46,541 nucleotides of DNA from Pseudotabrizicola algicola (GTDB taxonomy: Bacteria; Pseudomonadota; Alphaproteobacteria; Rhodobacterales; Rhodobacteraceae): contig NZ_JAAIKE010000015.1 of assembly GCF_010915705.1 (NCBI RefSeq), forward strand, positions 1 to 46,541. The letters are read 5' to 3'. A model generated the notes under the pieces. The model saw nothing but the letters and a program-made list of their open reading frames with translations. It made no database searches and had not been told where the DNA came from. Shown here piece after piece: positions 1 through 46,541 of the stretch; positions within the stretch are counted from its first letter, which is position 1; every line of letters begins with the position of its first letter. The position numbers and the translations under genes were made by a program.

Positions 1-727
1 CGCCCGGACCCCCGACCCCCAGACGCACCAGCCCCTCCCCGATAAAGACCGTCACCATCCAGAAATGCTTCAGTCGCAGCCGTTTGCGAATTCTTCATGT
101 CAATGTCCAAACAAATGCTCAAAATATCCGTGACGCCTGTCGCAAGTCAGAAAGAACCGGTGCGCCGCCGATCCCTCGCGGGCAAGAAGCCCGGCCTGTC
201 GTTACCGCCAGCGCCGGCCATATCGCGGCCCTGCCCCTTCACCTGCGGCAAAACGCCGGGGCGATGGGGTTGCGCAGCGATGGCCTGCCGCACAGCATAC
301 CCGCCCTGCCCTTTGCCACGCCTGGGCTGCACAAGCGCCAAACCCGGCGAAACGAACGACGCCAGATGGGCGCCTGGCAAAACAGCGGCACGCAAGCCGA
401 TGAAATCAATCACACTCGAAAAAAAGGTCTTGGCAAACATGGAACCCCCTTGGCCTGGGACACCATTCAAAAACTGGCATATCGCTACCCGATGGCTCCA
501 TGAATGTCACTGCCCAAATCTTCGGCAAGCCCCGATCGGCAGGCCGCGCGGCCATTTGTCCCGTTTCGTCGCAATTTATGTAATATCTGCGCTGCCCGCC
601 CGCTTTTCGGGCGAAATCACAACGCTGCCAAGCGGGTAGCCCCGGAAACAGAGCCGCGCCGGCCTGTGCCTGATGCCGATATGCGCGCGGCCGCAGGGAC
701 AACAGGGTCAGGGCGCTGCTTTCAGAA
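1..727. other. Left-edge stretch without a recognised gene
   Basis: I cannot assign a gene here. On the minus strand a short frame starting at an ATG at 58-56 runs off the left edge (MVTVFIGEGLVRLG...). It could be the start of a membrane protein, but about 19 codons are too few to tell. Another minus frame starts at an ATG at about 440 after a GGGGG stretch (MFAKTFFSSVIDFIGLRAA...), is about 97 codons long and ends at 147; it resembles no family I know and loses coding character in its second half. The remaining open frames are typical GC-rich shadows. Confidence 0.3.
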
Positions 728-1498
728 TCAGTCCAGACATTGAAACGGAGCGAAATGGACCTCGCCCCGGGGCAACGAGGTCTCGGGATCGGTGGCATCA
801 TCGGTGATAAGATGATCGATCTCTTCCGGCCTGCATATGGCCACGCGACTTTCCTTGCCGATCTTCTCTGCATGGCAAAGCATCACGCAACGCTTTGAGC
901 AGACGATCATTTTCCGCGCCACCTCCGCCTCATGCAGCGCGTAGTTCGTGGCGCCACGCGTCGAATGATAGGCAACCGGCGAAATCACGGCAAAATCTGC
1001 CAAAAAGCGGTCAACTTCCGAAAGCGTCAATTCGCCATAGGTCGCCGGCACTTCTGCATGTGGCTTGCCCCCAAGCAGCAGCACTTCCAGATTTGGATGC
1101 GGGGCCACCATCTGCGCAATCTCTATGGAGTTGGTGATCAGCCGCAGATCGCGGTGGTGCAAAATCTCTTGGGCAAAGGCGAGGGTTGTGGTGCCCGCGT
1201 CTATGAAGAGGGTCGAGCCTGCCGGTATCAGCCCCGCCGCAAGCCGGCCGATCGCCATCTTGGCGCCCGCATGTGTCTTGAGACGATCCGCAAATGCAGG
1301 CTCGGGCAGAATTTTCCGATCCGAAAGCACCGCACCGCCGTGGACGCGCTTCAGATTGCCCTGCTCTTCGAGATCCAGAAAGTCCCGCCGTATTGTCTCG
1401 CTCGAGACCTCCAGCAGGGCCGCGAGTTCATTGGTGGTTACCTTGCCATCCCGGGAGAGACGATCGAGAATTTTCGAATGCCGCTCGTGCGACCACAT
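728..1498 (-). CDS. DeoR/GlpR-family transcriptional regulator
   Basis: This is a 256-aa sugar-metabolism type repressor. The N-terminus (MWSHERHSKILDRL) leads into a DeoR winged helix, where VTTNELAALLEVSSETIRRD is the helix-turn-helix and the RVHGGAV motif follows. The C-terminal two thirds are the DeoRC effector domain, with the DAGTTTLAFAQ phosphosugar-binding loop. I chose the ATG at 1498 because homologues start close to this MWSHER-type sequence; the longer frame to 1600 only adds low-complexity residues and would cover the operator-like repeats. It is transcribed away from the phosphatase/ABC locus and probably represses it. DeoR proteins generally sense a phosphorylated sugar or polyol, which fits the kinases and phosphatase of the locus. 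Confidence 0.93.
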   Translation of the reverse strand: MWSHERHSKILDRLSRDGKVTTNELAALLEVSSETIRRDFLDLEEQGNLKRVHGGAVLSDRKILPEPAFADRLKTHAGAKMAIGRLAAGLIPAGSTLFIDAGTTTLAFAQEILHHRDLRLITNSIEIAQMVAPHPNLEVLLLGGKPHAEVPATYGELTLSEVDRFLADFAVISPVAYHSTRGATNYALHEAEVARKMIVCSKRCVMLCHAEKIGKESRVAICRPEEIDHLITDDATDPETSLPRGEVHFAPFQCLD

Positions 1499-1540
1499 CC
1501 TGCGCGCTCCCCTGATTCCGGAGACGACTGCTAGCGGTAA

Positions 1541-1676
1541 AAATCCACAAATTCCACCCCGAATGTGGATTTGAGTCCGTTTGCAAGAATGCGCGCGCAA
1601 AAATGCGCCCTGATCTTGCCTATTTTTTTGGCAATTTATGGATTATCGTGTCTTTAGGCCATTTTTGTGTGGATTT
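1541..1676. promoter_or_regulatory. Putative DeoR operator repeats in divergent promoter region
   Basis: The 253-bp divergent gap carries AAATCCACA at 1541-1549 and its exact reverse complement TGTGGATTT at 1564-1572 (14-bp spacer). A third copy, TGTGGATTT, lies at 1668-1676. Repeated 9-bp half sites between a DeoR gene and its probable target operon are typical of DeoR operators. The stretch around 1620-1670 is T-rich and is the most promoter-like part. The repeats are seen; their role is inferred. Confidence 0.5.
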
Positions 1677-1751
1677 GTGTGTAATCGCGCGTCAGCCTGA
1701 ACACACGCGCTCCCTGCGATGCAATCCTCGCCCCCCACCAGAGAGGTCCTT

Positions 1752-2546
1752 ATGCTGAACTTGCAACTTGCTCTGGATTTCGCGAATCGCGCCGCGGACG
1801 GTGCAGGAGAGATTGCACGCGCCCACTTCCGGAAGTCGATCGAAGTGGAGCACAAAAGCGATGACAGCCCTGTCACCGTCGCCGACCGGACCATCGAACG
1901 GTTCCTGCGCGACCGGATCGAACAGGTCTACCCCGATCATGGAATCCTCGGGGAAGAACATGGCGACCTGAATCTCGACAGGGAATTCATCTGGGTGGTC
2001 GACCCCATCGACGGCACCAAGAGTTTTGTCACCGGGCATCCGATGTTCGGGGGGCTTATCGCCCTGCTCAAGAACGGGGAGCCGCAGCTTGGGCAGATCG
2101 ACATGCCCGCAATGGGCGAGCGTTGGTGCGGCATCAAGGGCAAGCCCACAACCCTGAACAGGGTGCCGGTCAGGACGAGCGGCTGCAAGGATTTGGCGGA
2201 ATCCTACGCCTATACCACCGACCCCATGCTGTTTTCAGGGAGCGCCCAGCCGGTGCTGGACATGCTGCGTGACAGGGTCAGGCTGCTGCGCTTCGGGGGG
2301 GACTGCTACAACTACGCGCTCTTGGCTTCGGGCTACTGCGATCTGGTGCTGGAAACCGGGCTGCAACCCTATGACTACCTGCCTGTCGTCCAGATCATCC
2401 GTGGCGCGGGAGGCGTCATCTCTGACTGGCACGGGCATGACCTTGGTATCGACTCCCGCGGGGATGTCCTTGCCTCTGCAACCCCCGAATTGCACGCGCA
2501 GATGCTCAAGGAGCTTGAGCGGCTGCACGTGACTGAAGCGGCATGA
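1752..2546 (+). CDS. Inositol-monophosphatase family phosphatase (HisN-like)
   Basis: This is a 264-aa Mg2+-dependent phosphatase of the IMPase superfamily. The metal site is visible as GEEHGD followed by WVVDPIDGTKSFVTGHP. The wording KSFVTGHPMFGG is closest to the histidinol-phosphatase branch (HisN), but the context points to a catabolic sugar or polyol phosphate instead of histidine synthesis. The start at 1752 is preceded by GAGAGG with good spacing; an upstream in-frame ATG at 1719 lacks a site. It is the first gene of the plus-strand operon that continues with the binding protein 60 bp downstream. The true substrate cannot be read from the sequence. Confidence 0.85.
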   Translation: MLNLQLALDFANRAADGAGEIARAHFRKSIEVEHKSDDSPVTVADRTIERFLRDRIEQVYPDHGILGEEHGDLNLDREFIWVVDPIDGTKSFVTGHPMFGGLIALLKNGEPQLGQIDMPAMGERWCGIKGKPTTLNRVPVRTSGCKDLAESYAYTTDPMLFSGSAQPVLDMLRDRVRLLRFGGDCYNYALLASGYCDLVLETGLQPYDYLPVVQIIRGAGGVISDWHGHDLGIDSRGDVLASATPELHAQMLKELERLHVTEAA

Positions 2547-2606
2547 AGACCGCGTCTCTACCGTGAACAAACAGCCCGCTGCGGGCCCCATCAGGAGAGT
2601 GTGACA

Positions 2607-4181
2607 ATGGACCGAAGAAAATTCCTCCGCTACGGCATGAGCGCTGGCGCAACCATGGCCGCGATGCGCCTGAATCCTGACTTCTTTTTCAGTTCTGCCT
2701 TTGCGCAAGAAGCGCGGCCGCTGACCATCCTGTCGGCGGAGAACATCACCGGGAACTGGGACCCGATGGCGCATACCACGCTGTCGCAGTTCAACATCGA
2801 AGGCTTCATCATGGGCTTCCTGACAAGATCGCCGATGATGCCCGACAACCCGGACGAGGTGGTTTACGAGCTGGCCACGTCGATCACCCAGCTGGAGCCG
2901 TTCAAGCTGGAGATCAAGCTGCGGGAAGGCGTCACCTTCCATGATGGCGAGCCGTTCTCGGCCAAGGATGTGAAGGCAACCTTCGAATATGGCGCACAGC
3001 CCGAGCGGGCGCGGCAGGTTTATCCGGGATTTGCAGACACGTTCGAGGTGACGACGCCTGACGATTACACAGTGATCGTGGACACGACCAAGGGCGGATA
3101 CGGCGCAGGGATGTTTGTCTTCCTCGCATCCTATCTGCCGATCATGTCGGCCAAGGATATTGCAGGAGGCCCGAATGGCCCGCTGTCGCAGCGGCTGAAC
3201 GGAACCGGACCGTTCCGGTTCAAGGAACAGGCCGGAAATGATACGGTGATGACCGCATTCGAGGGCTATTTCCGTGGCGCGCCCAAAGTGCCGGGCGTCA
3301 ATTTCAGCTTTGTCGGCGACTCGACCACACGGATGCTGTCCTTGCTGAGCGGGCAGGCGGATGTGATCGAACGGTTGGAGCCGGAGCAGGTCACCACGCT
3401 GGAGAGCGAAGCGGGAATTGTGCTGAACCGCGCGGTTTCGGTGGAAAACAAGTATCTGTGGTTCCGCTGCTCGAAACCACCGTTCGACAATCCTCTGGTG
3501 CGCAAGGCCGTGTGTCATGCCATTGACCGCAGTGTCATCATGGAGGTCATGGGCACCGCAGGCGAGCCATCCTCGAACTTTGTCTCGCCGATCAAGTTTG
3601 GCTACATCGATCTGGAAAACTACCCGGAATACGACCCCGAAGAATGCCAGCGCTTGCTGGCAGAGGCGGGGTATCCGGGCGGTCAGGGTCTGCCGCAACT
3701 GGAATACATCACCTCGACCGGGTTCTATCCCAAAACCAAGGAATATGGCGAGGTAATCACCGCGATGTTGCAGGAACAGGGCTTCCCCGTCACCCTGAAC
3801 GTGATGGAAGTCGCGGCATGGAACGAGCGGCTGTATGATCGCCCCGGTGGCGGACCGGGCCACATGATCGACTGCGGCTGGACCAGCGCCTCGCCCGAGC
3901 CTGATCTGGTGCTGCGCACGCATTTCCATTCGACGTCGAAGCGGATTTGCGGGATCGAGGACCCCGAGATCGACGCGGCGCTGGATGAAGAACGCGATGC
4001 ACCCTCGATCGAGGCGCGCCGGACCAGCCTGCAGACCAACCTGATGCCGATGCTGGCAGAAAAGGTTCCGGCCTACAGCCTGTTCACCTCTGTGTTGATG
4101 CACGGGGTTCGTGCCGACGTCAAAGACCTGTTCATCTACCCGGACGGCACGATGGACGCCGCCAGCGCGATGCGCGGCTAA
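2607..4181 (+). CDS. ABC transporter substrate-binding protein, peptide/opine type (SBP_bac_5)
   Basis: This is a 524-aa periplasmic binding protein of the oligopeptide/nickel/opine family. It starts with a twin-arginine signal (MDRRKFLRYG, then a weakly hydrophobic stretch ending SSAFAQ), so it is probably exported folded by Tat. Family hallmarks are FHDGEPFSAKDVKATFEY and NPLVRKAVCHAIDR, and the length is normal. The ATG at 2607 follows AGGAGAG; a GTG six bases upstream is the alternative. The two permeases and fused ATPase downstream make a complete Dpp-type importer. The ligand may be a peptide, an opine, an amino-acid derivative or a glycoside, because this family is broad. Confidence 0.93.
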   Translation: MDRRKFLRYGMSAGATMAAMRLNPDFFFSSAFAQEARPLTILSAENITGNWDPMAHTTLSQFNIEGFIMGFLTRSPMMPDNPDEVVYELATSITQLEPFKLEIKLREGVTFHDGEPFSAKDVKATFEYGAQPERARQVYPGFADTFEVTTPDDYTVIVDTTKGGYGAGMFVFLASYLPIMSAKDIAGGPNGPLSQRLNGTGPFRFKEQAGNDTVMTAFEGYFRGAPKVPGVNFSFVGDSTTRMLSLLSGQADVIERLEPEQVTTLESEAGIVLNRAVSVENKYLWFRCSKPPFDNPLVRKAVCHAIDRSVIMEVMGTAGEPSSNFVSPIKFGYIDLENYPEYDPEECQRLLAEAGYPGGQGLPQLEYITSTGFYPKTKEYGEVITAMLQEQGFPVTLNVMEVAAWNERLYDRPGGGPGHMIDCGWTSASPEPDLVLRTHFHSTSKRICGIEDPEIDAALDEERDAPSIEARRTSLQTNLMPMLAEKVPAYSLFTSVLMHGVRADVKDLFIYPDGTMDAASAMRG

Positions 4182-4189
4182 GGCCAGTT

Positions 4190-4219
4190 GCCGGCCCCCC
4201 TCGCCTTGCGGGGGCCGGC
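4190..4219 (+). terminator. Intercistronic stem-loop after the binding-protein gene
   Basis: A perfect 10-bp stem (GCCGGCCCCC / GGGGGCCGGC, loop about 10 nt) is followed by TCTTCTTC and lies between the binding protein and the first permease. Such hairpins usually cause partial termination or protect the upstream mRNA, so that the binding protein is made in excess of the membrane subunits. Confidence 0.7.
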
Positions 4220-4249
4220 TCTTCTTCGACAGGCTGACCGGAGAACCCC

Positions 4250-5230
4250 ATGTTCATCGCCAGATTCCTTGCCAGACGGTTGCTTCAGGGGGCGCTGATC
4301 GTGTTCCTTGTCTCGGCTGTCATCTTTACCCTGCTCCGCGTGGTGCCGGGCGATCCTGTGCGCCTGATGGCAGGCGGCATGGCACCGGAGGCGCTGATCG
4401 AACAAATTGCCGAAGAGATGGGCCTGCGCGACCCGATTTACCAGCAATTCGGTCGCTATGTCTGGGGCATCGTGCAAGGTGACCTTGGCCAGAGCTTCGT
4501 GCGCCCTGCGAGCGGCGCGGCGGTGGGAGGCGCCAGTTTCGACGACAGCACGCGCAGCGAGCGGGCCGAGGTCTGGGATCTGATCGCGCAGACCGCACCG
4601 ATGACGGTGCAACTCGCGCTGCTTTCGATGCTGTTTGCCCTGATCATCGCGGTGCCGATCGGGGTCTGGGGCGGGCTGAGGCCGGGGCGGTTTCCCGACA
4701 AGCTGGCGCTCTACCTGTCGTCGGTCTTTGTCAGCCTGCCGAATTTCTGGCTCGGGATCGTGCTGGCCCTGCTGCTTTCGGTAAAGCTCAAGCTGCTTCC
4801 GGCCATCGGCTACGGCGGATTTGCCTATACCATCCTGCCCGCAATCGTGCTGGCCATCGAGATTGCGCCCTTCATCATCCGCACGCTGACCGTTTCGGTG
4901 GCCGGGGTGATGCGCGAGAATTTCATCGACATTGCGGCGGTGCGCGGGCTGACGCGCAACCAGATCATCTTTCGTCATGCCTTGCGCAATTCGTCGGTGC
5001 CGCTGCTGAACCTGCTGGGCGTGCAGTTCTCCATGCTGCTGGGCGGCGTCTTGGTGATCGAGTTCATCTTCGACTATCCGGGCCTCGGGCTGCTGACGAT
5101 CAACGCAGTCATGCAGCGTGATTTTCCCCTGATCCAGGGCATCGCCATCGTCACCGCCGCAGCCTTTGTGCTGATCAACATCATCGTTGATCTGTGCGCA
5201 ACGGCAATCGACCCAAGATTGGAATACTGA
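4250..5230 (+). CDS. ABC transporter permease, DppB/OppB type
   Basis: This is a 326-aa inner-membrane permease with about six membrane segments. It shows the family start FLARRLLQGALIVFLVSAVIFTLL followed by VVPGDPVRLMAGG, and the cytoplasmic EAA loop (DIAAVRGLTRNQIIFRHALRN) that docks on the ATPase. An insert near residues 85-105 (SGAAVGGASFDDSTRSE) lies in the periplasmic loop. The stop codon overlaps the start of the next permease (TGATG), showing translational coupling. It forms the transmembrane channel with that protein. Confidence 0.94.
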   Translation: MFIARFLARRLLQGALIVFLVSAVIFTLLRVVPGDPVRLMAGGMAPEALIEQIAEEMGLRDPIYQQFGRYVWGIVQGDLGQSFVRPASGAAVGGASFDDSTRSERAEVWDLIAQTAPMTVQLALLSMLFALIIAVPIGVWGGLRPGRFPDKLALYLSSVFVSLPNFWLGIVLALLLSVKLKLLPAIGYGGFAYTILPAIVLAIEIAPFIIRTLTVSVAGVMRENFIDIAAVRGLTRNQIIFRHALRNSSVPLLNLLGVQFSMLLGGVLVIEFIFDYPGLGLLTINAVMQRDFPLIQGIAIVTAAAFVLINIIVDLCATAIDPRLEY

Positions 5231-6141
5231 TGAGCATACAGGAGATGACATCTGACCTGCCGGCGCCCCGCAAGGACCGCAAGATTGCCGCGCGGATCTG
5301 GTCGCAGGCCTATGCCGCCACCGAGTTCAAGATCGGGCTGGCCGTCTTTTCGGCTCTGGTGGTTGCAGCGATTTTCTATCCGATGTTTTCGGGGATCGAT
5401 CCCACGAAAATGGCGATCTCGTCCAAGCTGCTGCCACCCGTGTTCATGGGCGAAGGATGGTCATGGGCCCGCCCGCTTGGCACCGACCAGCTGGGGCGCG
5501 ACATGCTTTCGCGGTCTTTGGTCGGCCTGCGCTATTCCTTGCTGATCGGCGTCTCGACGACCGTGCTGATGGTGGCGGTCGGGGCGATGATGGGCCTGTT
5601 CTCGGGCTATTTCGGTGGCAAGGTCGACACGGTTCTGATGCGACTGACCGATGCGCAACTGGCCATTCCGATGATCATTCTGGCCATCACCATTCTGGGC
5701 GTGTCGCGCCCCACGATCCCGGCGATCATTCTGGTGCTGGGGCTGTCGGGCTGGCCGATCTATGCGCGGGTCATGCGGTCGAGCGTGATGTCGGAGCGCA
5801 AGAAGGAATTCGTGCGCGGTGCCATGGTGCTGGGCGCAACCGACTGGCGGATCATGTTCACGCTGATCCTGCCGCTGGTTCTGCCGCCGATTGCCTTTGT
5901 GGCGGTGCTTGATATCGCGCGGATGATGATCTTTGAATCCGTGCTCGGCTTTCTGGGGCTGGGCGTGCAGCCGCCCACCCCGACCTTTGGCAATATCATC
6001 GCAGACGGGCGCAAATACCTTTTGAACGCGTGGTGGATTGCCACGATGCCGGGGGTTTTCCTTGTTCTGACCCTGACATCCATCAACCTGATGGGGTCTT
6101 CGCTGGAACGGGCGCGCAACAGCATTTACGCAGGTGCATGA
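5230..6141 (+). CDS. ABC transporter permease, DppC/OppC type
   Basis: This is a 303-aa permease, the heterodimer partner of the preceding gene. The N-terminal helix is followed by the DppC-type motif PLGTDQLGRDMLSRSLVGLRYSL. The EAA loop is FVRGAMVLGATDWRIMFTLILP, and the C-terminus contains the usual GVQPPTPTFGNIIADGRKYLLNAWW. I chose the ATG at 5230 (MSIQEMTSD), which overlaps the upstream stop codon; an ATG at 5194 would overlap the upstream gene by 36 bp without benefit. The fused ATPase follows directly. Confidence 0.94.
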   Translation: MSIQEMTSDLPAPRKDRKIAARIWSQAYAATEFKIGLAVFSALVVAAIFYPMFSGIDPTKMAISSKLLPPVFMGEGWSWARPLGTDQLGRDMLSRSLVGLRYSLLIGVSTTVLMVAVGAMMGLFSGYFGGKVDTVLMRLTDAQLAIPMIILAITILGVSRPTIPAIILVLGLSGWPIYARVMRSSVMSERKKEFVRGAMVLGATDWRIMFTLILPLVLPPIAFVAVLDIARMMIFESVLGFLGLGVQPPTPTFGNIIADGRKYLLNAWWIATMPGVFLVLTLTSINLMGSSLERARNSIYAGA

Positions 6142-6142
6142 G

Positions 6143-7987
6143 ATGAGCACAGATCCATCATCCCCGGGCGCGGCCCTGTTGTCGGTGCGCAACCTGACGG
6201 TGGTCGCGCAGAGTGAAGGCGTCCGCCGGACCATCCTGGACGACATCAGCTTTGATCTGAAACCCCGTCAGATCTTGTCAGTGATCGGCGAAAGCGGCTC
6301 GGGCAAGACGGTGCTGGCGCGGGCGCTGGTTGGCTGGATGGCCCCGCAGTTGAAAATCACGGGCGGAGAAATCCTGTTCAAAGGGCGTGATCTGATCCGG
6401 GACAGGGCCTATGCCAGCAGGCTTGCCGGGCGCGAGATCGCCTATATCGGCGGCAACCCCGCAGGCGCACTGGACCCGACGATGACGGTTGGCGCGCAAC
6501 TGGTGGAAAAGCTGCGCGCGGTGCGGCCCGACATTTCCGCCAAGGATGCGCAGGACAAGGCCATCCGTCTGCTGGAGGCGGTCAAGATTCCCTCGGCGGC
6601 GAGCCGTTTTCACGAATACCCGTTCCAGTATTCGGGCGGGATGATGCAGCGGGCGATGATCGTGGACGCGCTGATCTCGGACCCTGCCCTGCTGATCGCC
6701 GACAACATCACCCAGCCTCTGGATGTGACGGTGGCGGCGCAGATCCTGAAACTGATGCGCGAGTTGAACGAGAAGTTCTCGACTGCGATCCTGTTCATCT
6801 GCTCGTCTCTGCCTGTCGCCTGCGATGCGGGCGATGAGGTGATGGTGCTGCACGCGGGCGAAGTGGTGGAACGCCAGACCTCTGCCGATCTGGTTTCACA
6901 GCCGCAGCACGGTTACACCCGCGCGCTGATCGCCGAACTGCCGACGCTGTGGGCCAACGGCAAGGACGGGCGCGACGAGCGCCAAGATCGCAACCGGCAG
7001 GCGCTCATGTCTGTGCGCGGCGTCGCGAAATTCTATGAAACGCGCGGCAAGGCTGGCAAAGCCGTGGTGCAGGCGGTGCGCAATGTCGAATTCGACGTCT
7101 TTCCCGGCGATAATTTCGGCATCGTGGGCGAGTCTGGCTGCGGCAAATCCTCGCTTATGCGCTTGCTGACGGGGCTGGAACGTCCCGATGCCGGGTCGAT
7201 CATCTTTGAAGGCGAGGATGTGGGCACCGCCAGCCCTGCGCGCCTGCGCCAGTTGCGCAGACGGTTTCAGCTTGTGCTGCAAGATCCGTTCGGATCGCTG
7301 CCGCCGCAGTCGTCCATCGGCGACATTGTCGAGGAACCGCTGAAGATTCATGGCATCGGCACCAAAAAGGAACGCCATGACCGCGCGCGTGCCGCATTGA
7401 ACGAGGTGGGGCTTGGAGACAGGCTTTACGACCAGTTGCCAACCGGATTGTCCGCAGGACAGCGCCAGCGGTTGCAGGTGGCGCGGGCCATGGTGCTGGA
7501 GCCGCGCCTTCTGATCATGGATGAAACCCTGTCGGCGCTGGACCAGACCGAACAGGGCAAGCTGTTGGACCTGTTCGGCCGCCTGCAGGCGCAGCACGGA
7601 TTCACCTATATCTTCATCTCGCATGACCTGACGATGGTGCGGCAGGTGTGTTCGCGCATTGCCGTGATGTATCTGGGCGAGACGGTCGAGGTGGCCCCGA
7701 ACGAGCGGATGTTCTTTGATCCGGGCCATCCCTATACCCGCGCGCTGCTGTCGGCGGCCCCCACGCTGGAGGAGCGGCGCTATCGCCCCGAGGACTGCCT
7801 TTTGGAAGGCGAGCCGCCCTCGCCCATCGACCTGCCGCCGGGGTGCGCCTTTGCCGGCCGCTGCCCGCATGCCTTCGACCGCTGCCAGCGCGAAAATCCG
7901 GCGCTGGTCAGCCGGGCCGACCAGGCCTTGGCCGCCTGTTTTCTGGTGAACGCCGCCTCAACCGCGAAAGCCCCTGCCGATGCCTGA
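6143..7987 (+). CDS. Fused dual ABC ATPase (DppD-DppF type) with a degenerate first domain
   Basis: This is a 614-aa protein with two nucleotide-binding domains that energise the importer. Domain 1 has Walker A GESGSGKT (residues 49-56) and signature YSGGMMQR. Its Walker B reads LLIADNITQPLD, with Asn at about 188 where the catalytic Glu normally sits, and the switch-His region reads FICSSLPVA with no His. Domain 2 looks fully competent: GESGCGKS, LSAGQRQR, LLIMDETLSALD, FISHDL. The C-terminus is the oligopeptide-type zone (PPGCAFAGRCPHAFDRC). One consensus and one degenerate ATP site are therefore predicted. The gene starts 1 bp after the permease stop; an ATG at 6134 is possible. It overlaps the hydrolase gene by 8 bp. 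Confidence 0.93.
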   Translation: MSTDPSSPGAALLSVRNLTVVAQSEGVRRTILDDISFDLKPRQILSVIGESGSGKTVLARALVGWMAPQLKITGGEILFKGRDLIRDRAYASRLAGREIAYIGGNPAGALDPTMTVGAQLVEKLRAVRPDISAKDAQDKAIRLLEAVKIPSAASRFHEYPFQYSGGMMQRAMIVDALISDPALLIADNITQPLDVTVAAQILKLMRELNEKFSTAILFICSSLPVACDAGDEVMVLHAGEVVERQTSADLVSQPQHGYTRALIAELPTLWANGKDGRDERQDRNRQALMSVRGVAKFYETRGKAGKAVVQAVRNVEFDVFPGDNFGIVGESGCGKSSLMRLLTGLERPDAGSIIFEGEDVGTASPARLRQLRRRFQLVLQDPFGSLPPQSSIGDIVEEPLKIHGIGTKKERHDRARAALNEVGLGDRLYDQLPTGLSAGQRQRLQVARAMVLEPRLLIMDETLSALDQTEQGKLLDLFGRLQAQHGFTYIFISHDLTMVRQVCSRIAVMYLGETVEVAPNERMFFDPGHPYTRALLSAAPTLEERRYRPEDCLLEGEPPSPIDLPPGCAFAGRCPHAFDRCQRENPALVSRADQALAACFLVNAASTAKAPADA

Positions 7988-9263
7988 TACCACGACCCTT
8001 GCGCAAATCGACGCGCCCTTGTTTGACCGGCTTATGGAGAAGGTGTCCGAATTCGGCAGCACCGGTGACGGCGGCGTGGACAGACCGGCGCTGACTGATG
8101 CGCACAAGGCCGCGCGCGACTGGCTTTGCGCAGAGTTCCGGCAGCGCGGTTATAGCGTGCTGACCGATTCCGTCGGCAATCTGTTCGGGCGGCTTGATCT
8201 GGCGGGGGATGACGCGCCGCTGGTTATGGTCGGATCACATCTGGACAGCCAACCGAAGGGCGGGCGGTTTGACGGGGCATACGGAGTGATCGCCGGGCTC
8301 GTCGCCATCGAAAGCTGGCGCGCCCATTGCGCCCGAAACCGCATAACACCGCGCTGCAACTACGTGGTGGCGGATTGGATGAACGAGGAAGGCGCACGGT
8401 TTCAACCCTCGCTTCTGGGCTCGTCGGTCTTTACCGGCGCCTTGGACCGCGAATTTGCCCTCTCGCGTAAAGACCGCGATGGCGTGTCTGTCGAGGCGGA
8501 ACTGATCCGCACCGGATACATGGGCGGCGATGACGCGCCGCGCCCCGATTGCTATATCGAGGTGCATATCGAAGGCGACAGCCACATGGAACGCAGCGGG
8601 GCAAAGATTGCGCCCTTCGTCCGCCATTGGGGCGCGATTAAGTTGCGCATCGAGGTCGAGGGCAAGCAAAACCACACCGGCCCGACCCCGATGGAAGACC
8701 GGCAGGATGCGCTTCTGGGGGCCGCCTATATCATTGCCAAGGTGCGCGAGCTTGCGGATCAGTCAAAGGACACGCTCTACACCTCGGTTGCGAGGGTCGA
8801 TGTCACGCCCAATTCGCCGAATGTGGTGCCGGGCAAGGCGGTGCTGTTTGCCGAGTTGCGCGCGCCTGAACCGGCCACGCTGAGCGCGGCTGAGGCAGCT
8901 TTGCGCGCCGCCCTGCCCGAACTTGCGCGGCGCGCCTTTGTGACTGCCGAGGTGGTGGGCACCGATATCCGCCCCGCCGGAAAGTTTGACGCCCGGCTGG
9001 TCGCATTGGCCGAGCAAGCCGCTGACCGGTTCGCCCTGCCACGGATGCGACTGGATACGATTGCGGGCCATGACGCGGTTGCGCTGAACGCGGTTCTGCC
9101 CAGCCTTGTGCTCGCCGTGCCGTCGGTCAACGGTGTGATACACCGCAATGACGAATACACATCGCCCGAAGACCTGAAAGCGGGGGCGGGGGTGGTGCTG
9201 GATATGATCCGCCGGATCGATCAGGCTGGCGGGTGCCTTGACACAGCAGCGGAGGCAAAATGA
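7980..9263 (+). CDS. M20-family hydrolase of the hydantoinase/carbamoylase type (N-carbamoyl amidase-like)
   Basis: This is a 427-aa cytoplasmic metallo-amidohydrolase related to N-carbamoyl-L-amino-acid hydrolase, allantoate amidohydrolase and beta-ureidopropionase. Dinuclear metal-site motifs are visible: GSHLDSQPKGGRFDGAYG, then DWMNEEGARF, EVHIEGDSHMER and HRNDEYTSPEDL near the end. The dimerisation-domain segment GKQNHTGPTPMEDRQDALLGA is also typical. In most relatives the third motif reads HIEQG, and here it is HIEGD. It overlaps the ATPase by 8 bp and the first kinase by 4 bp, so it probably cleaves an amide or ureido bond in the imported compound. Confidence 0.9.
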   Translation: MPDTTTLAQIDAPLFDRLMEKVSEFGSTGDGGVDRPALTDAHKAARDWLCAEFRQRGYSVLTDSVGNLFGRLDLAGDDAPLVMVGSHLDSQPKGGRFDGAYGVIAGLVAIESWRAHCARNRITPRCNYVVADWMNEEGARFQPSLLGSSVFTGALDREFALSRKDRDGVSVEAELIRTGYMGGDDAPRPDCYIEVHIEGDSHMERSGAKIAPFVRHWGAIKLRIEVEGKQNHTGPTPMEDRQDALLGAAYIIAKVRELADQSKDTLYTSVARVDVTPNSPNVVPGKAVLFAELRAPEPATLSAAEAALRAALPELARRAFVTAEVVGTDIRPAGKFDARLVALAEQAADRFALPRMRLDTIAGHDAVALNAVLPSLVLAVPSVNGVIHRNDEYTSPEDLKAGAGVVLDMIRRIDQAGGCLDTAAEAK

Positions 9264-10195
9264 CAGGACTTGTGACAGATGCCATGATGGCCGAAGCCGT
9301 CACCGCCGCAGGGTTTGCGATGGCCGACGTCGTCGCAGACGGACCGGCTGCCCTCGCCTCGCCAAGCTACAAGGCGCTGGAAAGCCGCTCCGTGCTCACC
9401 GCGGATGCATTCATCAAACGCATGCACCCCGAAATGCGTGGCACCTTCAACCTTGGGGCCGCTTTTCAGGCCGCGCGCGACGCATCTTCTGCCGGAGTCG
9501 GACCAAAGGTTTTCTGGTCAGACGAGGGCCTTGCCGCAATTGCGATGGACCGCCTGGGCCAGGGGTGGATCACCGCGCGGCAGAATGATCTGCAAAGCGA
9601 TGCGGTCATGACCTCTGCCGTCAAGGCCCTGAAAAAACTGCATGCGGGACCTGTCCTCGACCACAGGTTCGATCCCTTCGCCGAAATCGATCACCTTATC
9701 GCCACCTACAGGGCCGACGGGCTGGCGCTGCCTGACAATATCGGCTGGCTGCGCAGCCTTGTCTGGATGGCAAAGGGCCTGTCGGACAGCGCAGAACTTC
9801 GGCCTTGCCGCAATGACGGATCATCGTCCAACCTGATGATCGGCCCTGAGGGTCAGGTCATGCTGGTGGATTTTGATCGCGCGGGCATGAACGACCCGCT
9901 CTATGATCTGGGCTGTCTGCTCGCAGAGCGCACTGACCATGAAATCGAAATGCGCCCTGCCTTCGAAGCCTATGTCGGGCATTTCGACGAGGTGGCCTTT
10001 GCACGCGCGCGCCTGTGGTCGCATGTGGGCGACATGCTGCACGCGCTTTGGTCTGGCCTGATGGCGCATAAATCCGAACGCAGAGCGGTGGAGTGGATCA
10101 AATACGGCGAATGGCGGTTGCTGCGCCTGACGATGGCCTTGCAGCACCCCTTGTTCGAGGAACGGGTTCGCCTGACAGCAAAGGGGGCAGCATGA
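9260..10195 (+). CDS. Aminoglycoside-phosphotransferase-fold kinase (APH family), first copy
   Basis: This is a 311-aa small-molecule kinase. The catalytic loop reads CRNDGSSSNLMI (Brenner-type motif with Asn in place of the first His) and the Mg2+ site is MLVDFDRAGMNDPLYDLGCLL, as in choline, homoserine and aminoglycoside kinases. The N-lobe is short and lacks a clear Gly-rich loop. It overlaps the hydrolase by ATGA and the second kinase by ATGA, so all three are translationally coupled. In this catabolic setting it probably phosphorylates an alcohol or amino-alcohol released from the imported substrate, and is unlikely to be a resistance gene. The substrate is unknown. Confidence 0.82.
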   Translation: MTGLVTDAMMAEAVTAAGFAMADVVADGPAALASPSYKALESRSVLTADAFIKRMHPEMRGTFNLGAAFQAARDASSAGVGPKVFWSDEGLAAIAMDRLGQGWITARQNDLQSDAVMTSAVKALKKLHAGPVLDHRFDPFAEIDHLIATYRADGLALPDNIGWLRSLVWMAKGLSDSAELRPCRNDGSSSNLMIGPEGQVMLVDFDRAGMNDPLYDLGCLLAERTDHEIEMRPAFEAYVGHFDEVAFARARLWSHVGDMLHALWSGLMAHKSERRAVEWIKYGEWRLLRLTMALQHPLFEERVRLTAKGAA

Positions 10196-11136
10196 CCATG
10201 AAACCCTTGGGCAGCGCCCAGAATGCGATGGAGGAAACCATCGAAGCCGCGATCCGTGAAGCGCCGTTGTTCAAGGGCGGCCAGAGTATGGTTTACGGCA
10301 TGGTCTCGGGCGGGATCTCCAACGAAAACTGGCGGGTGCGCGACACGGCCGGCCCCGGCGACTGGTTCGTCAAGGTTCCCGGTGCGGGAACCGAGATGTT
10401 CATAGACCGCGCAACAGCGCTGGACGCCTCGCGCAAGGCGGCGGCGGCGGGTCTGGGGCCGAAGGTGCATGACGATCTGGCGGGGCGCGGAATCGAGATC
10501 AATGATTTCCTTAAGGACAGACGCCCCTCCAATCACAGTGATTTCCGCGATCTGGACATGTGCAAGGCGGCAATGGGCGCCTATCGCATCATGCACGGGT
10601 TGCCGCCGCTGGATCTGACCAAGACAATCTTCGACATGATCGACGAACATCTGGCGCAGATCAAAGATCTTGGCGCGCCGATGTACAAGGATGCCGAGTG
10701 GCTGCGCATCAACACTGACCTTGCGCGCGACGCCATGCATGCCTCGGGCCTCGATCTCGTCACCTCGTTCAACGATCCGATGCCGGGCAATTTCATGATC
10801 GGCAATGACGGGTCCATCATGCTCATCGATTATGAATATGCGTCGATGAATGACCGTTGCTACGATCTGGGCATCTGGTTTGGCGAGATGTTCTTCAAGC
10901 CGGAACGCGAGCTTGAGTTGATCGAAGACTATTTTGGGAGCGTGAGACCCGAAATCGTTTCACGCATCACGGTGCACAAGGCGCTTGCAGACGTGAAGTG
11001 GTGTCTGTGGTCAATGGTGCAACTCAAGGTGTCGCGCCTCGACTTCGATTTCCACAAGTATGGCATGTGGAAAAAAATGCGGGCGCGGTCGATTTTCGGT
11101 CACCCCGACTGGTCGCTTCACCTGGCCAGACTTTAG
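10192..11136 (+). CDS. Choline/ethanolamine-kinase-like APH-fold kinase, second copy
   Basis: This is a 314-aa kinase of the same superfamily as its neighbour but clearly diverged. The N-lobe has MVSGGISNENWRV, an ATP-loop typical of the choline/ethanolamine branch. The catalytic loop is SFNDPMPGNFMI and the metal site MLIDYEYASMNDRCYDLGIWF. The start at 10192 overlaps the upstream stop (ATGA). Two tandem kinases with conserved active sites suggest either a heteromer or two successive phosphorylations. It is the last gene of the operon, and a short hairpin follows the stop. Confidence 0.84.
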   Translation: MTMKPLGSAQNAMEETIEAAIREAPLFKGGQSMVYGMVSGGISNENWRVRDTAGPGDWFVKVPGAGTEMFIDRATALDASRKAAAAGLGPKVHDDLAGRGIEINDFLKDRRPSNHSDFRDLDMCKAAMGAYRIMHGLPPLDLTKTIFDMIDEHLAQIKDLGAPMYKDAEWLRINTDLARDAMHASGLDLVTSFNDPMPGNFMIGNDGSIMLIDYEYASMNDRCYDLGIWFGEMFFKPERELELIEDYFGSVRPEIVSRITVHKALADVKWCLWSMVQLKVSRLDFDFHKYGMWKKMRARSIFGHPDWSLHLARL

Positions 11137-11154
11137 CCCGGTCTGTCGGGTTTC
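11135..11154 (+). terminator. Weak terminator-like hairpin at the operon end
   Basis: A short stem (CCCG / CGGG, extended by G-T and A-T pairs) with loop GTCTGT is followed by TTTC, starting within the stop codon of the second kinase. The stem is short, so termination may be partial. The rest of the gap to 11305 shows no gene. Confidence 0.35.
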
Positions 11155-11305
11155 AAACGTCCTGATGGTCTGACCGCAGGACGATCGGTCGGGGATGCAG
11201 GCATGGTCTTGCGTGGAGCGGGTCGGTGATGACCCAGACGTGGCAGCGGCGCGCAGGGTGCTTGCGCGGCGCTGCGGCTTTTTGCAGAGCGAGGTGCGGT
11301 CTGCG

Positions 11306-11902
11306 TCAGTTGACCGGACGACCATCTTTGCCGAAGCGGTGCAGATGGGCGGGGATGGGGCGGAGCGAGAGGCGGGTGCCCGTTGCCAGCCCGAGTTTGC
11401 CCGGTTGCCGCACGATCAACGGCTCTGCCGCGCCGATCTCGACAAAGAGGTAATGATCGGACCCGGGGTCTTCGGCATGGACCACCTGCCCCGTCCATTC
11501 GCCGGTTCCCTCGGCCACGATTTCCAGATGTTCGGAGCGGATGCCGATGACATGGCAGCCGTGCTTGGCGGCAAAGGCCCCTTCGAGGAAGTTCATCTTG
11601 GGCGAGCCGATGAAACCGGCCACGAACAGCGAATTGGGACGCTCATAGAGTTCGGCGGGGGTGCCCACCTGCTCGACCATGCCATCGCGCAGCACGCAGA
11701 TGCGGTCGGCCAGCGTCATCGCCTCGACCTGATCATGGGTGACGTAGATCATCGTCACATCCTTCATGTCGTGGTGCAGTTTGGCGATCTCGAGGCGCGT
11801 CGCGACACGCAGCGCCGCATCGAGGTTTGACAGCGGCTCGTCGAACAGAAAGACGCGCGGATCGCGGGTGATGGCGCGCCCGATGGCGCCGCGCTGGCGC
11901 AT
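11306..11902 (-). pseudogene. ABC ATPase (MalK/UgpC type), C-terminal fragment
   Basis: Only about 199 codons of a normal roughly 350-aa sugar-importer ATPase remain. The frame begins inside the signature motif ([10 protein letters not shown]), then Walker [27 protein letters not shown] and the C-terminal TOBE/regulatory domain ([14 protein letters not shown]). Walker A and the Q-loop are missing. It lies 75 bp downstream of a truncated sugar-binding protein in the same orientation, where two permease genes would be expected. One deletion between about 11903 and 11939 can explain the loss of both permeases and the ATPase N-terminus. It is not expected to function. Confidence 0.85.
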
Positions 11903-11939
11903 GGCGCGGCAGGTGCGGACCGGACGGGCGGCAGCGGTG

Positions 11940-11967
11940 GCGGGGCCGGATCTGCGCCGGACCCCGC
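11940..11967 (-). terminator. Stem-loop retained downstream of the truncated binding-protein gene
   Basis: GCGGGGCCGG pairs with CCGGACCCCGC (one bulged base) around an ATCTGCG loop. It corresponds to the intercistronic hairpin normally found after sugar-binding-protein genes, which places the right-hand edge of the deletion just below 11940. Confidence 0.5.
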
Positions 11968-11977
11968 AGCCTCGGGC

Positions 11978-12860
11978 CTAGTTCCAGGCGTCGCCCTTCA
12001 GGTCGGACAGATCGGCTTCGAGGTCTTCCAGCGCGACGGTCGCGGTTTTGTTGCCCGACAGCACATCATGCGCCGCCGACCAGAACTTGGCCGAAACCTC
12101 GTTATAGGCGCCAAGTGTCGGGGCCGAGGGGCGCGGAACCGCTTGCAGGAACACGTCTTTCCAGCGCGGGATGATCGGCTGCGCCGCCGCGATATCGGCA
12201 TCGTCATAAAGCGCGACAATCGTCGGCAGGTTCGACTCCGTCAAAGCGCGCTGCTTCTGCGCCTCTGGCCCCGAGAGATAGAGCGCAAGGCTGATCGCCG
12301 CCTCTTGCTGATCGCCATACTTCGAGACGGCGATGTTCCAGCCGCCCAGCGTGGCAGCCGAGCTGTCATTTCCGCCGCCTGTGGGCAGCGTGGTGACATC
12401 GAACAGGCCCTTCACGGCAGAGTCGTCCCCGTTGCCCAGCGTGTAGGCATAGGGCCAGTTGCGCATGAACACGGCATTTCCGGTTTGCCACAGACCGCGC
12501 GCCTCTTCCTCCTGATAGGCCAGCACGCCTTCGGGGCTGATGGTGCCGACCCATGACTTCGCCGTCTCGAGCGCGGCCACGGCCTTTTCGTTGTTGATCG
12601 AAATGCTGCCGTCTGCCTCGACGATCTGCCTGCCGCCAGAGGATTTGACCCATTCGAGCGCATTGCAGGTCAGACCCTCATAGGCATTGCCCTGCCAGAC
12701 AAAGCCCCAGATCTGGCTGTTGCCTGCCGCGCGTTCGGCGTCTTGCACGGTCTTGGCCGCCACGGCGAGCTCTTCCCGGGTGGTCGGAACCGCGACGCCA
12801 TGCTTTTCAAGCAGGTCCTTGCGGTAACAGAGCGCGGGCGCATCGGTGAAGATCGACCTT
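11978..12860 (-). pseudogene. Sugar ABC transporter solute-binding protein (family 1), 5'-truncated
   Basis: About 295 codons with clear homology to trehalose/maltose-type binding proteins survive. The recognisable part begins near 12860 with FTDAPALCYRKDLLEKHGV and continues through GRQIVEADGS, GLWQTGNAVFMRNWPYAY and AATLGGWNIAVSKYG to the C-terminus. The signal peptide and first 100-130 residues are gone; upstream of about 12860 the frame loses similarity and runs into the opposite-strand VOC fragment. The first available start codon lies inside the mature domain (GTG at 12763), so no secreted protein can be made. Confidence 0.85.
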
Positions 12861-12873
12861 TCCAGACAGTGCG

Positions 12874-13260
12874 GTGACAGCGATCCACCGCGCGCCGGGC
12901 GATTTTCCCGGCGGGCGCGCCGGTGATGTGCTGGTTGTGGGCTTTACTGTGTGCGGCATCCCCTGCATCGGGTTGAACGGCGGACCGGCATTTCCGCAGA
13001 GCGCGGCCTTTTCGATCCAGATCGCCACCGACAGCCAGGAGGAGACCGACCGCTACTGGAATGCCATCGTGGGCAATGGCGGACGCGAAAGCGATTGTGG
13101 CTGGTGCACGGACCGCTGGGGCGTCAACTGGCAGATCACGCCGCGCACCCTGACCGAGGCGATGGCGAAAGGCGGCGAGGAGGCCGCCCGCGCCTTTGCC
13201 GCGATGATGACGATGCAGAAGATCGACCACGCCGCGATTGACGCCGCCCGCCGTGGCTAG
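12874..13260 (+). pseudogene. VOC-superfamily (PhnB/3-demethylubiquinone-methyltransferase-like) protein, 5'-truncated
   Basis: About 128 codons match the C-terminal part of the PhnB-like VOC family: GDFPGGRAGDVLVVGFTV, GIPCIGLNGGP, FSIQIATDSQEETDRYWNA, then GWCTDRWGVNWQITPR. The first betaalphabetabetabeta repeat, which normally precedes this with about 35-40 residues, is missing. The ATG at 12874 is fortuitous and has no ribosome-binding site. The break lies within about 20 bp of the break in the oppositely oriented binding-protein gene. Confidence 0.75.
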
Positions 13261-13454
13261 GCACCCGCCCCCTTTCAGGCAGCGGCACTTGCCGCAGTTG
13301 GCGGCGGCGCAGAGGTTTGCGGGCGCGGGCGGAGGGCGCTGATCGGGGTGGCCCCGATGGCCCCCCTTGTTTGTTATCCGGCAGGTCGACCCCATCGCTG
13401 CGGACAATCTTTGATCGCCCCTGCCCTTTTGATGCCGGACGGCAGCGTGCGCGC

Positions 13455-14093
13455 CTACCAGCGCAGGAACCGGTGGCCCAGCCATGCGCCGACAAGAGCG
13501 ACCATCCCGATGGCAAGCCCATACCATGTGCCGAAAAACAGCGGGGAATCCTCGGTGCAGTGCAGCGCATAGCCAGATGCGACACCGGCAGACACCGCGA
13601 CACCGGCCAGCGCGCCTGTCAGCACGGGACGGGTGGACGCGGCGCGGCGCAGCAAAAGGATACCCGCCACCAGTGGCACCAGCGAAAGCGCGGTGATCGA
13701 TGTCAGGCAGGCCAGCGCGGTCTGGCCCAGCACCTCGGCGCGCAGCGCGCCCTCGGCCCCCGCAAGGCGCAAAAGCGCCATCGCCAGCACGGCCCCAAGC
13801 GGCAGCGCCAGCGGCCACAGGGTCAGCCCCGTTCCGGGCCGCGAGGCGCGCAAAACCAGCCAAAGCGCCAAGGCGCACAGGACGGCAGGCAACAGCGATT
13901 TGGCCTGCACCCCCAGATCCTGCCACGCCGCGCCAAGGTCGGGCCGCAGCCCGAACACCACCAGAAAGGCCGCAAGCCCGCCCGCCGCAAGACCGAACAT
14001 CGCCCCTGCCGGAACGACGGGGTTGAACGGCGCGGGCGCGGGCGCGGCAGCCAGCGCGCGGATCAGATCGTCGGTGCTTTGCCTGTCGCTCAT
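13455..14093 (-). CDS. nrsF: NrsF-family anti-sigma factor (DUF1109)
   Basis: This is a 212-aa inner-membrane protein with about six hydrophobic segments after a short cytoplasmic N-terminus (MSDRQSTDDLIRALAA). The DUF1109/NrsF family is the membrane anti-sigma factor of SigF-type ECF sigma factors, and in Caulobacter it senses heavy metals through conserved cysteines. The late motif YALHCTEDSPLFFGTWY carries the single conserved-looking Cys, and another sits at LLPAVLCALAL. The start at 14093 overlaps the sigma-factor stop by 4 bp. It should hold the sigma factor inactive until copper or another metal is sensed. Confidence 0.88.
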   Translation of the reverse strand: MSDRQSTDDLIRALAAAPAPAPFNPVVPAGAMFGLAAGGLAAFLVVFGLRPDLGAAWQDLGVQAKSLLPAVLCALALWLVLRASRPGTGLTLWPLALPLGAVLAMALLRLAGAEGALRAEVLGQTALACLTSITALSLVPLVAGILLLRRAASTRPVLTGALAGVAVSAGVASGYALHCTEDSPLFFGTWYGLAIGMVALVGAWLGHRFLRW

Positions 14094-14632
14094 TTCATCA
14101 TCCTTTCGGCAAGCACGGTCAATTGCCGCATGGCCCGGTGCAGCGCCACGCGCGCAGCTCCGGCGGTCATGCCCACCGCCTTGCCCGCTTCGGCCGCGGT
14201 CTTTCCATCCAGCGCCACCGCCCGGACCAGCCGCGCCGAGCGCGCGTCGATCAGGCCGAGCATGGTCTCTGCATCGCGGTCCGACAAGGGGGCCGCCGCC
14301 GCCTCTTCGGGCAGCACTTCGGCGAAATCCTCTATGGGCAGCGTGACGAAGGCCCCGCGCCGCCGGAAGGCATCGACGACCTTGTAGCGCGCCACCGCGT
14401 AAAGCCACGGCCTGACAGGAGACCCGCGCCGCCATGTCTGGCGCTTGAGATGGATGGCCAGCAGCACCTCTTGCAGGACATCCTCGTGCTGGTCGGGCGG
14501 CAGGCCCACCCCCCTGCGCCGGATCACCGCGCGCAGCGTGGGCGTGACGGCCAGCAGAAAGCGCGCAAAGGCAGGACCATCGCCCTCATTGGCGCGGGCC
14601 AGCAAGACCTCCCACGGCTCCTCCTGCGGCAC
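14090..14632 (-). CDS. sigF: ECF RNA polymerase sigma factor, SigF type
   Basis: This is a 180-aa sigma-70 family factor. Region 2 (HEDVLQEVLLAIHLKRQTW, then PWLYAVARYKVVDAFRRRG) and region 4 (KTAAEAGKAVGMTAGAARVALHRAMRQL) are both present, with no extra domains. I chose the GTG at 14632 (VPQEEPWEVLLARANEG) because AAGGAGG sits 5 nt upstream and the length fits the family. An ATG at 14749 adds 39 residues unlike any sigma factor. It is co-transcribed with bufA-bufB-bufC-doxX and its anti-sigma gene, and the bufA upstream region carries a matching promoter, so a feedback loop is likely. Confidence 0.88.
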   Translation of the reverse strand: MPQEEPWEVLLARANEGDGPAFARFLLAVTPTLRAVIRRRGVGLPPDQHEDVLQEVLLAIHLKRQTWRRGSPVRPWLYAVARYKVVDAFRRRGAFVTLPIEDFAEVLPEEAAAAPLSDRDAETMLGLIDARSARLVRAVALDGKTAAEAGKAVGMTAGAARVALHRAMRQLTVLAERMMK

Positions 14633-14749
14633 AGGGTCCTCCTTGGCCAGATGCGCGAGCCTAGCAGAGGCGGCGCGCGGCGCGCAATCGCCCGGCACCG
14701 TAAGGCTGACGGCCCCGAGCGCAGGCGCGTAGACGAAAGGAAGGTTCAT

Positions 14750-15217
14750 TTAACGCCCCGTCCCGTGACTTGCGCCGTGACCTGCCGCGCGATCCGGCCC
14801 GCCTTCCAGACCCGCCAGAAAGTCGAGCGACCAGCGCCCCGGCCCGCGGGCGAGCACCGCCAGCAGCGGCGCGGCCCAAAGCCCATGCGTGACCCACGCC
14901 CCGGGGTAGACAAACACCTGAATGACCGCCGTCATCGCCAGCAGGCCCAGCGCCGAAAGCCGCGTGCAAAGGCCGAGGATAAGCAGGACAGGCAGCAGAT
15001 GCTCGGCCACGCTTGCCATGACCGCCGCGATCTCTGGTGGGATCAGCGGCAAGGCATATTCATGTTCGAACAGAAACCACGTCGACTCCTTGATCGCAAA
15101 TCCCTCGACCTTGGTGCGCCCCGACTGCCAGAACACCAGCGCCGGAAACACCCGCAGCATCAGCGCGACGGGGGCATCGGGAATTGCCGAGAACGCCGTA
15201 ACAAGCCTTGTGAACAT
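14750..15217 (-). CDS. DoxX-family membrane protein of the bufferin operon
   Basis: This 155-aa protein has four predicted membrane segments ([58 protein letters not shown] and [10 protein letters not shown]). DoxX proteins are regular members of bufferin operons, where one is called BufD. Its biochemical role there is unsettled. It starts 6 bp after the bufC stop. The Gly/His-rich tail ([12 protein letters not shown]) could bind metal, but this is only a compositional hint. Confidence 0.82.
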
Positions 15218-15223
15218 CTGGCC

Positions 15224-15973
15224 TTACTCCCTTGCCTCTGTGATCGCGCCCGACTGCATGAGCGATACAAGGAGCGGCTGCGGCTCATGCCCCGCTTGCC
15301 GCTGCTGCGCCATGTCTGCCGCACGGGTCAGTGTCGCGCCCGCCATCAGCGCATGCAGCAACGCGGCATCGCCGGGGCCAAGCGCGCGCACCGGAACCTG
15401 AAAGGCCGGATCGCGCAGGATCAGCGCCGTCTGGGGGCCAGACTCCAGCGGCGCGGGCTGCGCTCCGGGCTGGTTCCGCATCCAGATCGACACCGCCGGA
15501 TAGGCGCAGTCCAGCAGATGCACCGAAGGATGCAGCCCCAGCCGGACCCGATCCGGATCAGCGCCGGCAAGCGCGCGCGGATCGACGGGCGGCGCATCGG
15601 CGGCATGAAAGGCGCGCCCCCGCGCATATTCGATGCGGGCGACATCCCCCAGATAGGGATAGGCTGCAAGTGGCGGGAAATGTTCCAGAAAGGCGGCAAA
15701 GCTCGCGCCCCATTCGGCCAAGACGGGCGACCTCGGGCGGCTCGTTTCCAGATAGGCCCGCGCCAGCGCGGCAAAGAACGAAGCGCCCACCAGTTGCCGG
15801 ATCACCGGAAAGCGGGAGCCCAGCGCCTCGGACAGGCTGACCGCCCCGTTGTTGCGATAGACCGCAAAGCGGCGGGCCGCCTCGGCGGCATCCTGTGCCA
15901 GAACACCCGCCGGCAACGGCCCCCCGCGCAAGGCTGCTTCAAATGCGGCGACAAATTCAGGATGCGCGGGCAA
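15224..15973 (-). CDS. bufC: BufC/HvfC family protein (DUF2063), MNIO partner
   Basis: This is the recognition partner of the iron enzyme BufB, which brings the bufferin precursor to the active site. The N-terminal DUF2063 domain reads [18 protein letters not shown] and [28 protein letters not shown], typical of the family, and a less conserved C-terminal domain follows. I favour the TTG at 15973 (about 249 aa), which overlaps the bufB end by 17 bp and is preceded by AGGGGG. An ATG at 16054 would force a 98-bp overlap and add low-complexity residues. The stop at 15224 lies just before the DoxX gene. Confidence 0.85.
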
Positions 15974-16817
15974 GGCCAGCCCCCCTGCCCGCCGCCAGAA
16001 CCTGCCCCGCCCGCGCGGCCTCGGCGGCAAGGACGGGCCAGGCGGGCAGGTCATTGTCCCATTCCACCAGCGTCGGCCTTGGCCCCGCCTTGGCGATCAC
16101 CTCGGCGAACAGGGCCCAGACCGGATCTGCCACCGCGCGCCCGTGGCTGTCGATCAGCAAGGGCCCCGAGGGCAGATGCTCTGTCTCATGCCCGCCCAGA
16201 TGGATCTCTGTCACCCTGTCCAGCGGAAAATCCGCCAGCCATGCGCGCGCGTCCGTCCGGTGATTGGTGCAAGAGACGAACACATTGTTCACATCGAGCA
16301 AAAGCCCGCAGCCGGTCCGCGCCGACACCTCGGCCAGAAAGGCCGTCTCGGGGATCGTCGATTGTGAAAAGCACAGGTAGGTCGCCGGATTTTCCAGTGC
16401 CATCCGCAGGCCAAGCGCTTCTTGCACCTGATCGACATGGTCGCAGACCAGCCGCAGCGTTTCCTCTGTGTAGGGCAAGGGCAGCAGATCGTTCAGGAAC
16501 TCTGCACCGTGGCTGGACCACGCCAGATGTTCGGAAAAGCTTTCGGGTTGATACCGCGCGCACAGACGGCGCAGGCGCGCAAGATGATCCGCGTCAAGCC
16601 GCCCCGGCCCGCCGATGGACAGCCCGACCCCGTGGATCGACAAGGGATGATCGGCGCGCAGTGCGGCAAGCTGTGCATGGGGCAGGCCGCCCGCCCCCAT
16701 GTAGTTCTCGGCATGAACCTCGAAAAATCCGATCCCCGCCGCATCGGCGCGGATGGCGGCGAAATGATCGGGCTTGAAGCCGACACCGGGCAGATCAGGC
16801 AAACAGGCGGTTGGCAT
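15957..16817 (-). CDS. bufB: BufB, multinuclear non-heme iron-dependent oxidative enzyme (MNIO/DUF692)
   Basis: This is a 286-aa TIM-barrel enzyme of the DUF692 family. It is known to oxidise cysteines of bufferin precursors to thiooxazole-type heterocycles using a multi-iron centre. Visible signatures are the start [81 protein letters not shown] and [11 protein letters not shown], which together supply the His/Asp/Glu/Asn ligands of the iron site. The length is normal. It is separated from bufA by 69 bp holding a strong hairpin, and from bufC by overlap. Confidence 0.92.
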
Positions 16818-16838
16818 GGCACATCCATTGCAATGACG

Positions 16839-16876
16839 GGCGGCGCGCGGAAACTCTGTTGCCTCCGCGCGCCGCC
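16839..16876 (-). promoter_or_regulatory. 13-bp perfect stem-loop between bufA and bufB
   Basis: GGCGGCGCGCGGA (16839-16851) pairs perfectly with TCCGCGCGCCGCC (16864-16876) around a 12-nt loop. It has no T-tract, so it is more likely an mRNA stabiliser or attenuator that keeps the abundant precursor transcript above the enzyme transcripts. Confidence 0.7.
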
Positions 16877-16886
16877 GCGGGTGGGA

Positions 16887-17195
16887 TCAGGCCGCCGGCA
16901 GGTCGCGCGTCAGCGCTTCGAGCGATCCACCGCGCGCCATGCCATCGGCGGCGGCGGGCAGTTCCATTGTCAGGCAAGTGCCAGCCGGAACCAGTTTCCA
17001 CGCATTGCCCTGATAATCGACCTTGGAGGTTCCGGCGCAGGTGGTGCCGGGGCCGGCGGCGCAATCGTTCTGCCCGGCCAGTGCCACGCCAAAGCACTTT
17101 TCCATATCCTGAGCCATCACGGGCGTGCTGGCCATCGCACCCAAGGCGCAGGCCATCGAAGCCCCCAGAACAAAGCGGGACGTTTTCGCAGTCAT
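16887..17195 (-). CDS. bufA1: BufA1-type bufferin precursor (DUF2282)
   Basis: This is a 102-aa ribosomally made copper-binding peptide precursor. A Sec signal peptide (residues 1 to about 28, ending STPVMA) is followed by the DUF2282 core with four cysteines at C34 (EKCFGV), C45 (GQNDCAAGP), C53 (TTCAGTSK) and C74 (PAGTCLTM). The spacing and the [21 protein letters not shown] block are diagnostic of BufA1 bufferins. Modification by BufB/BufC and export would give a periplasmic copper buffer. A DoxX gene and the sigF-nrsF pair follow in the same operon, as in known copper-responsive loci. The start at 17195 is preceded by AGGGAGATTGAG. Confidence 0.9.
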
Positions 17196-17243
17196 CTCAA
17201 TCTCCCTGTCTCGGCGAAAGGCCCTTTGCCCTTCTCCAAGCAG

Positions 17244-17269
17244 TTCGCAGGCAGCAGGGCGGGCGTTAC
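17244..17269 (-). promoter_or_regulatory. SigF-type promoter of the bufferin operon
   Basis: On the minus strand GTAACG (17269-17264) and CGAA (17247-17244) are separated by exactly 16 nt. The consensus I recall for Caulobacter SigF is GTAACC-N16-CGAA, so this is one mismatch away. It lies about 50 bp upstream of the bufA start, leaving a short leader. Transcription from it would cover bufA through nrsF and so include sigF itself. The rest of the gap up to 17464 shows nothing else I recognise. Confidence 0.75.
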
Positions 17270-17464
17270 GGCACTCTCGCTTTCGTGATGGCAGAACCAT
17301 GATGCGCCCCGTTCGGCGCTTTTGCCGGACGTTCCATAATGCTTGGCCCGTCGTTTCCGGATGCCGTCACGGCGCGGGCAGGTCGCAACGCCAGCGACCG
17401 CAGCGCTTGCCCCCTGTGACAAAGAGTGCCTTCGCGTCCTGTCGCAAGATGCCTTGGCCTTGCG

Positions 17465-18076
17465 TCAGTCCCCGAGCATCGAAAGAAGCCCGTTGCAGCG
17501 ATCCGGCCAGTCCGGCGACCGGACGTCCGCCCACATCATGCCGGCTGATCTTGCTGCATCAATGCCTTGATCACTGTCTTCAAGCACAAGGCAGCCGGAA
17601 GGTGGCGCGCCCAGACGCGCAGCGGCGGCCAGATAAAGGTCAGGGGCGGGCTTCGGGCGCTGGGCGTCCTCTACCGTCACGATGCAGTCGAACAGGACGG
17701 AGAGCCGCGTTTCAGCCAGGACTGCCCGCGCGATGCTGCCTTCGCTGTTGATCACCACCGCCATAGGCAGCCGCCCGAATGCGCGGCGCGCAAGCCCGGC
17801 GACCAACGGGTTTTCGCGCACGTGACCTGTCAGATCTACCGTCAGCGCGACGCTGTCCTCGACAAGGCGGTCCATGTCGAAGCGGGCCGAAGCCTCGGCA
17901 GCGAAGCGCCGGAAAAGGTCGCGTCGCCCGAGGCCCGTAAAGGACATATACCAGTCGCGCGGCATCTGGTGACCTTGCCGTGCAACAGCCAGAGAGATGG
18001 CCTTGTAATGCAGGTCCGCCGTCAGAACGAGCGTTCCGTCACAGTCGAAGAGGAGGGCCGCAGGCAACGGATGCAT
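17465..18076 (-). CDS. HAD-superfamily phosphatase (beta-phosphoglucomutase-like)
   Basis: This is a 203-aa HAD hydrolase of subfamily I. Motif I is LLFDCDGTLVLTADLHYKA near the N-terminus, motif II is VINSEGSI, motif III is RPKPAPDLYLAAA and motif IV is CLVLEDSDQGIDAARSAGM. The KPAPDxY and EDSxxG motifs and the alpha-helical cap match the beta-phosphoglucomutase/phosphoglycolate group, so a sugar phosphate is the likely substrate. I use the ATG at 18076, which places motif I near the start. The ATG at 18112 has the better ribosome-binding site (AAGGA) but overlaps the kinase gene. Motif II has Asn-Ser where Thr/Ser is usual. Confidence 0.82.
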   Translation of the reverse strand: MHPLPAALLFDCDGTLVLTADLHYKAISLAVARQGHQMPRDWYMSFTGLGRRDLFRRFAAEASARFDMDRLVEDSVALTVDLTGHVRENPLVAGLARRAFGRLPMAVVINSEGSIARAVLAETRLSVLFDCIVTVEDAQRPKPAPDLYLAAAARLGAPPSGCLVLEDSDQGIDAARSAGMMWADVRSPDWPDRCNGLLSMLGD

Positions 18077-18083
18077 TCCAGTG

Positions 18084-19522
18084 TCAGAGGCCGTGGCGGG
18101 CAATGGTCGCATTCTCGATCCTTGACTTGAAGAGTTCGACCATCGTGCGTGACAGAAGGTCTTGGGTGAGAGGTTTCGCCAGCGTTGCGATCCGCCCGGG
18201 AAAGCGGGCCGAAAGGGGTTGCACATTTGGCAGGTGCCCCGATACGACGATGGCCCTTGCATCTGGCCAGCGCGTAAGCGCCGCATCTGCCAGACGCCAG
18301 CCTTCTATCTGGCCGTGCAGCGTCAGGTCCGTGACGATCAGGCCGACCGGTTCGGCAAGGTGGCGCAGGGCTGATGTCCTGTCTTCGGCAACCAGCAAGC
18401 GATCCGTTGCGGGGGCAAGCAGCGCGAGGGAGGTGTTCCGGTCGGACGGATCATCCTCGACCAGCAGAACGGTGCCGAGCCGTGGCAGCATTGATGCTTT
18501 CGCTTGCTGCAACGGCAGCACAAGCCGGACAATGGTTCCCTTCGCAGGGGTGGAGACGATGTCGATATCGCCACCGGACTGGCGGATGAACCCATATACC
18601 ATGGCAAGACCAAGCCCCGTGCCGGTGCCGTCGGCGCGGGCGGTGAAGAAGGGTTCCATCGCATGGGCTAGCACTTCGGGGGTCATGCCGGTGCCGGTGT
18701 CGGCAACCTCGATCCGGGCAAGGTCGCGTTCGCGGCGGACCGACAAGGTGATGCGGCCTGCGCCTTCGATGGCCTGGCCGGCGTTGAGGCAGAGGTTCAG
18801 GATCGCGCTTTCCAGCTGGCCCGGATCGACCAGCACCGGCAACTGCCCGGGGCAGCAGTCGATCACCAGCTCCACCTCGTCGCGCAGGGCGAAGCCGACC
18901 AGATCGGCGATGCCATCAACAAGGGTTGGCAGGTCCACGCTGTCCGGTTCCAGATGCTGGCGCCGCGCAAAGGCCAGCAGCCGCCCGGTCAGAGGTGTTC
19001 CAAGGTCCACCGCAGAAGCGATGGTCTGGCGCAAGGGGGCCTGCCGGTCAGGCGGGGCGCTGTCCATCAGGTGCAGGCAACCCGAGATTGTCGACAGGAT
19101 ATTGTCGAAGTCATGCGCCACCTCTCCCGAGACCTTGCCCAAAGCTTCGATCCGCTGGATCTGGCGCAACCGGTCCTCCATCTGCCGCCGTTCGGTCGCG
19201 TCCGAGACAAGCACGACCGCGCCGCCCCCCGGCAGAGGACTTTCGCGCAGCTCGGCTTGGGGACCGGACGGCAGCGACAGGCAGCCGGGTGCTTCGCCCG
19301 CCTGCCAGCCGGCTTCGGCGATCACCTCGGCCAGACGGGGCCGTCCCGCCAGACGGGCGGGATCGATGCGCAGGAAGGGCGCAAGTCGCTGGTTATGGGC
19401 GACGATCTGGCCCTGATCGGAGAGGATCGCGACGCCGTCGCTGATCCCGGCCATCATGTTTTCGTAAAGCGCGGTCCGCTGCGCCATCTGCCGGTGGGAC
19501 CGGTCCAGCCTCAGGGCATTGG
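18084..19522 (-). pseudogene. Hybrid sensor histidine kinase, 5'-truncated
   Basis: About 475 codons remain, with a PAS-like domain (ENMMAGISDGVAILSDQGQIV), HisKA with phosphoacceptor His (ALGKVSGEVAHDFDNIL), HATPase (LNLCLNAGQAIEGAG, VADTGTGM, GTGLGLAMVYGFIRQSGG) and a C-terminal receiver (TVLLVEDDPSDRN, phospho-Asp in LIVTDLTLHG, Lys in ATLAKPLT). Similarity stops near 19522, where the opposite-strand permease fragment begins. Any input or membrane domain upstream of the PAS domain is therefore lost. The first ATG (19487, MAQRTALYENMM) lacks a ribosome-binding site. If expressed it would be a soluble kinase. It is immediately upstream of the HAD gene. Confidence 0.75.
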
Positions 19523-19529
19523 CGCGAAA

Positions 19530-19850
19530 GGCAGCATCACCCTTGGCGCCAATTATGCCACCACGCTGCGTCGGGTAATCCTGCCGCTGATGGGGCCAGC
19601 CATTCTGGCGGCACTCACCTATGCCTTCGTGCGTGCCATCACCTCGGTTTCCGCCGTTATCTTCCTGGTTTCGGCGCGCCACAACATGGCGACCAGCTTC
19701 ATCGTCGGCCGGGTGGAAAACGGCGAGTTCGGCATCGCCATCGCCTATGCCACGGTGCTGATCTTCACCATGCTGGCCGCCATCCTTGCCCTGCAACTGA
19801 TTATCGGTCGCCGCAAACTGCGCCGCACCGATCGTATCGAAACCCACTGA
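19530..19850 (+). pseudogene. ABC permease (iron/putrescine/phosphonate type), C-terminal fragment
   Basis: About 107 codons of a permease that is normally 260-600 aa long remain. The EAA loop (SITLGANYATTLRRVILPL) and the last two membrane segments (AILAALTYAFVRAITSVSAVIFLVS and AYATVLIFTMLAAILALQLIIG) are clear, with MATSFIVGRVENGEFGIAIAYA between. Similarity begins at about 19530 with no start codon or ribosome-binding site. It abuts the truncated histidine kinase head to head. The intact ATPase gene follows 12 bp later, so the original operon was binding protein, permease, ATPase. Confidence 0.82.
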
Positions 19851-19862
19851 GAAAGGGTGCCC

Positions 19863-20912
19863 ATGAAAGGCTCCGTCCGTTCTCAAAACGTCACTAAAAA
19901 GTTCGGTGAAGTGGTGGCGCTCAAGCCCCTGTCGCTGGACATCGCCCCCGGCACGCTGGTCACCCTGCTGGGGCCGTCGGGCTGCGGCAAGACCACGACG
20001 CTGCGTCTGATCGCAGGGCTGGAAAGCGCCAGCGAGGGGCGCATCCTGATCGGGGGCGAGGATGTGACGCATCTGTCGGCCACCTATCGCCGCGTCTCGA
20101 TGGTGTTCCAGTCCTACGCCCTCTTTCCGCACATGACGGTGGCAGAGAACGTAGGCTACGGCCTGTCGGTCAAGGGCATGCCGAGGGCCGAAGTCAAGGC
20201 ACGCGCCGAGGCGGGGCTTGAAACGGTGGGTCTGAAGGGCTTTGGCACGCGGCTGCCCTCGGAACTGTCGGGCGGGCAGCAACAGCGGGTGGCAGTGGCC
20301 CGCGCGATCGTGCTGGAGCCCGAAGTGCTGCTTCTGGATGAGCCGCTGTCGAACCTTGACGCAAAACTCCGCCGCCACGTGCGCGAGGAGATCCGCCAGA
20401 TCCAGCAACGCCTCGGCCTCACGGCGGTCTATGTCACCCATGACCAGGAAGAGGCGATGGCAGTCTCGGACCGCATCATCGTGATGAAGAATGCCGAGGT
20501 TGCGCAGGAAGGCACCCCGCATGACCTTTACGACCGGCCGGCAAACGCCTTCATCGCGGATTTCATCGGAGACGCGAACCTGATTGACTTGGAAGTCACC
20601 CAATCGGGCGCCGAGACCGAAATCGTGTTGCAGGGCCGTCGGCTGCGCCTTCCGCTGCAAAGCGCAGCGATCGGCCCCGCCAAACTGGTTCTGCGGCCGC
20701 ACCATGTTCGCCTGTCGCACGATCCGGCACCCCAGCGGTTTGCTGCCGAAGTGACCTATGCTGCTTGGCTGGGCAATTCCGTGCAGTATACGCTCAGCAG
20801 CGATGGCGGCCCGATCTTCGCCATTGCCCCGCCGCAGCCGTTGCCCTTCCGGCAGGGCGACAACGTGCAGCTTGGCTTTGCCCCCGAGGATGTGCGGCTG
20901 GTGCCGGCCTGA
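19863..20912 (+). CDS. ABC transporter ATP-binding protein, FbpC/PotA type
   Basis: This is an intact 349-aa ATPase. It has Walker A GPSGCGKTTT, signature LSGGQQQRVAVARAI, Walker [22 protein letters not shown] and switch VYVTHDQEEAMAVSD, followed by a C-terminal TOBE domain (LVLRPHHVRLSH, YAAWLGNSVQYTL). The family energises uptake of ferric iron, polyamines or 2-aminoethylphosphonate. The ATG at 19863 follows GAAAGGG. Its permease is reduced to a C-terminal stump directly upstream and no binding protein is present, so it is orphaned here unless it serves a permease elsewhere. A GCCGGC-CTGA-GCCGGC inverted repeat overlaps its stop codon. Confidence 0.92.
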   Translation: MKGSVRSQNVTKKFGEVVALKPLSLDIAPGTLVTLLGPSGCGKTTTLRLIAGLESASEGRILIGGEDVTHLSATYRRVSMVFQSYALFPHMTVAENVGYGLSVKGMPRAEVKARAEAGLETVGLKGFGTRLPSELSGGQQQRVAVARAIVLEPEVLLLDEPLSNLDAKLRRHVREEIRQIQQRLGLTAVYVTHDQEEAMAVSDRIIVMKNAEVAQEGTPHDLYDRPANAFIADFIGDANLIDLEVTQSGAETEIVLQGRRLRLPLQSAAIGPAKLVLRPHHVRLSHDPAPQRFAAEVTYAAWLGNSVQYTLSSDGGPIFAIAPPQPLPFRQGDNVQLGFAPEDVRLVPA

Positions 20913-21120
20913 GCCGGCGCGCCGAAATGGGGGGAGCGGAAACCATAAACCGCAACCTTCGCCGCATTGCCGTCAGGCTGTCGCAGGCGAGGGGCAGGAC
21001 ATGAAGACGGGGCTACCCGCAAAAATCGGATAGTGACGGGGTCTACGATCCGTAAACTGATGCGGTGGATGCCCCCACGCCGACGGCATCACTCATGCCA
21101 TCATGGTTCCATCGGATGCA

Positions 21121-21263
21121 TGTAAAAAAGGCATAAGAGTGCACACCCCTTAAAAAAACCCGATTTTTCACCATTAAGGCGTTGAAATCATTGTATGATT
21201 TTAGGGGCGACCGCGCAGGACCTTATAAGCACGCACACTTGGAAGCATAAACGTGCACACCCC
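21121..21263 (+). repeat. Left end of the Tn7-like element with three TnsB-type repeats
   Basis: TGT at 21121 is followed by repeat L1 (GCATAAGAGTGCACACCCC, from 21132), L2 (ATAAGcacGCACAC, 21225-21238) and L3 (GCATAAACGTGCACACCCC, 21245-21263), all in the same orientation pointing inward. L1 and L3 differ at two of 19 positions, and L2 keeps the ATAAG-N3-GCACAC frame. An AATCAT-TGT-ATGATT palindrome lies at 21186-21200. Confidence 0.75.
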
Positions 21264-21276
21264 GGGCCGGCAAGCA

Positions 21277-21304
21277 AAAAGGCCCGCACGAGGCGGGCCT
21301 TACG
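21277..21304 (-). terminator. Rho-independent terminator of the tnsA-tnsB-like pair
   Basis: AAGGCCCGC-CTCGT-GCGGGCCTTTTT (minus strand) directly follows and overlaps the TAA of the TnsB-like gene. The stem is 9 bp and perfect with a T-run. Its position shows that the short TnsB-like frame ends at a properly organised gene end. Confidence 0.85.
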
Positions 21305-22202
21305 ACAGAAAATCGCGGGGGTTATCGGTGCTGCCTTTGCCGAGCTTGCGCTTCGTTTCCCGCAGGCCAAGCTTTGCGACCATGATTTCAGTCGGCGTCA
21401 ATTTGGCCTCGATCTGGGCCTTAATCGTTGCCGGAGATGGAACCTGCAGCAGCGGAAGCTCGTTCCGGCCGCAAAATTCGTTGATACCCTTGATCTCGTC
21501 TTCGACCGCTTTGTGCACGTCAGCAATGCGGCCGTCGGTCAAGTTCAGAAAGTTTTCCGGGGTGTTGCGATCGATGATTTCGCGGACATCAATAGACACC
21601 CTGTCTACCCGGTTTCCCTTTAGGTGCGTCCGGGGGATCAGGGCATCTCGTGGATCCTGTGTTGGATCGAGGCCTTTGAAGACATTGTAGTATTCCATCA
21701 GGGTGCGACCCTGATAGAGGAACAACCGCTTGCTAAATCCGCCGCGCGCCGGTTTTGTTAAGACAGTCTCGCCCAAGCCTTTCGATGTATGCTCTGCAAT
21801 GAACTTACGAGCCTCGGGCTTGTCAGCGCCACGAATGGACAAGCGAAACAACTCTTTGCCGGGCTCTTGGCGCCGCTGCTCCTCATAGGCCTTCATCGCC
21901 AGACAAAACGCGACATGGAAATCGGCCATTTTCCGAGCATCTTCGCTCAACGCCTCGCAAGACTCGAAGCCATCGAGCCGAACAGTCGTAGCGGGCTGGG
22001 CATCCAAACGTGGCGCGATCAACTTTGCGCCCGGCAGATTGAGCTGCGCAACAAGCTCCCCATAGCCCAGGAAAGAGGTGAAATCGTCGCCGACACCCTG
22101 GATGTAGTAGCCACGATCATCTTGACCGGTGACAATGACATTTCGACGCGAAACCGACACGATCGTGCCGGGAGCCAAATTATAGCGCGGTTGGAAAGTC
22201 AT
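21300..22202 (-). CDS. TnsB-like (Mu-type transposase) N-terminal DNA-binding protein lacking the DDE domain
   Basis: This is a 300-aa protein. The N-terminal segment (YNLAPGTIVSVSRRNVIVTG, RGYYIQGVGDDFTSFLGYGEL) is the small beta-rich domain that opens many TnsB/TniA-type transposases, and it is followed by helical DNA-binding regions (LGETVLTKPARGGFSKRLFLY, MEYYNVFKGLDP, KLTPTEIMVAKLGLRETKRKLGKG). In full-length relatives the catalytic DDE integrase fold starts right after such a segment. Here the frame stops 12 residues later and a terminator follows. The frame is open and coupled to the TnsA-like gene by ATGA, so it looks maintained. It could still bind the end repeats 40-180 bp downstream of its own stop. 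The assignment rests on pattern recognition by eye. Confidence 0.65.
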   Translation of the reverse strand: MTFQPRYNLAPGTIVSVSRRNVIVTGQDDRGYYIQGVGDDFTSFLGYGELVAQLNLPGAKLIAPRLDAQPATTVRLDGFESCEALSEDARKMADFHVAFCLAMKAYEEQRRQEPGKELFRLSIRGADKPEARKFIAEHTSKGLGETVLTKPARGGFSKRLFLYQGRTLMEYYNVFKGLDPTQDPRDALIPRTHLKGNRVDRVSIDVREIIDRNTPENFLNLTDGRIADVHKAVEDEIKGINEFCGRNELPLLQVPSPATIKAQIEAKLTPTEIMVAKLGLRETKRKLGKGSTDNPRDFLS

Positions 22203-22981
22203 GCTGCCGCCTTAACCCGCGAATTTTCCCAGAGGAGGTTGTCGAGGTTTGCCTTCAAATATCCCTTGGCCACCAAGCGATGGCACGCTGCAAACATCCG
22301 CTTCTGGGGCATCTGAGCCAACGCAAACAGGTCTTTCATAAAATAGAAGGACCGACCGGAGCGAACGACGTCGAGAAGATGTTCATCCGCCTCGTCATCG
22401 GGATTGAAGATGAAGTAATGCATCAATGCGAGGTTGCGGCACCGCTGGCGGCTGAAGTCGTCGCCATTGACGACAATCATGTCGTTAGCCACTTTTTTTG
22501 GCAGGGCCATCTTGATCGCGTCAAGTTCCCGCTGCGTTGCAGTCTTTGACAGGCTGTGTCCATTCCGGACGTAGATCAGACGGCGATAGCCGCTGCGGAA
22601 GGTCACCATCAGATCAAAGGTGTGAGTGCGATTTTCTCCATTCGGTCCTTTGAATTTGACCTGCAGGGGCTGAAAGTGAAGGTCAAAGGTTTTCGGTGAG
22701 ATCAGGATCTGCAAAGCAGTGCCCGCCTCCGGCTCACTTTCAGCAATACCGACTTTCAGCTTCCACTCGTTAGCAGCGGTCCGATAGGGCAGAAAAATCT
22801 TGTGAGAGACAGACGAGCGGCTGCTGGGATTGCGCACGCCGTCAAAAGGCAGAACGCCATGAATGTCCCCAAGTTTCAGCGCGCTCGCTTTCGGCAGCTT
22901 CGGAGGTGCGTAGTTCCAGCTGTCATGGTCGAAGACCATGTCGTCGATGATATATTCAGACTGCTTCTTGGGCTTGGGCAT
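22199..22981 (-). CDS. TnsA-like endonuclease-family protein with atypical active site
   Basis: This is a 260-aa protein read as TnsA-like. The core ALQILISPKTFDLHFQPLQV leads to HTFDLMVTFRSGYRRLIYV. This matches the TnsA fold, in which a Glu, an Asp (the HTxDF position, here HTFDL) and a Gln/Glu-x-Lys triad cut the 5' strands of the transposon. The Lys motif, usually VxVKP or ExK, is IYVRN here, and the first acidic position is not obvious, so cleavage activity is doubtful. The C-terminal part (QMPQKRMFAACHRLVAKGYLKANLDN) resembles the winged-helix half that contacts TnsB/TnsC. The start at 22981 has GAGG upstream, and the gene overlaps the TnsB-like gene by 4 bp. Confidence 0.6.
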   Translation of the reverse strand: MPKPKKQSEYIIDDMVFDHDSWNYAPPKLPKASALKLGDIHGVLPFDGVRNPSSRSSVSHKIFLPYRTAANEWKLKVGIAESEPEAGTALQILISPKTFDLHFQPLQVKFKGPNGENRTHTFDLMVTFRSGYRRLIYVRNGHSLSKTATQRELDAIKMALPKKVANDMIVVNGDDFSRQRCRNLALMHYFIFNPDDEADEHLLDVVRSGRSFYFMKDLFALAQMPQKRMFAACHRLVAKGYLKANLDNLLWENSRVKAAA

Positions 22982-23004
22982 CTGGTGGCCTCACGGTGTC
23001 CGAA

Positions 23005-23028
23005 GTCCCGGCCGGCATTGGCCGGGAC
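23005..23028 (-). promoter_or_regulatory. Perfect inverted repeat upstream of the TnsA-like gene
   Basis: GTCCCGGCC and GGCCGGGAC form a 9-bp perfect stem with loop GGCATT, 24-47 bp upstream of the TnsA-like start. It may be an operator or a leader hairpin. Confidence 0.4.
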
Positions 23029-23763
23029 CATTCTCCTGGCCGCGTGGAAGCAGGGCCCAAAAGGACCTCGAGCATTCACTGCGGCGGACGCTCGCCCGAT
23101 CTGTTGGCGCAGATGGAGCAAGTCGTCTGATCAAGAAGGAGGACAGGAAACCTTGCCTTGAGACGCAGACTCTGCTACCCATGGCATGATTGCGGGAGGT
23201 TCCTATCTGCCTTCCTTGAAGCACCTGATCCGTTGGCGCGGATCGGGTGTTTTACTTTTGGGGATATCCCCGGGTTGTTCATGCCCTGCGGACACACAGC
23301 AAACCCACACTGTCAATGCGCGACGCTTGGTAATTGCCCCGCTATTCTGGGGCGCCATCGGCATTCGCAGAGCGCTATGCGGCCACTGGGTGGCAGGAAA
23401 TTGGTTCTATTCCGTCAGTCTGTCCTTTCATGTGAAATCCCGTTTGGTCAGCAAACGAGGTCGGCGGTAGCAAGCGAAGGCGCGGCGATCAAGGATAAAG
23501 TTTTACCCAAGTCACTGATAAAAAACACATCTTTGGATTTTCGCACAACGCCCGTTACCTCCCACTATGGCCGTTTCCCCTTCCCCGGTCGTGGTTTGCA
23601 ACGGACGGACCTCCCTGAGCCACGACTTCTTCGCAAAATCCACGGCGGCGCCGACGTCCACGAAACATGCATCTTTCTTTCTGCTGCCAGCAGGCATGGA
23701 GTATCATAGCGCCAAAGCACTGGCGGTTTTGGCAGGTTTGCAATGTGACGATTCGCAGAAGGT
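23029..23763. other. 735-bp stretch with a plus-strand terminator but no recognised gene
   Basis: I see no convincing protein gene here. The strongest element is a plus-strand terminator at 23222-23249: CACCTGATCCG, loop TTGGCG, CGGATCGGGTG (11 bp with one G-T pair), then TTTTACTTTT. A strong AAGGAGG occurs at about 23135 without a usable start behind it. The terminator has no upstream protein gene on its strand, so a small RNA reading from near 23030 is possible. Open frames between 23510 and 23760 on both strands have weak coding character; one on the minus strand (MPAGSRKKDACFVDVGAAVDF..., 23512-23697) is the best but resembles nothing I know. Confidence 0.4.
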
Positions 23764-24438
23764 TCAGTCTTTTGGGGGCGCTATCAGCTTTGCGAGATCC
23801 ACCAAAAGCTCCTTGGGAATTTGACTTATGGCGCGGTCGCGGCGTTTGCTGCGCTTTTCCTTGGGGCCCAAAAACGAAACATTATAGAAAACGCTGCCTG
23901 ACCCACCTTCGGACGGCGCGACCCGGGCCCTGATGCCGGCTGCCGGCCGCGTGGGAAAGATATCGACTTCCAAAAACTCGAGCAGCGGATCATCTGGACC
24001 AGCAAGTTTCTCAAGGATGGCCGCGAACGTATCGTCAAACTTGGCGGCAAGCGGCAACCGCTGAAGCAACTGGTTCACCTCGATGGCCGCAAAGGCCCCT
24101 CCGTTCGAGGTCAATAGCTGGCTGGCCGTAAGATCAACAGATCCTTGCCCAAGCATGAAACCAATGTCTGGATCGACTTTCCAGACCTCTGCGCCAATCA
24201 GGTCGAGATCACCGAGCGCCCCCATCACATGGGGTGTCTCTTTTGGACCGATGCCGCAAATCAGTGGAATGGCGTGATACGTCAGATCCTTTGCGGTGAT
24301 CTGTGCAGCACCTGCACCCCGGGGAGACTTGTCACGCAGGCCATGGTCAAGCAAGCGCAGGCCGATGTTCTTGACCGCCGCGACCGGGACCTCGAACTCT
24401 TCCGCCAGGTAGATGTGCGCTTCGCCAATGGTGGCCAT
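23764..24438 (-). CDS. Unrecognised protein with HTH-like N-terminus, cargo of the Tn7-like element
   Basis: I do not recognise this 224-aa protein. The N-terminus (MATIGEAHIYLAEEFEVPVAAVKNIGLRLLDHGLRDKS) reads like a helix-turn-helix that could bind DNA, and the element-type phrase AAQITAKDLTYHAIPLICG suggests helical packing after it. The C-terminus is lysine/arginine-rich (GPKEKRSKRRDRAISQIPKELLVDLAKLIAPPKD). There is no signal peptide or membrane segment. The ATG at 24438 is preceded by GGAGAG; an in-frame ATG at 24510 is possible. An A+T-rich stretch upstream (24450-24620) probably holds its promoter. It could be a regulator of the island or part of a defence system. Confidence 0.6.
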   Translation of the reverse strand: MATIGEAHIYLAEEFEVPVAAVKNIGLRLLDHGLRDKSPRGAGAAQITAKDLTYHAIPLICGIGPKETPHVMGALGDLDLIGAEVWKVDPDIGFMLGQGSVDLTASQLLTSNGGAFAAIEVNQLLQRLPLAAKFDDTFAAILEKLAGPDDPLLEFLEVDIFPTRPAAGIRARVAPSEGGSGSVFYNVSFLGPKEKRSKRRDRAISQIPKELLVDLAKLIAPPKD

Positions 24439-24733
24439 GATCTGCTCTCCGACTATGGCCTTAGTGTTAAATTTTTTCGCAAACTGAGTCAACCCGTTAA
24501 GTTTGCGCAAAACCTATCGACAATGAAAAAACGCACCAAGCTCGGTATTGAAGGACTATCGCAGCATCGCTTGCCAAATACAAAATATCTTAAATATTTG
24601 AAATAAAACAATATTTCACCGACCCGCCTTCGGAACAGAGCCTGCCCTGGGCTTCCAGCTTGTCAGCCAGACTGTCCTCGCAGAACTTGGCATAGATGGT
24701 CAACGATGCCCGTCGCATGGAGTGCTTGACGCG

Positions 24734-25510
24734 TTACATGCCATATTCGAGCTTTGGGAAGTATTCCTTAAACGATGCATCGCGCGCTGCATCGATGAAC
24801 CCTCTGACTACTTCGACGGGCGACGGCGCATGATTTTCAGTGACCTCAAGAATAGCTGCTAGAATGATATTCAGTTGCGCGATCCGATGATCCAGCTTTC
24901 CCTTAAGCTCTACCGGCACCATGTCAGCGGCTGCTAGGCCTTCAAAATTTCGTATCACGCCGGGAGTGGTGTCAAGCCAGTTCTGCATCTCGGCATGACG
25001 ACGACCATATTCTTCAACAAGGCTAATCAGATGAATGGCACCGGATTCCAAGTCCTCGATTTGCCCAACCACCTCAAAGTCCTTCTTGGTGAAAAGGAAC
25101 GAATACTCAGTCGACTTAAGGCGCTCTGGTTCAACAAATTTTCCTGGGATCGCACCCACCATCTGAGAGGGATCCGTTACCCTGAGACCGATCGCATTGA
25201 CGTTGGCAACGCCCTCATCAATCGCATTTTTGACCGCATAGATGATGTTTGCGTAACGCGAAATCTTGGAAAACGTGGCTAGCGCCATGGCGGCATCAGC
25301 CTTCATGGCGTCAACGTTGCGCTGGTTGCGCTCTGCCCGGATAGTGAGCCACAAGATCAGGAGCGCGACAGCAGCAGAGCCGATGGTGGCAAGACCAGCG
25401 GCAAGGACTTCAACCCAAGGGAGGCCTTCATCGGCCTTTTCAACAGGGATGATGAACAGGGAAACACGGCCATTGAGCTCAGTTAGCAATCCGATGAAGC
25501 CGTCCAACAT
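24734..25510 (-). CDS. Unrecognised membrane-anchored protein, island cargo
   Basis: This is a 258-aa protein of unknown family. Residues about 32-57 (WVEVLAAGLATIGSAAVALLILWLTI) form one clear membrane helix, followed by a positively charged edge (RAERNQRNVDAMKADAA) and a long, mainly helical soluble domain with coiled-coil character. This layout, one anchor and a cytoplasmic helical domain, is frequent in small effectors of phage-defence systems, but the sequence gives no specific match. The gap of about 140 bp to mcrC and the same orientation leave co-transcription open. A short minus-strand frame just downstream (about 24604-24718, MRRASLTIYAKFCEDSLADK) may be a gene remnant. Confidence 0.6.
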   Translation of the reverse strand: MLDGFIGLLTELNGRVSLFIIPVEKADEGLPWVEVLAAGLATIGSAAVALLILWLTIRAERNQRNVDAMKADAAMALATFSKISRYANIIYAVKNAIDEGVANVNAIGLRVTDPSQMVGAIPGKFVEPERLKSTEYSFLFTKKDFEVVGQIEDLESGAIHLISLVEEYGRRHAEMQNWLDTTPGVIRNFEGLAAADMVPVELKGKLDHRIAQLNIILAAILEVTENHAPSPVEVVRGFIDAARDASFKEYFPKLEYGM

Positions 25511-25649
25511 CCATCAACCCCTTGAAACCACGGTTAGTCGAACTTCATTTGTGCCGTCCATTGGACGCCGCCCGAAGTAGATGGCGACACGGCTAAATCA
25601 CCCTCAGTAACGGCATGTCGCAAAAATGCCGCTACTGGTGAGTGAAACG

Positions 25650-26705
25650 CTAGATCAATCTTCGAACGCTTTGCTCAAATTGCACCGGATCACTTGAAAG
25701 ATCGATCGTCTTGAACTGCATCTGATGCCCCTGAATTATCACCAGCTCATCTATCGATCCGCCCGTTTGGGGATGCAGCAACATGCCCGACGTAGTCAGG
25801 CTGGCGGGGTCATCAAGACGCTCCTGACTGCGCAGGTAGGCATAAAGCTGGTAGATGTAATTGCTCTTGAGAATCTGATCTCGGTAGGCCGAAGCCGCAA
25901 AAATCGCAGTAAATTTCGTGTCGATCACGATGCGTCGCCCCGTGGCAGGGTGTCGAAGGTCGATATCGGTCTGCATTCCCGGCAGGATAGCCGCAATTCC
26001 GGGAGACGCAGCTTCGATCTGCCAAGCAAGGCGCTTGCCCTGTGTCACGTTCCAACCCTGAGGTTGCAGCTCAAGGCGCAGGGCGTTTCCGATAGCCCGC
26101 TCAAACAGGCGCCGAACGAGGTGTTCGGTGCTGTCAGGCAGAGCACCAGAAACAAAGCCAGCCTCTTCTGTCGGGATGATCGTGTCGAACACCATCCGGG
26201 ACAGCGCCACCATAAAGCGATCAGCGGTCTCGTTCCTGCCAATCTGATCGTTTGCGAGTTCAGCCCAAGACGGGCGCGCACCGACAACCCCAAGTCTCGT
26301 GAAATCTCCGGCCAGTTGCCGGCACCGATGCGCCACCAGTTCATCCGAAACCCGGCTGGCGAGCCGTTCCAAGGCAGCCCTGACCAATCTGTTTCGCGCC
26401 GTGTCCATCGTATGCTCTTCGAAGCGACAGGCGATGCGGCCGCGGTCCATCAATTGACGCGCCGTCGTTTCCAGCATGTCGATCCGACCGCGCACCCTTG
26501 AAAGGGTAGCTACTTTCGGGCGGTATCCACGAGAAAGGTTTCGGCGAAGGCGCTCTTCAACGACTTGCCCCAAGAGCCGCGCAACCAGCTCAGGAAGGTC
26601 GCGTGCAGCTTCGACCTGATGGTCAAAACGCCCTTTGAATTGCACCAGATCGGCCGCGTAAAGGAACAACAGCCAGACATTTCGCAAGGGGATCGCTGTA
26701 GCCAT
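25650..26705 (-). CDS. mcrC: McrC-family nuclease subunit of a modification-dependent restriction system
   Basis: This is a 351-aa partner of the McrB GTPase. The N-terminal helical part (IPLRNVWLLFLYAADL) is typical of McrC. The PD-(D/E)xK nuclease core is visible as MQTDIDL (D247) and RRIVIDTKFT (D262, K264), followed by QLYAYLRSQ. It is the DNA-cutting subunit and acts when McrB translocates after recognising modified cytosines. The start at 26705 overlaps the ancestral McrB stop (TAATG), so the two are coupled. All catalytic residues appear present. Confidence 0.92.
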   Translation of the reverse strand: MATAIPLRNVWLLFLYAADLVQFKGRFDHQVEAARDLPELVARLLGQVVEERLRRNLSRGYRPKVATLSRVRGRIDMLETTARQLMDRGRIACRFEEHTMDTARNRLVRAALERLASRVSDELVAHRCRQLAGDFTRLGVVGARPSWAELANDQIGRNETADRFMVALSRMVFDTIIPTEEAGFVSGALPDSTEHLVRRLFERAIGNALRLELQPQGWNVTQGKRLAWQIEAASPGIAAILPGMQTDIDLRHPATGRRIVIDTKFTAIFAASAYRDQILKSNYIYQLYAYLRSQERLDDPASLTTSGMLLHPQTGGSIDELVIIQGHQMQFKTIDLSSDPVQFEQSVRRLI

Positions 26706-28512
26706 TACAGGCCTGCACGAAGTGCCTGCGCCGCTTGCCTTGCTCGGTCTGGAGCATCAAACCAGTATTCCTGCAGCAGCGGTTCGATCTCGGTGTCGAT
26801 GACTTCTGCAAACCATGCCCTGGGGTCTGGGATGTCGTCATCGCTCGGCGTGACATAGGAATGGCCAACGCGAAACTGTGGTCCAAGGCTCGGTCTTCCG
26901 CGATGGTGTCGTTCAGCGCCTGCATCCGATCACGGATCAAGGCCGTCACGTCATCTGAGAAATTCCTGTCACGGCACCAATCCTGCCAAGCCTGATTGAG
27001 CAAGGGTTCAAGCGTTACGAAGGCAAATCTGCGGCGCAGGGCAAGATCCACAAGTGCGAGGGACCGATCCGCGATGTTCATCGTGCCGATGATATGCAGG
27101 TTATCGGGCACGTGGATTTTCTCGCCCGGGATCTTGCGATAGGCCAGCTCCATCGCATCCGCCCGGCTGCGCTTGGTATTCTCCAAGAGCGTCAACATCT
27201 CCCCGAACACCTGCGCTGGATTGCCCCGGTTGATTTCCTCAATGATCAGGACGTGCGGCAAGTCGGGCTGGGCGCGCGCGGCCTCAACCACTTGCAGGAA
27301 AATGCCGTCGGTCAACGTCAACCCTGTGCTGGAAGGGCGGTAGCCCCGCACAAAATCCTCGTAAGAGAGTGACGGGTGAAACTGGACGGAGCGCAGTTGA
27401 TCCGGCAAGGGCGATTTGCGCCCGATTAAGGCTTTCGCCAATCGCTTGGCCAGCCATGTTTTTCCCGTTCCCGGCGGCCCCTGCAGGATCAGGTTTTTCT
27501 TGGATGACAGGCGATCCACAAGACCGGATAGGGTATCACGACCGAGAAACCCGCCCTCGTTGATGATGTCATCCACCGTGTAGGGCAGGATTTCCGGCAC
27601 AGGGATATTGTCGTCTTCTGCGGCGTCCTCAGCTTCACTTGCGCTCAAAGGGTCGATCTCAGGGGCAAAACGCTCTGCCCAATAGGAATGGCCCAAGAAA
27701 TAGCCGTAATCCTGTTCGGCGCCGTCGAAGGTAAACGCTACCAGCTTCCTTGCCATGTCATCATCTTCTACTCGGGCACGGGCAACGGTTGTGCGGTAGG
27801 TGTAGAAATACCAGTCTTTTGGTGGATCAAGCTCTTGCCAGTCCACCTCGACTGTCAGCCCATCACCGCGGTTGGCGGTGATGGTGCCAATGGCTTTGAT
27901 ACGCATCACGCTGGCGGCACGGCCGTGGTTTTCGAACGGCACCTCGTTTTTCCGGGTGAACGACGCTTTGATGGCAATCCGGTCGCCGGCCTTCATCTGC
28001 CTGACGAGCTTTGAGAATTTGTCCTCGTAGCCGTTTTCCCAGATGCCCTCTTTCAAAAACCGATCGGTCTGATCCCCATTTGACCATGATGCGCCGACAA
28101 ACCAGTGGTTCACCCCTTCAGGCGCGATGTCATCCTTGGGAGCAACCTGTTCGTCTTCGTCGCCAGCAAAATTGACCCGGGCTGTCTTGAAGATTTCGGC
28201 GGCCCACTCTGGCGACAGCTCCGCCTTCCACCCCCGATCAGACAGCCCCCAAACACCACGGCTGGGCGAGGTCATGATACCTGCCGTGAACAGATAAGAT
28301 CGGGCGAAATGGACCCTGTTCTCGAACTTCGATCCACCGTTCTTGTTGGCGAGAGCCAGAAAATCTGCAGAGATCTGGTGCCGCTTGATCAGTTCATCGA
28401 AGATTTGGCGCGGTCGAGCCTGGCCACCGAGGTCGCGCATAATCTCGACCACAGGCACGAAGTAGCTGACAAACTGAGGGACCCCCTCGATTTTCTGCTC
28501 ATGCAGTCCCAT
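26705..28512 (-). CDS. mcrB: McrB-type AAA+ GTPase with winged-helix and EVE domains, frameshifted near the C-terminus
   Basis: This is the motor and recognition subunit. Residues 10-110 are an Mrr-type winged helix (VPQFVSYFVPVVEIMRDLGG). Residues 135-270 are an EVE domain (NHWFVGASWSNGD, FSKLVRQMKAGDRIAIKA), which binds modified bases. Residues 320 onward are the McrB AAA+ core (LQGPPGTGKTWLAKRLA, VLIIEEINRGNPAQVFGEML, GTMNIADRSLALVDLALRRRF). Near 26883 the frame slips: adding one G (TTGGACC to TTGGGACC) restores GPQFRVGHSYVTP and a sensible end at TAA 26707-26705, overlapping mcrC. Uncorrected, translation runs on to 26623 with about 80 foreign residues. This is either a recent mutation or a sequencing error. 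The start follows GGGGGG. Confidence 0.9.
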
Positions 28513-28593
28513 GGCTACCCCCCAAGCTTATCGCATATGGGCAGACTGGCATCTTTATCCTTGATGGCCAAGGGCTTGTATTTCAGATACAAC

Positions 28594-28985
28594 TGGCGTT
28601 GTTGCAGAACGCTTGCCTGAGGCATAACAGCTTCTTTCCCCGTCTGGATCAAGCCAAGCGGACGATCTTGGCGGTGCCGAGTGCGTTTAAGCGGTTGATG
28701 AGGGCGACGCGGATCTGGATTTCGGCGGTCTGGCTGTCGGGGTGCCTTGCGGCGATGCGCTCACCAAAGGCTTTCAGGCACCGCATTTTGGCCTCGATCC
28801 GGCTTCGGGCATGGTATCCGGTCCTGCGCTTCCAGAACGACCTGCCGTAGTGTCGGGTGGCACGCAGGTTTTCGTTTCTGGCGACTGCGGCTGGGCAGCC
28901 GTCATTCCAAGGTCGGCCGTTCTTGCGGATCGGGATGATCGGGGTGGCCTGCCGGTGGATGTCAGCCCATACTGGCCATCCGACA
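28594..28985 (-). mobile_element. IS5-family insertion sequence remnant (3' part of transposase)
   Basis: The frame from about 28985 to the TGA at 28649 reads FYNHVGWPVWADIH, IPIRKNGRPWNDGCPAAVARN, ATRHYGRSFWKR and IEAKMRCLKAFGERIAARHPDSQTAEI, ending RFNALGTA-like (RLNALGTAKIVRLA). This is the C-terminal part of an IS5-family DDE transposase. An IS-end-like GGCGTTGTTGCAGAACG lies at about 28594. The N-terminal half is absent and the left break is near 28985, so it is a dead fragment separating McrBC from the reverse transcriptase locus. Confidence 0.75.
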
Positions 28986-29102
28986 TGATTGTAGAAATCG
29001 GCGGGTTTGAGCCTCCAGTGTCGAACTTATTGATTGAAGCGATGTGAAAGAAATATCGCCCCTCTTGACCATATCGCGCTGCGTCACCACTATATCTGGT
29101 AT

Positions 29103-29235
29103 GTCCATGGTCGCCATGGCGTCCGACGTGAAGCTGGACCTGTCCATGCGGATCGTGCGCCACGGAGACCTCGCCAAGGTGGCTGTTGCCGCTGAGGTGT
29201 CTGTCGTAGCGGCCATGCCGTGCGCAGAGGATGGG
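29103..29235 (+). repeat. 133-bp direct repeat, copy 1
   Basis: This segment (GTCCATGGTCGCCATGG ... GCGCAGAGGATGGG) is identical over 133 bp to 29464-29596, in the same orientation as the downstream reverse transcriptase gene. In one frame it reads SDVKLDLSMRIVRHGDLAKV with high GC3, so it may be protein coding or derived from a gene. The copies are 361 bp apart, start to start. Confidence 0.95.
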
Positions 29236-29463
29236 CTGGGCCTGACCGTTGGCTTTGAAGCTGTGAATGCTCCGTCTTCCGACGGCCTCCAAGCAGCAGA
29301 TAAGCATTCAAAACGGCGGGCGCGGCCGGGGCGAAACGCGCTTGACGTCACTAAAAACCTGCTAAGGTGGAAGGTGGAGAAATGTGTGAACTTGCCCCGA
29401 AAAACCGGCTCGCCTGGGCTGGATTACCGGTGCGCGCGGAGTTTTGATCGCGCTCGCCGCAGC

Positions 29464-29596
29464 GTCCATGGTCGCCATGGCGTCCGACGTGAAGCTGGAC
29501 CTGTCCATGCGGATCGTGCGCCACGGAGACCTCGCCAAGGTGGCTGTTGCCGCTGAGGTGTCTGTCGTAGCGGCCATGCCGTGCGCAGAGGATGGG
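29464..29596 (+). repeat. 133-bp direct repeat, copy 2, adjoining the reverse transcriptase
   Basis: This is identical to 29103-29235 and ends 49 bp before the likely start of the reverse transcriptase. The two copies bracket a 228-bp spacer (29236-29463). The perfect identity implies a recent duplication or active homogenisation. Confidence 0.95.
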
Positions 29597-29645
29597 TGTT
29601 CGTCAACGGTCGGGATTGTATGAGCGGAGGACCCGAGCGAAGAAC

Positions 29646-30992
29646 ATGGCGAAAACATTATTCGAAGAAGTCAGAAGTGAGCAAAACATCTTCTCAGCTT
29701 GGCGACACGTGAAGCGGAGCGCTTTAAGCTCGGGGAACGCCGATATTCGCGGAAAAGCCGCCGAGTTCGAGCATGTGCACCAACGCCACCTTAAGCGCAT
29801 TATTGATCAGCTGCGCACTGGCAAGCTCTCCTTCGATCCTGTCGAGGGCGTCTTGAAAGACAAACGTAAGCGCCTTGCAGCAGGTAAAGACCCACGACCC
29901 ATTGCAATATCAAGCATCCAGAACCGTGTTGTGCAGCGAGCAATCCTACAGGTTCTACAACCAAGGCAGGCGCGTGACCTGCGCGACCCGGACACACGAT
30001 ATGAGACGATTCGCGACAACAGGCTGGGTCGTATCAATGACGTCAACCGATCTAAGTATGGCGTTGGAGGACTAATCTACCCTCATGGCGGCGTTCGCCC
30101 TGCCATAGAGCTAATCATGGCAGCAATCGACAGCGGGGCGAAATTCTATTTCCAGTCCGACATCCGGGCCTTCTTCACTAAGATCCCAACAGACAAGGTG
30201 GTTGACTTCATTCGGCGAGAAACCGAGGACGACGCATTCGTTGACCTGTTTGCCAAGGCTCTTGAAGTTCACTTGGGAAATGAAAATGAGCTTGTTGGCT
30301 ACACGCATCTATTTCCGAAGGGCGGAATTGGCGTTGCGCAGGGGTCCTCTCTTTCGGCCTTCGCAGGAAATGTGTTGCTTTTCGACATGGACCAACACTT
30401 GAACACCATGGGCGTGACAGCGGTGAGATACATCGATGACATTCTCATGGTCGGCGCAGACCTTGCATCTATCGACGCCGCCAAAGCATATGCTGAGAAA
30501 ACCCTAACCGACTTTGGTTTCGGTCTCTATACGCCGGCAGACGGCCCCGAAAAGGCATCACAAGGCGAGTGCAGCAAATCCATCAACTTCCTTGGCTGCA
30601 CACTACAGCCCAAGCGGTGTGTCCCCAGTGCGAAATCTATCGACAACATGAAGGAAACCGTCCGAGAGACGCTTTCCGCTTCCAAGGCTGCGATCAAGGA
30701 CGCGCTCATCAAGGGAACATCTCTAAACTTCAAGCATTCACATGGAGCCACTTTAGATTCTTTGGGAAGACGCATCCATGGATGGCAAAATTCCTTCGCC
30801 TTCTGCAATCAACGTCAACCCTTCGAGCACCTCGACGACTACGTTGCGCATCAGATCGCAGACTACCACGCCGTTATAATTCGGCACCTTGGGAAGGTAG
30901 ATCATCGGATCAAGGCGATGATACTTGGCGTGCCTTCAACAGCAGATATGTTCGACCACACGCGCAAAAAAGCTGCCAAACAATCATGTTGA
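29646..30992 (+). CDS. Reverse transcriptase, unassigned group (possibly an antiviral DRT-type RT)
   Basis: This is a 448-aa RNA-directed DNA polymerase. RT motifs appear in order: RPIAISSIQNRVVQRAI (RT2), YFQSDIRAFFTKIP (RT3, catalytic Asp), GIGVAQGSSLSAFAGNVLL (RT4), YIDDILMVG (residues 262-265, catalytic Asp pair) and SINFLGCTL (RT7). There is no maturase (GIIM) or HNH domain, so it is not a group II intron protein. The retron VTG motif is not seen, nor a variable-repeat pair of the diversity-generating type. The lone, about 450-aa architecture inside a defence island suits the unknown-group/DRT class. The ATG at 29646 (MAKTLFEEV) is chosen; an ATG at 29592 lies inside the repeat. Duplicated 133-bp repeats precede it. 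Confidence 0.85.
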   Translation: MAKTLFEEVRSEQNIFSAWRHVKRSALSSGNADIRGKAAEFEHVHQRHLKRIIDQLRTGKLSFDPVEGVLKDKRKRLAAGKDPRPIAISSIQNRVVQRAILQVLQPRQARDLRDPDTRYETIRDNRLGRINDVNRSKYGVGGLIYPHGGVRPAIELIMAAIDSGAKFYFQSDIRAFFTKIPTDKVVDFIRRETEDDAFVDLFAKALEVHLGNENELVGYTHLFPKGGIGVAQGSSLSAFAGNVLLFDMDQHLNTMGVTAVRYIDDILMVGADLASIDAAKAYAEKTLTDFGFGLYTPADGPEKASQGECSKSINFLGCTLQPKRCVPSAKSIDNMKETVRETLSASKAAIKDALIKGTSLNFKHSHGATLDSLGRRIHGWQNSFAFCNQRQPFEHLDDYVAHQIADYHAVIIRHLGKVDHRIKAMILGVPSTADMFDHTRKKAAKQSC

Positions 30993-31140
30993 GGCTGCTG
31001 CAGGCTCGTAAGCTTTCTGAGCTATGCGGTCGTTAAAGGGGCGTAGCGAGCGACAACTCACCACCCAAACCGCTGCCGCTCGTAAGTCAAACCGAGGCCC
31101 GTGCGCGATCTCCGAATGCCCAGCAGGCACCCCATCAACA

Positions 31141-32223
31141 TCACTGCACCCACGGCCGCTCCTCCAGTCCTTCCCCCCGCTCCAACGCCCGGATCACATC
31201 CCGCAGACTCAATCGCCGCCCCAACACTTTGGGCGCACGATCAAGGACCTCAAGGATCGCCTCCACCCCGAGATCTGACAGTTCCATCTTCTGGCCTTGC
31301 GCCTTTGCAAATGCGCTCAACTGCACCGGCGTAATATCCGGCAACTGGATCAGCTGGCACCGGCTTCGCACAGTCTCCGGCACTTTATGAACGTCGTTTG
31401 CGGTCATGACCCAGACGATGTGGGACATGTCGAACCGCAGGCGGAAGTAGGGGCATTCCCATTCGGCCGAGGTCGCTGGCTCGATCAGCGACAAAAGGGC
31501 GTCGGCAAAGGAAAACCCTGTGCCGTTCGTTGATGTGCCGCGCTTGGCCTTGCAGAGCTCGTCCACGATGATGACTGGGTTTGCAATCCGCCTGCCGAGA
31601 ATGAGGTCCAGCGGCCGCCCGGCGAGAGCCGTGCCCCATCCGCGATCCAAACCGCATAGCGCGAAACCCGCGCCGCCCTTTGAGGCATCAATGTCCGCGG
31701 TCGGCACGGACAGAAACTTGGCCAGCTTTCGTGCCCAGACCGACTTTCCGATCCCCGGCGGGCCGTTCAGGATCACTGGCCGCATGCGGATGGCTTCACC
31801 GCGACGGGCCGCGCGCCGCAGGGCGTGCCAGGCATATTCCGTGGCGGGGCCCATCCATGGCATGTCGGCATGCAGTTCGGCCGCAACCTCATCCGCCCAA
31901 TGCTCGGTTTTCACCATTGCTAGATCAACGCCCTGCAACACAGTCGTAATGCGCGCCAGCTCATCCTTTTTCAGATGAGAGACGCCGGCATAAGCCGCCT
32001 GCCGATCTGCCAGCAGACCCGCCCGGCGTTTGACCTTCTTTGTATCGTCATAGGTGATGGGCGTGCCCTTCACCATCGGCTCGGAGTCATCTTCATCCTC
32101 CCATTCCGCGCGGGCAGGCTGTCTGGGCAGATCACGCAAGCGGCGCAGGGTGGCCATAAGGCGCGCTTCGATTTTGGTGGCATCTTGAAAAGGGGGCACG
32201 TCGACGAATTTGATCCGCGTCAT
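31141..32223 (-). CDS. Lon-like AAA+ ATPase without protease domain
   Basis: This is a 360-aa protein whose central part is a Lon-type AAA+ module. It has Walker A LNGPPGIGKSVWARKLA, Walker B PVIIVDELCK, an insert with sensor I region MSHIVWVMTANDV, an arginine-finger region PETVRSRCQLI, and a lid with LGRRLSLRDVIRALE as sensor II. The Lon substrate domain and Ser-Lys protease domain are absent. The first 100 residues are charged and unlike Lon. It lies divergently from tniQ across 271 bp and could be an ATPase for target choice in place of TnsC, or a remodeller belonging to the reverse-transcriptase cargo. Neither is shown by the sequence. Confidence 0.8.
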   Translation of the reverse strand: MTRIKFVDVPPFQDATKIEARLMATLRRLRDLPRQPARAEWEDEDDSEPMVKGTPITYDDTKKVKRRAGLLADRQAAYAGVSHLKKDELARITTVLQGVDLAMVKTEHWADEVAAELHADMPWMGPATEYAWHALRRAARRGEAIRMRPVILNGPPGIGKSVWARKLAKFLSVPTADIDASKGGAGFALCGLDRGWGTALAGRPLDLILGRRIANPVIIVDELCKAKRGTSTNGTGFSFADALLSLIEPATSAEWECPYFRLRFDMSHIVWVMTANDVHKVPETVRSRCQLIQLPDITPVQLSAFAKAQGQKMELSDLGVEAILEVLDRAPKVLGRRLSLRDVIRALERGEGLEERPWVQ

Positions 32224-32244
32224 CGGTGAGGTTCCATATCCGGC

Positions 32245-32472
32245 ATGTCTGGCTGGGACGGGTCAGGCTTGGCTTTGGCCAAGCGAACGGACCCGGTCCC
32301 GGTGGGAGACTGGTCAGTCAGCCCGTATGCGGCGGATATGAAGATGCGCGGTCATGTTCCTTGGCTATTCTGGACCGACCAGACCGGTCAAGCCCCCCTT
32401 TCGAGGGGGCAGCGAGCATCTACGCCGGATCCTTCATATCTAGGCAGAGACGGAAGCTGCGGGTATCACTGA
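32245..32472 (+). CDS. Possible small protein in the AAA-tniQ divergent gap
   Basis: This 75-codon frame (MSGWDGSGLALAKRTDPVPVGDW...GSCGYH) has no known relative and no good ribosome-binding site. The same stretch holds inverted repeats that may be the real content: GCTTGG-CTTTG-CCAAGC-like at 32268-32285 and GCCCCC-CTTTCGA-GGGGGC at about 32391-32409. It may be only a leader or promoter region for the divergent genes. Confidence 0.2.
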   Translation: MSGWDGSGLALAKRTDPVPVGDWSVSPYAADMKMRGHVPWLFWTDQTGQAPLSRGQRASTPDPSYLGRDGSCGYH

Positions 32473-32494
32473 CAAAAATGTTGAGACGTTTCTC

Positions 32495-34249
32495 ATGAAG
32501 ACCACGGATTTGCTGCCCGTAAAGATGCCTCGTCCGGCCCATCGGGAAACGGTCTTCTCGTTCCTGTCGCGTTGCGCGGCCACATGGCAGACAACCACCC
32601 GTCAGTTCGCCTACGACATCGGCACATCGCTGAAGTTTATCGCGATGCAGAACGAAGTGACGCTCCGTCTGTTCGCAGAGCGGACCAAACTCTCACCCGA
32701 AGACCTCGCTGAACTCATGTCCTGGACCGGGGAGAAGATCGGCAATGTGAGGATGCGCTTTCGCGAGGAGGTTTTCGTGTCTCGTGCACTGCGCAACCCG
32801 GATGTGCAGGGCTGCCCGATGTGTCTGCGCGAGGATATTGCAGCAGCCGATACGTCCCCGACAGCGGTCATGGTGATGCGGGGGAATTGGCTGATGCGAG
32901 ATGCTGTGCTTTGCATCCGGCATGGCCACCCTTTGGTAACGCTCTGGTCCGCAGTCAAGGTCGACGCCCGATATGATATCGGCGCGAATCTGGAGGCGAT
33001 CATGCTAGACCTGCAAGCTGGTGCCTTCGACCGCCCTCGGCAGGAGCCGTCACCCTATGACCTGTGGCTGGATCGGCGGCTGGAGGATGGAACGGACTCG
33101 ACGGCCCTCAAGGACCACGGGCTGTTTGCTGCCACCACCTTCTGTCGATACCTCGGGATGGCCCGTCTTGGCGTAGACATAGGTCCGGATAAGGAGCGTG
33201 CGGGGGCGTTTCTCGCAGCCGGGTTTGAGATTGCGGCGCAGGGTGCATCCGCAATCCGGTCCGAGTTTGATCGGCTGGCCGCGCGGGCAACCGAACCAAA
33301 GCAAGGGGCAAAAACTGCCTTTGGCGAACTCTACAGCGCCCTTGGCCAGCTCTATACCGATGACCCCGGTTTCACGGCCTTCCGGATCATTCTTCGAGAC
33401 TGCATTCTGGACCACTGGCCCTATGCCCCGGGCGAGCTGCTTCTGGGAGAACCGGTTCTTGTGCGGCGCAAGCATTCCGTCAGTTCCGCTGCTGAAGAGA
33501 TCGGGATCGGGCAAAAATTGGTCCGGCAGTTTCTAATCGAAGCCGGCGCGGTCCAGCAGTATGACCCACGGCCAGACGCGCGGCTGATCTTTGACGCCGA
33601 ACAGAACAAGGCTCTGCTCGCCGAGATCCCGACCTTGGTCGGCCCCATCGCGATGCAAGACGCAATGGGCGCCACCAAGATGGAATTGATCGCGTTGGAG
33701 GAAGAGGGGCTGCTTGCTCCACGAACCCGGATCCCTTCCGTCAAGAACGTCTGGCGGATCGCCGATGGTGAGGCACTCGTGGCAAAGCTGCTGGCGCGGG
33801 CCGCGAGGGTTGCGGCCGACGACCCGTCTTGGGAAACGCTCCTTTTGGCGCGCAAGCGGACAGGTATCGGCCTTGCAAAGATGGTGCACGCCATTGATGC
33901 CGGTTCCCTCGATGTTGGCGCAAGGCAAGGCGTTGCGGGGTTCCATGGCATCGTGGTGCGATTGGAACAGCTCGCGCCCTTGATTGCAGCCAAAGAAGCG
34001 CCGGACCCGACAGAGGGCGGCAAGTTGCAAAGCGCCGCGGCCTTTGGCCGGTCCATAGGACTGCGGGATAACCGCAGCTTTGCGGCGCTGATGGATGCGG
34101 GTCATGTCCCGGCGAAAGCGCGCCTCCACCCCGGCACCAAGCGGATGCAATACTGGATGGACGAGGCCGACATTGCCGCCTTCACCGCCCGCTTTGCCAC
34201 GCCATCCATGTTGATTGCAGAGACAGGATTGCACCGAAACACGATCTAG
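32495..34249 (+). CDS. tniQ: TniQ-family target-selection protein with in-frame amber near the 3' end
   Basis: This 584-aa TnsD/TniQ-type protein normally recognises the insertion site and recruits the transposase. The N-terminal TniQ domain (HRETVFSFLSRCAA) contains the zinc motif C107-P-M-C110 with C140-IR-H143, followed by the DNA-binding C-terminal half with several repeated helix-turn-helix-like units (ARLIFDAEQNKALLAEIPTL, MQDAMGATKMELIALEEEG, AAAFGRSIGLRDNRSFAAL). After the TAG at 34247 the same frame continues with a natural-looking tail (SMLDAARVEPFAPNGKDFGA) up to TGA at 34396, so about 48 residues are cut off. Its 3' end faces the right element end and the tRNA-Arg gene, the presumed target. 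Confidence 0.85.
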   Translation: MKTTDLLPVKMPRPAHRETVFSFLSRCAATWQTTTRQFAYDIGTSLKFIAMQNEVTLRLFAERTKLSPEDLAELMSWTGEKIGNVRMRFREEVFVSRALRNPDVQGCPMCLREDIAAADTSPTAVMVMRGNWLMRDAVLCIRHGHPLVTLWSAVKVDARYDIGANLEAIMLDLQAGAFDRPRQEPSPYDLWLDRRLEDGTDSTALKDHGLFAATTFCRYLGMARLGVDIGPDKERAGAFLAAGFEIAAQGASAIRSEFDRLAARATEPKQGAKTAFGELYSALGQLYTDDPGFTAFRIILRDCILDHWPYAPGELLLGEPVLVRRKHSVSSAAEEIGIGQKLVRQFLIEAGAVQQYDPRPDARLIFDAEQNKALLAEIPTLVGPIAMQDAMGATKMELIALEEEGLLAPRTRIPSVKNVWRIADGEALVAKLLARAARVAADDPSWETLLLARKRTGIGLAKMVHAIDAGSLDVGARQGVAGFHGIVVRLEQLAPLIAAKEAPDPTEGGKLQSAAAFGRSIGLRDNRSFAALMDAGHVPAKARLHPGTKRMQYWMDEADIAAFTARFATPSMLIAETGLHRNTI

Positions 34250-34472
34250 AGCATGCTGGACGCTGCCCGAGTCGAACCGTTTGCGCCGAACGGAAAGGAC
34301 TTCGGGGCGGTCTTCCTGCGGTCTGACCTCGCCAAAGTGCCGCAGTTTTCGTCGGCCGCCCTCATTTCAGGGCCAAAACCGGGGAAAAACGGCTGAATCC
34401 CGCCCCGAATGGGCCTGAATAAAATACATAATAATTTCAATTACTTGATACTCAACGGACAGGCAGGATAAG

Positions 34473-34527
34473 GGGGTGTGCTATTCAAAAGTGCCATTTC
34501 GTGCACTCTTATGCTTCTTTGGCAACA
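34473..34527 (-). repeat. Right end of the Tn7-like element
   Basis: Read inward from ACA at 34527 (TGT on the minus strand), the end carries GCATAAGAGTGCAC at 34514-34501, identical over 14 bp to left-end repeat L1. A second, weaker site has GGGGTGTGC at 34473-34481, matching the GCACACCCC half of the left repeats. The interval from the tniQ tail to here (34397-34472) is AT-rich and shows no gene. Confidence 0.75.
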
Positions 34528-34537
34528 CGCAAGGAAA

Positions 34538-34614
34538 TGGCGATCGCGGAAGGACTCGAACCCTCGACCCGCTGCTTAGAAGGCAGCTGCTCTATCCAGC
34601 TGAGCTACGCGACC
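34538..34614 (-). tRNA. tRNA-Arg (anticodon UCU)
   Basis: A full cloverleaf reads on the minus strand: acceptor GGTCGCG / CGCGATC with one G-T pair, D-arm GCTCAGCTGGATAGAGC, anticodon arm CTGCCTTCTAAGCAG with TCT at the centre, T-arm GAGGGTTCGAGTCCTTC, discriminator G and an encoded CCA. The length is 77 nt with CCA. Its 3' end faces the Tn7-like element, whose right end lies 10 bp away, making this the probable attachment target. The gene itself is intact. Confidence 0.97.
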
Positions 34615-34686
34615 GTTGTCTTCTATGTGCGCGAAATGCGCGGATTAGACAAGATGCCAGTGGGCCGGCCCCCGCCGCAAAGGGAA

Positions 34687-35151
34687 TCAGAGCAGGCTGC
34701 GGGTCATGAAGACCGAATTGGGGTCCTCGACATAGCCTTCAAAGGGTGGACATTCGACAAAGCCCGCATTGGCGTAAAGCGCGCGCGCCGCCACAAAGGT
34801 GGGCTGCACCCCGGTTTCGAGCGACAGGCGCGTGAACCCTTCGGCACGGGCGGCATCGACAAGATGTTCCAGCATCCGGCGCGACAGGCCCCTGCCCCGC
34901 ATCTCGGCCAGCACATGCATCGACTTGATCTCGGCATGGCTGTCATCGATGCGCTTGAAGGCCCCCATGCCAATCGGCTCTCCCTCTTCGCGCATCACGA
35001 AAAACCAGATCCCCGCCCCGGCAAGCTGGCTCGCATCCATCATATGGATGCTTTCGGGCGGGGTATCGGCATGCATGTCGGCGGTGTGACGCTGCATCAG
35101 CAGCGAAAGGTCTGGGCCAAGCGGCGATTCCAGCGCGATGGTGGGGATCAT
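34687..35151 (-). CDS. GNAT-family N-acetyltransferase
   Basis: This is a 154-aa acetyl-CoA-dependent acetyltransferase. Strand 4 and the pyrophosphate-binding turn are clear: EIKSMHVLAEMRGRGLSRRMLEHLV, where RGRGLS corresponds to the Q/RxxGxG/A motif. ARALYANAGFVECPPF near the end is the usual GNAT beta6-alpha4 region, and PPFEGYVEDPNSVFM is a frequent ending of YhhY/PhnO-like GNATs. The substrate is unknown. I use the ATG at 35151 (MIPTIALESPLGPD); upstream codons to 35253 lack GNAT similarity. It stands alone between the tRNA and the kinase operon. Confidence 0.88.
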   Translation of the reverse strand: MIPTIALESPLGPDLSLLMQRHTADMHADTPPESIHMMDASQLAGAGIWFFVMREEGEPIGMGAFKRIDDSHAEIKSMHVLAEMRGRGLSRRMLEHLVDAARAEGFTRLSLETGVQPTFVAARALYANAGFVECPPFEGYVEDPNSVFMTRSLL

Positions 35152-35256
35152 GGGGACACTCGGTTCTGTAACACCGCCTACAGAGACCGAATTTTCCAGC
35201 ACAATCAATACGCCATCTGTGCCATGCGCCGATTTGCAGGCCACCTGCGGCAAATC

Positions 35257-36882
35257 TCAGCCCGCGCGGGCCAGATCTTCCAGCAAACGGGCCACGGCCT
35301 CGGCCCCCGGATCGTTATGGCCGCTCAGCTTGTCGGCAGACAGATAGCTGGACCGGCCCGCCTTGGCCCGCGTCATCGCGGCCGTGCCGTCGGCCCCCTG
35401 CCGCGCTGCCAGAGCCGCCGCCGCCACGCCCTGCGGCAAGGCGGCCAGCGCCGGAGCCAGCGCATCGATCATGGTGCGGTCGCCCGGTCTGGCCCCGCCC
35501 ACCTGCTGCACGCGCTCCAGTCCGGCGGCCAGCGCCCCCACCCAGTTGCGCCCCCCCGCCGCCGCATCCCCTGCCGCCGTGAAGAAGATCGCCAGCAGAA
35601 CGCCCGACGATCCGCCCATCGTCTGGCTCAACTCTGCGCCGATGGCACGGAAAAGCTGCGTCGTATCGGCCAGCGGCATCCGGTCGAGCCCTGCGGCCAG
35701 CGCCCGCGCCGCACCCGCCAGCGTCGTTCCGGTGTCGCCGTCGCCCGATTTGGCATCCAGCGCGTTCAGATCATCCTCGGCGGCGACCAGCGCGGCACAG
35801 CAGCGCGCGATCAGCGCCGCCCGCGCCGGATGCGCCGAAGGTTCGGGGCGGATCGGCGTCAGCCCGTCCGGCAAGGGGCGCAGCCCCACCTCGCCAAAGC
35901 GCCGCAGCCCCGGCCATGCCGCAGGGGCGGCGGGGGCGGCCAGCGCCTGTTCCTGCTCTGGCGTCACCGGCAGGAGCGATACCGAAAACCCGTGCATATC
36001 GAGCGAGGTCATCAAGGGCGCCGGACCGATGATCCACTTCACCCGCGCGCCCAGCGCCGAGCGGCCCAGTTCTTCGGCCAGCACACTCATCTCGAGCGGA
36101 GTGGTGCCGCCCAGATTGTTGAGCAAGGCGACATGGTCGCTTGACCCGATATGCGGCAGCAGCCGGTCCACCACCATGCCCATCGCCGCCCGCGCGCCGG
36201 TGAAATCCACCTGCTCCACCCCGGCCTCGCCGTGGATGCCCAGCCCGAGTTCGGCCTGCCCGATGCCGATCCGGTCCTCGCGCGGATTCCCCGGCACGGT
36301 GCAGGTGTCAAGCGACATGCCGATCGACACCGCCCCGCGGATCACCGCCTGCGCCGCCGCCGCGACGCTGGCCAGATCGGCCCCCGCCTCGGCCATCGCG
36401 CCGGCAATCTTGTGCACGAACAAGGTGCCAGCCACCCCGCGCGCCTGCGGCAGATCGGGCAAGGCGATGTCATCATCCACGATCACCATTTCCACCTTCA
36501 GCCCGAAGGCGCGGGCGCGCTCTGCCGCAAGACCGAAGTTGAGCCGGTCGCCCGTGTAATTCTTGACGATCAACAGGCACCCCGCCTTGCCCGTCACCGC
36601 CAGAATGCCTGCCAGCACCGCATCCACCGACGGGCTGGCGAACACATCGCCGCAGACCGCCGCCGCCAGCATCCCCTGCCCGACAAAGCCGGCATGGCTG
36701 GGTTCGTGGCCCGATCCGCCTCCCGAAACCAGTGCCACCTTGGAGCGGTCCCAATCGGCCCGCACCACCACCTTGATGTGCGGAAAGCCGTCCAGCCGCG
36801 CCAAGGCCCCGCCCGAGGCGCGCACCGCCCCGTCAATCGCCTCGGTGATCAGGCTATCTTTGGAATTCATGAACTGTTTCAT
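35257..36882 (-). CDS. Dihydroxyacetone-kinase family protein (fused DhaK-DhaL, ATP-dependent)
   Basis: This is a 541-aa two-domain kinase. The DhaK half (residues 1 to about 330) has SGGGSGHEPSHAGFVGQGML, KNYTGDRLNFGLA, and the substrate His in GLGIHGEAGVEQ, which forms a hemiaminal with the ketone. The DhaL half (from about 355) has the Mg-ATP site DAKSGDGDTGTTL, then MGGSSGVLLAIFF. Members phosphorylate dihydroxyacetone, glyceraldehyde or four-carbon ketoses such as erythrulose with ATP. The ATG at 36882 follows GAGGAG. It lies 11 bp downstream of the second ATPase gene, at the end of a sugar-import operon, so its substrate is probably derived from the imported compound. Confidence 0.92.
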   Translation of the reverse strand: MKQFMNSKDSLITEAIDGAVRASGGALARLDGFPHIKVVVRADWDRSKVALVSGGGSGHEPSHAGFVGQGMLAAAVCGDVFASPSVDAVLAGILAVTGKAGCLLIVKNYTGDRLNFGLAAERARAFGLKVEMVIVDDDIALPDLPQARGVAGTLFVHKIAGAMAEAGADLASVAAAAQAVIRGAVSIGMSLDTCTVPGNPREDRIGIGQAELGLGIHGEAGVEQVDFTGARAAMGMVVDRLLPHIGSSDHVALLNNLGGTTPLEMSVLAEELGRSALGARVKWIIGPAPLMTSLDMHGFSVSLLPVTPEQEQALAAPAAPAAWPGLRRFGEVGLRPLPDGLTPIRPEPSAHPARAALIARCCAALVAAEDDLNALDAKSGDGDTGTTLAGAARALAAGLDRMPLADTTQLFRAIGAELSQTMGGSSGVLLAIFFTAAGDAAAGGRNWVGALAAGLERVQQVGGARPGDRTMIDALAPALAALPQGVAAAALAARQGADGTAAMTRAKAGRSSYLSADKLSGHNDPGAEAVARLLEDLARAG

Positions 36883-36893
36883 GGGGCTGCTCC

Positions 36894-37889
36894 TCAGATC
36901 CGGTTGCCGTGCGCATCGAACCACAGCGGGTTCTGCGGACGGATGGCAATGCTCTCCCCCGCCGCAAGCGGCGTGTGGGGGTCTGTCAGGGTCACGATCT
37001 CGTGCGGGCCAAAGGCCAGATGCAGACGGGTCTGGTCGCCCAGCCGCTCCACCCGCCGCACCGTGGCGGATTGCCCCTCGCCGATCACGATGTGCTCGGG
37101 GCGCAGCCCCATCTGCGCCGCTGCTGCGGGCGCGCCGGGGCCGAAACTTCCTGCCGGCAACAGCGTGATGCGCGGCTGGCCCAGCCGGCTGGCCACATAG
37201 GTGCTGACCGGGTCCTCGTAGATCTCACGCGGGGTGCCGAACTGCACCAGCCGCCCCTGATCCAGCACCCCCACATGCGTGGCCATCGTCATCGCCTCGA
37301 TCTGGTCATGCGTCACATAAAGGAAGGTCGCGCCCAGATCGGCATGGATGCGCTTCAACTCCACCCGCAGATCGGCCCGCAGCTTGGCATCGAGACTGCT
37401 GAGCGGCTCATCCATCAGGTAAATCCGCGGCTGGCGCACCAATGCGCGGCCGATCGAAACCCGCTGCATCTCGCCGCCCGAAAGCGCCGTGGCCTTGTTG
37501 TTCAGCTTATGCTCGATGCGCAGTGACCGGGCCACTGCCTGCACCCGCGCCGCAATCTCGGCCTCGGGCAGACGCAGCATCGGGCTGCGCAGCGGAAAGG
37601 CCAGATTGTCGCGCACCGAAAGATGCGGATAGAGCGAATATTGCTGGAACACCATCGCCACATCGCGCTGCGCGGGCGTGTCGCGCAGCACCGATTGCCC
37701 GTCGATGGTGATATCCCCGTGCTCGGGCCGTTCCAGCCCCGCGATCAGGCGCAAGGTGGTGGTCTTGCCCGCGCCGGTCGGCCCCAGCAAAACCACGAAT
37801 GCCCCGTCCGGAATGGTCATCGACACATCCTGCAACGCCTGCGTGGCCCCGTAAGACATGCCGACCCCGTGCAGCCCCACCTCAGCCAT
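36894..37889 (-). CDS. Sugar ABC transporter ATP-binding protein, UgpC/MalK type (second of two)
   Basis: This is a 331-aa ATPase. It has Walker A GPTGAGKTTT, signature LSGGEMQRVSIGRAL, Walker B YLMDEPLSSLDAKLRADL, switch LYVTHDQIEAMTMA and a C-terminal TOBE/OB domain (MGLRPEHIVIGEG). The start at 37889 (MAEVGLHGVGMSYG) overlaps the preceding ATPase gene by 8 bp. Two consecutive, non-identical ATPases in one carbohydrate importer point to a heterodimer, as in glycerol-type GlpST systems of alphaproteobacteria. Confidence 0.93.
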   Translation of the reverse strand: MAEVGLHGVGMSYGATQALQDVSMTIPDGAFVVLLGPTGAGKTTTLRLIAGLERPEHGDITIDGQSVLRDTPAQRDVAMVFQQYSLYPHLSVRDNLAFPLRSPMLRLPEAEIAARVQAVARSLRIEHKLNNKATALSGGEMQRVSIGRALVRQPRIYLMDEPLSSLDAKLRADLRVELKRIHADLGATFLYVTHDQIEAMTMATHVGVLDQGRLVQFGTPREIYEDPVSTYVASRLGQPRITLLPAGSFGPGAPAAAAQMGLRPEHIVIGEGQSATVRRVERLGDQTRLHLAFGPHEIVTLTDPHTPLAAGESIAIRPQNPLWFDAHGNRI

Positions 37890-38979
37890 GATGCACCGCC
37901 GCATTTGCCGCCGTGCGCAGCGCCCGCCCCGTCGCCGCATCGAAGAGCGACAGCGTGCCGGACCGGAAGGACAGCCCCACCGTCTCGCCGCTGCGCACCC
38001 CCTGCCCTGATGGCACCCGCGCCTTGACCGTGCCATGCGGACAATCCAGCGTGATGATCTGCGAAGTCCCGAGGTATTCGCTGGCCAGAATGCGCCCGCG
38101 ATAGGGGGCGGCGTCCGACAGCGTCACATGTTCGGGCCGCACCCCCAGCACCAGATCGCGCGGCCCCGTCGCCACCTGCACCTCGGGCGTTGCGATGCTG
38201 ACCTCGCCCAGACGCACCGCGCTGTCTCCCGCCGCCAGCGCCCCCTGAAAGCGCAGGAAGTTCATGGACGGGCTGCCGATGAAATCTGCCACAAAAAGCG
38301 TTGCCGGATGGTCATAGATATCCTGCGGCGTGCCGAACTGCTCGACCACACCGTGATTCATCACCACGATCTTGTCCCCCATCTGCATCGCCTCCAGCTG
38401 GTCATGCGTGACATAAACCGTGGTCGCCCCCATCCGGTCATGCAGGGCGCGCAATTCCTCGGCCATATGCTCGCGAAACTCGGCATCAAGCGCGCCCAAG
38501 GGTTCGTCCATCATGAAGGCCTTGGGGCGGCGCACGATGGCGCGTGCAAGCGCCACCCGCTGGCGATCCCCGCCCGACAGGCCGCCCACCGGCTTGTCCA
38601 GAATGTCGGTGATGCCCAGAATGCGCGCCACCTCGGCCACCTTGGCCTGCACCTCGGCGCGAGCAACCCCCTGGCTCACCAGGGGATAGCTGATGTTGCG
38701 CCGCACGTTCATATGCGGGTAAAGCGCGAACATCTGGAACACCATCGCGATGTCGCGCCGCGAGGCGGGCAGTTGCGACACGTCCTCGCCGTCGATCAGG
38801 ATCTCGCCGCCGCTGGGCAGTTCCAGCCCGGCAATCATGCGCAGCGTCGTGGTCTTGCCGCAGCCCGACGGCCCCAGCAGCATGAAGAACTCGCCATCCC
38901 GAATGGTGAAGGACGATCCCTCCACCGCCGTGAAGGCCCCGAATTCCTTGCGCAGATTGCGGATCACGATCTCGGCCAA
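37882..38979 (-). CDS. Sugar ABC transporter ATP-binding protein, UgpC/MalK type (first of two)
   Basis: This is a 365-aa ATPase. It has Walker A GPSGCGKTTT, a signature reading LSGGDRQRVALARAI (with the less usual GGD), Walker B FMMDEPLGALDAEFREHM and switch VYVTHDQLEAMQMGD. TOBE motifs include VLGVRPEHVTLSD and a C-terminal OB fold (RVPSGQGVRSGETVGLSF). It is 11 bp longer at its end than the start of the next ATPase, so both are coupled. It follows the small membrane-protein gene by 4 bp. Confidence 0.93.
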   Translation of the reverse strand: MAEIVIRNLRKEFGAFTAVEGSSFTIRDGEFFMLLGPSGCGKTTTLRMIAGLELPSGGEILIDGEDVSQLPASRRDIAMVFQMFALYPHMNVRRNISYPLVSQGVARAEVQAKVAEVARILGITDILDKPVGGLSGGDRQRVALARAIVRRPKAFMMDEPLGALDAEFREHMAEELRALHDRMGATTVYVTHDQLEAMQMGDKIVVMNHGVVEQFGTPQDIYDHPATLFVADFIGSPSMNFLRFQGALAAGDSAVRLGEVSIATPEVQVATGPRDLVLGVRPEHVTLSDAAPYRGRILASEYLGTSQIITLDCPHGTVKARVPSGQGVRSGETVGLSFRSGTLSLFDAATGRALRTAANAAVHHG

Positions 38980-38983
38980 GGCT

Positions 38984-39172
38984 CTACTCCGGGAAATGGC
39001 TGACGATGATGAACATCACGGTGCCGACCAGCGTCACGATGAAACTGTAGCTGAAGGCCCACAGGAAAAAGGGCTGCATCAGCATCACCACCCCCAGCCC
39101 GATCAGCACGGTGGAAAGGTTCTCCCACGGCGCGCGACGAAAGCGGGCGAGTCCCCTGAAAAAGTTACTCAT
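38984..39172 (-). CDS. Small membrane protein of the sugar ABC operon
   Basis: This is a 62-aa protein with two membrane helices (NLSTVLIGLGVVMLMQPFFLW and YSFIVTLVGTVMFIIVSHF) after a basic N-terminus (MSNFFRGLARFRRAPWEN). The position between the MalG-type permease and the two ATPases, with a 4-bp gap to the next gene, supports a role as an accessory subunit. I know no defined function for it. Glycerol-type importers also carry a small membrane protein at this place, but from another family. Confidence 0.75.
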   Translation of the reverse strand: MSNFFRGLARFRRAPWENLSTVLIGLGVVMLMQPFFLWAFSYSFIVTLVGTVMFIIVSHFPE

Positions 39173-39250
39173 GCCGATGCCTCATTTTCTGTCTCAAAAT
39201 ACGCAGCGGCGCGACGGGTGCCGACGGGCAGGTTTCGCAGGAAGCTCGGG

Positions 39251-40192
39251 TCATTTGCGCACCGCGCCGAAGGTGATGCCGCGCAAGAGGTGTTTGCGCA
39301 GAAGGATGGTGAAGATCATCACCGGCAGCAGGAACAGCGTGGCGCCGGCTGCGACGGCGGGCCAGTCCTGTCCGCCCACGCCGATGATGGTGGGGATGAA
39401 GGGTGGCGCGGTCTGGGCGTTGCCGCTGGTCAGCAGCACGGCGAAGGCATATTCGTTCCACGCAAAGATCAGGCAGAAGATCGCGGTGCTGGCGATGCCC
39501 GTCGCCGCCTGTGGCAGCACCACCTTGCGGAAGGCCTGAAAGCGCGTGTAACCGTCGATCAGCGCCGCTTCTTCATATTCGCGCGGGATCTCGTCGATGA
39601 AGCCCTTCAGGAGCCAGACCGCAAGGCTGATGTTCACCGCCGTATAGAGCAGGATCATGCCCAGATGCGTGTCCGAGAGGCCAAGCTCACGATACATCAG
39701 GTAGATCGGGATCGCCACGGCGATGGGGGGCATCATGCGGGTGGAGAGGATGAAGAACAGAAGGTCATCCTTGAGCGGCACCCGGAAGCGCGAGAAGGCA
39801 TAGGCCGCGAGCGTGCCGAGGAAGATCGACAGGAAGGTCGAGCCAAAGCCGATGATGACCGAGTTCATGAAGCGCTCGCCAAAGCGCGAGGGTCCGGCGA
39901 TCACGGTGCCGCTTTGCCGCACGATCTTGTCATACCATGTCTCGGGCGGCGGCAGGGCCGCGAATTGCTCGGCCCCGATGCGGGTGCGGGTGGTGAACAG
40001 GTTCACATAGCCTTCGAGGCTGGGCTCGAACAGCACCTTGGGCGGATAGCTGATGCTGTCGGGCCCGGATTTGAAGCCGGTGGAGAGGATCCACAGCAGC
40101 GGCAGCAGGGTGATGACCGCATAGCCCACCACCAGCAGGGCGGCGACCGATTTTGACAGGCGCGACGGTTCGGTGACGGAATAGGCGCTCAT
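39251..40192 (-). CDS. Carbohydrate ABC transporter permease, MalG type
   Basis: This is a 313-aa permease with six membrane segments. The N-terminal helix (SVAALLVVGYAVITLLPLLWILSTGFK) is followed by the family middle region ASSFSRF-like AAYAFSRFRVPLKD. The EAA loop is EYEEAALIDGYTRFQAFRKVVLPQAATGI, and the C-terminus is a short basic stretch (GAVRK). The start at 40192 overlaps the MalF-type permease stop by 4 bp (ATGA). It forms the channel with the upstream permease. Confidence 0.94.
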   Translation of the reverse strand: MSAYSVTEPSRLSKSVAALLVVGYAVITLLPLLWILSTGFKSGPDSISYPPKVLFEPSLEGYVNLFTTRTRIGAEQFAALPPPETWYDKIVRQSGTVIAGPSRFGERFMNSVIIGFGSTFLSIFLGTLAAYAFSRFRVPLKDDLLFFILSTRMMPPIAVAIPIYLMYRELGLSDTHLGMILLYTAVNISLAVWLLKGFIDEIPREYEEAALIDGYTRFQAFRKVVLPQAATGIASTAIFCLIFAWNEYAFAVLLTSGNAQTAPPFIPTIIGVGGQDWPAVAAGATLFLLPVMIFTILLRKHLLRGITFGAVRK

Positions 40193-41136
40193 CTTTCCTT
40201 CACCTTGTTCAGGGCTTTGACATAGATCGACGCAAGGCCGAAGACGGTGACGAAGAGAATGATCGCATAGGCGCTGGAATAGCCGGTGCGCCACTTTTCA
40301 AACGCCTCGCGCTTGAGGTCGATCGAGGCCAGCAGCGTCTCGTTCCCCGGCCCGCCGCCTGTCAGCAGCACCACCATGTCGAACATCTTGAAATTCTCGA
40401 TGCCGCGGAACAGCACGGCCAGCATCAGGAAGGGCAGCACCATCGGCACCGTCAGGGTCCAGAACTGCCGCCATTTGCTGGCGCGGTCCACCTCTGCCGC
40501 CTCATAAATGTAATCGGGGATCGAGCGCAGACCGGCGAGGCAGATCAGCATCACGAAGGGCGTCCACATCCATGTGTCGACGATGATGATCGACCATTTC
40601 GCCAGCCCCCCCGGCCCCAGCATGGAAAACGAGCTGGCAGGCGTGCCAGTGACCAGTTCCACCACATAGTTGAACAGGCCGATCTGCGGCTGGTAGAGGA
40701 AGGTCCAGAAGTTGCCCACCACCGCCGGAGACAGCATCATCGGCAGCACGATCAGCGTGGTAAGCAGGTCATTGCCCTTGAACTTGCGGTTGATGAGCCA
40801 GGCCAGCGTAAAGCCGAGCAGGACCTGCAAGGTGATGGTCCAGATCAGGAAATGCGCCGTGGTCTGCATGTTGGACCAGATGCCCTCGCTGGTCAGGATG
40901 CGCTCGTAATTGCGCAGGCCCACCCATTCCACCTCGCGCGCCGGACGGTTGGCAGCGTAATTGGTGAAGGACAGCCGCACCGTCCAGATCAGCGGAAAGA
41001 TGTTGATCGCCAGCAAGAGAAACAGGGTCGGCGTCACGAACAGCCATGCGATGGCGCGGTCAGACAATCCGCGCACACGGCGTGCCAGCTTTGGCGGCGT
41101 GGCACGGGCCATTCGGTCGATCGGCGTAACGGTCAT
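40189..41136 (-). CDS. Carbohydrate ABC transporter permease, MalF/UgpA type
   Basis: This is a 315-aa permease with six membrane segments (first: AIAWLFVTPTLFLLLAINIFPLIW). NYAANRPAREVEWVGLRNYERIL is the typical periplasmic loop after helix 1, and the EAA loop is YIYEAAEVDRASKWRQFWTLTVPMVLP. It lies 65 bp downstream of the binding-protein gene, with a strong hairpin in the gap. Confidence 0.94.
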   Translation of the reverse strand: MTVTPIDRMARATPPKLARRVRGLSDRAIAWLFVTPTLFLLLAINIFPLIWTVRLSFTNYAANRPAREVEWVGLRNYERILTSEGIWSNMQTTAHFLIWTITLQVLLGFTLAWLINRKFKGNDLLTTLIVLPMMLSPAVVGNFWTFLYQPQIGLFNYVVELVTGTPASSFSMLGPGGLAKWSIIIVDTWMWTPFVMLICLAGLRSIPDYIYEAAEVDRASKWRQFWTLTVPMVLPFLMLAVLFRGIENFKMFDMVVLLTGGGPGNETLLASIDLKREAFEKWRTGYSSAYAIILFVTVFGLASIYVKALNKVKER

Positions 41137-41165
41137 GGGAACGGTCCTGCAAGGACAAGGGGGGT

Positions 41166-41191
41166 GGGTGCGCCGGAACCCCGGCGCACCC
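41166..41191 (-). terminator. Intercistronic stem-loop after the sugar-binding-protein gene
   Basis: An 11-bp perfect stem (GGGTGCGCCGG / CCGGCGCACCC) with a 4-nt loop starts about 10 bp after the binding-protein stop. It has no long T-run, so it probably stabilises the upstream message or terminates partially, giving excess binding protein over permease. Confidence 0.75.
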
Positions 41192-41201
41192 GAAGGGCAG
41201 C

Positions 41202-42518
41202 CTACAGCTTGCCTTCGTCCTCGAACACTTCGGTCCAGTCGGCGATCAGGCCATCAAGCGCCTCTTGCGCGGTGCCCTGATCGGCCACGACGTAATTGTG
41301 CAGCCGGTCCTGCATCGCCAGCAACAGCGAGGCATAGGCCGGCTCCTGCCAGAAGTCGTAGACATTCTCCATCGCGGCAAGGAAATCGGCGGCGAAGGGG
41401 GCGCTGTCCTTGAAGCCGGGGTCGTTCAGCACGGCAAGATGGCAGGAATAGCCGCCCATCGACCACCATTTCTTCTGCACATCGGGCTGGGCGAACCATT
41501 TGATGTATTGCAGCGCGCCGTCGATGTTGTCGGAATAGCTGACCACCGAAATCCCCTGCCCGCCAAGGGTCGATGCGGGCTGGTTCTGCCCCGGGTTCAC
41601 GAAGAAGTCGATCTTGTCCCCGCCGACATTCGGATCGGCGGCAAGGCCGGGGAAGAAGGCGAACCAGTTCATCGCCATCGCCACCTGACCGGATTTGAAC
41701 GCATCCAGCGACTGTTCCATATAGGCGTTGTCATAGCCGGGCGGCGTCGCGGTCTTGTAGAGTTCCTTGTAGAACTCCAGCGCCTCGACCGCTTGGGGCG
41801 AGTTCACCGCGCCTTCCATGTCATAGCTGCCGGGGGTGTTTTCATACTTGAAGCCCCAGGCATAGAGCGCGCCGGTGGCCCCCATCGTGATGCCTTCGGA
41901 CCCGCGCTCGGTGAAGATCGAGGCACCGTAGACGGTCTGCCCGTCGATCTCGCGGCCCTGGAAGAATTGCGCGATCTGCAGCAGTTCCTTCTGGCTTTGC
42001 GGCTCGCGCAGGTCGGCGCCGGTGGCTTCCTTGTAGGCGGCCTTGATGTCGTCACGCTCGAACCAGTCCTTGCGGTAGAACCAGCCGTTCGCGTCCCCCA
42101 TCGCGGGCAGCGCGTAATAGTTCGGCTCTCCCTTCGGCCAGGTCGAATAGGCGTAGACCGTGGCGGGGGCGAAATCATCCATGCTGATCGATTCAGCGGC
42201 GAAGAAATCGTTCAGCTTGATGTAATGCTCGTTCTCCGCGCCGCCGCCGATCCATTGGCTGTCGCCGATCAGCAGGTCGCACAACTGCCCGCCCGAGTTG
42301 AGTTCGTTCAGCATCCGGTCCGCGAAGTTGGGCCACGGGATGAACTCGAACTTCATCTTGATGCCGGACTGCGCCTCGAAATCCTTGGACAGTTCGACAA
42401 GCGCGTTGGCCGGGTCCCATGCGGCCCAGCACAAGGTCAGTTCATTGGATTGGGCCGAGGCGACGCTTGCGGACAACACAGCGCCGACCGCGGTCGCGGT
42501 CAAAAGTCTTGCCTTCAT
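41202..42518 (-). CDS. Sugar ABC transporter solute-binding protein (family 1)
   Basis: This is a 438-aa periplasmic protein. A Sec signal peptide (MKARLLTATAVGAVLSASVASAQ) is followed by a mature domain typical of polyol/sugar-binding proteins: LCWAAWDPANALVELSKDFE, FIPWPNFADRMLNELNSGG, DLLIGDSQWIGGGAENEHYI, YALPAMGDANGWFYRKDWF and LGGQGISVVSYS. It is the first gene of the import operon and determines its ligand, which I cannot specify. The dihydroxyacetone-kinase partner suggests a polyol or short ketose. No lipobox is present. Confidence 0.92.
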   Translation of the reverse strand: MKARLLTATAVGAVLSASVASAQSNELTLCWAAWDPANALVELSKDFEAQSGIKMKFEFIPWPNFADRMLNELNSGGQLCDLLIGDSQWIGGGAENEHYIKLNDFFAAESISMDDFAPATVYAYSTWPKGEPNYYALPAMGDANGWFYRKDWFERDDIKAAYKEATGADLREPQSQKELLQIAQFFQGREIDGQTVYGASIFTERGSEGITMGATGALYAWGFKYENTPGSYDMEGAVNSPQAVEALEFYKELYKTATPPGYDNAYMEQSLDAFKSGQVAMAMNWFAFFPGLAADPNVGGDKIDFFVNPGQNQPASTLGGQGISVVSYSDNIDGALQYIKWFAQPDVQKKWWSMGGYSCHLAVLNDPGFKDSAPFAADFLAAMENVYDFWQEPAYASLLLAMQDRLHNYVVADQGTAQEALDGLIADWTEVFEDEGKL

Positions 42519-42625
42519 TGGTGTTTCCTCCCTGAGTGCAAACGCGCAAGGGCGCCCCTCCTCTGGCCGCCATTGTGATTGCTGGCCTGACGATAGGGCC
42601 GGAAATCGGACCTGTCCATCACTTT

Positions 42626-42637
42626 TGAGGTACGCAC
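42626..42637. promoter_or_regulatory. Putative LacI operator upstream of the sugar-binding-protein gene
   Basis: TGAGGTACGCAC lies 108-119 bp upstream of the binding-protein start and shares TGAGGTACG with the motif just upstream of lacI (43756-43767). Confidence 0.45.
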
Positions 42638-42664
42638 ATCATTGCTGCTTTTGCGCGATCCCAA

Positions 42665-42690
42665 ACCGCTTTGACGCAACGTAAAGCGGT
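42665..42690 (-). terminator. Inverted repeat after lacI
   Basis: ACCGCTTT and AAAGCGGT (8 bp, 10-nt loop) follow the lacI stop at 42695 within 5 bp, with TTTGGG behind on the minus strand. It may be a weak terminator separating lacI from the transport operon, or a second operator. Confidence 0.4.
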
Positions 42691-42694
42691 GGTT

Positions 42695-43732
42695 TCAGGG
42701 GCTCGGAGGCAGATTTTCGCGCAAGATGATTTCCAGCCGCAGCCGTTCCTGCGATTCGTTTATCGGTTGCTGGTCGGCCTTGGCCTGCAAAACCCGCAGC
42801 GTGCTCCGTGCGATATGGCCCACGTTTTGCGCAATCACCGCATCCATCCACCCCGCCCGCAAGGCGGCGGTGGTATGGGGAGTCAGCTCGTGCCCGATGG
42901 TGACGACGCGGCCCAGCAGCCCCAGTTCCGACAGGACCTGCGCCAACGCGCGATGCCCGCTGCCCAGAAGGTAGATGCCCCCCACCGGCCCGCTGCTTTC
43001 CAGCGAAAGCCGCATCACCTGCCGCAGCGTTTCCGGCGCGCCGTGGGTTTCCAGCGTCTGCCCGACCTCGATGCCGGGAAAATCGCGCAGCATCACCGCA
43101 TCAAAGCCGCGCCGCCGCTCGATGCTGTCACGCAGCAGCATGGATTGCGCAATCACCATCACACGGGGGGTTTTTGCCCCCAGAAACCGCCCCATCAGCA
43201 TGGCGGCGGTGCGCCCCGCCGCGTGGCTGTCGATGCCGACGAAATGCGCAGGCGCCGAATTGGGCAGATCCGACACCATCGCCACCACCGGCACGCCCGC
43301 CGCCTGCAAGGCGCGCAGCGCGTCGCGCAGCACCGGCGTTTCCGGCGCCATCAGCGCCACGCCCGAAATGCCCCCCGCCGCCAGATCGGCCAGCAGCGCG
43401 GCCAGCGCATGCATGTCCGACGCCGGATAGCGGTGCAGATCGACCCGCATCCGCGCCGAGGTCGCCAGCGCCGCCGCCTCTTCCAGCGCATCCTGCAAGG
43501 TCTGCACGAACTGGCTTTCGGTATCGGGAAGCAGAATCGCCACCCGCGTCGTGCGCCCGCGCGCCAGATTGGCCGCCGCCATGTCGCGCACATAGCCCAG
43601 ACGCGCCACCGCCTCTGTCACCGCCGCGATGGTCTTGGCCCGCACACCGGGGCGCGCATTCAATACCCTGTCCACCGTGGCAAGGCTGACCCCGGCTTCG
43701 CGCGCAATATCTGTGACTGTTGGCCTGCCCAT
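42695..43732 (-). CDS. LacI-family transcriptional regulator
   Basis: This is a 345-aa repressor. The N-terminal HTH reads PTVTDIAREAGVSLATVDRVLNARPGVRAKT, with the minor-groove hinge helix region after it, and is followed by a periplasmic-binding-protein-like effector domain (TRVAILLPDTESQFVQTLQ, GISGVALMAPETPVLRDALR, FVGIDSHAAGRTAAMLMGRFL, ERRRGFDAVM, VTIGHELTPHTTAALRAGWMDAVIAQN). The pattern with GHELTPHTTAAL is common in regulators of sugar/polyol ABC operons that sense a pentose or polyol. It lies upstream of the binding-protein gene in the same direction, with a near-palindromic site 24-35 bp upstream of its own start. Confidence 0.93.
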   Translation of the reverse strand: MGRPTVTDIAREAGVSLATVDRVLNARPGVRAKTIAAVTEAVARLGYVRDMAAANLARGRTTRVAILLPDTESQFVQTLQDALEEAAALATSARMRVDLHRYPASDMHALAALLADLAAGGISGVALMAPETPVLRDALRALQAAGVPVVAMVSDLPNSAPAHFVGIDSHAAGRTAAMLMGRFLGAKTPRVMVIAQSMLLRDSIERRRGFDAVMLRDFPGIEVGQTLETHGAPETLRQVMRLSLESSGPVGGIYLLGSGHRALAQVLSELGLLGRVVTIGHELTPHTTAALRAGWMDAVIAQNVGHIARSTLRVLQAKADQQPINESQERLRLEIILRENLPPSP

Positions 43733-43755
43733 TTCTCAGGCATAGCGCCAAAATC

Positions 43756-43767
43756 TGAGGTACGTCA
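43756..43767. promoter_or_regulatory. Putative autoregulatory LacI operator
   Basis: TGAGGTACGTCA is a near-perfect palindrome (two mismatched positions of 12, form TGA-S-GTAC-S-TCA). It lies 24-35 bp upstream of the lacI start and recurs in a related form before the binding-protein gene. Confidence 0.5.
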
Positions 43768-43793
43768 ATCAGCCGCGCCGCGCGAACCGCCGC

Positions 43794-45059
43794 TCACGCG
43801 GGGGGCAGGATCAGGATGGCACGGAAATCGTTGACATTGGTCAGCGTCGGCCCCGTCACCACCTGGCCGTTCACTGCCGCGAAAAAGCTGTGCGCGTCGT
43901 TGCGGGCAAGGGCCGCCTCCGCATCTACCCCCGCCGCCGTGGCGCGGGCAAGGATATCAGGCCCGATCAGCGCGCCCGCAACCTCGGCCGCGCCATCCAC
44001 CCCGTCGGTATCGCAGGCAATCGCATGGATGCCGGACGCGCCCCGCAAGGCCAGGGCCAGCGCCAGGGAGAATTCGGCATTCGGCCCGCCGATCCCGTCT
44101 CCGCGCCGTGTCACCGTCAACTCCCCGCCCGACAGCAGCAGCACCGGCGCATCCCCCGCGCGCAGGCCAGCGCCGATGCGCAGCGCCTTTTGCGCCTGCG
44201 CTTCCGCCACCTCGCGCGCCTCGCCTTCCAGCGCATCGCCCAGCATCTGCACCTCGCATCCCGCCGCGCGCGCGATCTCTGCGGCGGCGTTCAGCGACTG
44301 GACCGGCGCCGCATAGATCCGGTTGGCCACCCGCGCCAATCGCGCATCGTCCGGCGGCACCACGCCCGACCCCGCCCGCAGGCTGGCCAGCACAGAATCC
44401 GGCACCGGAATCTGCCATTGATCCAGCACCGCCAGCGCATCCGCCGGGGTGCTGGCATCCCCCACCGTGGGGCCGGAACCGATGAAGGCCGGATCATCCC
44501 CCGGCACGTCGGAAATCATCAGCACCAGCATCTGCGCCGGATGGGCCGCAGCGGCGAGTTGGCCGCCCTTGACGCGGCTCAGGTGCTTGCGCACCGTGTT
44601 CATCCGGTCAATCGGCGCGCCCGAGGCCAGAAGTGCCGCATTCACCGCCTGCTTTTCGGCGAGCGTCACCCCCTCGCGCGGGGCCACCAGCAGCGCCGAT
44701 GCCCCGCCCGAAATCAGCGCGAGCACGAAATCCCCCTCGCCCAGCCCTTCGAGCAGGGTCAGCATCCGCGCCGTGGCCGCCAGTCCCGCCGCATCCGGCA
44801 CCGGATGGGCGGCCTCCACAATCTCGATCCCCCGGCAGGGGCGGCCATAGCCGTAACGGGTCAGGACCAAGCCCTCGCAGGGGCCCCACTCCGCCTCCAC
44901 GGCTTCGGCCATGCGGGCGCTCGCCTTGCCCGCGCCCACCACCACCACGCGGCCCGAGGGGCGCGGCGGCAGGTGCCCCGCCAGAGAGCGCATCGGGTCG
45001 GCCACTTCAACCGCACGGTCGAACAGGCTGCGCAGCAGCAGGGCGGGATCGGCAATCAT
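43794..45059 (-). CDS. Glycerate 2-kinase, type II (DUF4147/MOFRL family, TtuD/GckA-like)
   Basis: This is a 421-aa kinase converting D-glycerate to 2-phosphoglycerate with ATP. The N-terminal DUF4147 domain shows VVVGAGKASARMAEAVE, VLTRYGYGRPC, EAAHPVPDAAGL, LISGGASALLVAPREG, then NTVRKHLSRVKGGQLA and DVPGDDPAFIGSGPTV. The C-terminal MOFRL domain has LLLSGGELTVTRRGDGIGGPNAEFSLALAL and DTDGVDG. All the motifs I know for the family are intact. The ATG at 45059 follows GAGGAT; the ATG at 45116 adds residues without similarity. It lies upstream of lacI in the same direction and links the locus to lower glycolysis. Confidence 0.9.
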   Translation of the reverse strand: MIADPALLLRSLFDRAVEVADPMRSLAGHLPPRPSGRVVVVGAGKASARMAEAVEAEWGPCEGLVLTRYGYGRPCRGIEIVEAAHPVPDAAGLAATARMLTLLEGLGEGDFVLALISGGASALLVAPREGVTLAEKQAVNAALLASGAPIDRMNTVRKHLSRVKGGQLAAAAHPAQMLVLMISDVPGDDPAFIGSGPTVGDASTPADALAVLDQWQIPVPDSVLASLRAGSGVVPPDDARLARVANRIYAAPVQSLNAAAEIARAAGCEVQMLGDALEGEAREVAEAQAQKALRIGAGLRAGDAPVLLLSGGELTVTRRGDGIGGPNAEFSLALALALRGASGIHAIACDTDGVDGAAEVAGALIGPDILARATAAGVDAEAALARNDAHSFFAAVNGQVVTGPTLTNVNDFRAILILPPA

Positions 45060-45129
45060 CTTGTATCCTCGGCTTGGGTGCCCGTCTGTATAGGGCCAGA
45101 CTTGCCGCCCGATCAATGCTTTGCGCGGC

Positions 45130-45420
45130 CTAACAGCGCAGGCGGCCCCGCATTTCGCCGCTGTCCCCCCGCAGGCTCGACTCCACCAGACGGCAGCCCG
45201 TCACCTCGGGGATCAGGGCGATCATGGTGGCGCGGATGGCCTGATGCTCCCCCCGCCGCGCATAGCCAAGGCGGATCACCTCCACCGCATCGCCCTTCCG
45301 GTAGAGCGTATACTGCCGCCCCTCCCGCAGCACATCATGGCGCTCTGCCCCGAAGAACTGCGGCGCGGGCTGTGCCCCGCAGGCGGCAAGGAAAAGAAGG
45401 AACGGCACCAGCATACGCAT
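45130..45420 (-). CDS. Small putative lipoprotein, unknown function
   Basis: This is a 96-aa protein that starts with a lipoprotein signal (MRMLVPFLLFLAACGAQ), with Cys at residue 14 in LAAC as the lipobox. The mature part is about 80 residues, compact and mixed-charge (GAERHDVLREGRQYTLYRKGDAVEVIRLG), with a second Cys at EVTGCRLVE and a third at the last residue. I recognise no family. It is expected in the inner or outer membrane facing the periplasm. The gene lies 70 bp upstream of the glycerate kinase in the same direction. Confidence 0.7.
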   Translation of the reverse strand: MRMLVPFLLFLAACGAQPAPQFFGAERHDVLREGRQYTLYRKGDAVEVIRLGYARRGEHQAIRATMIALIPEVTGCRLVESSLRGDSGEMRGRLRC

Positions 45421-45558
45421 CCGCCGATCTTGGCAGTGAGATGGTTAAAACTTGGTAAAGATGCCCCGCCCCTCGCGGCGGCGCTTTGCACCGGAGGGAA
45501 CCTGCGCGCCCGCAAGACGTTAGCCTTTGCCGATCAAACACATTGAAAGGAAAAGCCA

Positions 45559-45699
45559 ATGTCCCTGCGCCCCGCCCTTCTCGCCCTGCTCGCCGCCGTC
45601 ACCCTCAGCGCCTGCGGCACCGTTGCCGGCGCGGGCCGCGACCTGCAGGTCGCCGGTGCCACGATCACCCAAGAGGCACAGGCCGCCGCGCGCAACTGA
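45559..45699 (+). CDS. Entericidin A/B-family small lipoprotein
   Basis: This is a 46-aa precursor (MSLRPALLALLAAVTLSACG followed by TVAGAGRDLQVAG). It has a signal peptide ending in a lipobox LSAC, then the entericidin pattern GTVxGxGxDLQxAG and a short helical tail (ATITQEAQAAARN). Family members are cell-envelope lipoproteins of Proteobacteria linked to stress or toxin-antidote roles in E. coli. GAAAGGAAAAG precedes the ATG. It is complete, and the putative second Tn7-like element end begins 15 bp after its stop. Confidence 0.88.
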   Translation: MSLRPALLALLAAVTLSACGTVAGAGRDLQVAGATITQEAQAAARN

Positions 45700-45713
45700 C
45701 GTGCGCTACGGAG

Positions 45714-45820
45714 TGTAAATCGGGGCATAGTTGCTGCCAAGACGCAAGATTATCCAGTAAAATCAATGCCTGAACTTATCATGGGTGCAAAGGTTTTCAC
45801 TATTCGGGGCAAAGGTTTGA
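45714..45820 (+). repeat. Putative end of a second Tn7-like element
   Basis: TGTAAATCGGGGCATAGTTG begins at 45714. Related sites follow: GGGTGCAAAGGTTTTC at 45783-45798 and CGGGGCAAAGGTTTGA at 45805-45820. Repeats of GGGGCAwAGkTT behind TGT resemble transposase-binding sites of Tn7-like ends. They differ from the repeats of the element at 21121-34527, so this would be another element. The other end lies outside the window. Confidence 0.45.
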
Positions 45821-45840
45821 CGGGTGCCTGAGAATATGAA

Positions 45841-45866
45841 AAGGGCCCGCGAATGCGGGCCCTGTG
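45841..45866 (-). terminator. Rho-independent terminator after the TniQ-like fragment
   Basis: On the minus strand AGGGCCCGC-ATTC-GCGGGCCCT is followed by TTTC. The stem is 9 bp and perfect. It lies about 35 bp after the restored stop of the TniQ-like gene at 45899. Confidence 0.85.
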
Positions 45867-45898
45867 CGGCAGTCGAAACGTTCAGCGATGGAAGTGGG

Positions 45899-46410
45899 CT
45901 ACACATGGCCCCCTTCGCCGGACACCCTTTTTCGCAAAGCCAAAACTTCTGGCACCAGAACCTTGAGTCCTCGCGCGACCTGAAAGCTGCAATCTTTCCT
46001 GACAACACCGCAGCGATCAGTTCATCCGTTGTCCCGCCATAGCGTTGGCAGGCTTCAGCAATCGAAAGTGACTGATTGCGCTGCGCATCATCCAGAAGTG
46101 GCATGGCACCGATTGTGGCAAGGAAATCGTCCAGAACCCTTTTTGCGAAAATGACGCCCCGCACGGCGCCGGGGGCATCAGCCGGGATGACGGTCGGAAG
46201 AATGCCGGTGTTGTAAAGGGTCAGGCTTTGGTTCGGCGTGCCGCCGATGTAGTGCGAGACTTGCGCCAACGGGACGGCGACTTCGTAATCTGTTACCAGT
46301 TGCTCCACATCCTTGACAGGAAAGACGAGGCGGCCACTTTCGGCATCTGTCGCACCTTGCGGCATCAATCCCAGTTTTTGCATAAGCCGAGACATCCGGC
46401 GGCGATCTAC
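45899..46410 (-). pseudogene. TniQ-like protein, C-terminal fragment with frameshift, cut by an IS3-family element
   Basis: About 165 codons resemble the C-terminal half of the tniQ product at 32495-34249. WRVDRRR-like MSRLMQKLGLMPQ and GRLVFPVKDVEQLVTDYEVAVPL align by eye with ARLIFDAEQNKALLAEIPTLVGP, and QVSHYIGGTPNQSLTLYNTGILP with the next repeated unit. At 45983-45985 one base is missing from an A/T run. Adding a T on the minus strand restores AFQVARGLKVLVPEVLALRKRV and a stop at 45899, directly before the terminator. Without it the frame runs through the terminator to 45763. Upstream of about 46410 the sequence changes to IS. Confidence 0.6.
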
Positions 46411-46541
46411 CTTCAGGGGGTAATCCTCCCCATGGTTAAGGGGATGCGGAAGTAGAATTTTCTCGGCAGGATGAACGAGGAGATTCCGATGAAGAAGAGC
46501 CGTTTCACCGAAGCCCAGATCATGGGCGTGCTGCGCCAGGC
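46411..46541 (+). mobile_element. IS3-family element, 5' end, running off the window
   Basis: The GATGCGGAAGTAGAATTTTC...GAGGAGATTCCG leader at about 46443-46489 is typical of the upstream region of alphaproteobacterial IS3-family elements, and OrfA follows. The exact left end lies between about 46410 and 46440. It interrupts the TniQ-like gene. Confidence 0.7.
46490..46541 (+). CDS. IS3-family transposase OrfA (partial, N-terminus)
   Basis: The frame MKKSRFTEAQIMGVLRQ starts at an ATG behind GAGGAG and is cut by the window end. This is the well-known start of the helix-turn-helix protein OrfA (KKSRFTExQIxxxLRE), which with OrfB forms the active transposase by ribosomal frameshifting. Confidence 0.85.

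Follow-up and report, generated by a model that had tools for sequence, protein, structure and literature searches.

The window analysed here, a 46.5-kb stretch of DNA from a Rhodobacteraceae host, contains an element adjoining a transfer-RNA gene, and this 13.4-kb region is very probably what a deletion has left of a tRNA-homing Tn7-like transposon whose family is found mostly in Rhodobacterales. Between paired ends at positions 21121 and 34524 are genes for TnsA and an intact TniQ, together with an N-terminal fragment of TnsB. The matching ends, TnsA, TniQ, the position beside tRNA-Arg(UCU), and a family-wide tie among TniQ, this type of right end, and tRNA 3' ends support descent from a Tn7-like element. 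The core of the cutting enzyme is missing, and autonomous movement has thus probably been lost; the best reading is an immobilised, rearranged remnant that carries McrBC, reverse transcriptase, and Lon-like ATPase genes. A sequence-only reading of the window had proposed a mobile defence island beside the tRNA gene. Its Tn7-like ancestry and tRNA-directed insertion held up, whereas "mobile" had to be dropped, as the TnsB catalytic domain and TnsC are gone from the window, there is no target-site duplication, and the left flank has apparently been rearranged. Since neither a near-identical copy nor an empty site was found in the genomes compared, that the region inserted as a unit is something we only infer.

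Element ends, target tRNA, and flanking DNA

The ends form an exact inverted pair, as had been noticed from the sequence alone: GCATAAGAGTGCAC occurs at 21131-21144 (+) and at 34501-34514 (-), and a third copy, at 21245-21258, differs from it by 2 mismatches. When up to 2 mismatches are allowed, chance would give 0.15 matches to this motif, and three matches were obtained in 0 of 100 shuffles. The paired arms reach 20 nt at 90%, and the exact pattern GCATAANNGTGCAC has three sites in the whole assembly, all of them at the element's ends. On the left, the tip is followed by a terminal TnsB-site-like repeat (TGTAAAAAAGGCATAAGAGTGCACACCCC; 21121-21149, +) recognised by repeat matches, then by a second, weaker one read from the sequence (TTATAAGCACGCACAC; 21223-21238, +) and by a third (GCATAAACGTGCACACCCC; 21245-21263, +), which contains the 2-mismatch copy; left ends of relatives have a similar layout, with one terminal site and two close inner sites. 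The right end (34471-34524, -) was matched from model position 1 (E = 3e-7) by a profile built from the right ends of other loci (25 of the 37 that have a tRNA no more than 500 bp away), without the window's own; the left end matches this profile weakly, at 21129-21145 (E = 0.096). The element therefore appears to carry multiple repeated putative TnsB sites, three of them at the left, and a right end that fits the family profile. The left tip stays at 21121, but alignment to the 25 other loci moves the right tip from the 34527 given earlier to 34524, and the interval to the tRNA 3' end (34525-34537) is therefore 13 bp rather than 10 bp.

The target tRNA-Arg(UCU) gene (34538-34614, -) was called by ARAGORN and Rfam (RF00005). 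Beside the right end, just past the tRNA 3' end and where the sequence-only reading had placed it, lies the gene for a TniQ target selector of 584 aa (32495-34249, +; Pfam PF06527, E = 6.7e-15, 56.4 bits versus 27), which aligns to its relatives over the full length. A search for other elements sharing the end repeat and TniQ, proposed alongside that reading, found a related TniQ encoded at 68 loci (a TniQ tree was built from 46 of these plus the window, excluding those interrupted by stops or shorter than 450 aa). At 37 of the 68, a tRNA gene lies within 500 bp of tniQ, 210-446 bp after the gene, and all 37 are antiparallel to tniQ with the 3' end toward it (25 Arg-UCU, 8 Arg-CCU, 2 Gln, 1 Met, and 1 Trp). 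The end motif starts 20-29 bp after the tRNA in 25 of the 37 and is absent at the usual distance in the other 12, with no match in 9 and a match at another distance in 3. A tRNA was present only at 2-2.9 kb in 3 of the 68 loci, and none was present within 3 kb at 20, each with more than 1 kb of sequence after tniQ; L240, L250, and L251, whose TnsA proteins are among the closest, have no tRNA by tniQ. Because the right end matches the family profile and a facing tRNA 3' end accompanies 37 of the 68 loci, tRNA-directed insertion by a Tn7-like element, suggested earlier for this TniQ, is well supported by sequence comparison at the level of the TniQ family. Under this mechanism, TniQ would bind the tRNA gene and then recruit TnsC and TnsAB, and insertion would have taken place some 13 bp beyond the CCA, the TniQ end facing the tRNA. 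In this mostly Rhodobacterales set, the tRNAs beside related TniQs are of five types, and the end and its spacing are similar in many cases; tRNA choice by TniQ is therefore directly testable by protein swaps between close relatives.

Integrase-type islands usually target tRNA 3' ends, and the region could in principle be an ordinary island of this kind whose end repeats arose by chance. This is extremely improbable: no tyrosine or serine integrase was found among the nine element proteins scanned, none of the 20 largest repeat families includes a direct repeat in 20900-34700 that matches the tRNA end, the ends, TnsA, and TniQ recur jointly in relatives, and the right-end profile match contradicts it.

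The bases beside the tips are ATGCA (21116-21120) and ACACG (34525-34529), in agreement with the earlier observation that this copy has no 5-bp target-site duplication. A direct repeat is present at the tips in five of the six relatives with both ends read (four elements tested at the outset, all with the repeat, and then two more with both ends on one contig); it starts at the left tip and ends at the right tip, in one case 2 bp short. L240, L241, L250, and L251 fell outside this test, as no right end was identified after their tniQ. The exception, G446, has a right end that is not beside a tRNA; this copy is therefore not alone in lacking a duplication. On the right-hand side of the tRNA, collinearity holds for about 10 kb in six of eight same-genus genomes. 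On the other side, the DNA differs among same-genus genomes, and the empty-site comparison against all eight consequently gave no clean join. The transporter gene in the left flank has a different location in related genomes and lies 296 kb from the tRNA in G135. One large simple deletion between the transporter gene and the tRNA is disfavoured, since G135 DNA lying 4.8-6.4 kb beyond the transporter persists in the element's own genome on a separate contig, C24; it is therefore likelier that the left flank was rearranged, an event that would have put other DNA next to the left end.

Transposition genes and mobility

Two of the genes that the sequence-only reading had left unnamed among its "unknown genes" belong to the transposition core. 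The first encodes a TnsA-like endonuclease (22199-22981, -), recognised by 54-55% identity to TnsA of elements that have TnsB and TnsC, among them L240 from Pacificibacter marinus, L245, L250, and L251; its match to Pfam PF08722 is under the cut-off (E = 0.011). Of 38 genomes reached via 40 of the 68 TniQ loci and searched for TnsA, 18 had a match. The second gene, which overlaps the first by 4 bases, encodes an N-terminal TnsB fragment of 300 aa (21300-22202, -) whose alignment to full TnsBs covers their residues 1-293 and which ends at residue 300, just before the DDE domain. The best PDB match of its predicted fold is Tn7 TnsB (7pik), although the match is weak (E = 2.3e-3, TM 0.18). Queries for the DDE domain gave no match within the window, and neither did two TnsC queries. 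In contrast, matches to both DDE and TnsC were obtained in all 20 relatives that have the TnsB N-terminus and sufficient sequence after it (TnsC is partial in L125 and L250, and the DDE is split in L249), but these 20 TnsBs are not all independent, seven being >90% alike. The stop of the TnsB fragment is followed by an intrinsic-terminator-like hairpin (21274-21301, -), read from the sequence, and then by the left end; the same layout, with a very similar hairpin, follows tnsC in L251. After insertion, an internal deletion of ~2.4 kb, a size estimated from that of the relatives' corresponding sequence, would have taken the TnsB catalytic domain and TnsC. The outcome would be a stranded island, able to transpose only if cognate TnsB and TnsC came from elsewhere.

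The deletion, the left junction, or both might instead come from misassembly of a complete real element. This is a draft genome of 29 contigs, and the left flank joins loci that are far apart in relatives, but the stop, terminator, and left end stand in natural order and the end motif has no second copy that a misassembly could have merged, which makes an assembly artefact quite improbable. The TnsB fragment could also be a kept regulator, a non-catalytic end-binder silencing the element or excluding relatives from its tRNA. It ends at a domain boundary, with a clean stop and a terminator, and its frame is open over 300 codons; against this, it is a single case, the DDE sequence is present in 20 of 20 relatives with room for it, and the McrB of the same element is broken too. 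We regard such a role as quite improbable, and hold the same low expectation for a "lock," in which an end-binding, catalysis-free TnsB would be kept because it pins the defence island and blocks sister elements competing for the site.

Somewhat less improbable, though still unlikely, is a non-autonomous yet mobilisable element that has kept its ends, TnsA, and TniQ and is served in trans by the TnsB and TnsC of a related Tn7-like element. The full-length TniQ alignment and the right end's fit to the family profile would suit it, and relatives carry related elements in tandem (e.g., L243, L245, L246, and L249), showing that elements of this kind meet in one cell. A search of the assembly with a TnsB profile, however, found no second TnsB of the element's family, the sole match being the fragment itself; the end motif has no second copy in the assembly; and the TniA-TniB-TniQ set on contig C16 of the same genome is of another kind. 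PF09299 had given three matches in the genome, but that model missed the two TnsBs of the element's family that were scanned, and helper transposases were therefore sought with the TnsB profile. Read as a deletion remnant, this copy clearly illustrates how a Tn7-like element can strand its cargo after losing its transposase core.

Cargo genes

The McrBC, reverse transcriptase, and Lon-like ATPase genes named in the sequence-only reading are all present by Pfam or NCBIfam matches. McrC (25650-26705, -; NCBIfam NF007277, 339.9 bits versus a cut-off of 338) is accompanied by an McrB-like AAA+ protein with an Mrr_N domain (26623-28512, -), which falls under the cut-off of the McrB model and whose 3' end is frameshifted near the gene end, as read from the frames. 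A defence island is a plausible description of this candidate cargo, though McrB is frameshifted. The reverse transcriptase (29592-30992, +) is nearest to group II and UG17-like reverse transcriptases (Pfam RVT_1, E = 1e-9; PADLOC RT_UG17, E = 4.6e-34) and is under the cut-off of TIGR04416. A repeat search placed one copy of a 133-bp direct repeat at the start of its open reading frame (29464-29596) and a 100% identical copy at 29103-29235; no known RNA family matched there, the repeat was seen at this locus only in a genus search, and its folding gave a z of -2.8. The remnant of an IS5-family transposase (28600-28961) is about 80% identical in DNA sequence to annotated members of that family. 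Two further open reading frames encode a 248-aa protein with no family match in protein scans (23764-24510, -) and a 258-aa protein, probably membrane-anchored judging from its sequence, with matches under cut-off (24734-25510, -; E = 0.04 or worse).

The Lon-type AAA+ ATPase (31141-32223, -) lacks a protease domain. It was first suspected of being a fifth core gene because in seven loci (L023, L242, L243, L244, L246, L248, and L249) a homolog immediately precedes tnsA in the same orientation. Many genomes, however, have strong homologs at a distance from the tnsA places identified, which marks it as a frequent passenger and thus as cargo. Nor has it taken the place of TnsC, as both genes are present in elements such as L242.

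Relation to known Tn7-like elements

Tn7-like elements that home to tRNA genes are already known, mostly beside CRISPR systems, in the available text of the sources cited here. In the excerpts of PMC11406308 and PMC10293859, which cover relatives of I-B2 and I-D CASTs, a TniQ-family protein (TnsD/TniQ) likewise selects the tRNA gene, insertion is likewise just downstream of the tRNA 3' end, and members differ in the tRNA used. TnsA and TnsB are fused in the I-B2/I-D lineage according to the excerpt of PMC11406308, whereas they are separate genes here, and CyCAST is placed 30-33 nt from the tRNA in the portion of PMC10293859 available, compared with 10-19 bp for the right tip in the window and four relatives. 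Unlike the I-B2 and I-D CASTs, this copy has no TnsB catalysis, TnsC, or Cas effector genes among the proteins scanned. Apart from a TniQ model, scans of nine proteins for Cas effectors gave nothing beyond cross-hits due to shared folds: McrB was hit by Csx3-AAA models and the reverse transcriptase by Cas1-RT and CRISPR-RT models. No CRISPR array-like repeat family was present among the 20 largest repeat families.

A TniQ protein is also common to Tn5053-type TniABQ elements, but the C16 set of this genome is not closely related. With Tn7 itself (attTn7, TnsABCD), the element has in common TnsA, TnsB-type end repeats, and a TniQ/TnsD target selector; Tn7 targets glmS rather than a tRNA, and this copy is without TnsC, the TnsB DDE domain, and the 5-bp duplication. 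The complete transposase core of the defence-cargo Tn7-like elements described in the available part of PMC8649781 is missing from this remnant, but those elements likewise carry restriction and reverse-transcriptase genes as cargo, and the same text names tRNA-downstream positions as safe sites.

Ends and insertion site of the element

The two ends carry exact inverted copies of GCATAAGAGTGCAC (21131-21144 and 34501-34514), bearing out the matching end repeats proposed in the sequence-only reading; a near-copy forms a third site at 21245, and the inverted arms reach 20 nt at 90% identity. The 4.49-Mb assembly, a draft of 29 contigs of which the window is contig C7, contains exactly three matches to a degenerate pattern of this repeat, all of them in the window. 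We also built a right-end profile from 25 relatives, leaving out the window's own right end; it matched the window at 34524-34471 (E 3e-7), and the best match in reversed controls had an E value of only 3.4. The tRNA-Arg(UCU) gene lies at 34538-34614 on the minus strand. One genome of the same genus (L072) holds a weaker right-end remnant 26 bp from the same tRNA (E 0.034), and another (L076) has a TniQ that is 53% identical at this tRNA.

As had been noted earlier, no direct repeat is present at the tips of the window element. Six relatives have both ends readable on one contig; four show an exact direct repeat at both tips (TATTG, ATTAT, CAAAG, and the 8-bp TTCAGTCC), and one has a CACTAT repeat 2 bp off the right tip. 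In the sixth, from genome G446 (L242/L162), the two element ends share no duplication and no tRNA adjoins the right end; this element encodes a full TnsABC, with tRNA-3'-like sequence outside its left end.

Of eight same-genus genomes, six keep the gene order of the window on the right-hand side of the tRNA. On its left-hand side, the eight have one 482-bp match in common, and only 1.3 kb in locus L073 and the TniQ of L076 match the window. The transporter gene that flanks the element on the left sits elsewhere in related genomes (in G135 it shares a contig with the tRNA but is 296 kb away), and the DNA 4.8-6.4 kb beyond it in G135 is found on contig C24 of the window's own genome; the left border is therefore probably a rearrangement point. 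A separate deletion seems to have affected the left flank, since the histidine-kinase-like and transporter genes touch at 19530-19536 and are parted by about 5 kb in relatives.

Truncated TnsB and probable loss of the transposase core

The 300-aa protein has no Pfam match; it aligns with the N-terminal 293 residues of the TnsBs of related elements (about 730-790 aa), and alignment to full TnsBs shows that it ends immediately ahead of the DDE domain. A structure prediction (mean pLDDT 75) gave no PDB match with E below 0.001, and the best, though weak, was Tn7 TnsB (7pik; E 2.3e-3, TM 0.18); the TnsB identity therefore rests on sequence alignment.

Twenty of the 28 related loci with a TnsA match have a TnsB N-terminus with room downstream. 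Every one of these matches both DDE and TnsC queries; the DDE match is split in L249, and L125 and L250 match TnsC only in part. The 20 are not independent cases, because seven of the TnsBs are more than 90% alike. Among the other loci, L025 has a DDE match directly after a short N-terminal match, so its TnsB looks internally deleted; L036 is cut by a contig end; L023, L124, and L138 run off the contig; and in L129, L135, and L137 TnsA sequence is present but TnsB was not matched. Neither a DDE nor a TnsC match was found in the window, and a TnsB profile search of the whole genome returned the fragment as its sole match. A TniA-TniB-TniQ set of another kind is present on contig C16 of this genome (L139).

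In relatives, tnsC is followed by a terminator and then the left end, where a pair of closely spaced sites accompanies a single terminal one. In the window, a terminator nearly identical to that of the related locus L251 and the same left-end layout follow the TnsB fragment just as they follow tnsC in relatives, which points to one internal deletion, estimated at about 2.4 kb from the size of the missing part.

The ends, genes, and place of the element can be read directly from the window. By analogy with Tn7 and its relatives, TniQ would have bound the tRNA gene, TnsC would have linked TniQ to TnsAB at the ends, and the element would have inserted with its tniQ side facing the tRNA. As it now stands, it should be unable to transpose alone; the earlier description as mobile is not supported for the window copy by itself, as the DDE domain and TnsC are absent from the window.

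Gene content and cargo

From left to right, the element encodes the 300-aa protein, a TnsA-like endonuclease, two unknown ORFs, McrC, McrB, an IS5-family remnant, a reverse transcriptase, a Lon-like AAA ATPase, and TniQ. The sequence-only reading had listed McrBC, the reverse transcriptase, the ATPase, and TniQ correctly, leaving the 300-aa protein and TnsA unnamed. The TnsA gene is 54-55% identical to those of L240 (Pacificibacter marinus), L245, L250, and L251, all of which also have TnsB and TnsC. McrC scores above its NCBIfam cut-off; McrB loses its reading frame near the 3' end (26623-26900), with a C-terminal stretch in another frame. The reverse transcriptase is closest to UG17-like and group II enzymes (best plasmid relative, 31% identical), and the AAA protein corresponds to the AAA module of Lon, lacking the protease. 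The McrBC, reverse transcriptase, and AAA cargo may serve in defence.

Of 19 loci inspected, 7 have a homolog of the Lon-like gene (31141-32223) directly next to a gene for ribonucleotide reductase (L261, L267, L269, L271, L272, L274, and L276; one neighbour checked by Pfam), and other homologs adjoin tnsA, so it seems to be an edge gene in several kinds of island. Two identical 133-bp direct repeats, 361 bp apart, lie at 29103-29235 and 29464-29596, immediately upstream of the reverse transcriptase; the repeat has a fold z-score of -2.8, matches no Rfam family, and is absent from 15 other genomes of the genus.

Related elements and their tRNA targets

TniQ matches were found in 39 of 198 genomes drawn evenly from the host family, and TnsA matches, many distant, in 43 of 394 genomes. 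A search of named genomes with six TniQ sequences yielded 68 loci, mostly Rhodobacterales by record titles (exceptions include L186, L194, L200, and L203). In 40 of them, ARAGORN placed a tRNA no more than 3 kb beyond tniQ, always on the strand opposite tniQ with its 3' end facing the element. For 37 of the 40, the distance is 210-446 bp (Arg-UCU, 25; Arg-CCU, 8; Gln-UUG, 2; Met-CAU, 1; Trp-CCA, 1). Eight of the remaining 28 loci have only 1 kb or less of sequence after tniQ; the other 20 have more than 1 kb and no tRNA within 3 kb. Three of these 20 have an apparent tRNA 3' part adjoining the right end (L198, L202, and L205) and three abut the end of another element (L175, L188, and L190); neither feature accounts for the site in 14. 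Of these 37 loci, 25 carry the motif GCATAAG.. starting 20-29 bp beyond the tRNA, and it was their right ends that went into the profile; 3 match it at another distance. The motif was not matched in the remaining 9, several of which have ends of a different sequence.

The two Gln users form a fully supported group in a tree of 47 TniQ proteins. The tRNA targets have probably changed over the family's history, since Arg-CCU users are divided between two parts of the tree and the Met user sits within a clade of Arg-UCU and tRNA-less members.

Elements are stacked at one site in L243, L245, L246, and L249, where 2-6 bp separate one element's left end from a second element's right end, which in L243 is of another type. 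Among the closest TnsA relatives, L240, L250, and L251 have a TniQ with no tRNA nearby, and in L240 and L251 a right-end-like sequence instead borders the left end on its outer side.

We found no account of this Rhodobacterales set in the literature, which is weak evidence because coverage was partial. Two papers describe tRNA-targeting TnsD/TniQ in I-B2 and I-D CAST relatives (PMC11406308, PMC10293859), and a third reports that Tn7-like elements generally use sites downstream of tRNAs and carry defence cargo (PMC8649781). The family around the window element is more useful than the element itself, which, set against Tn7-like elements, is a damaged copy of an already known kind.
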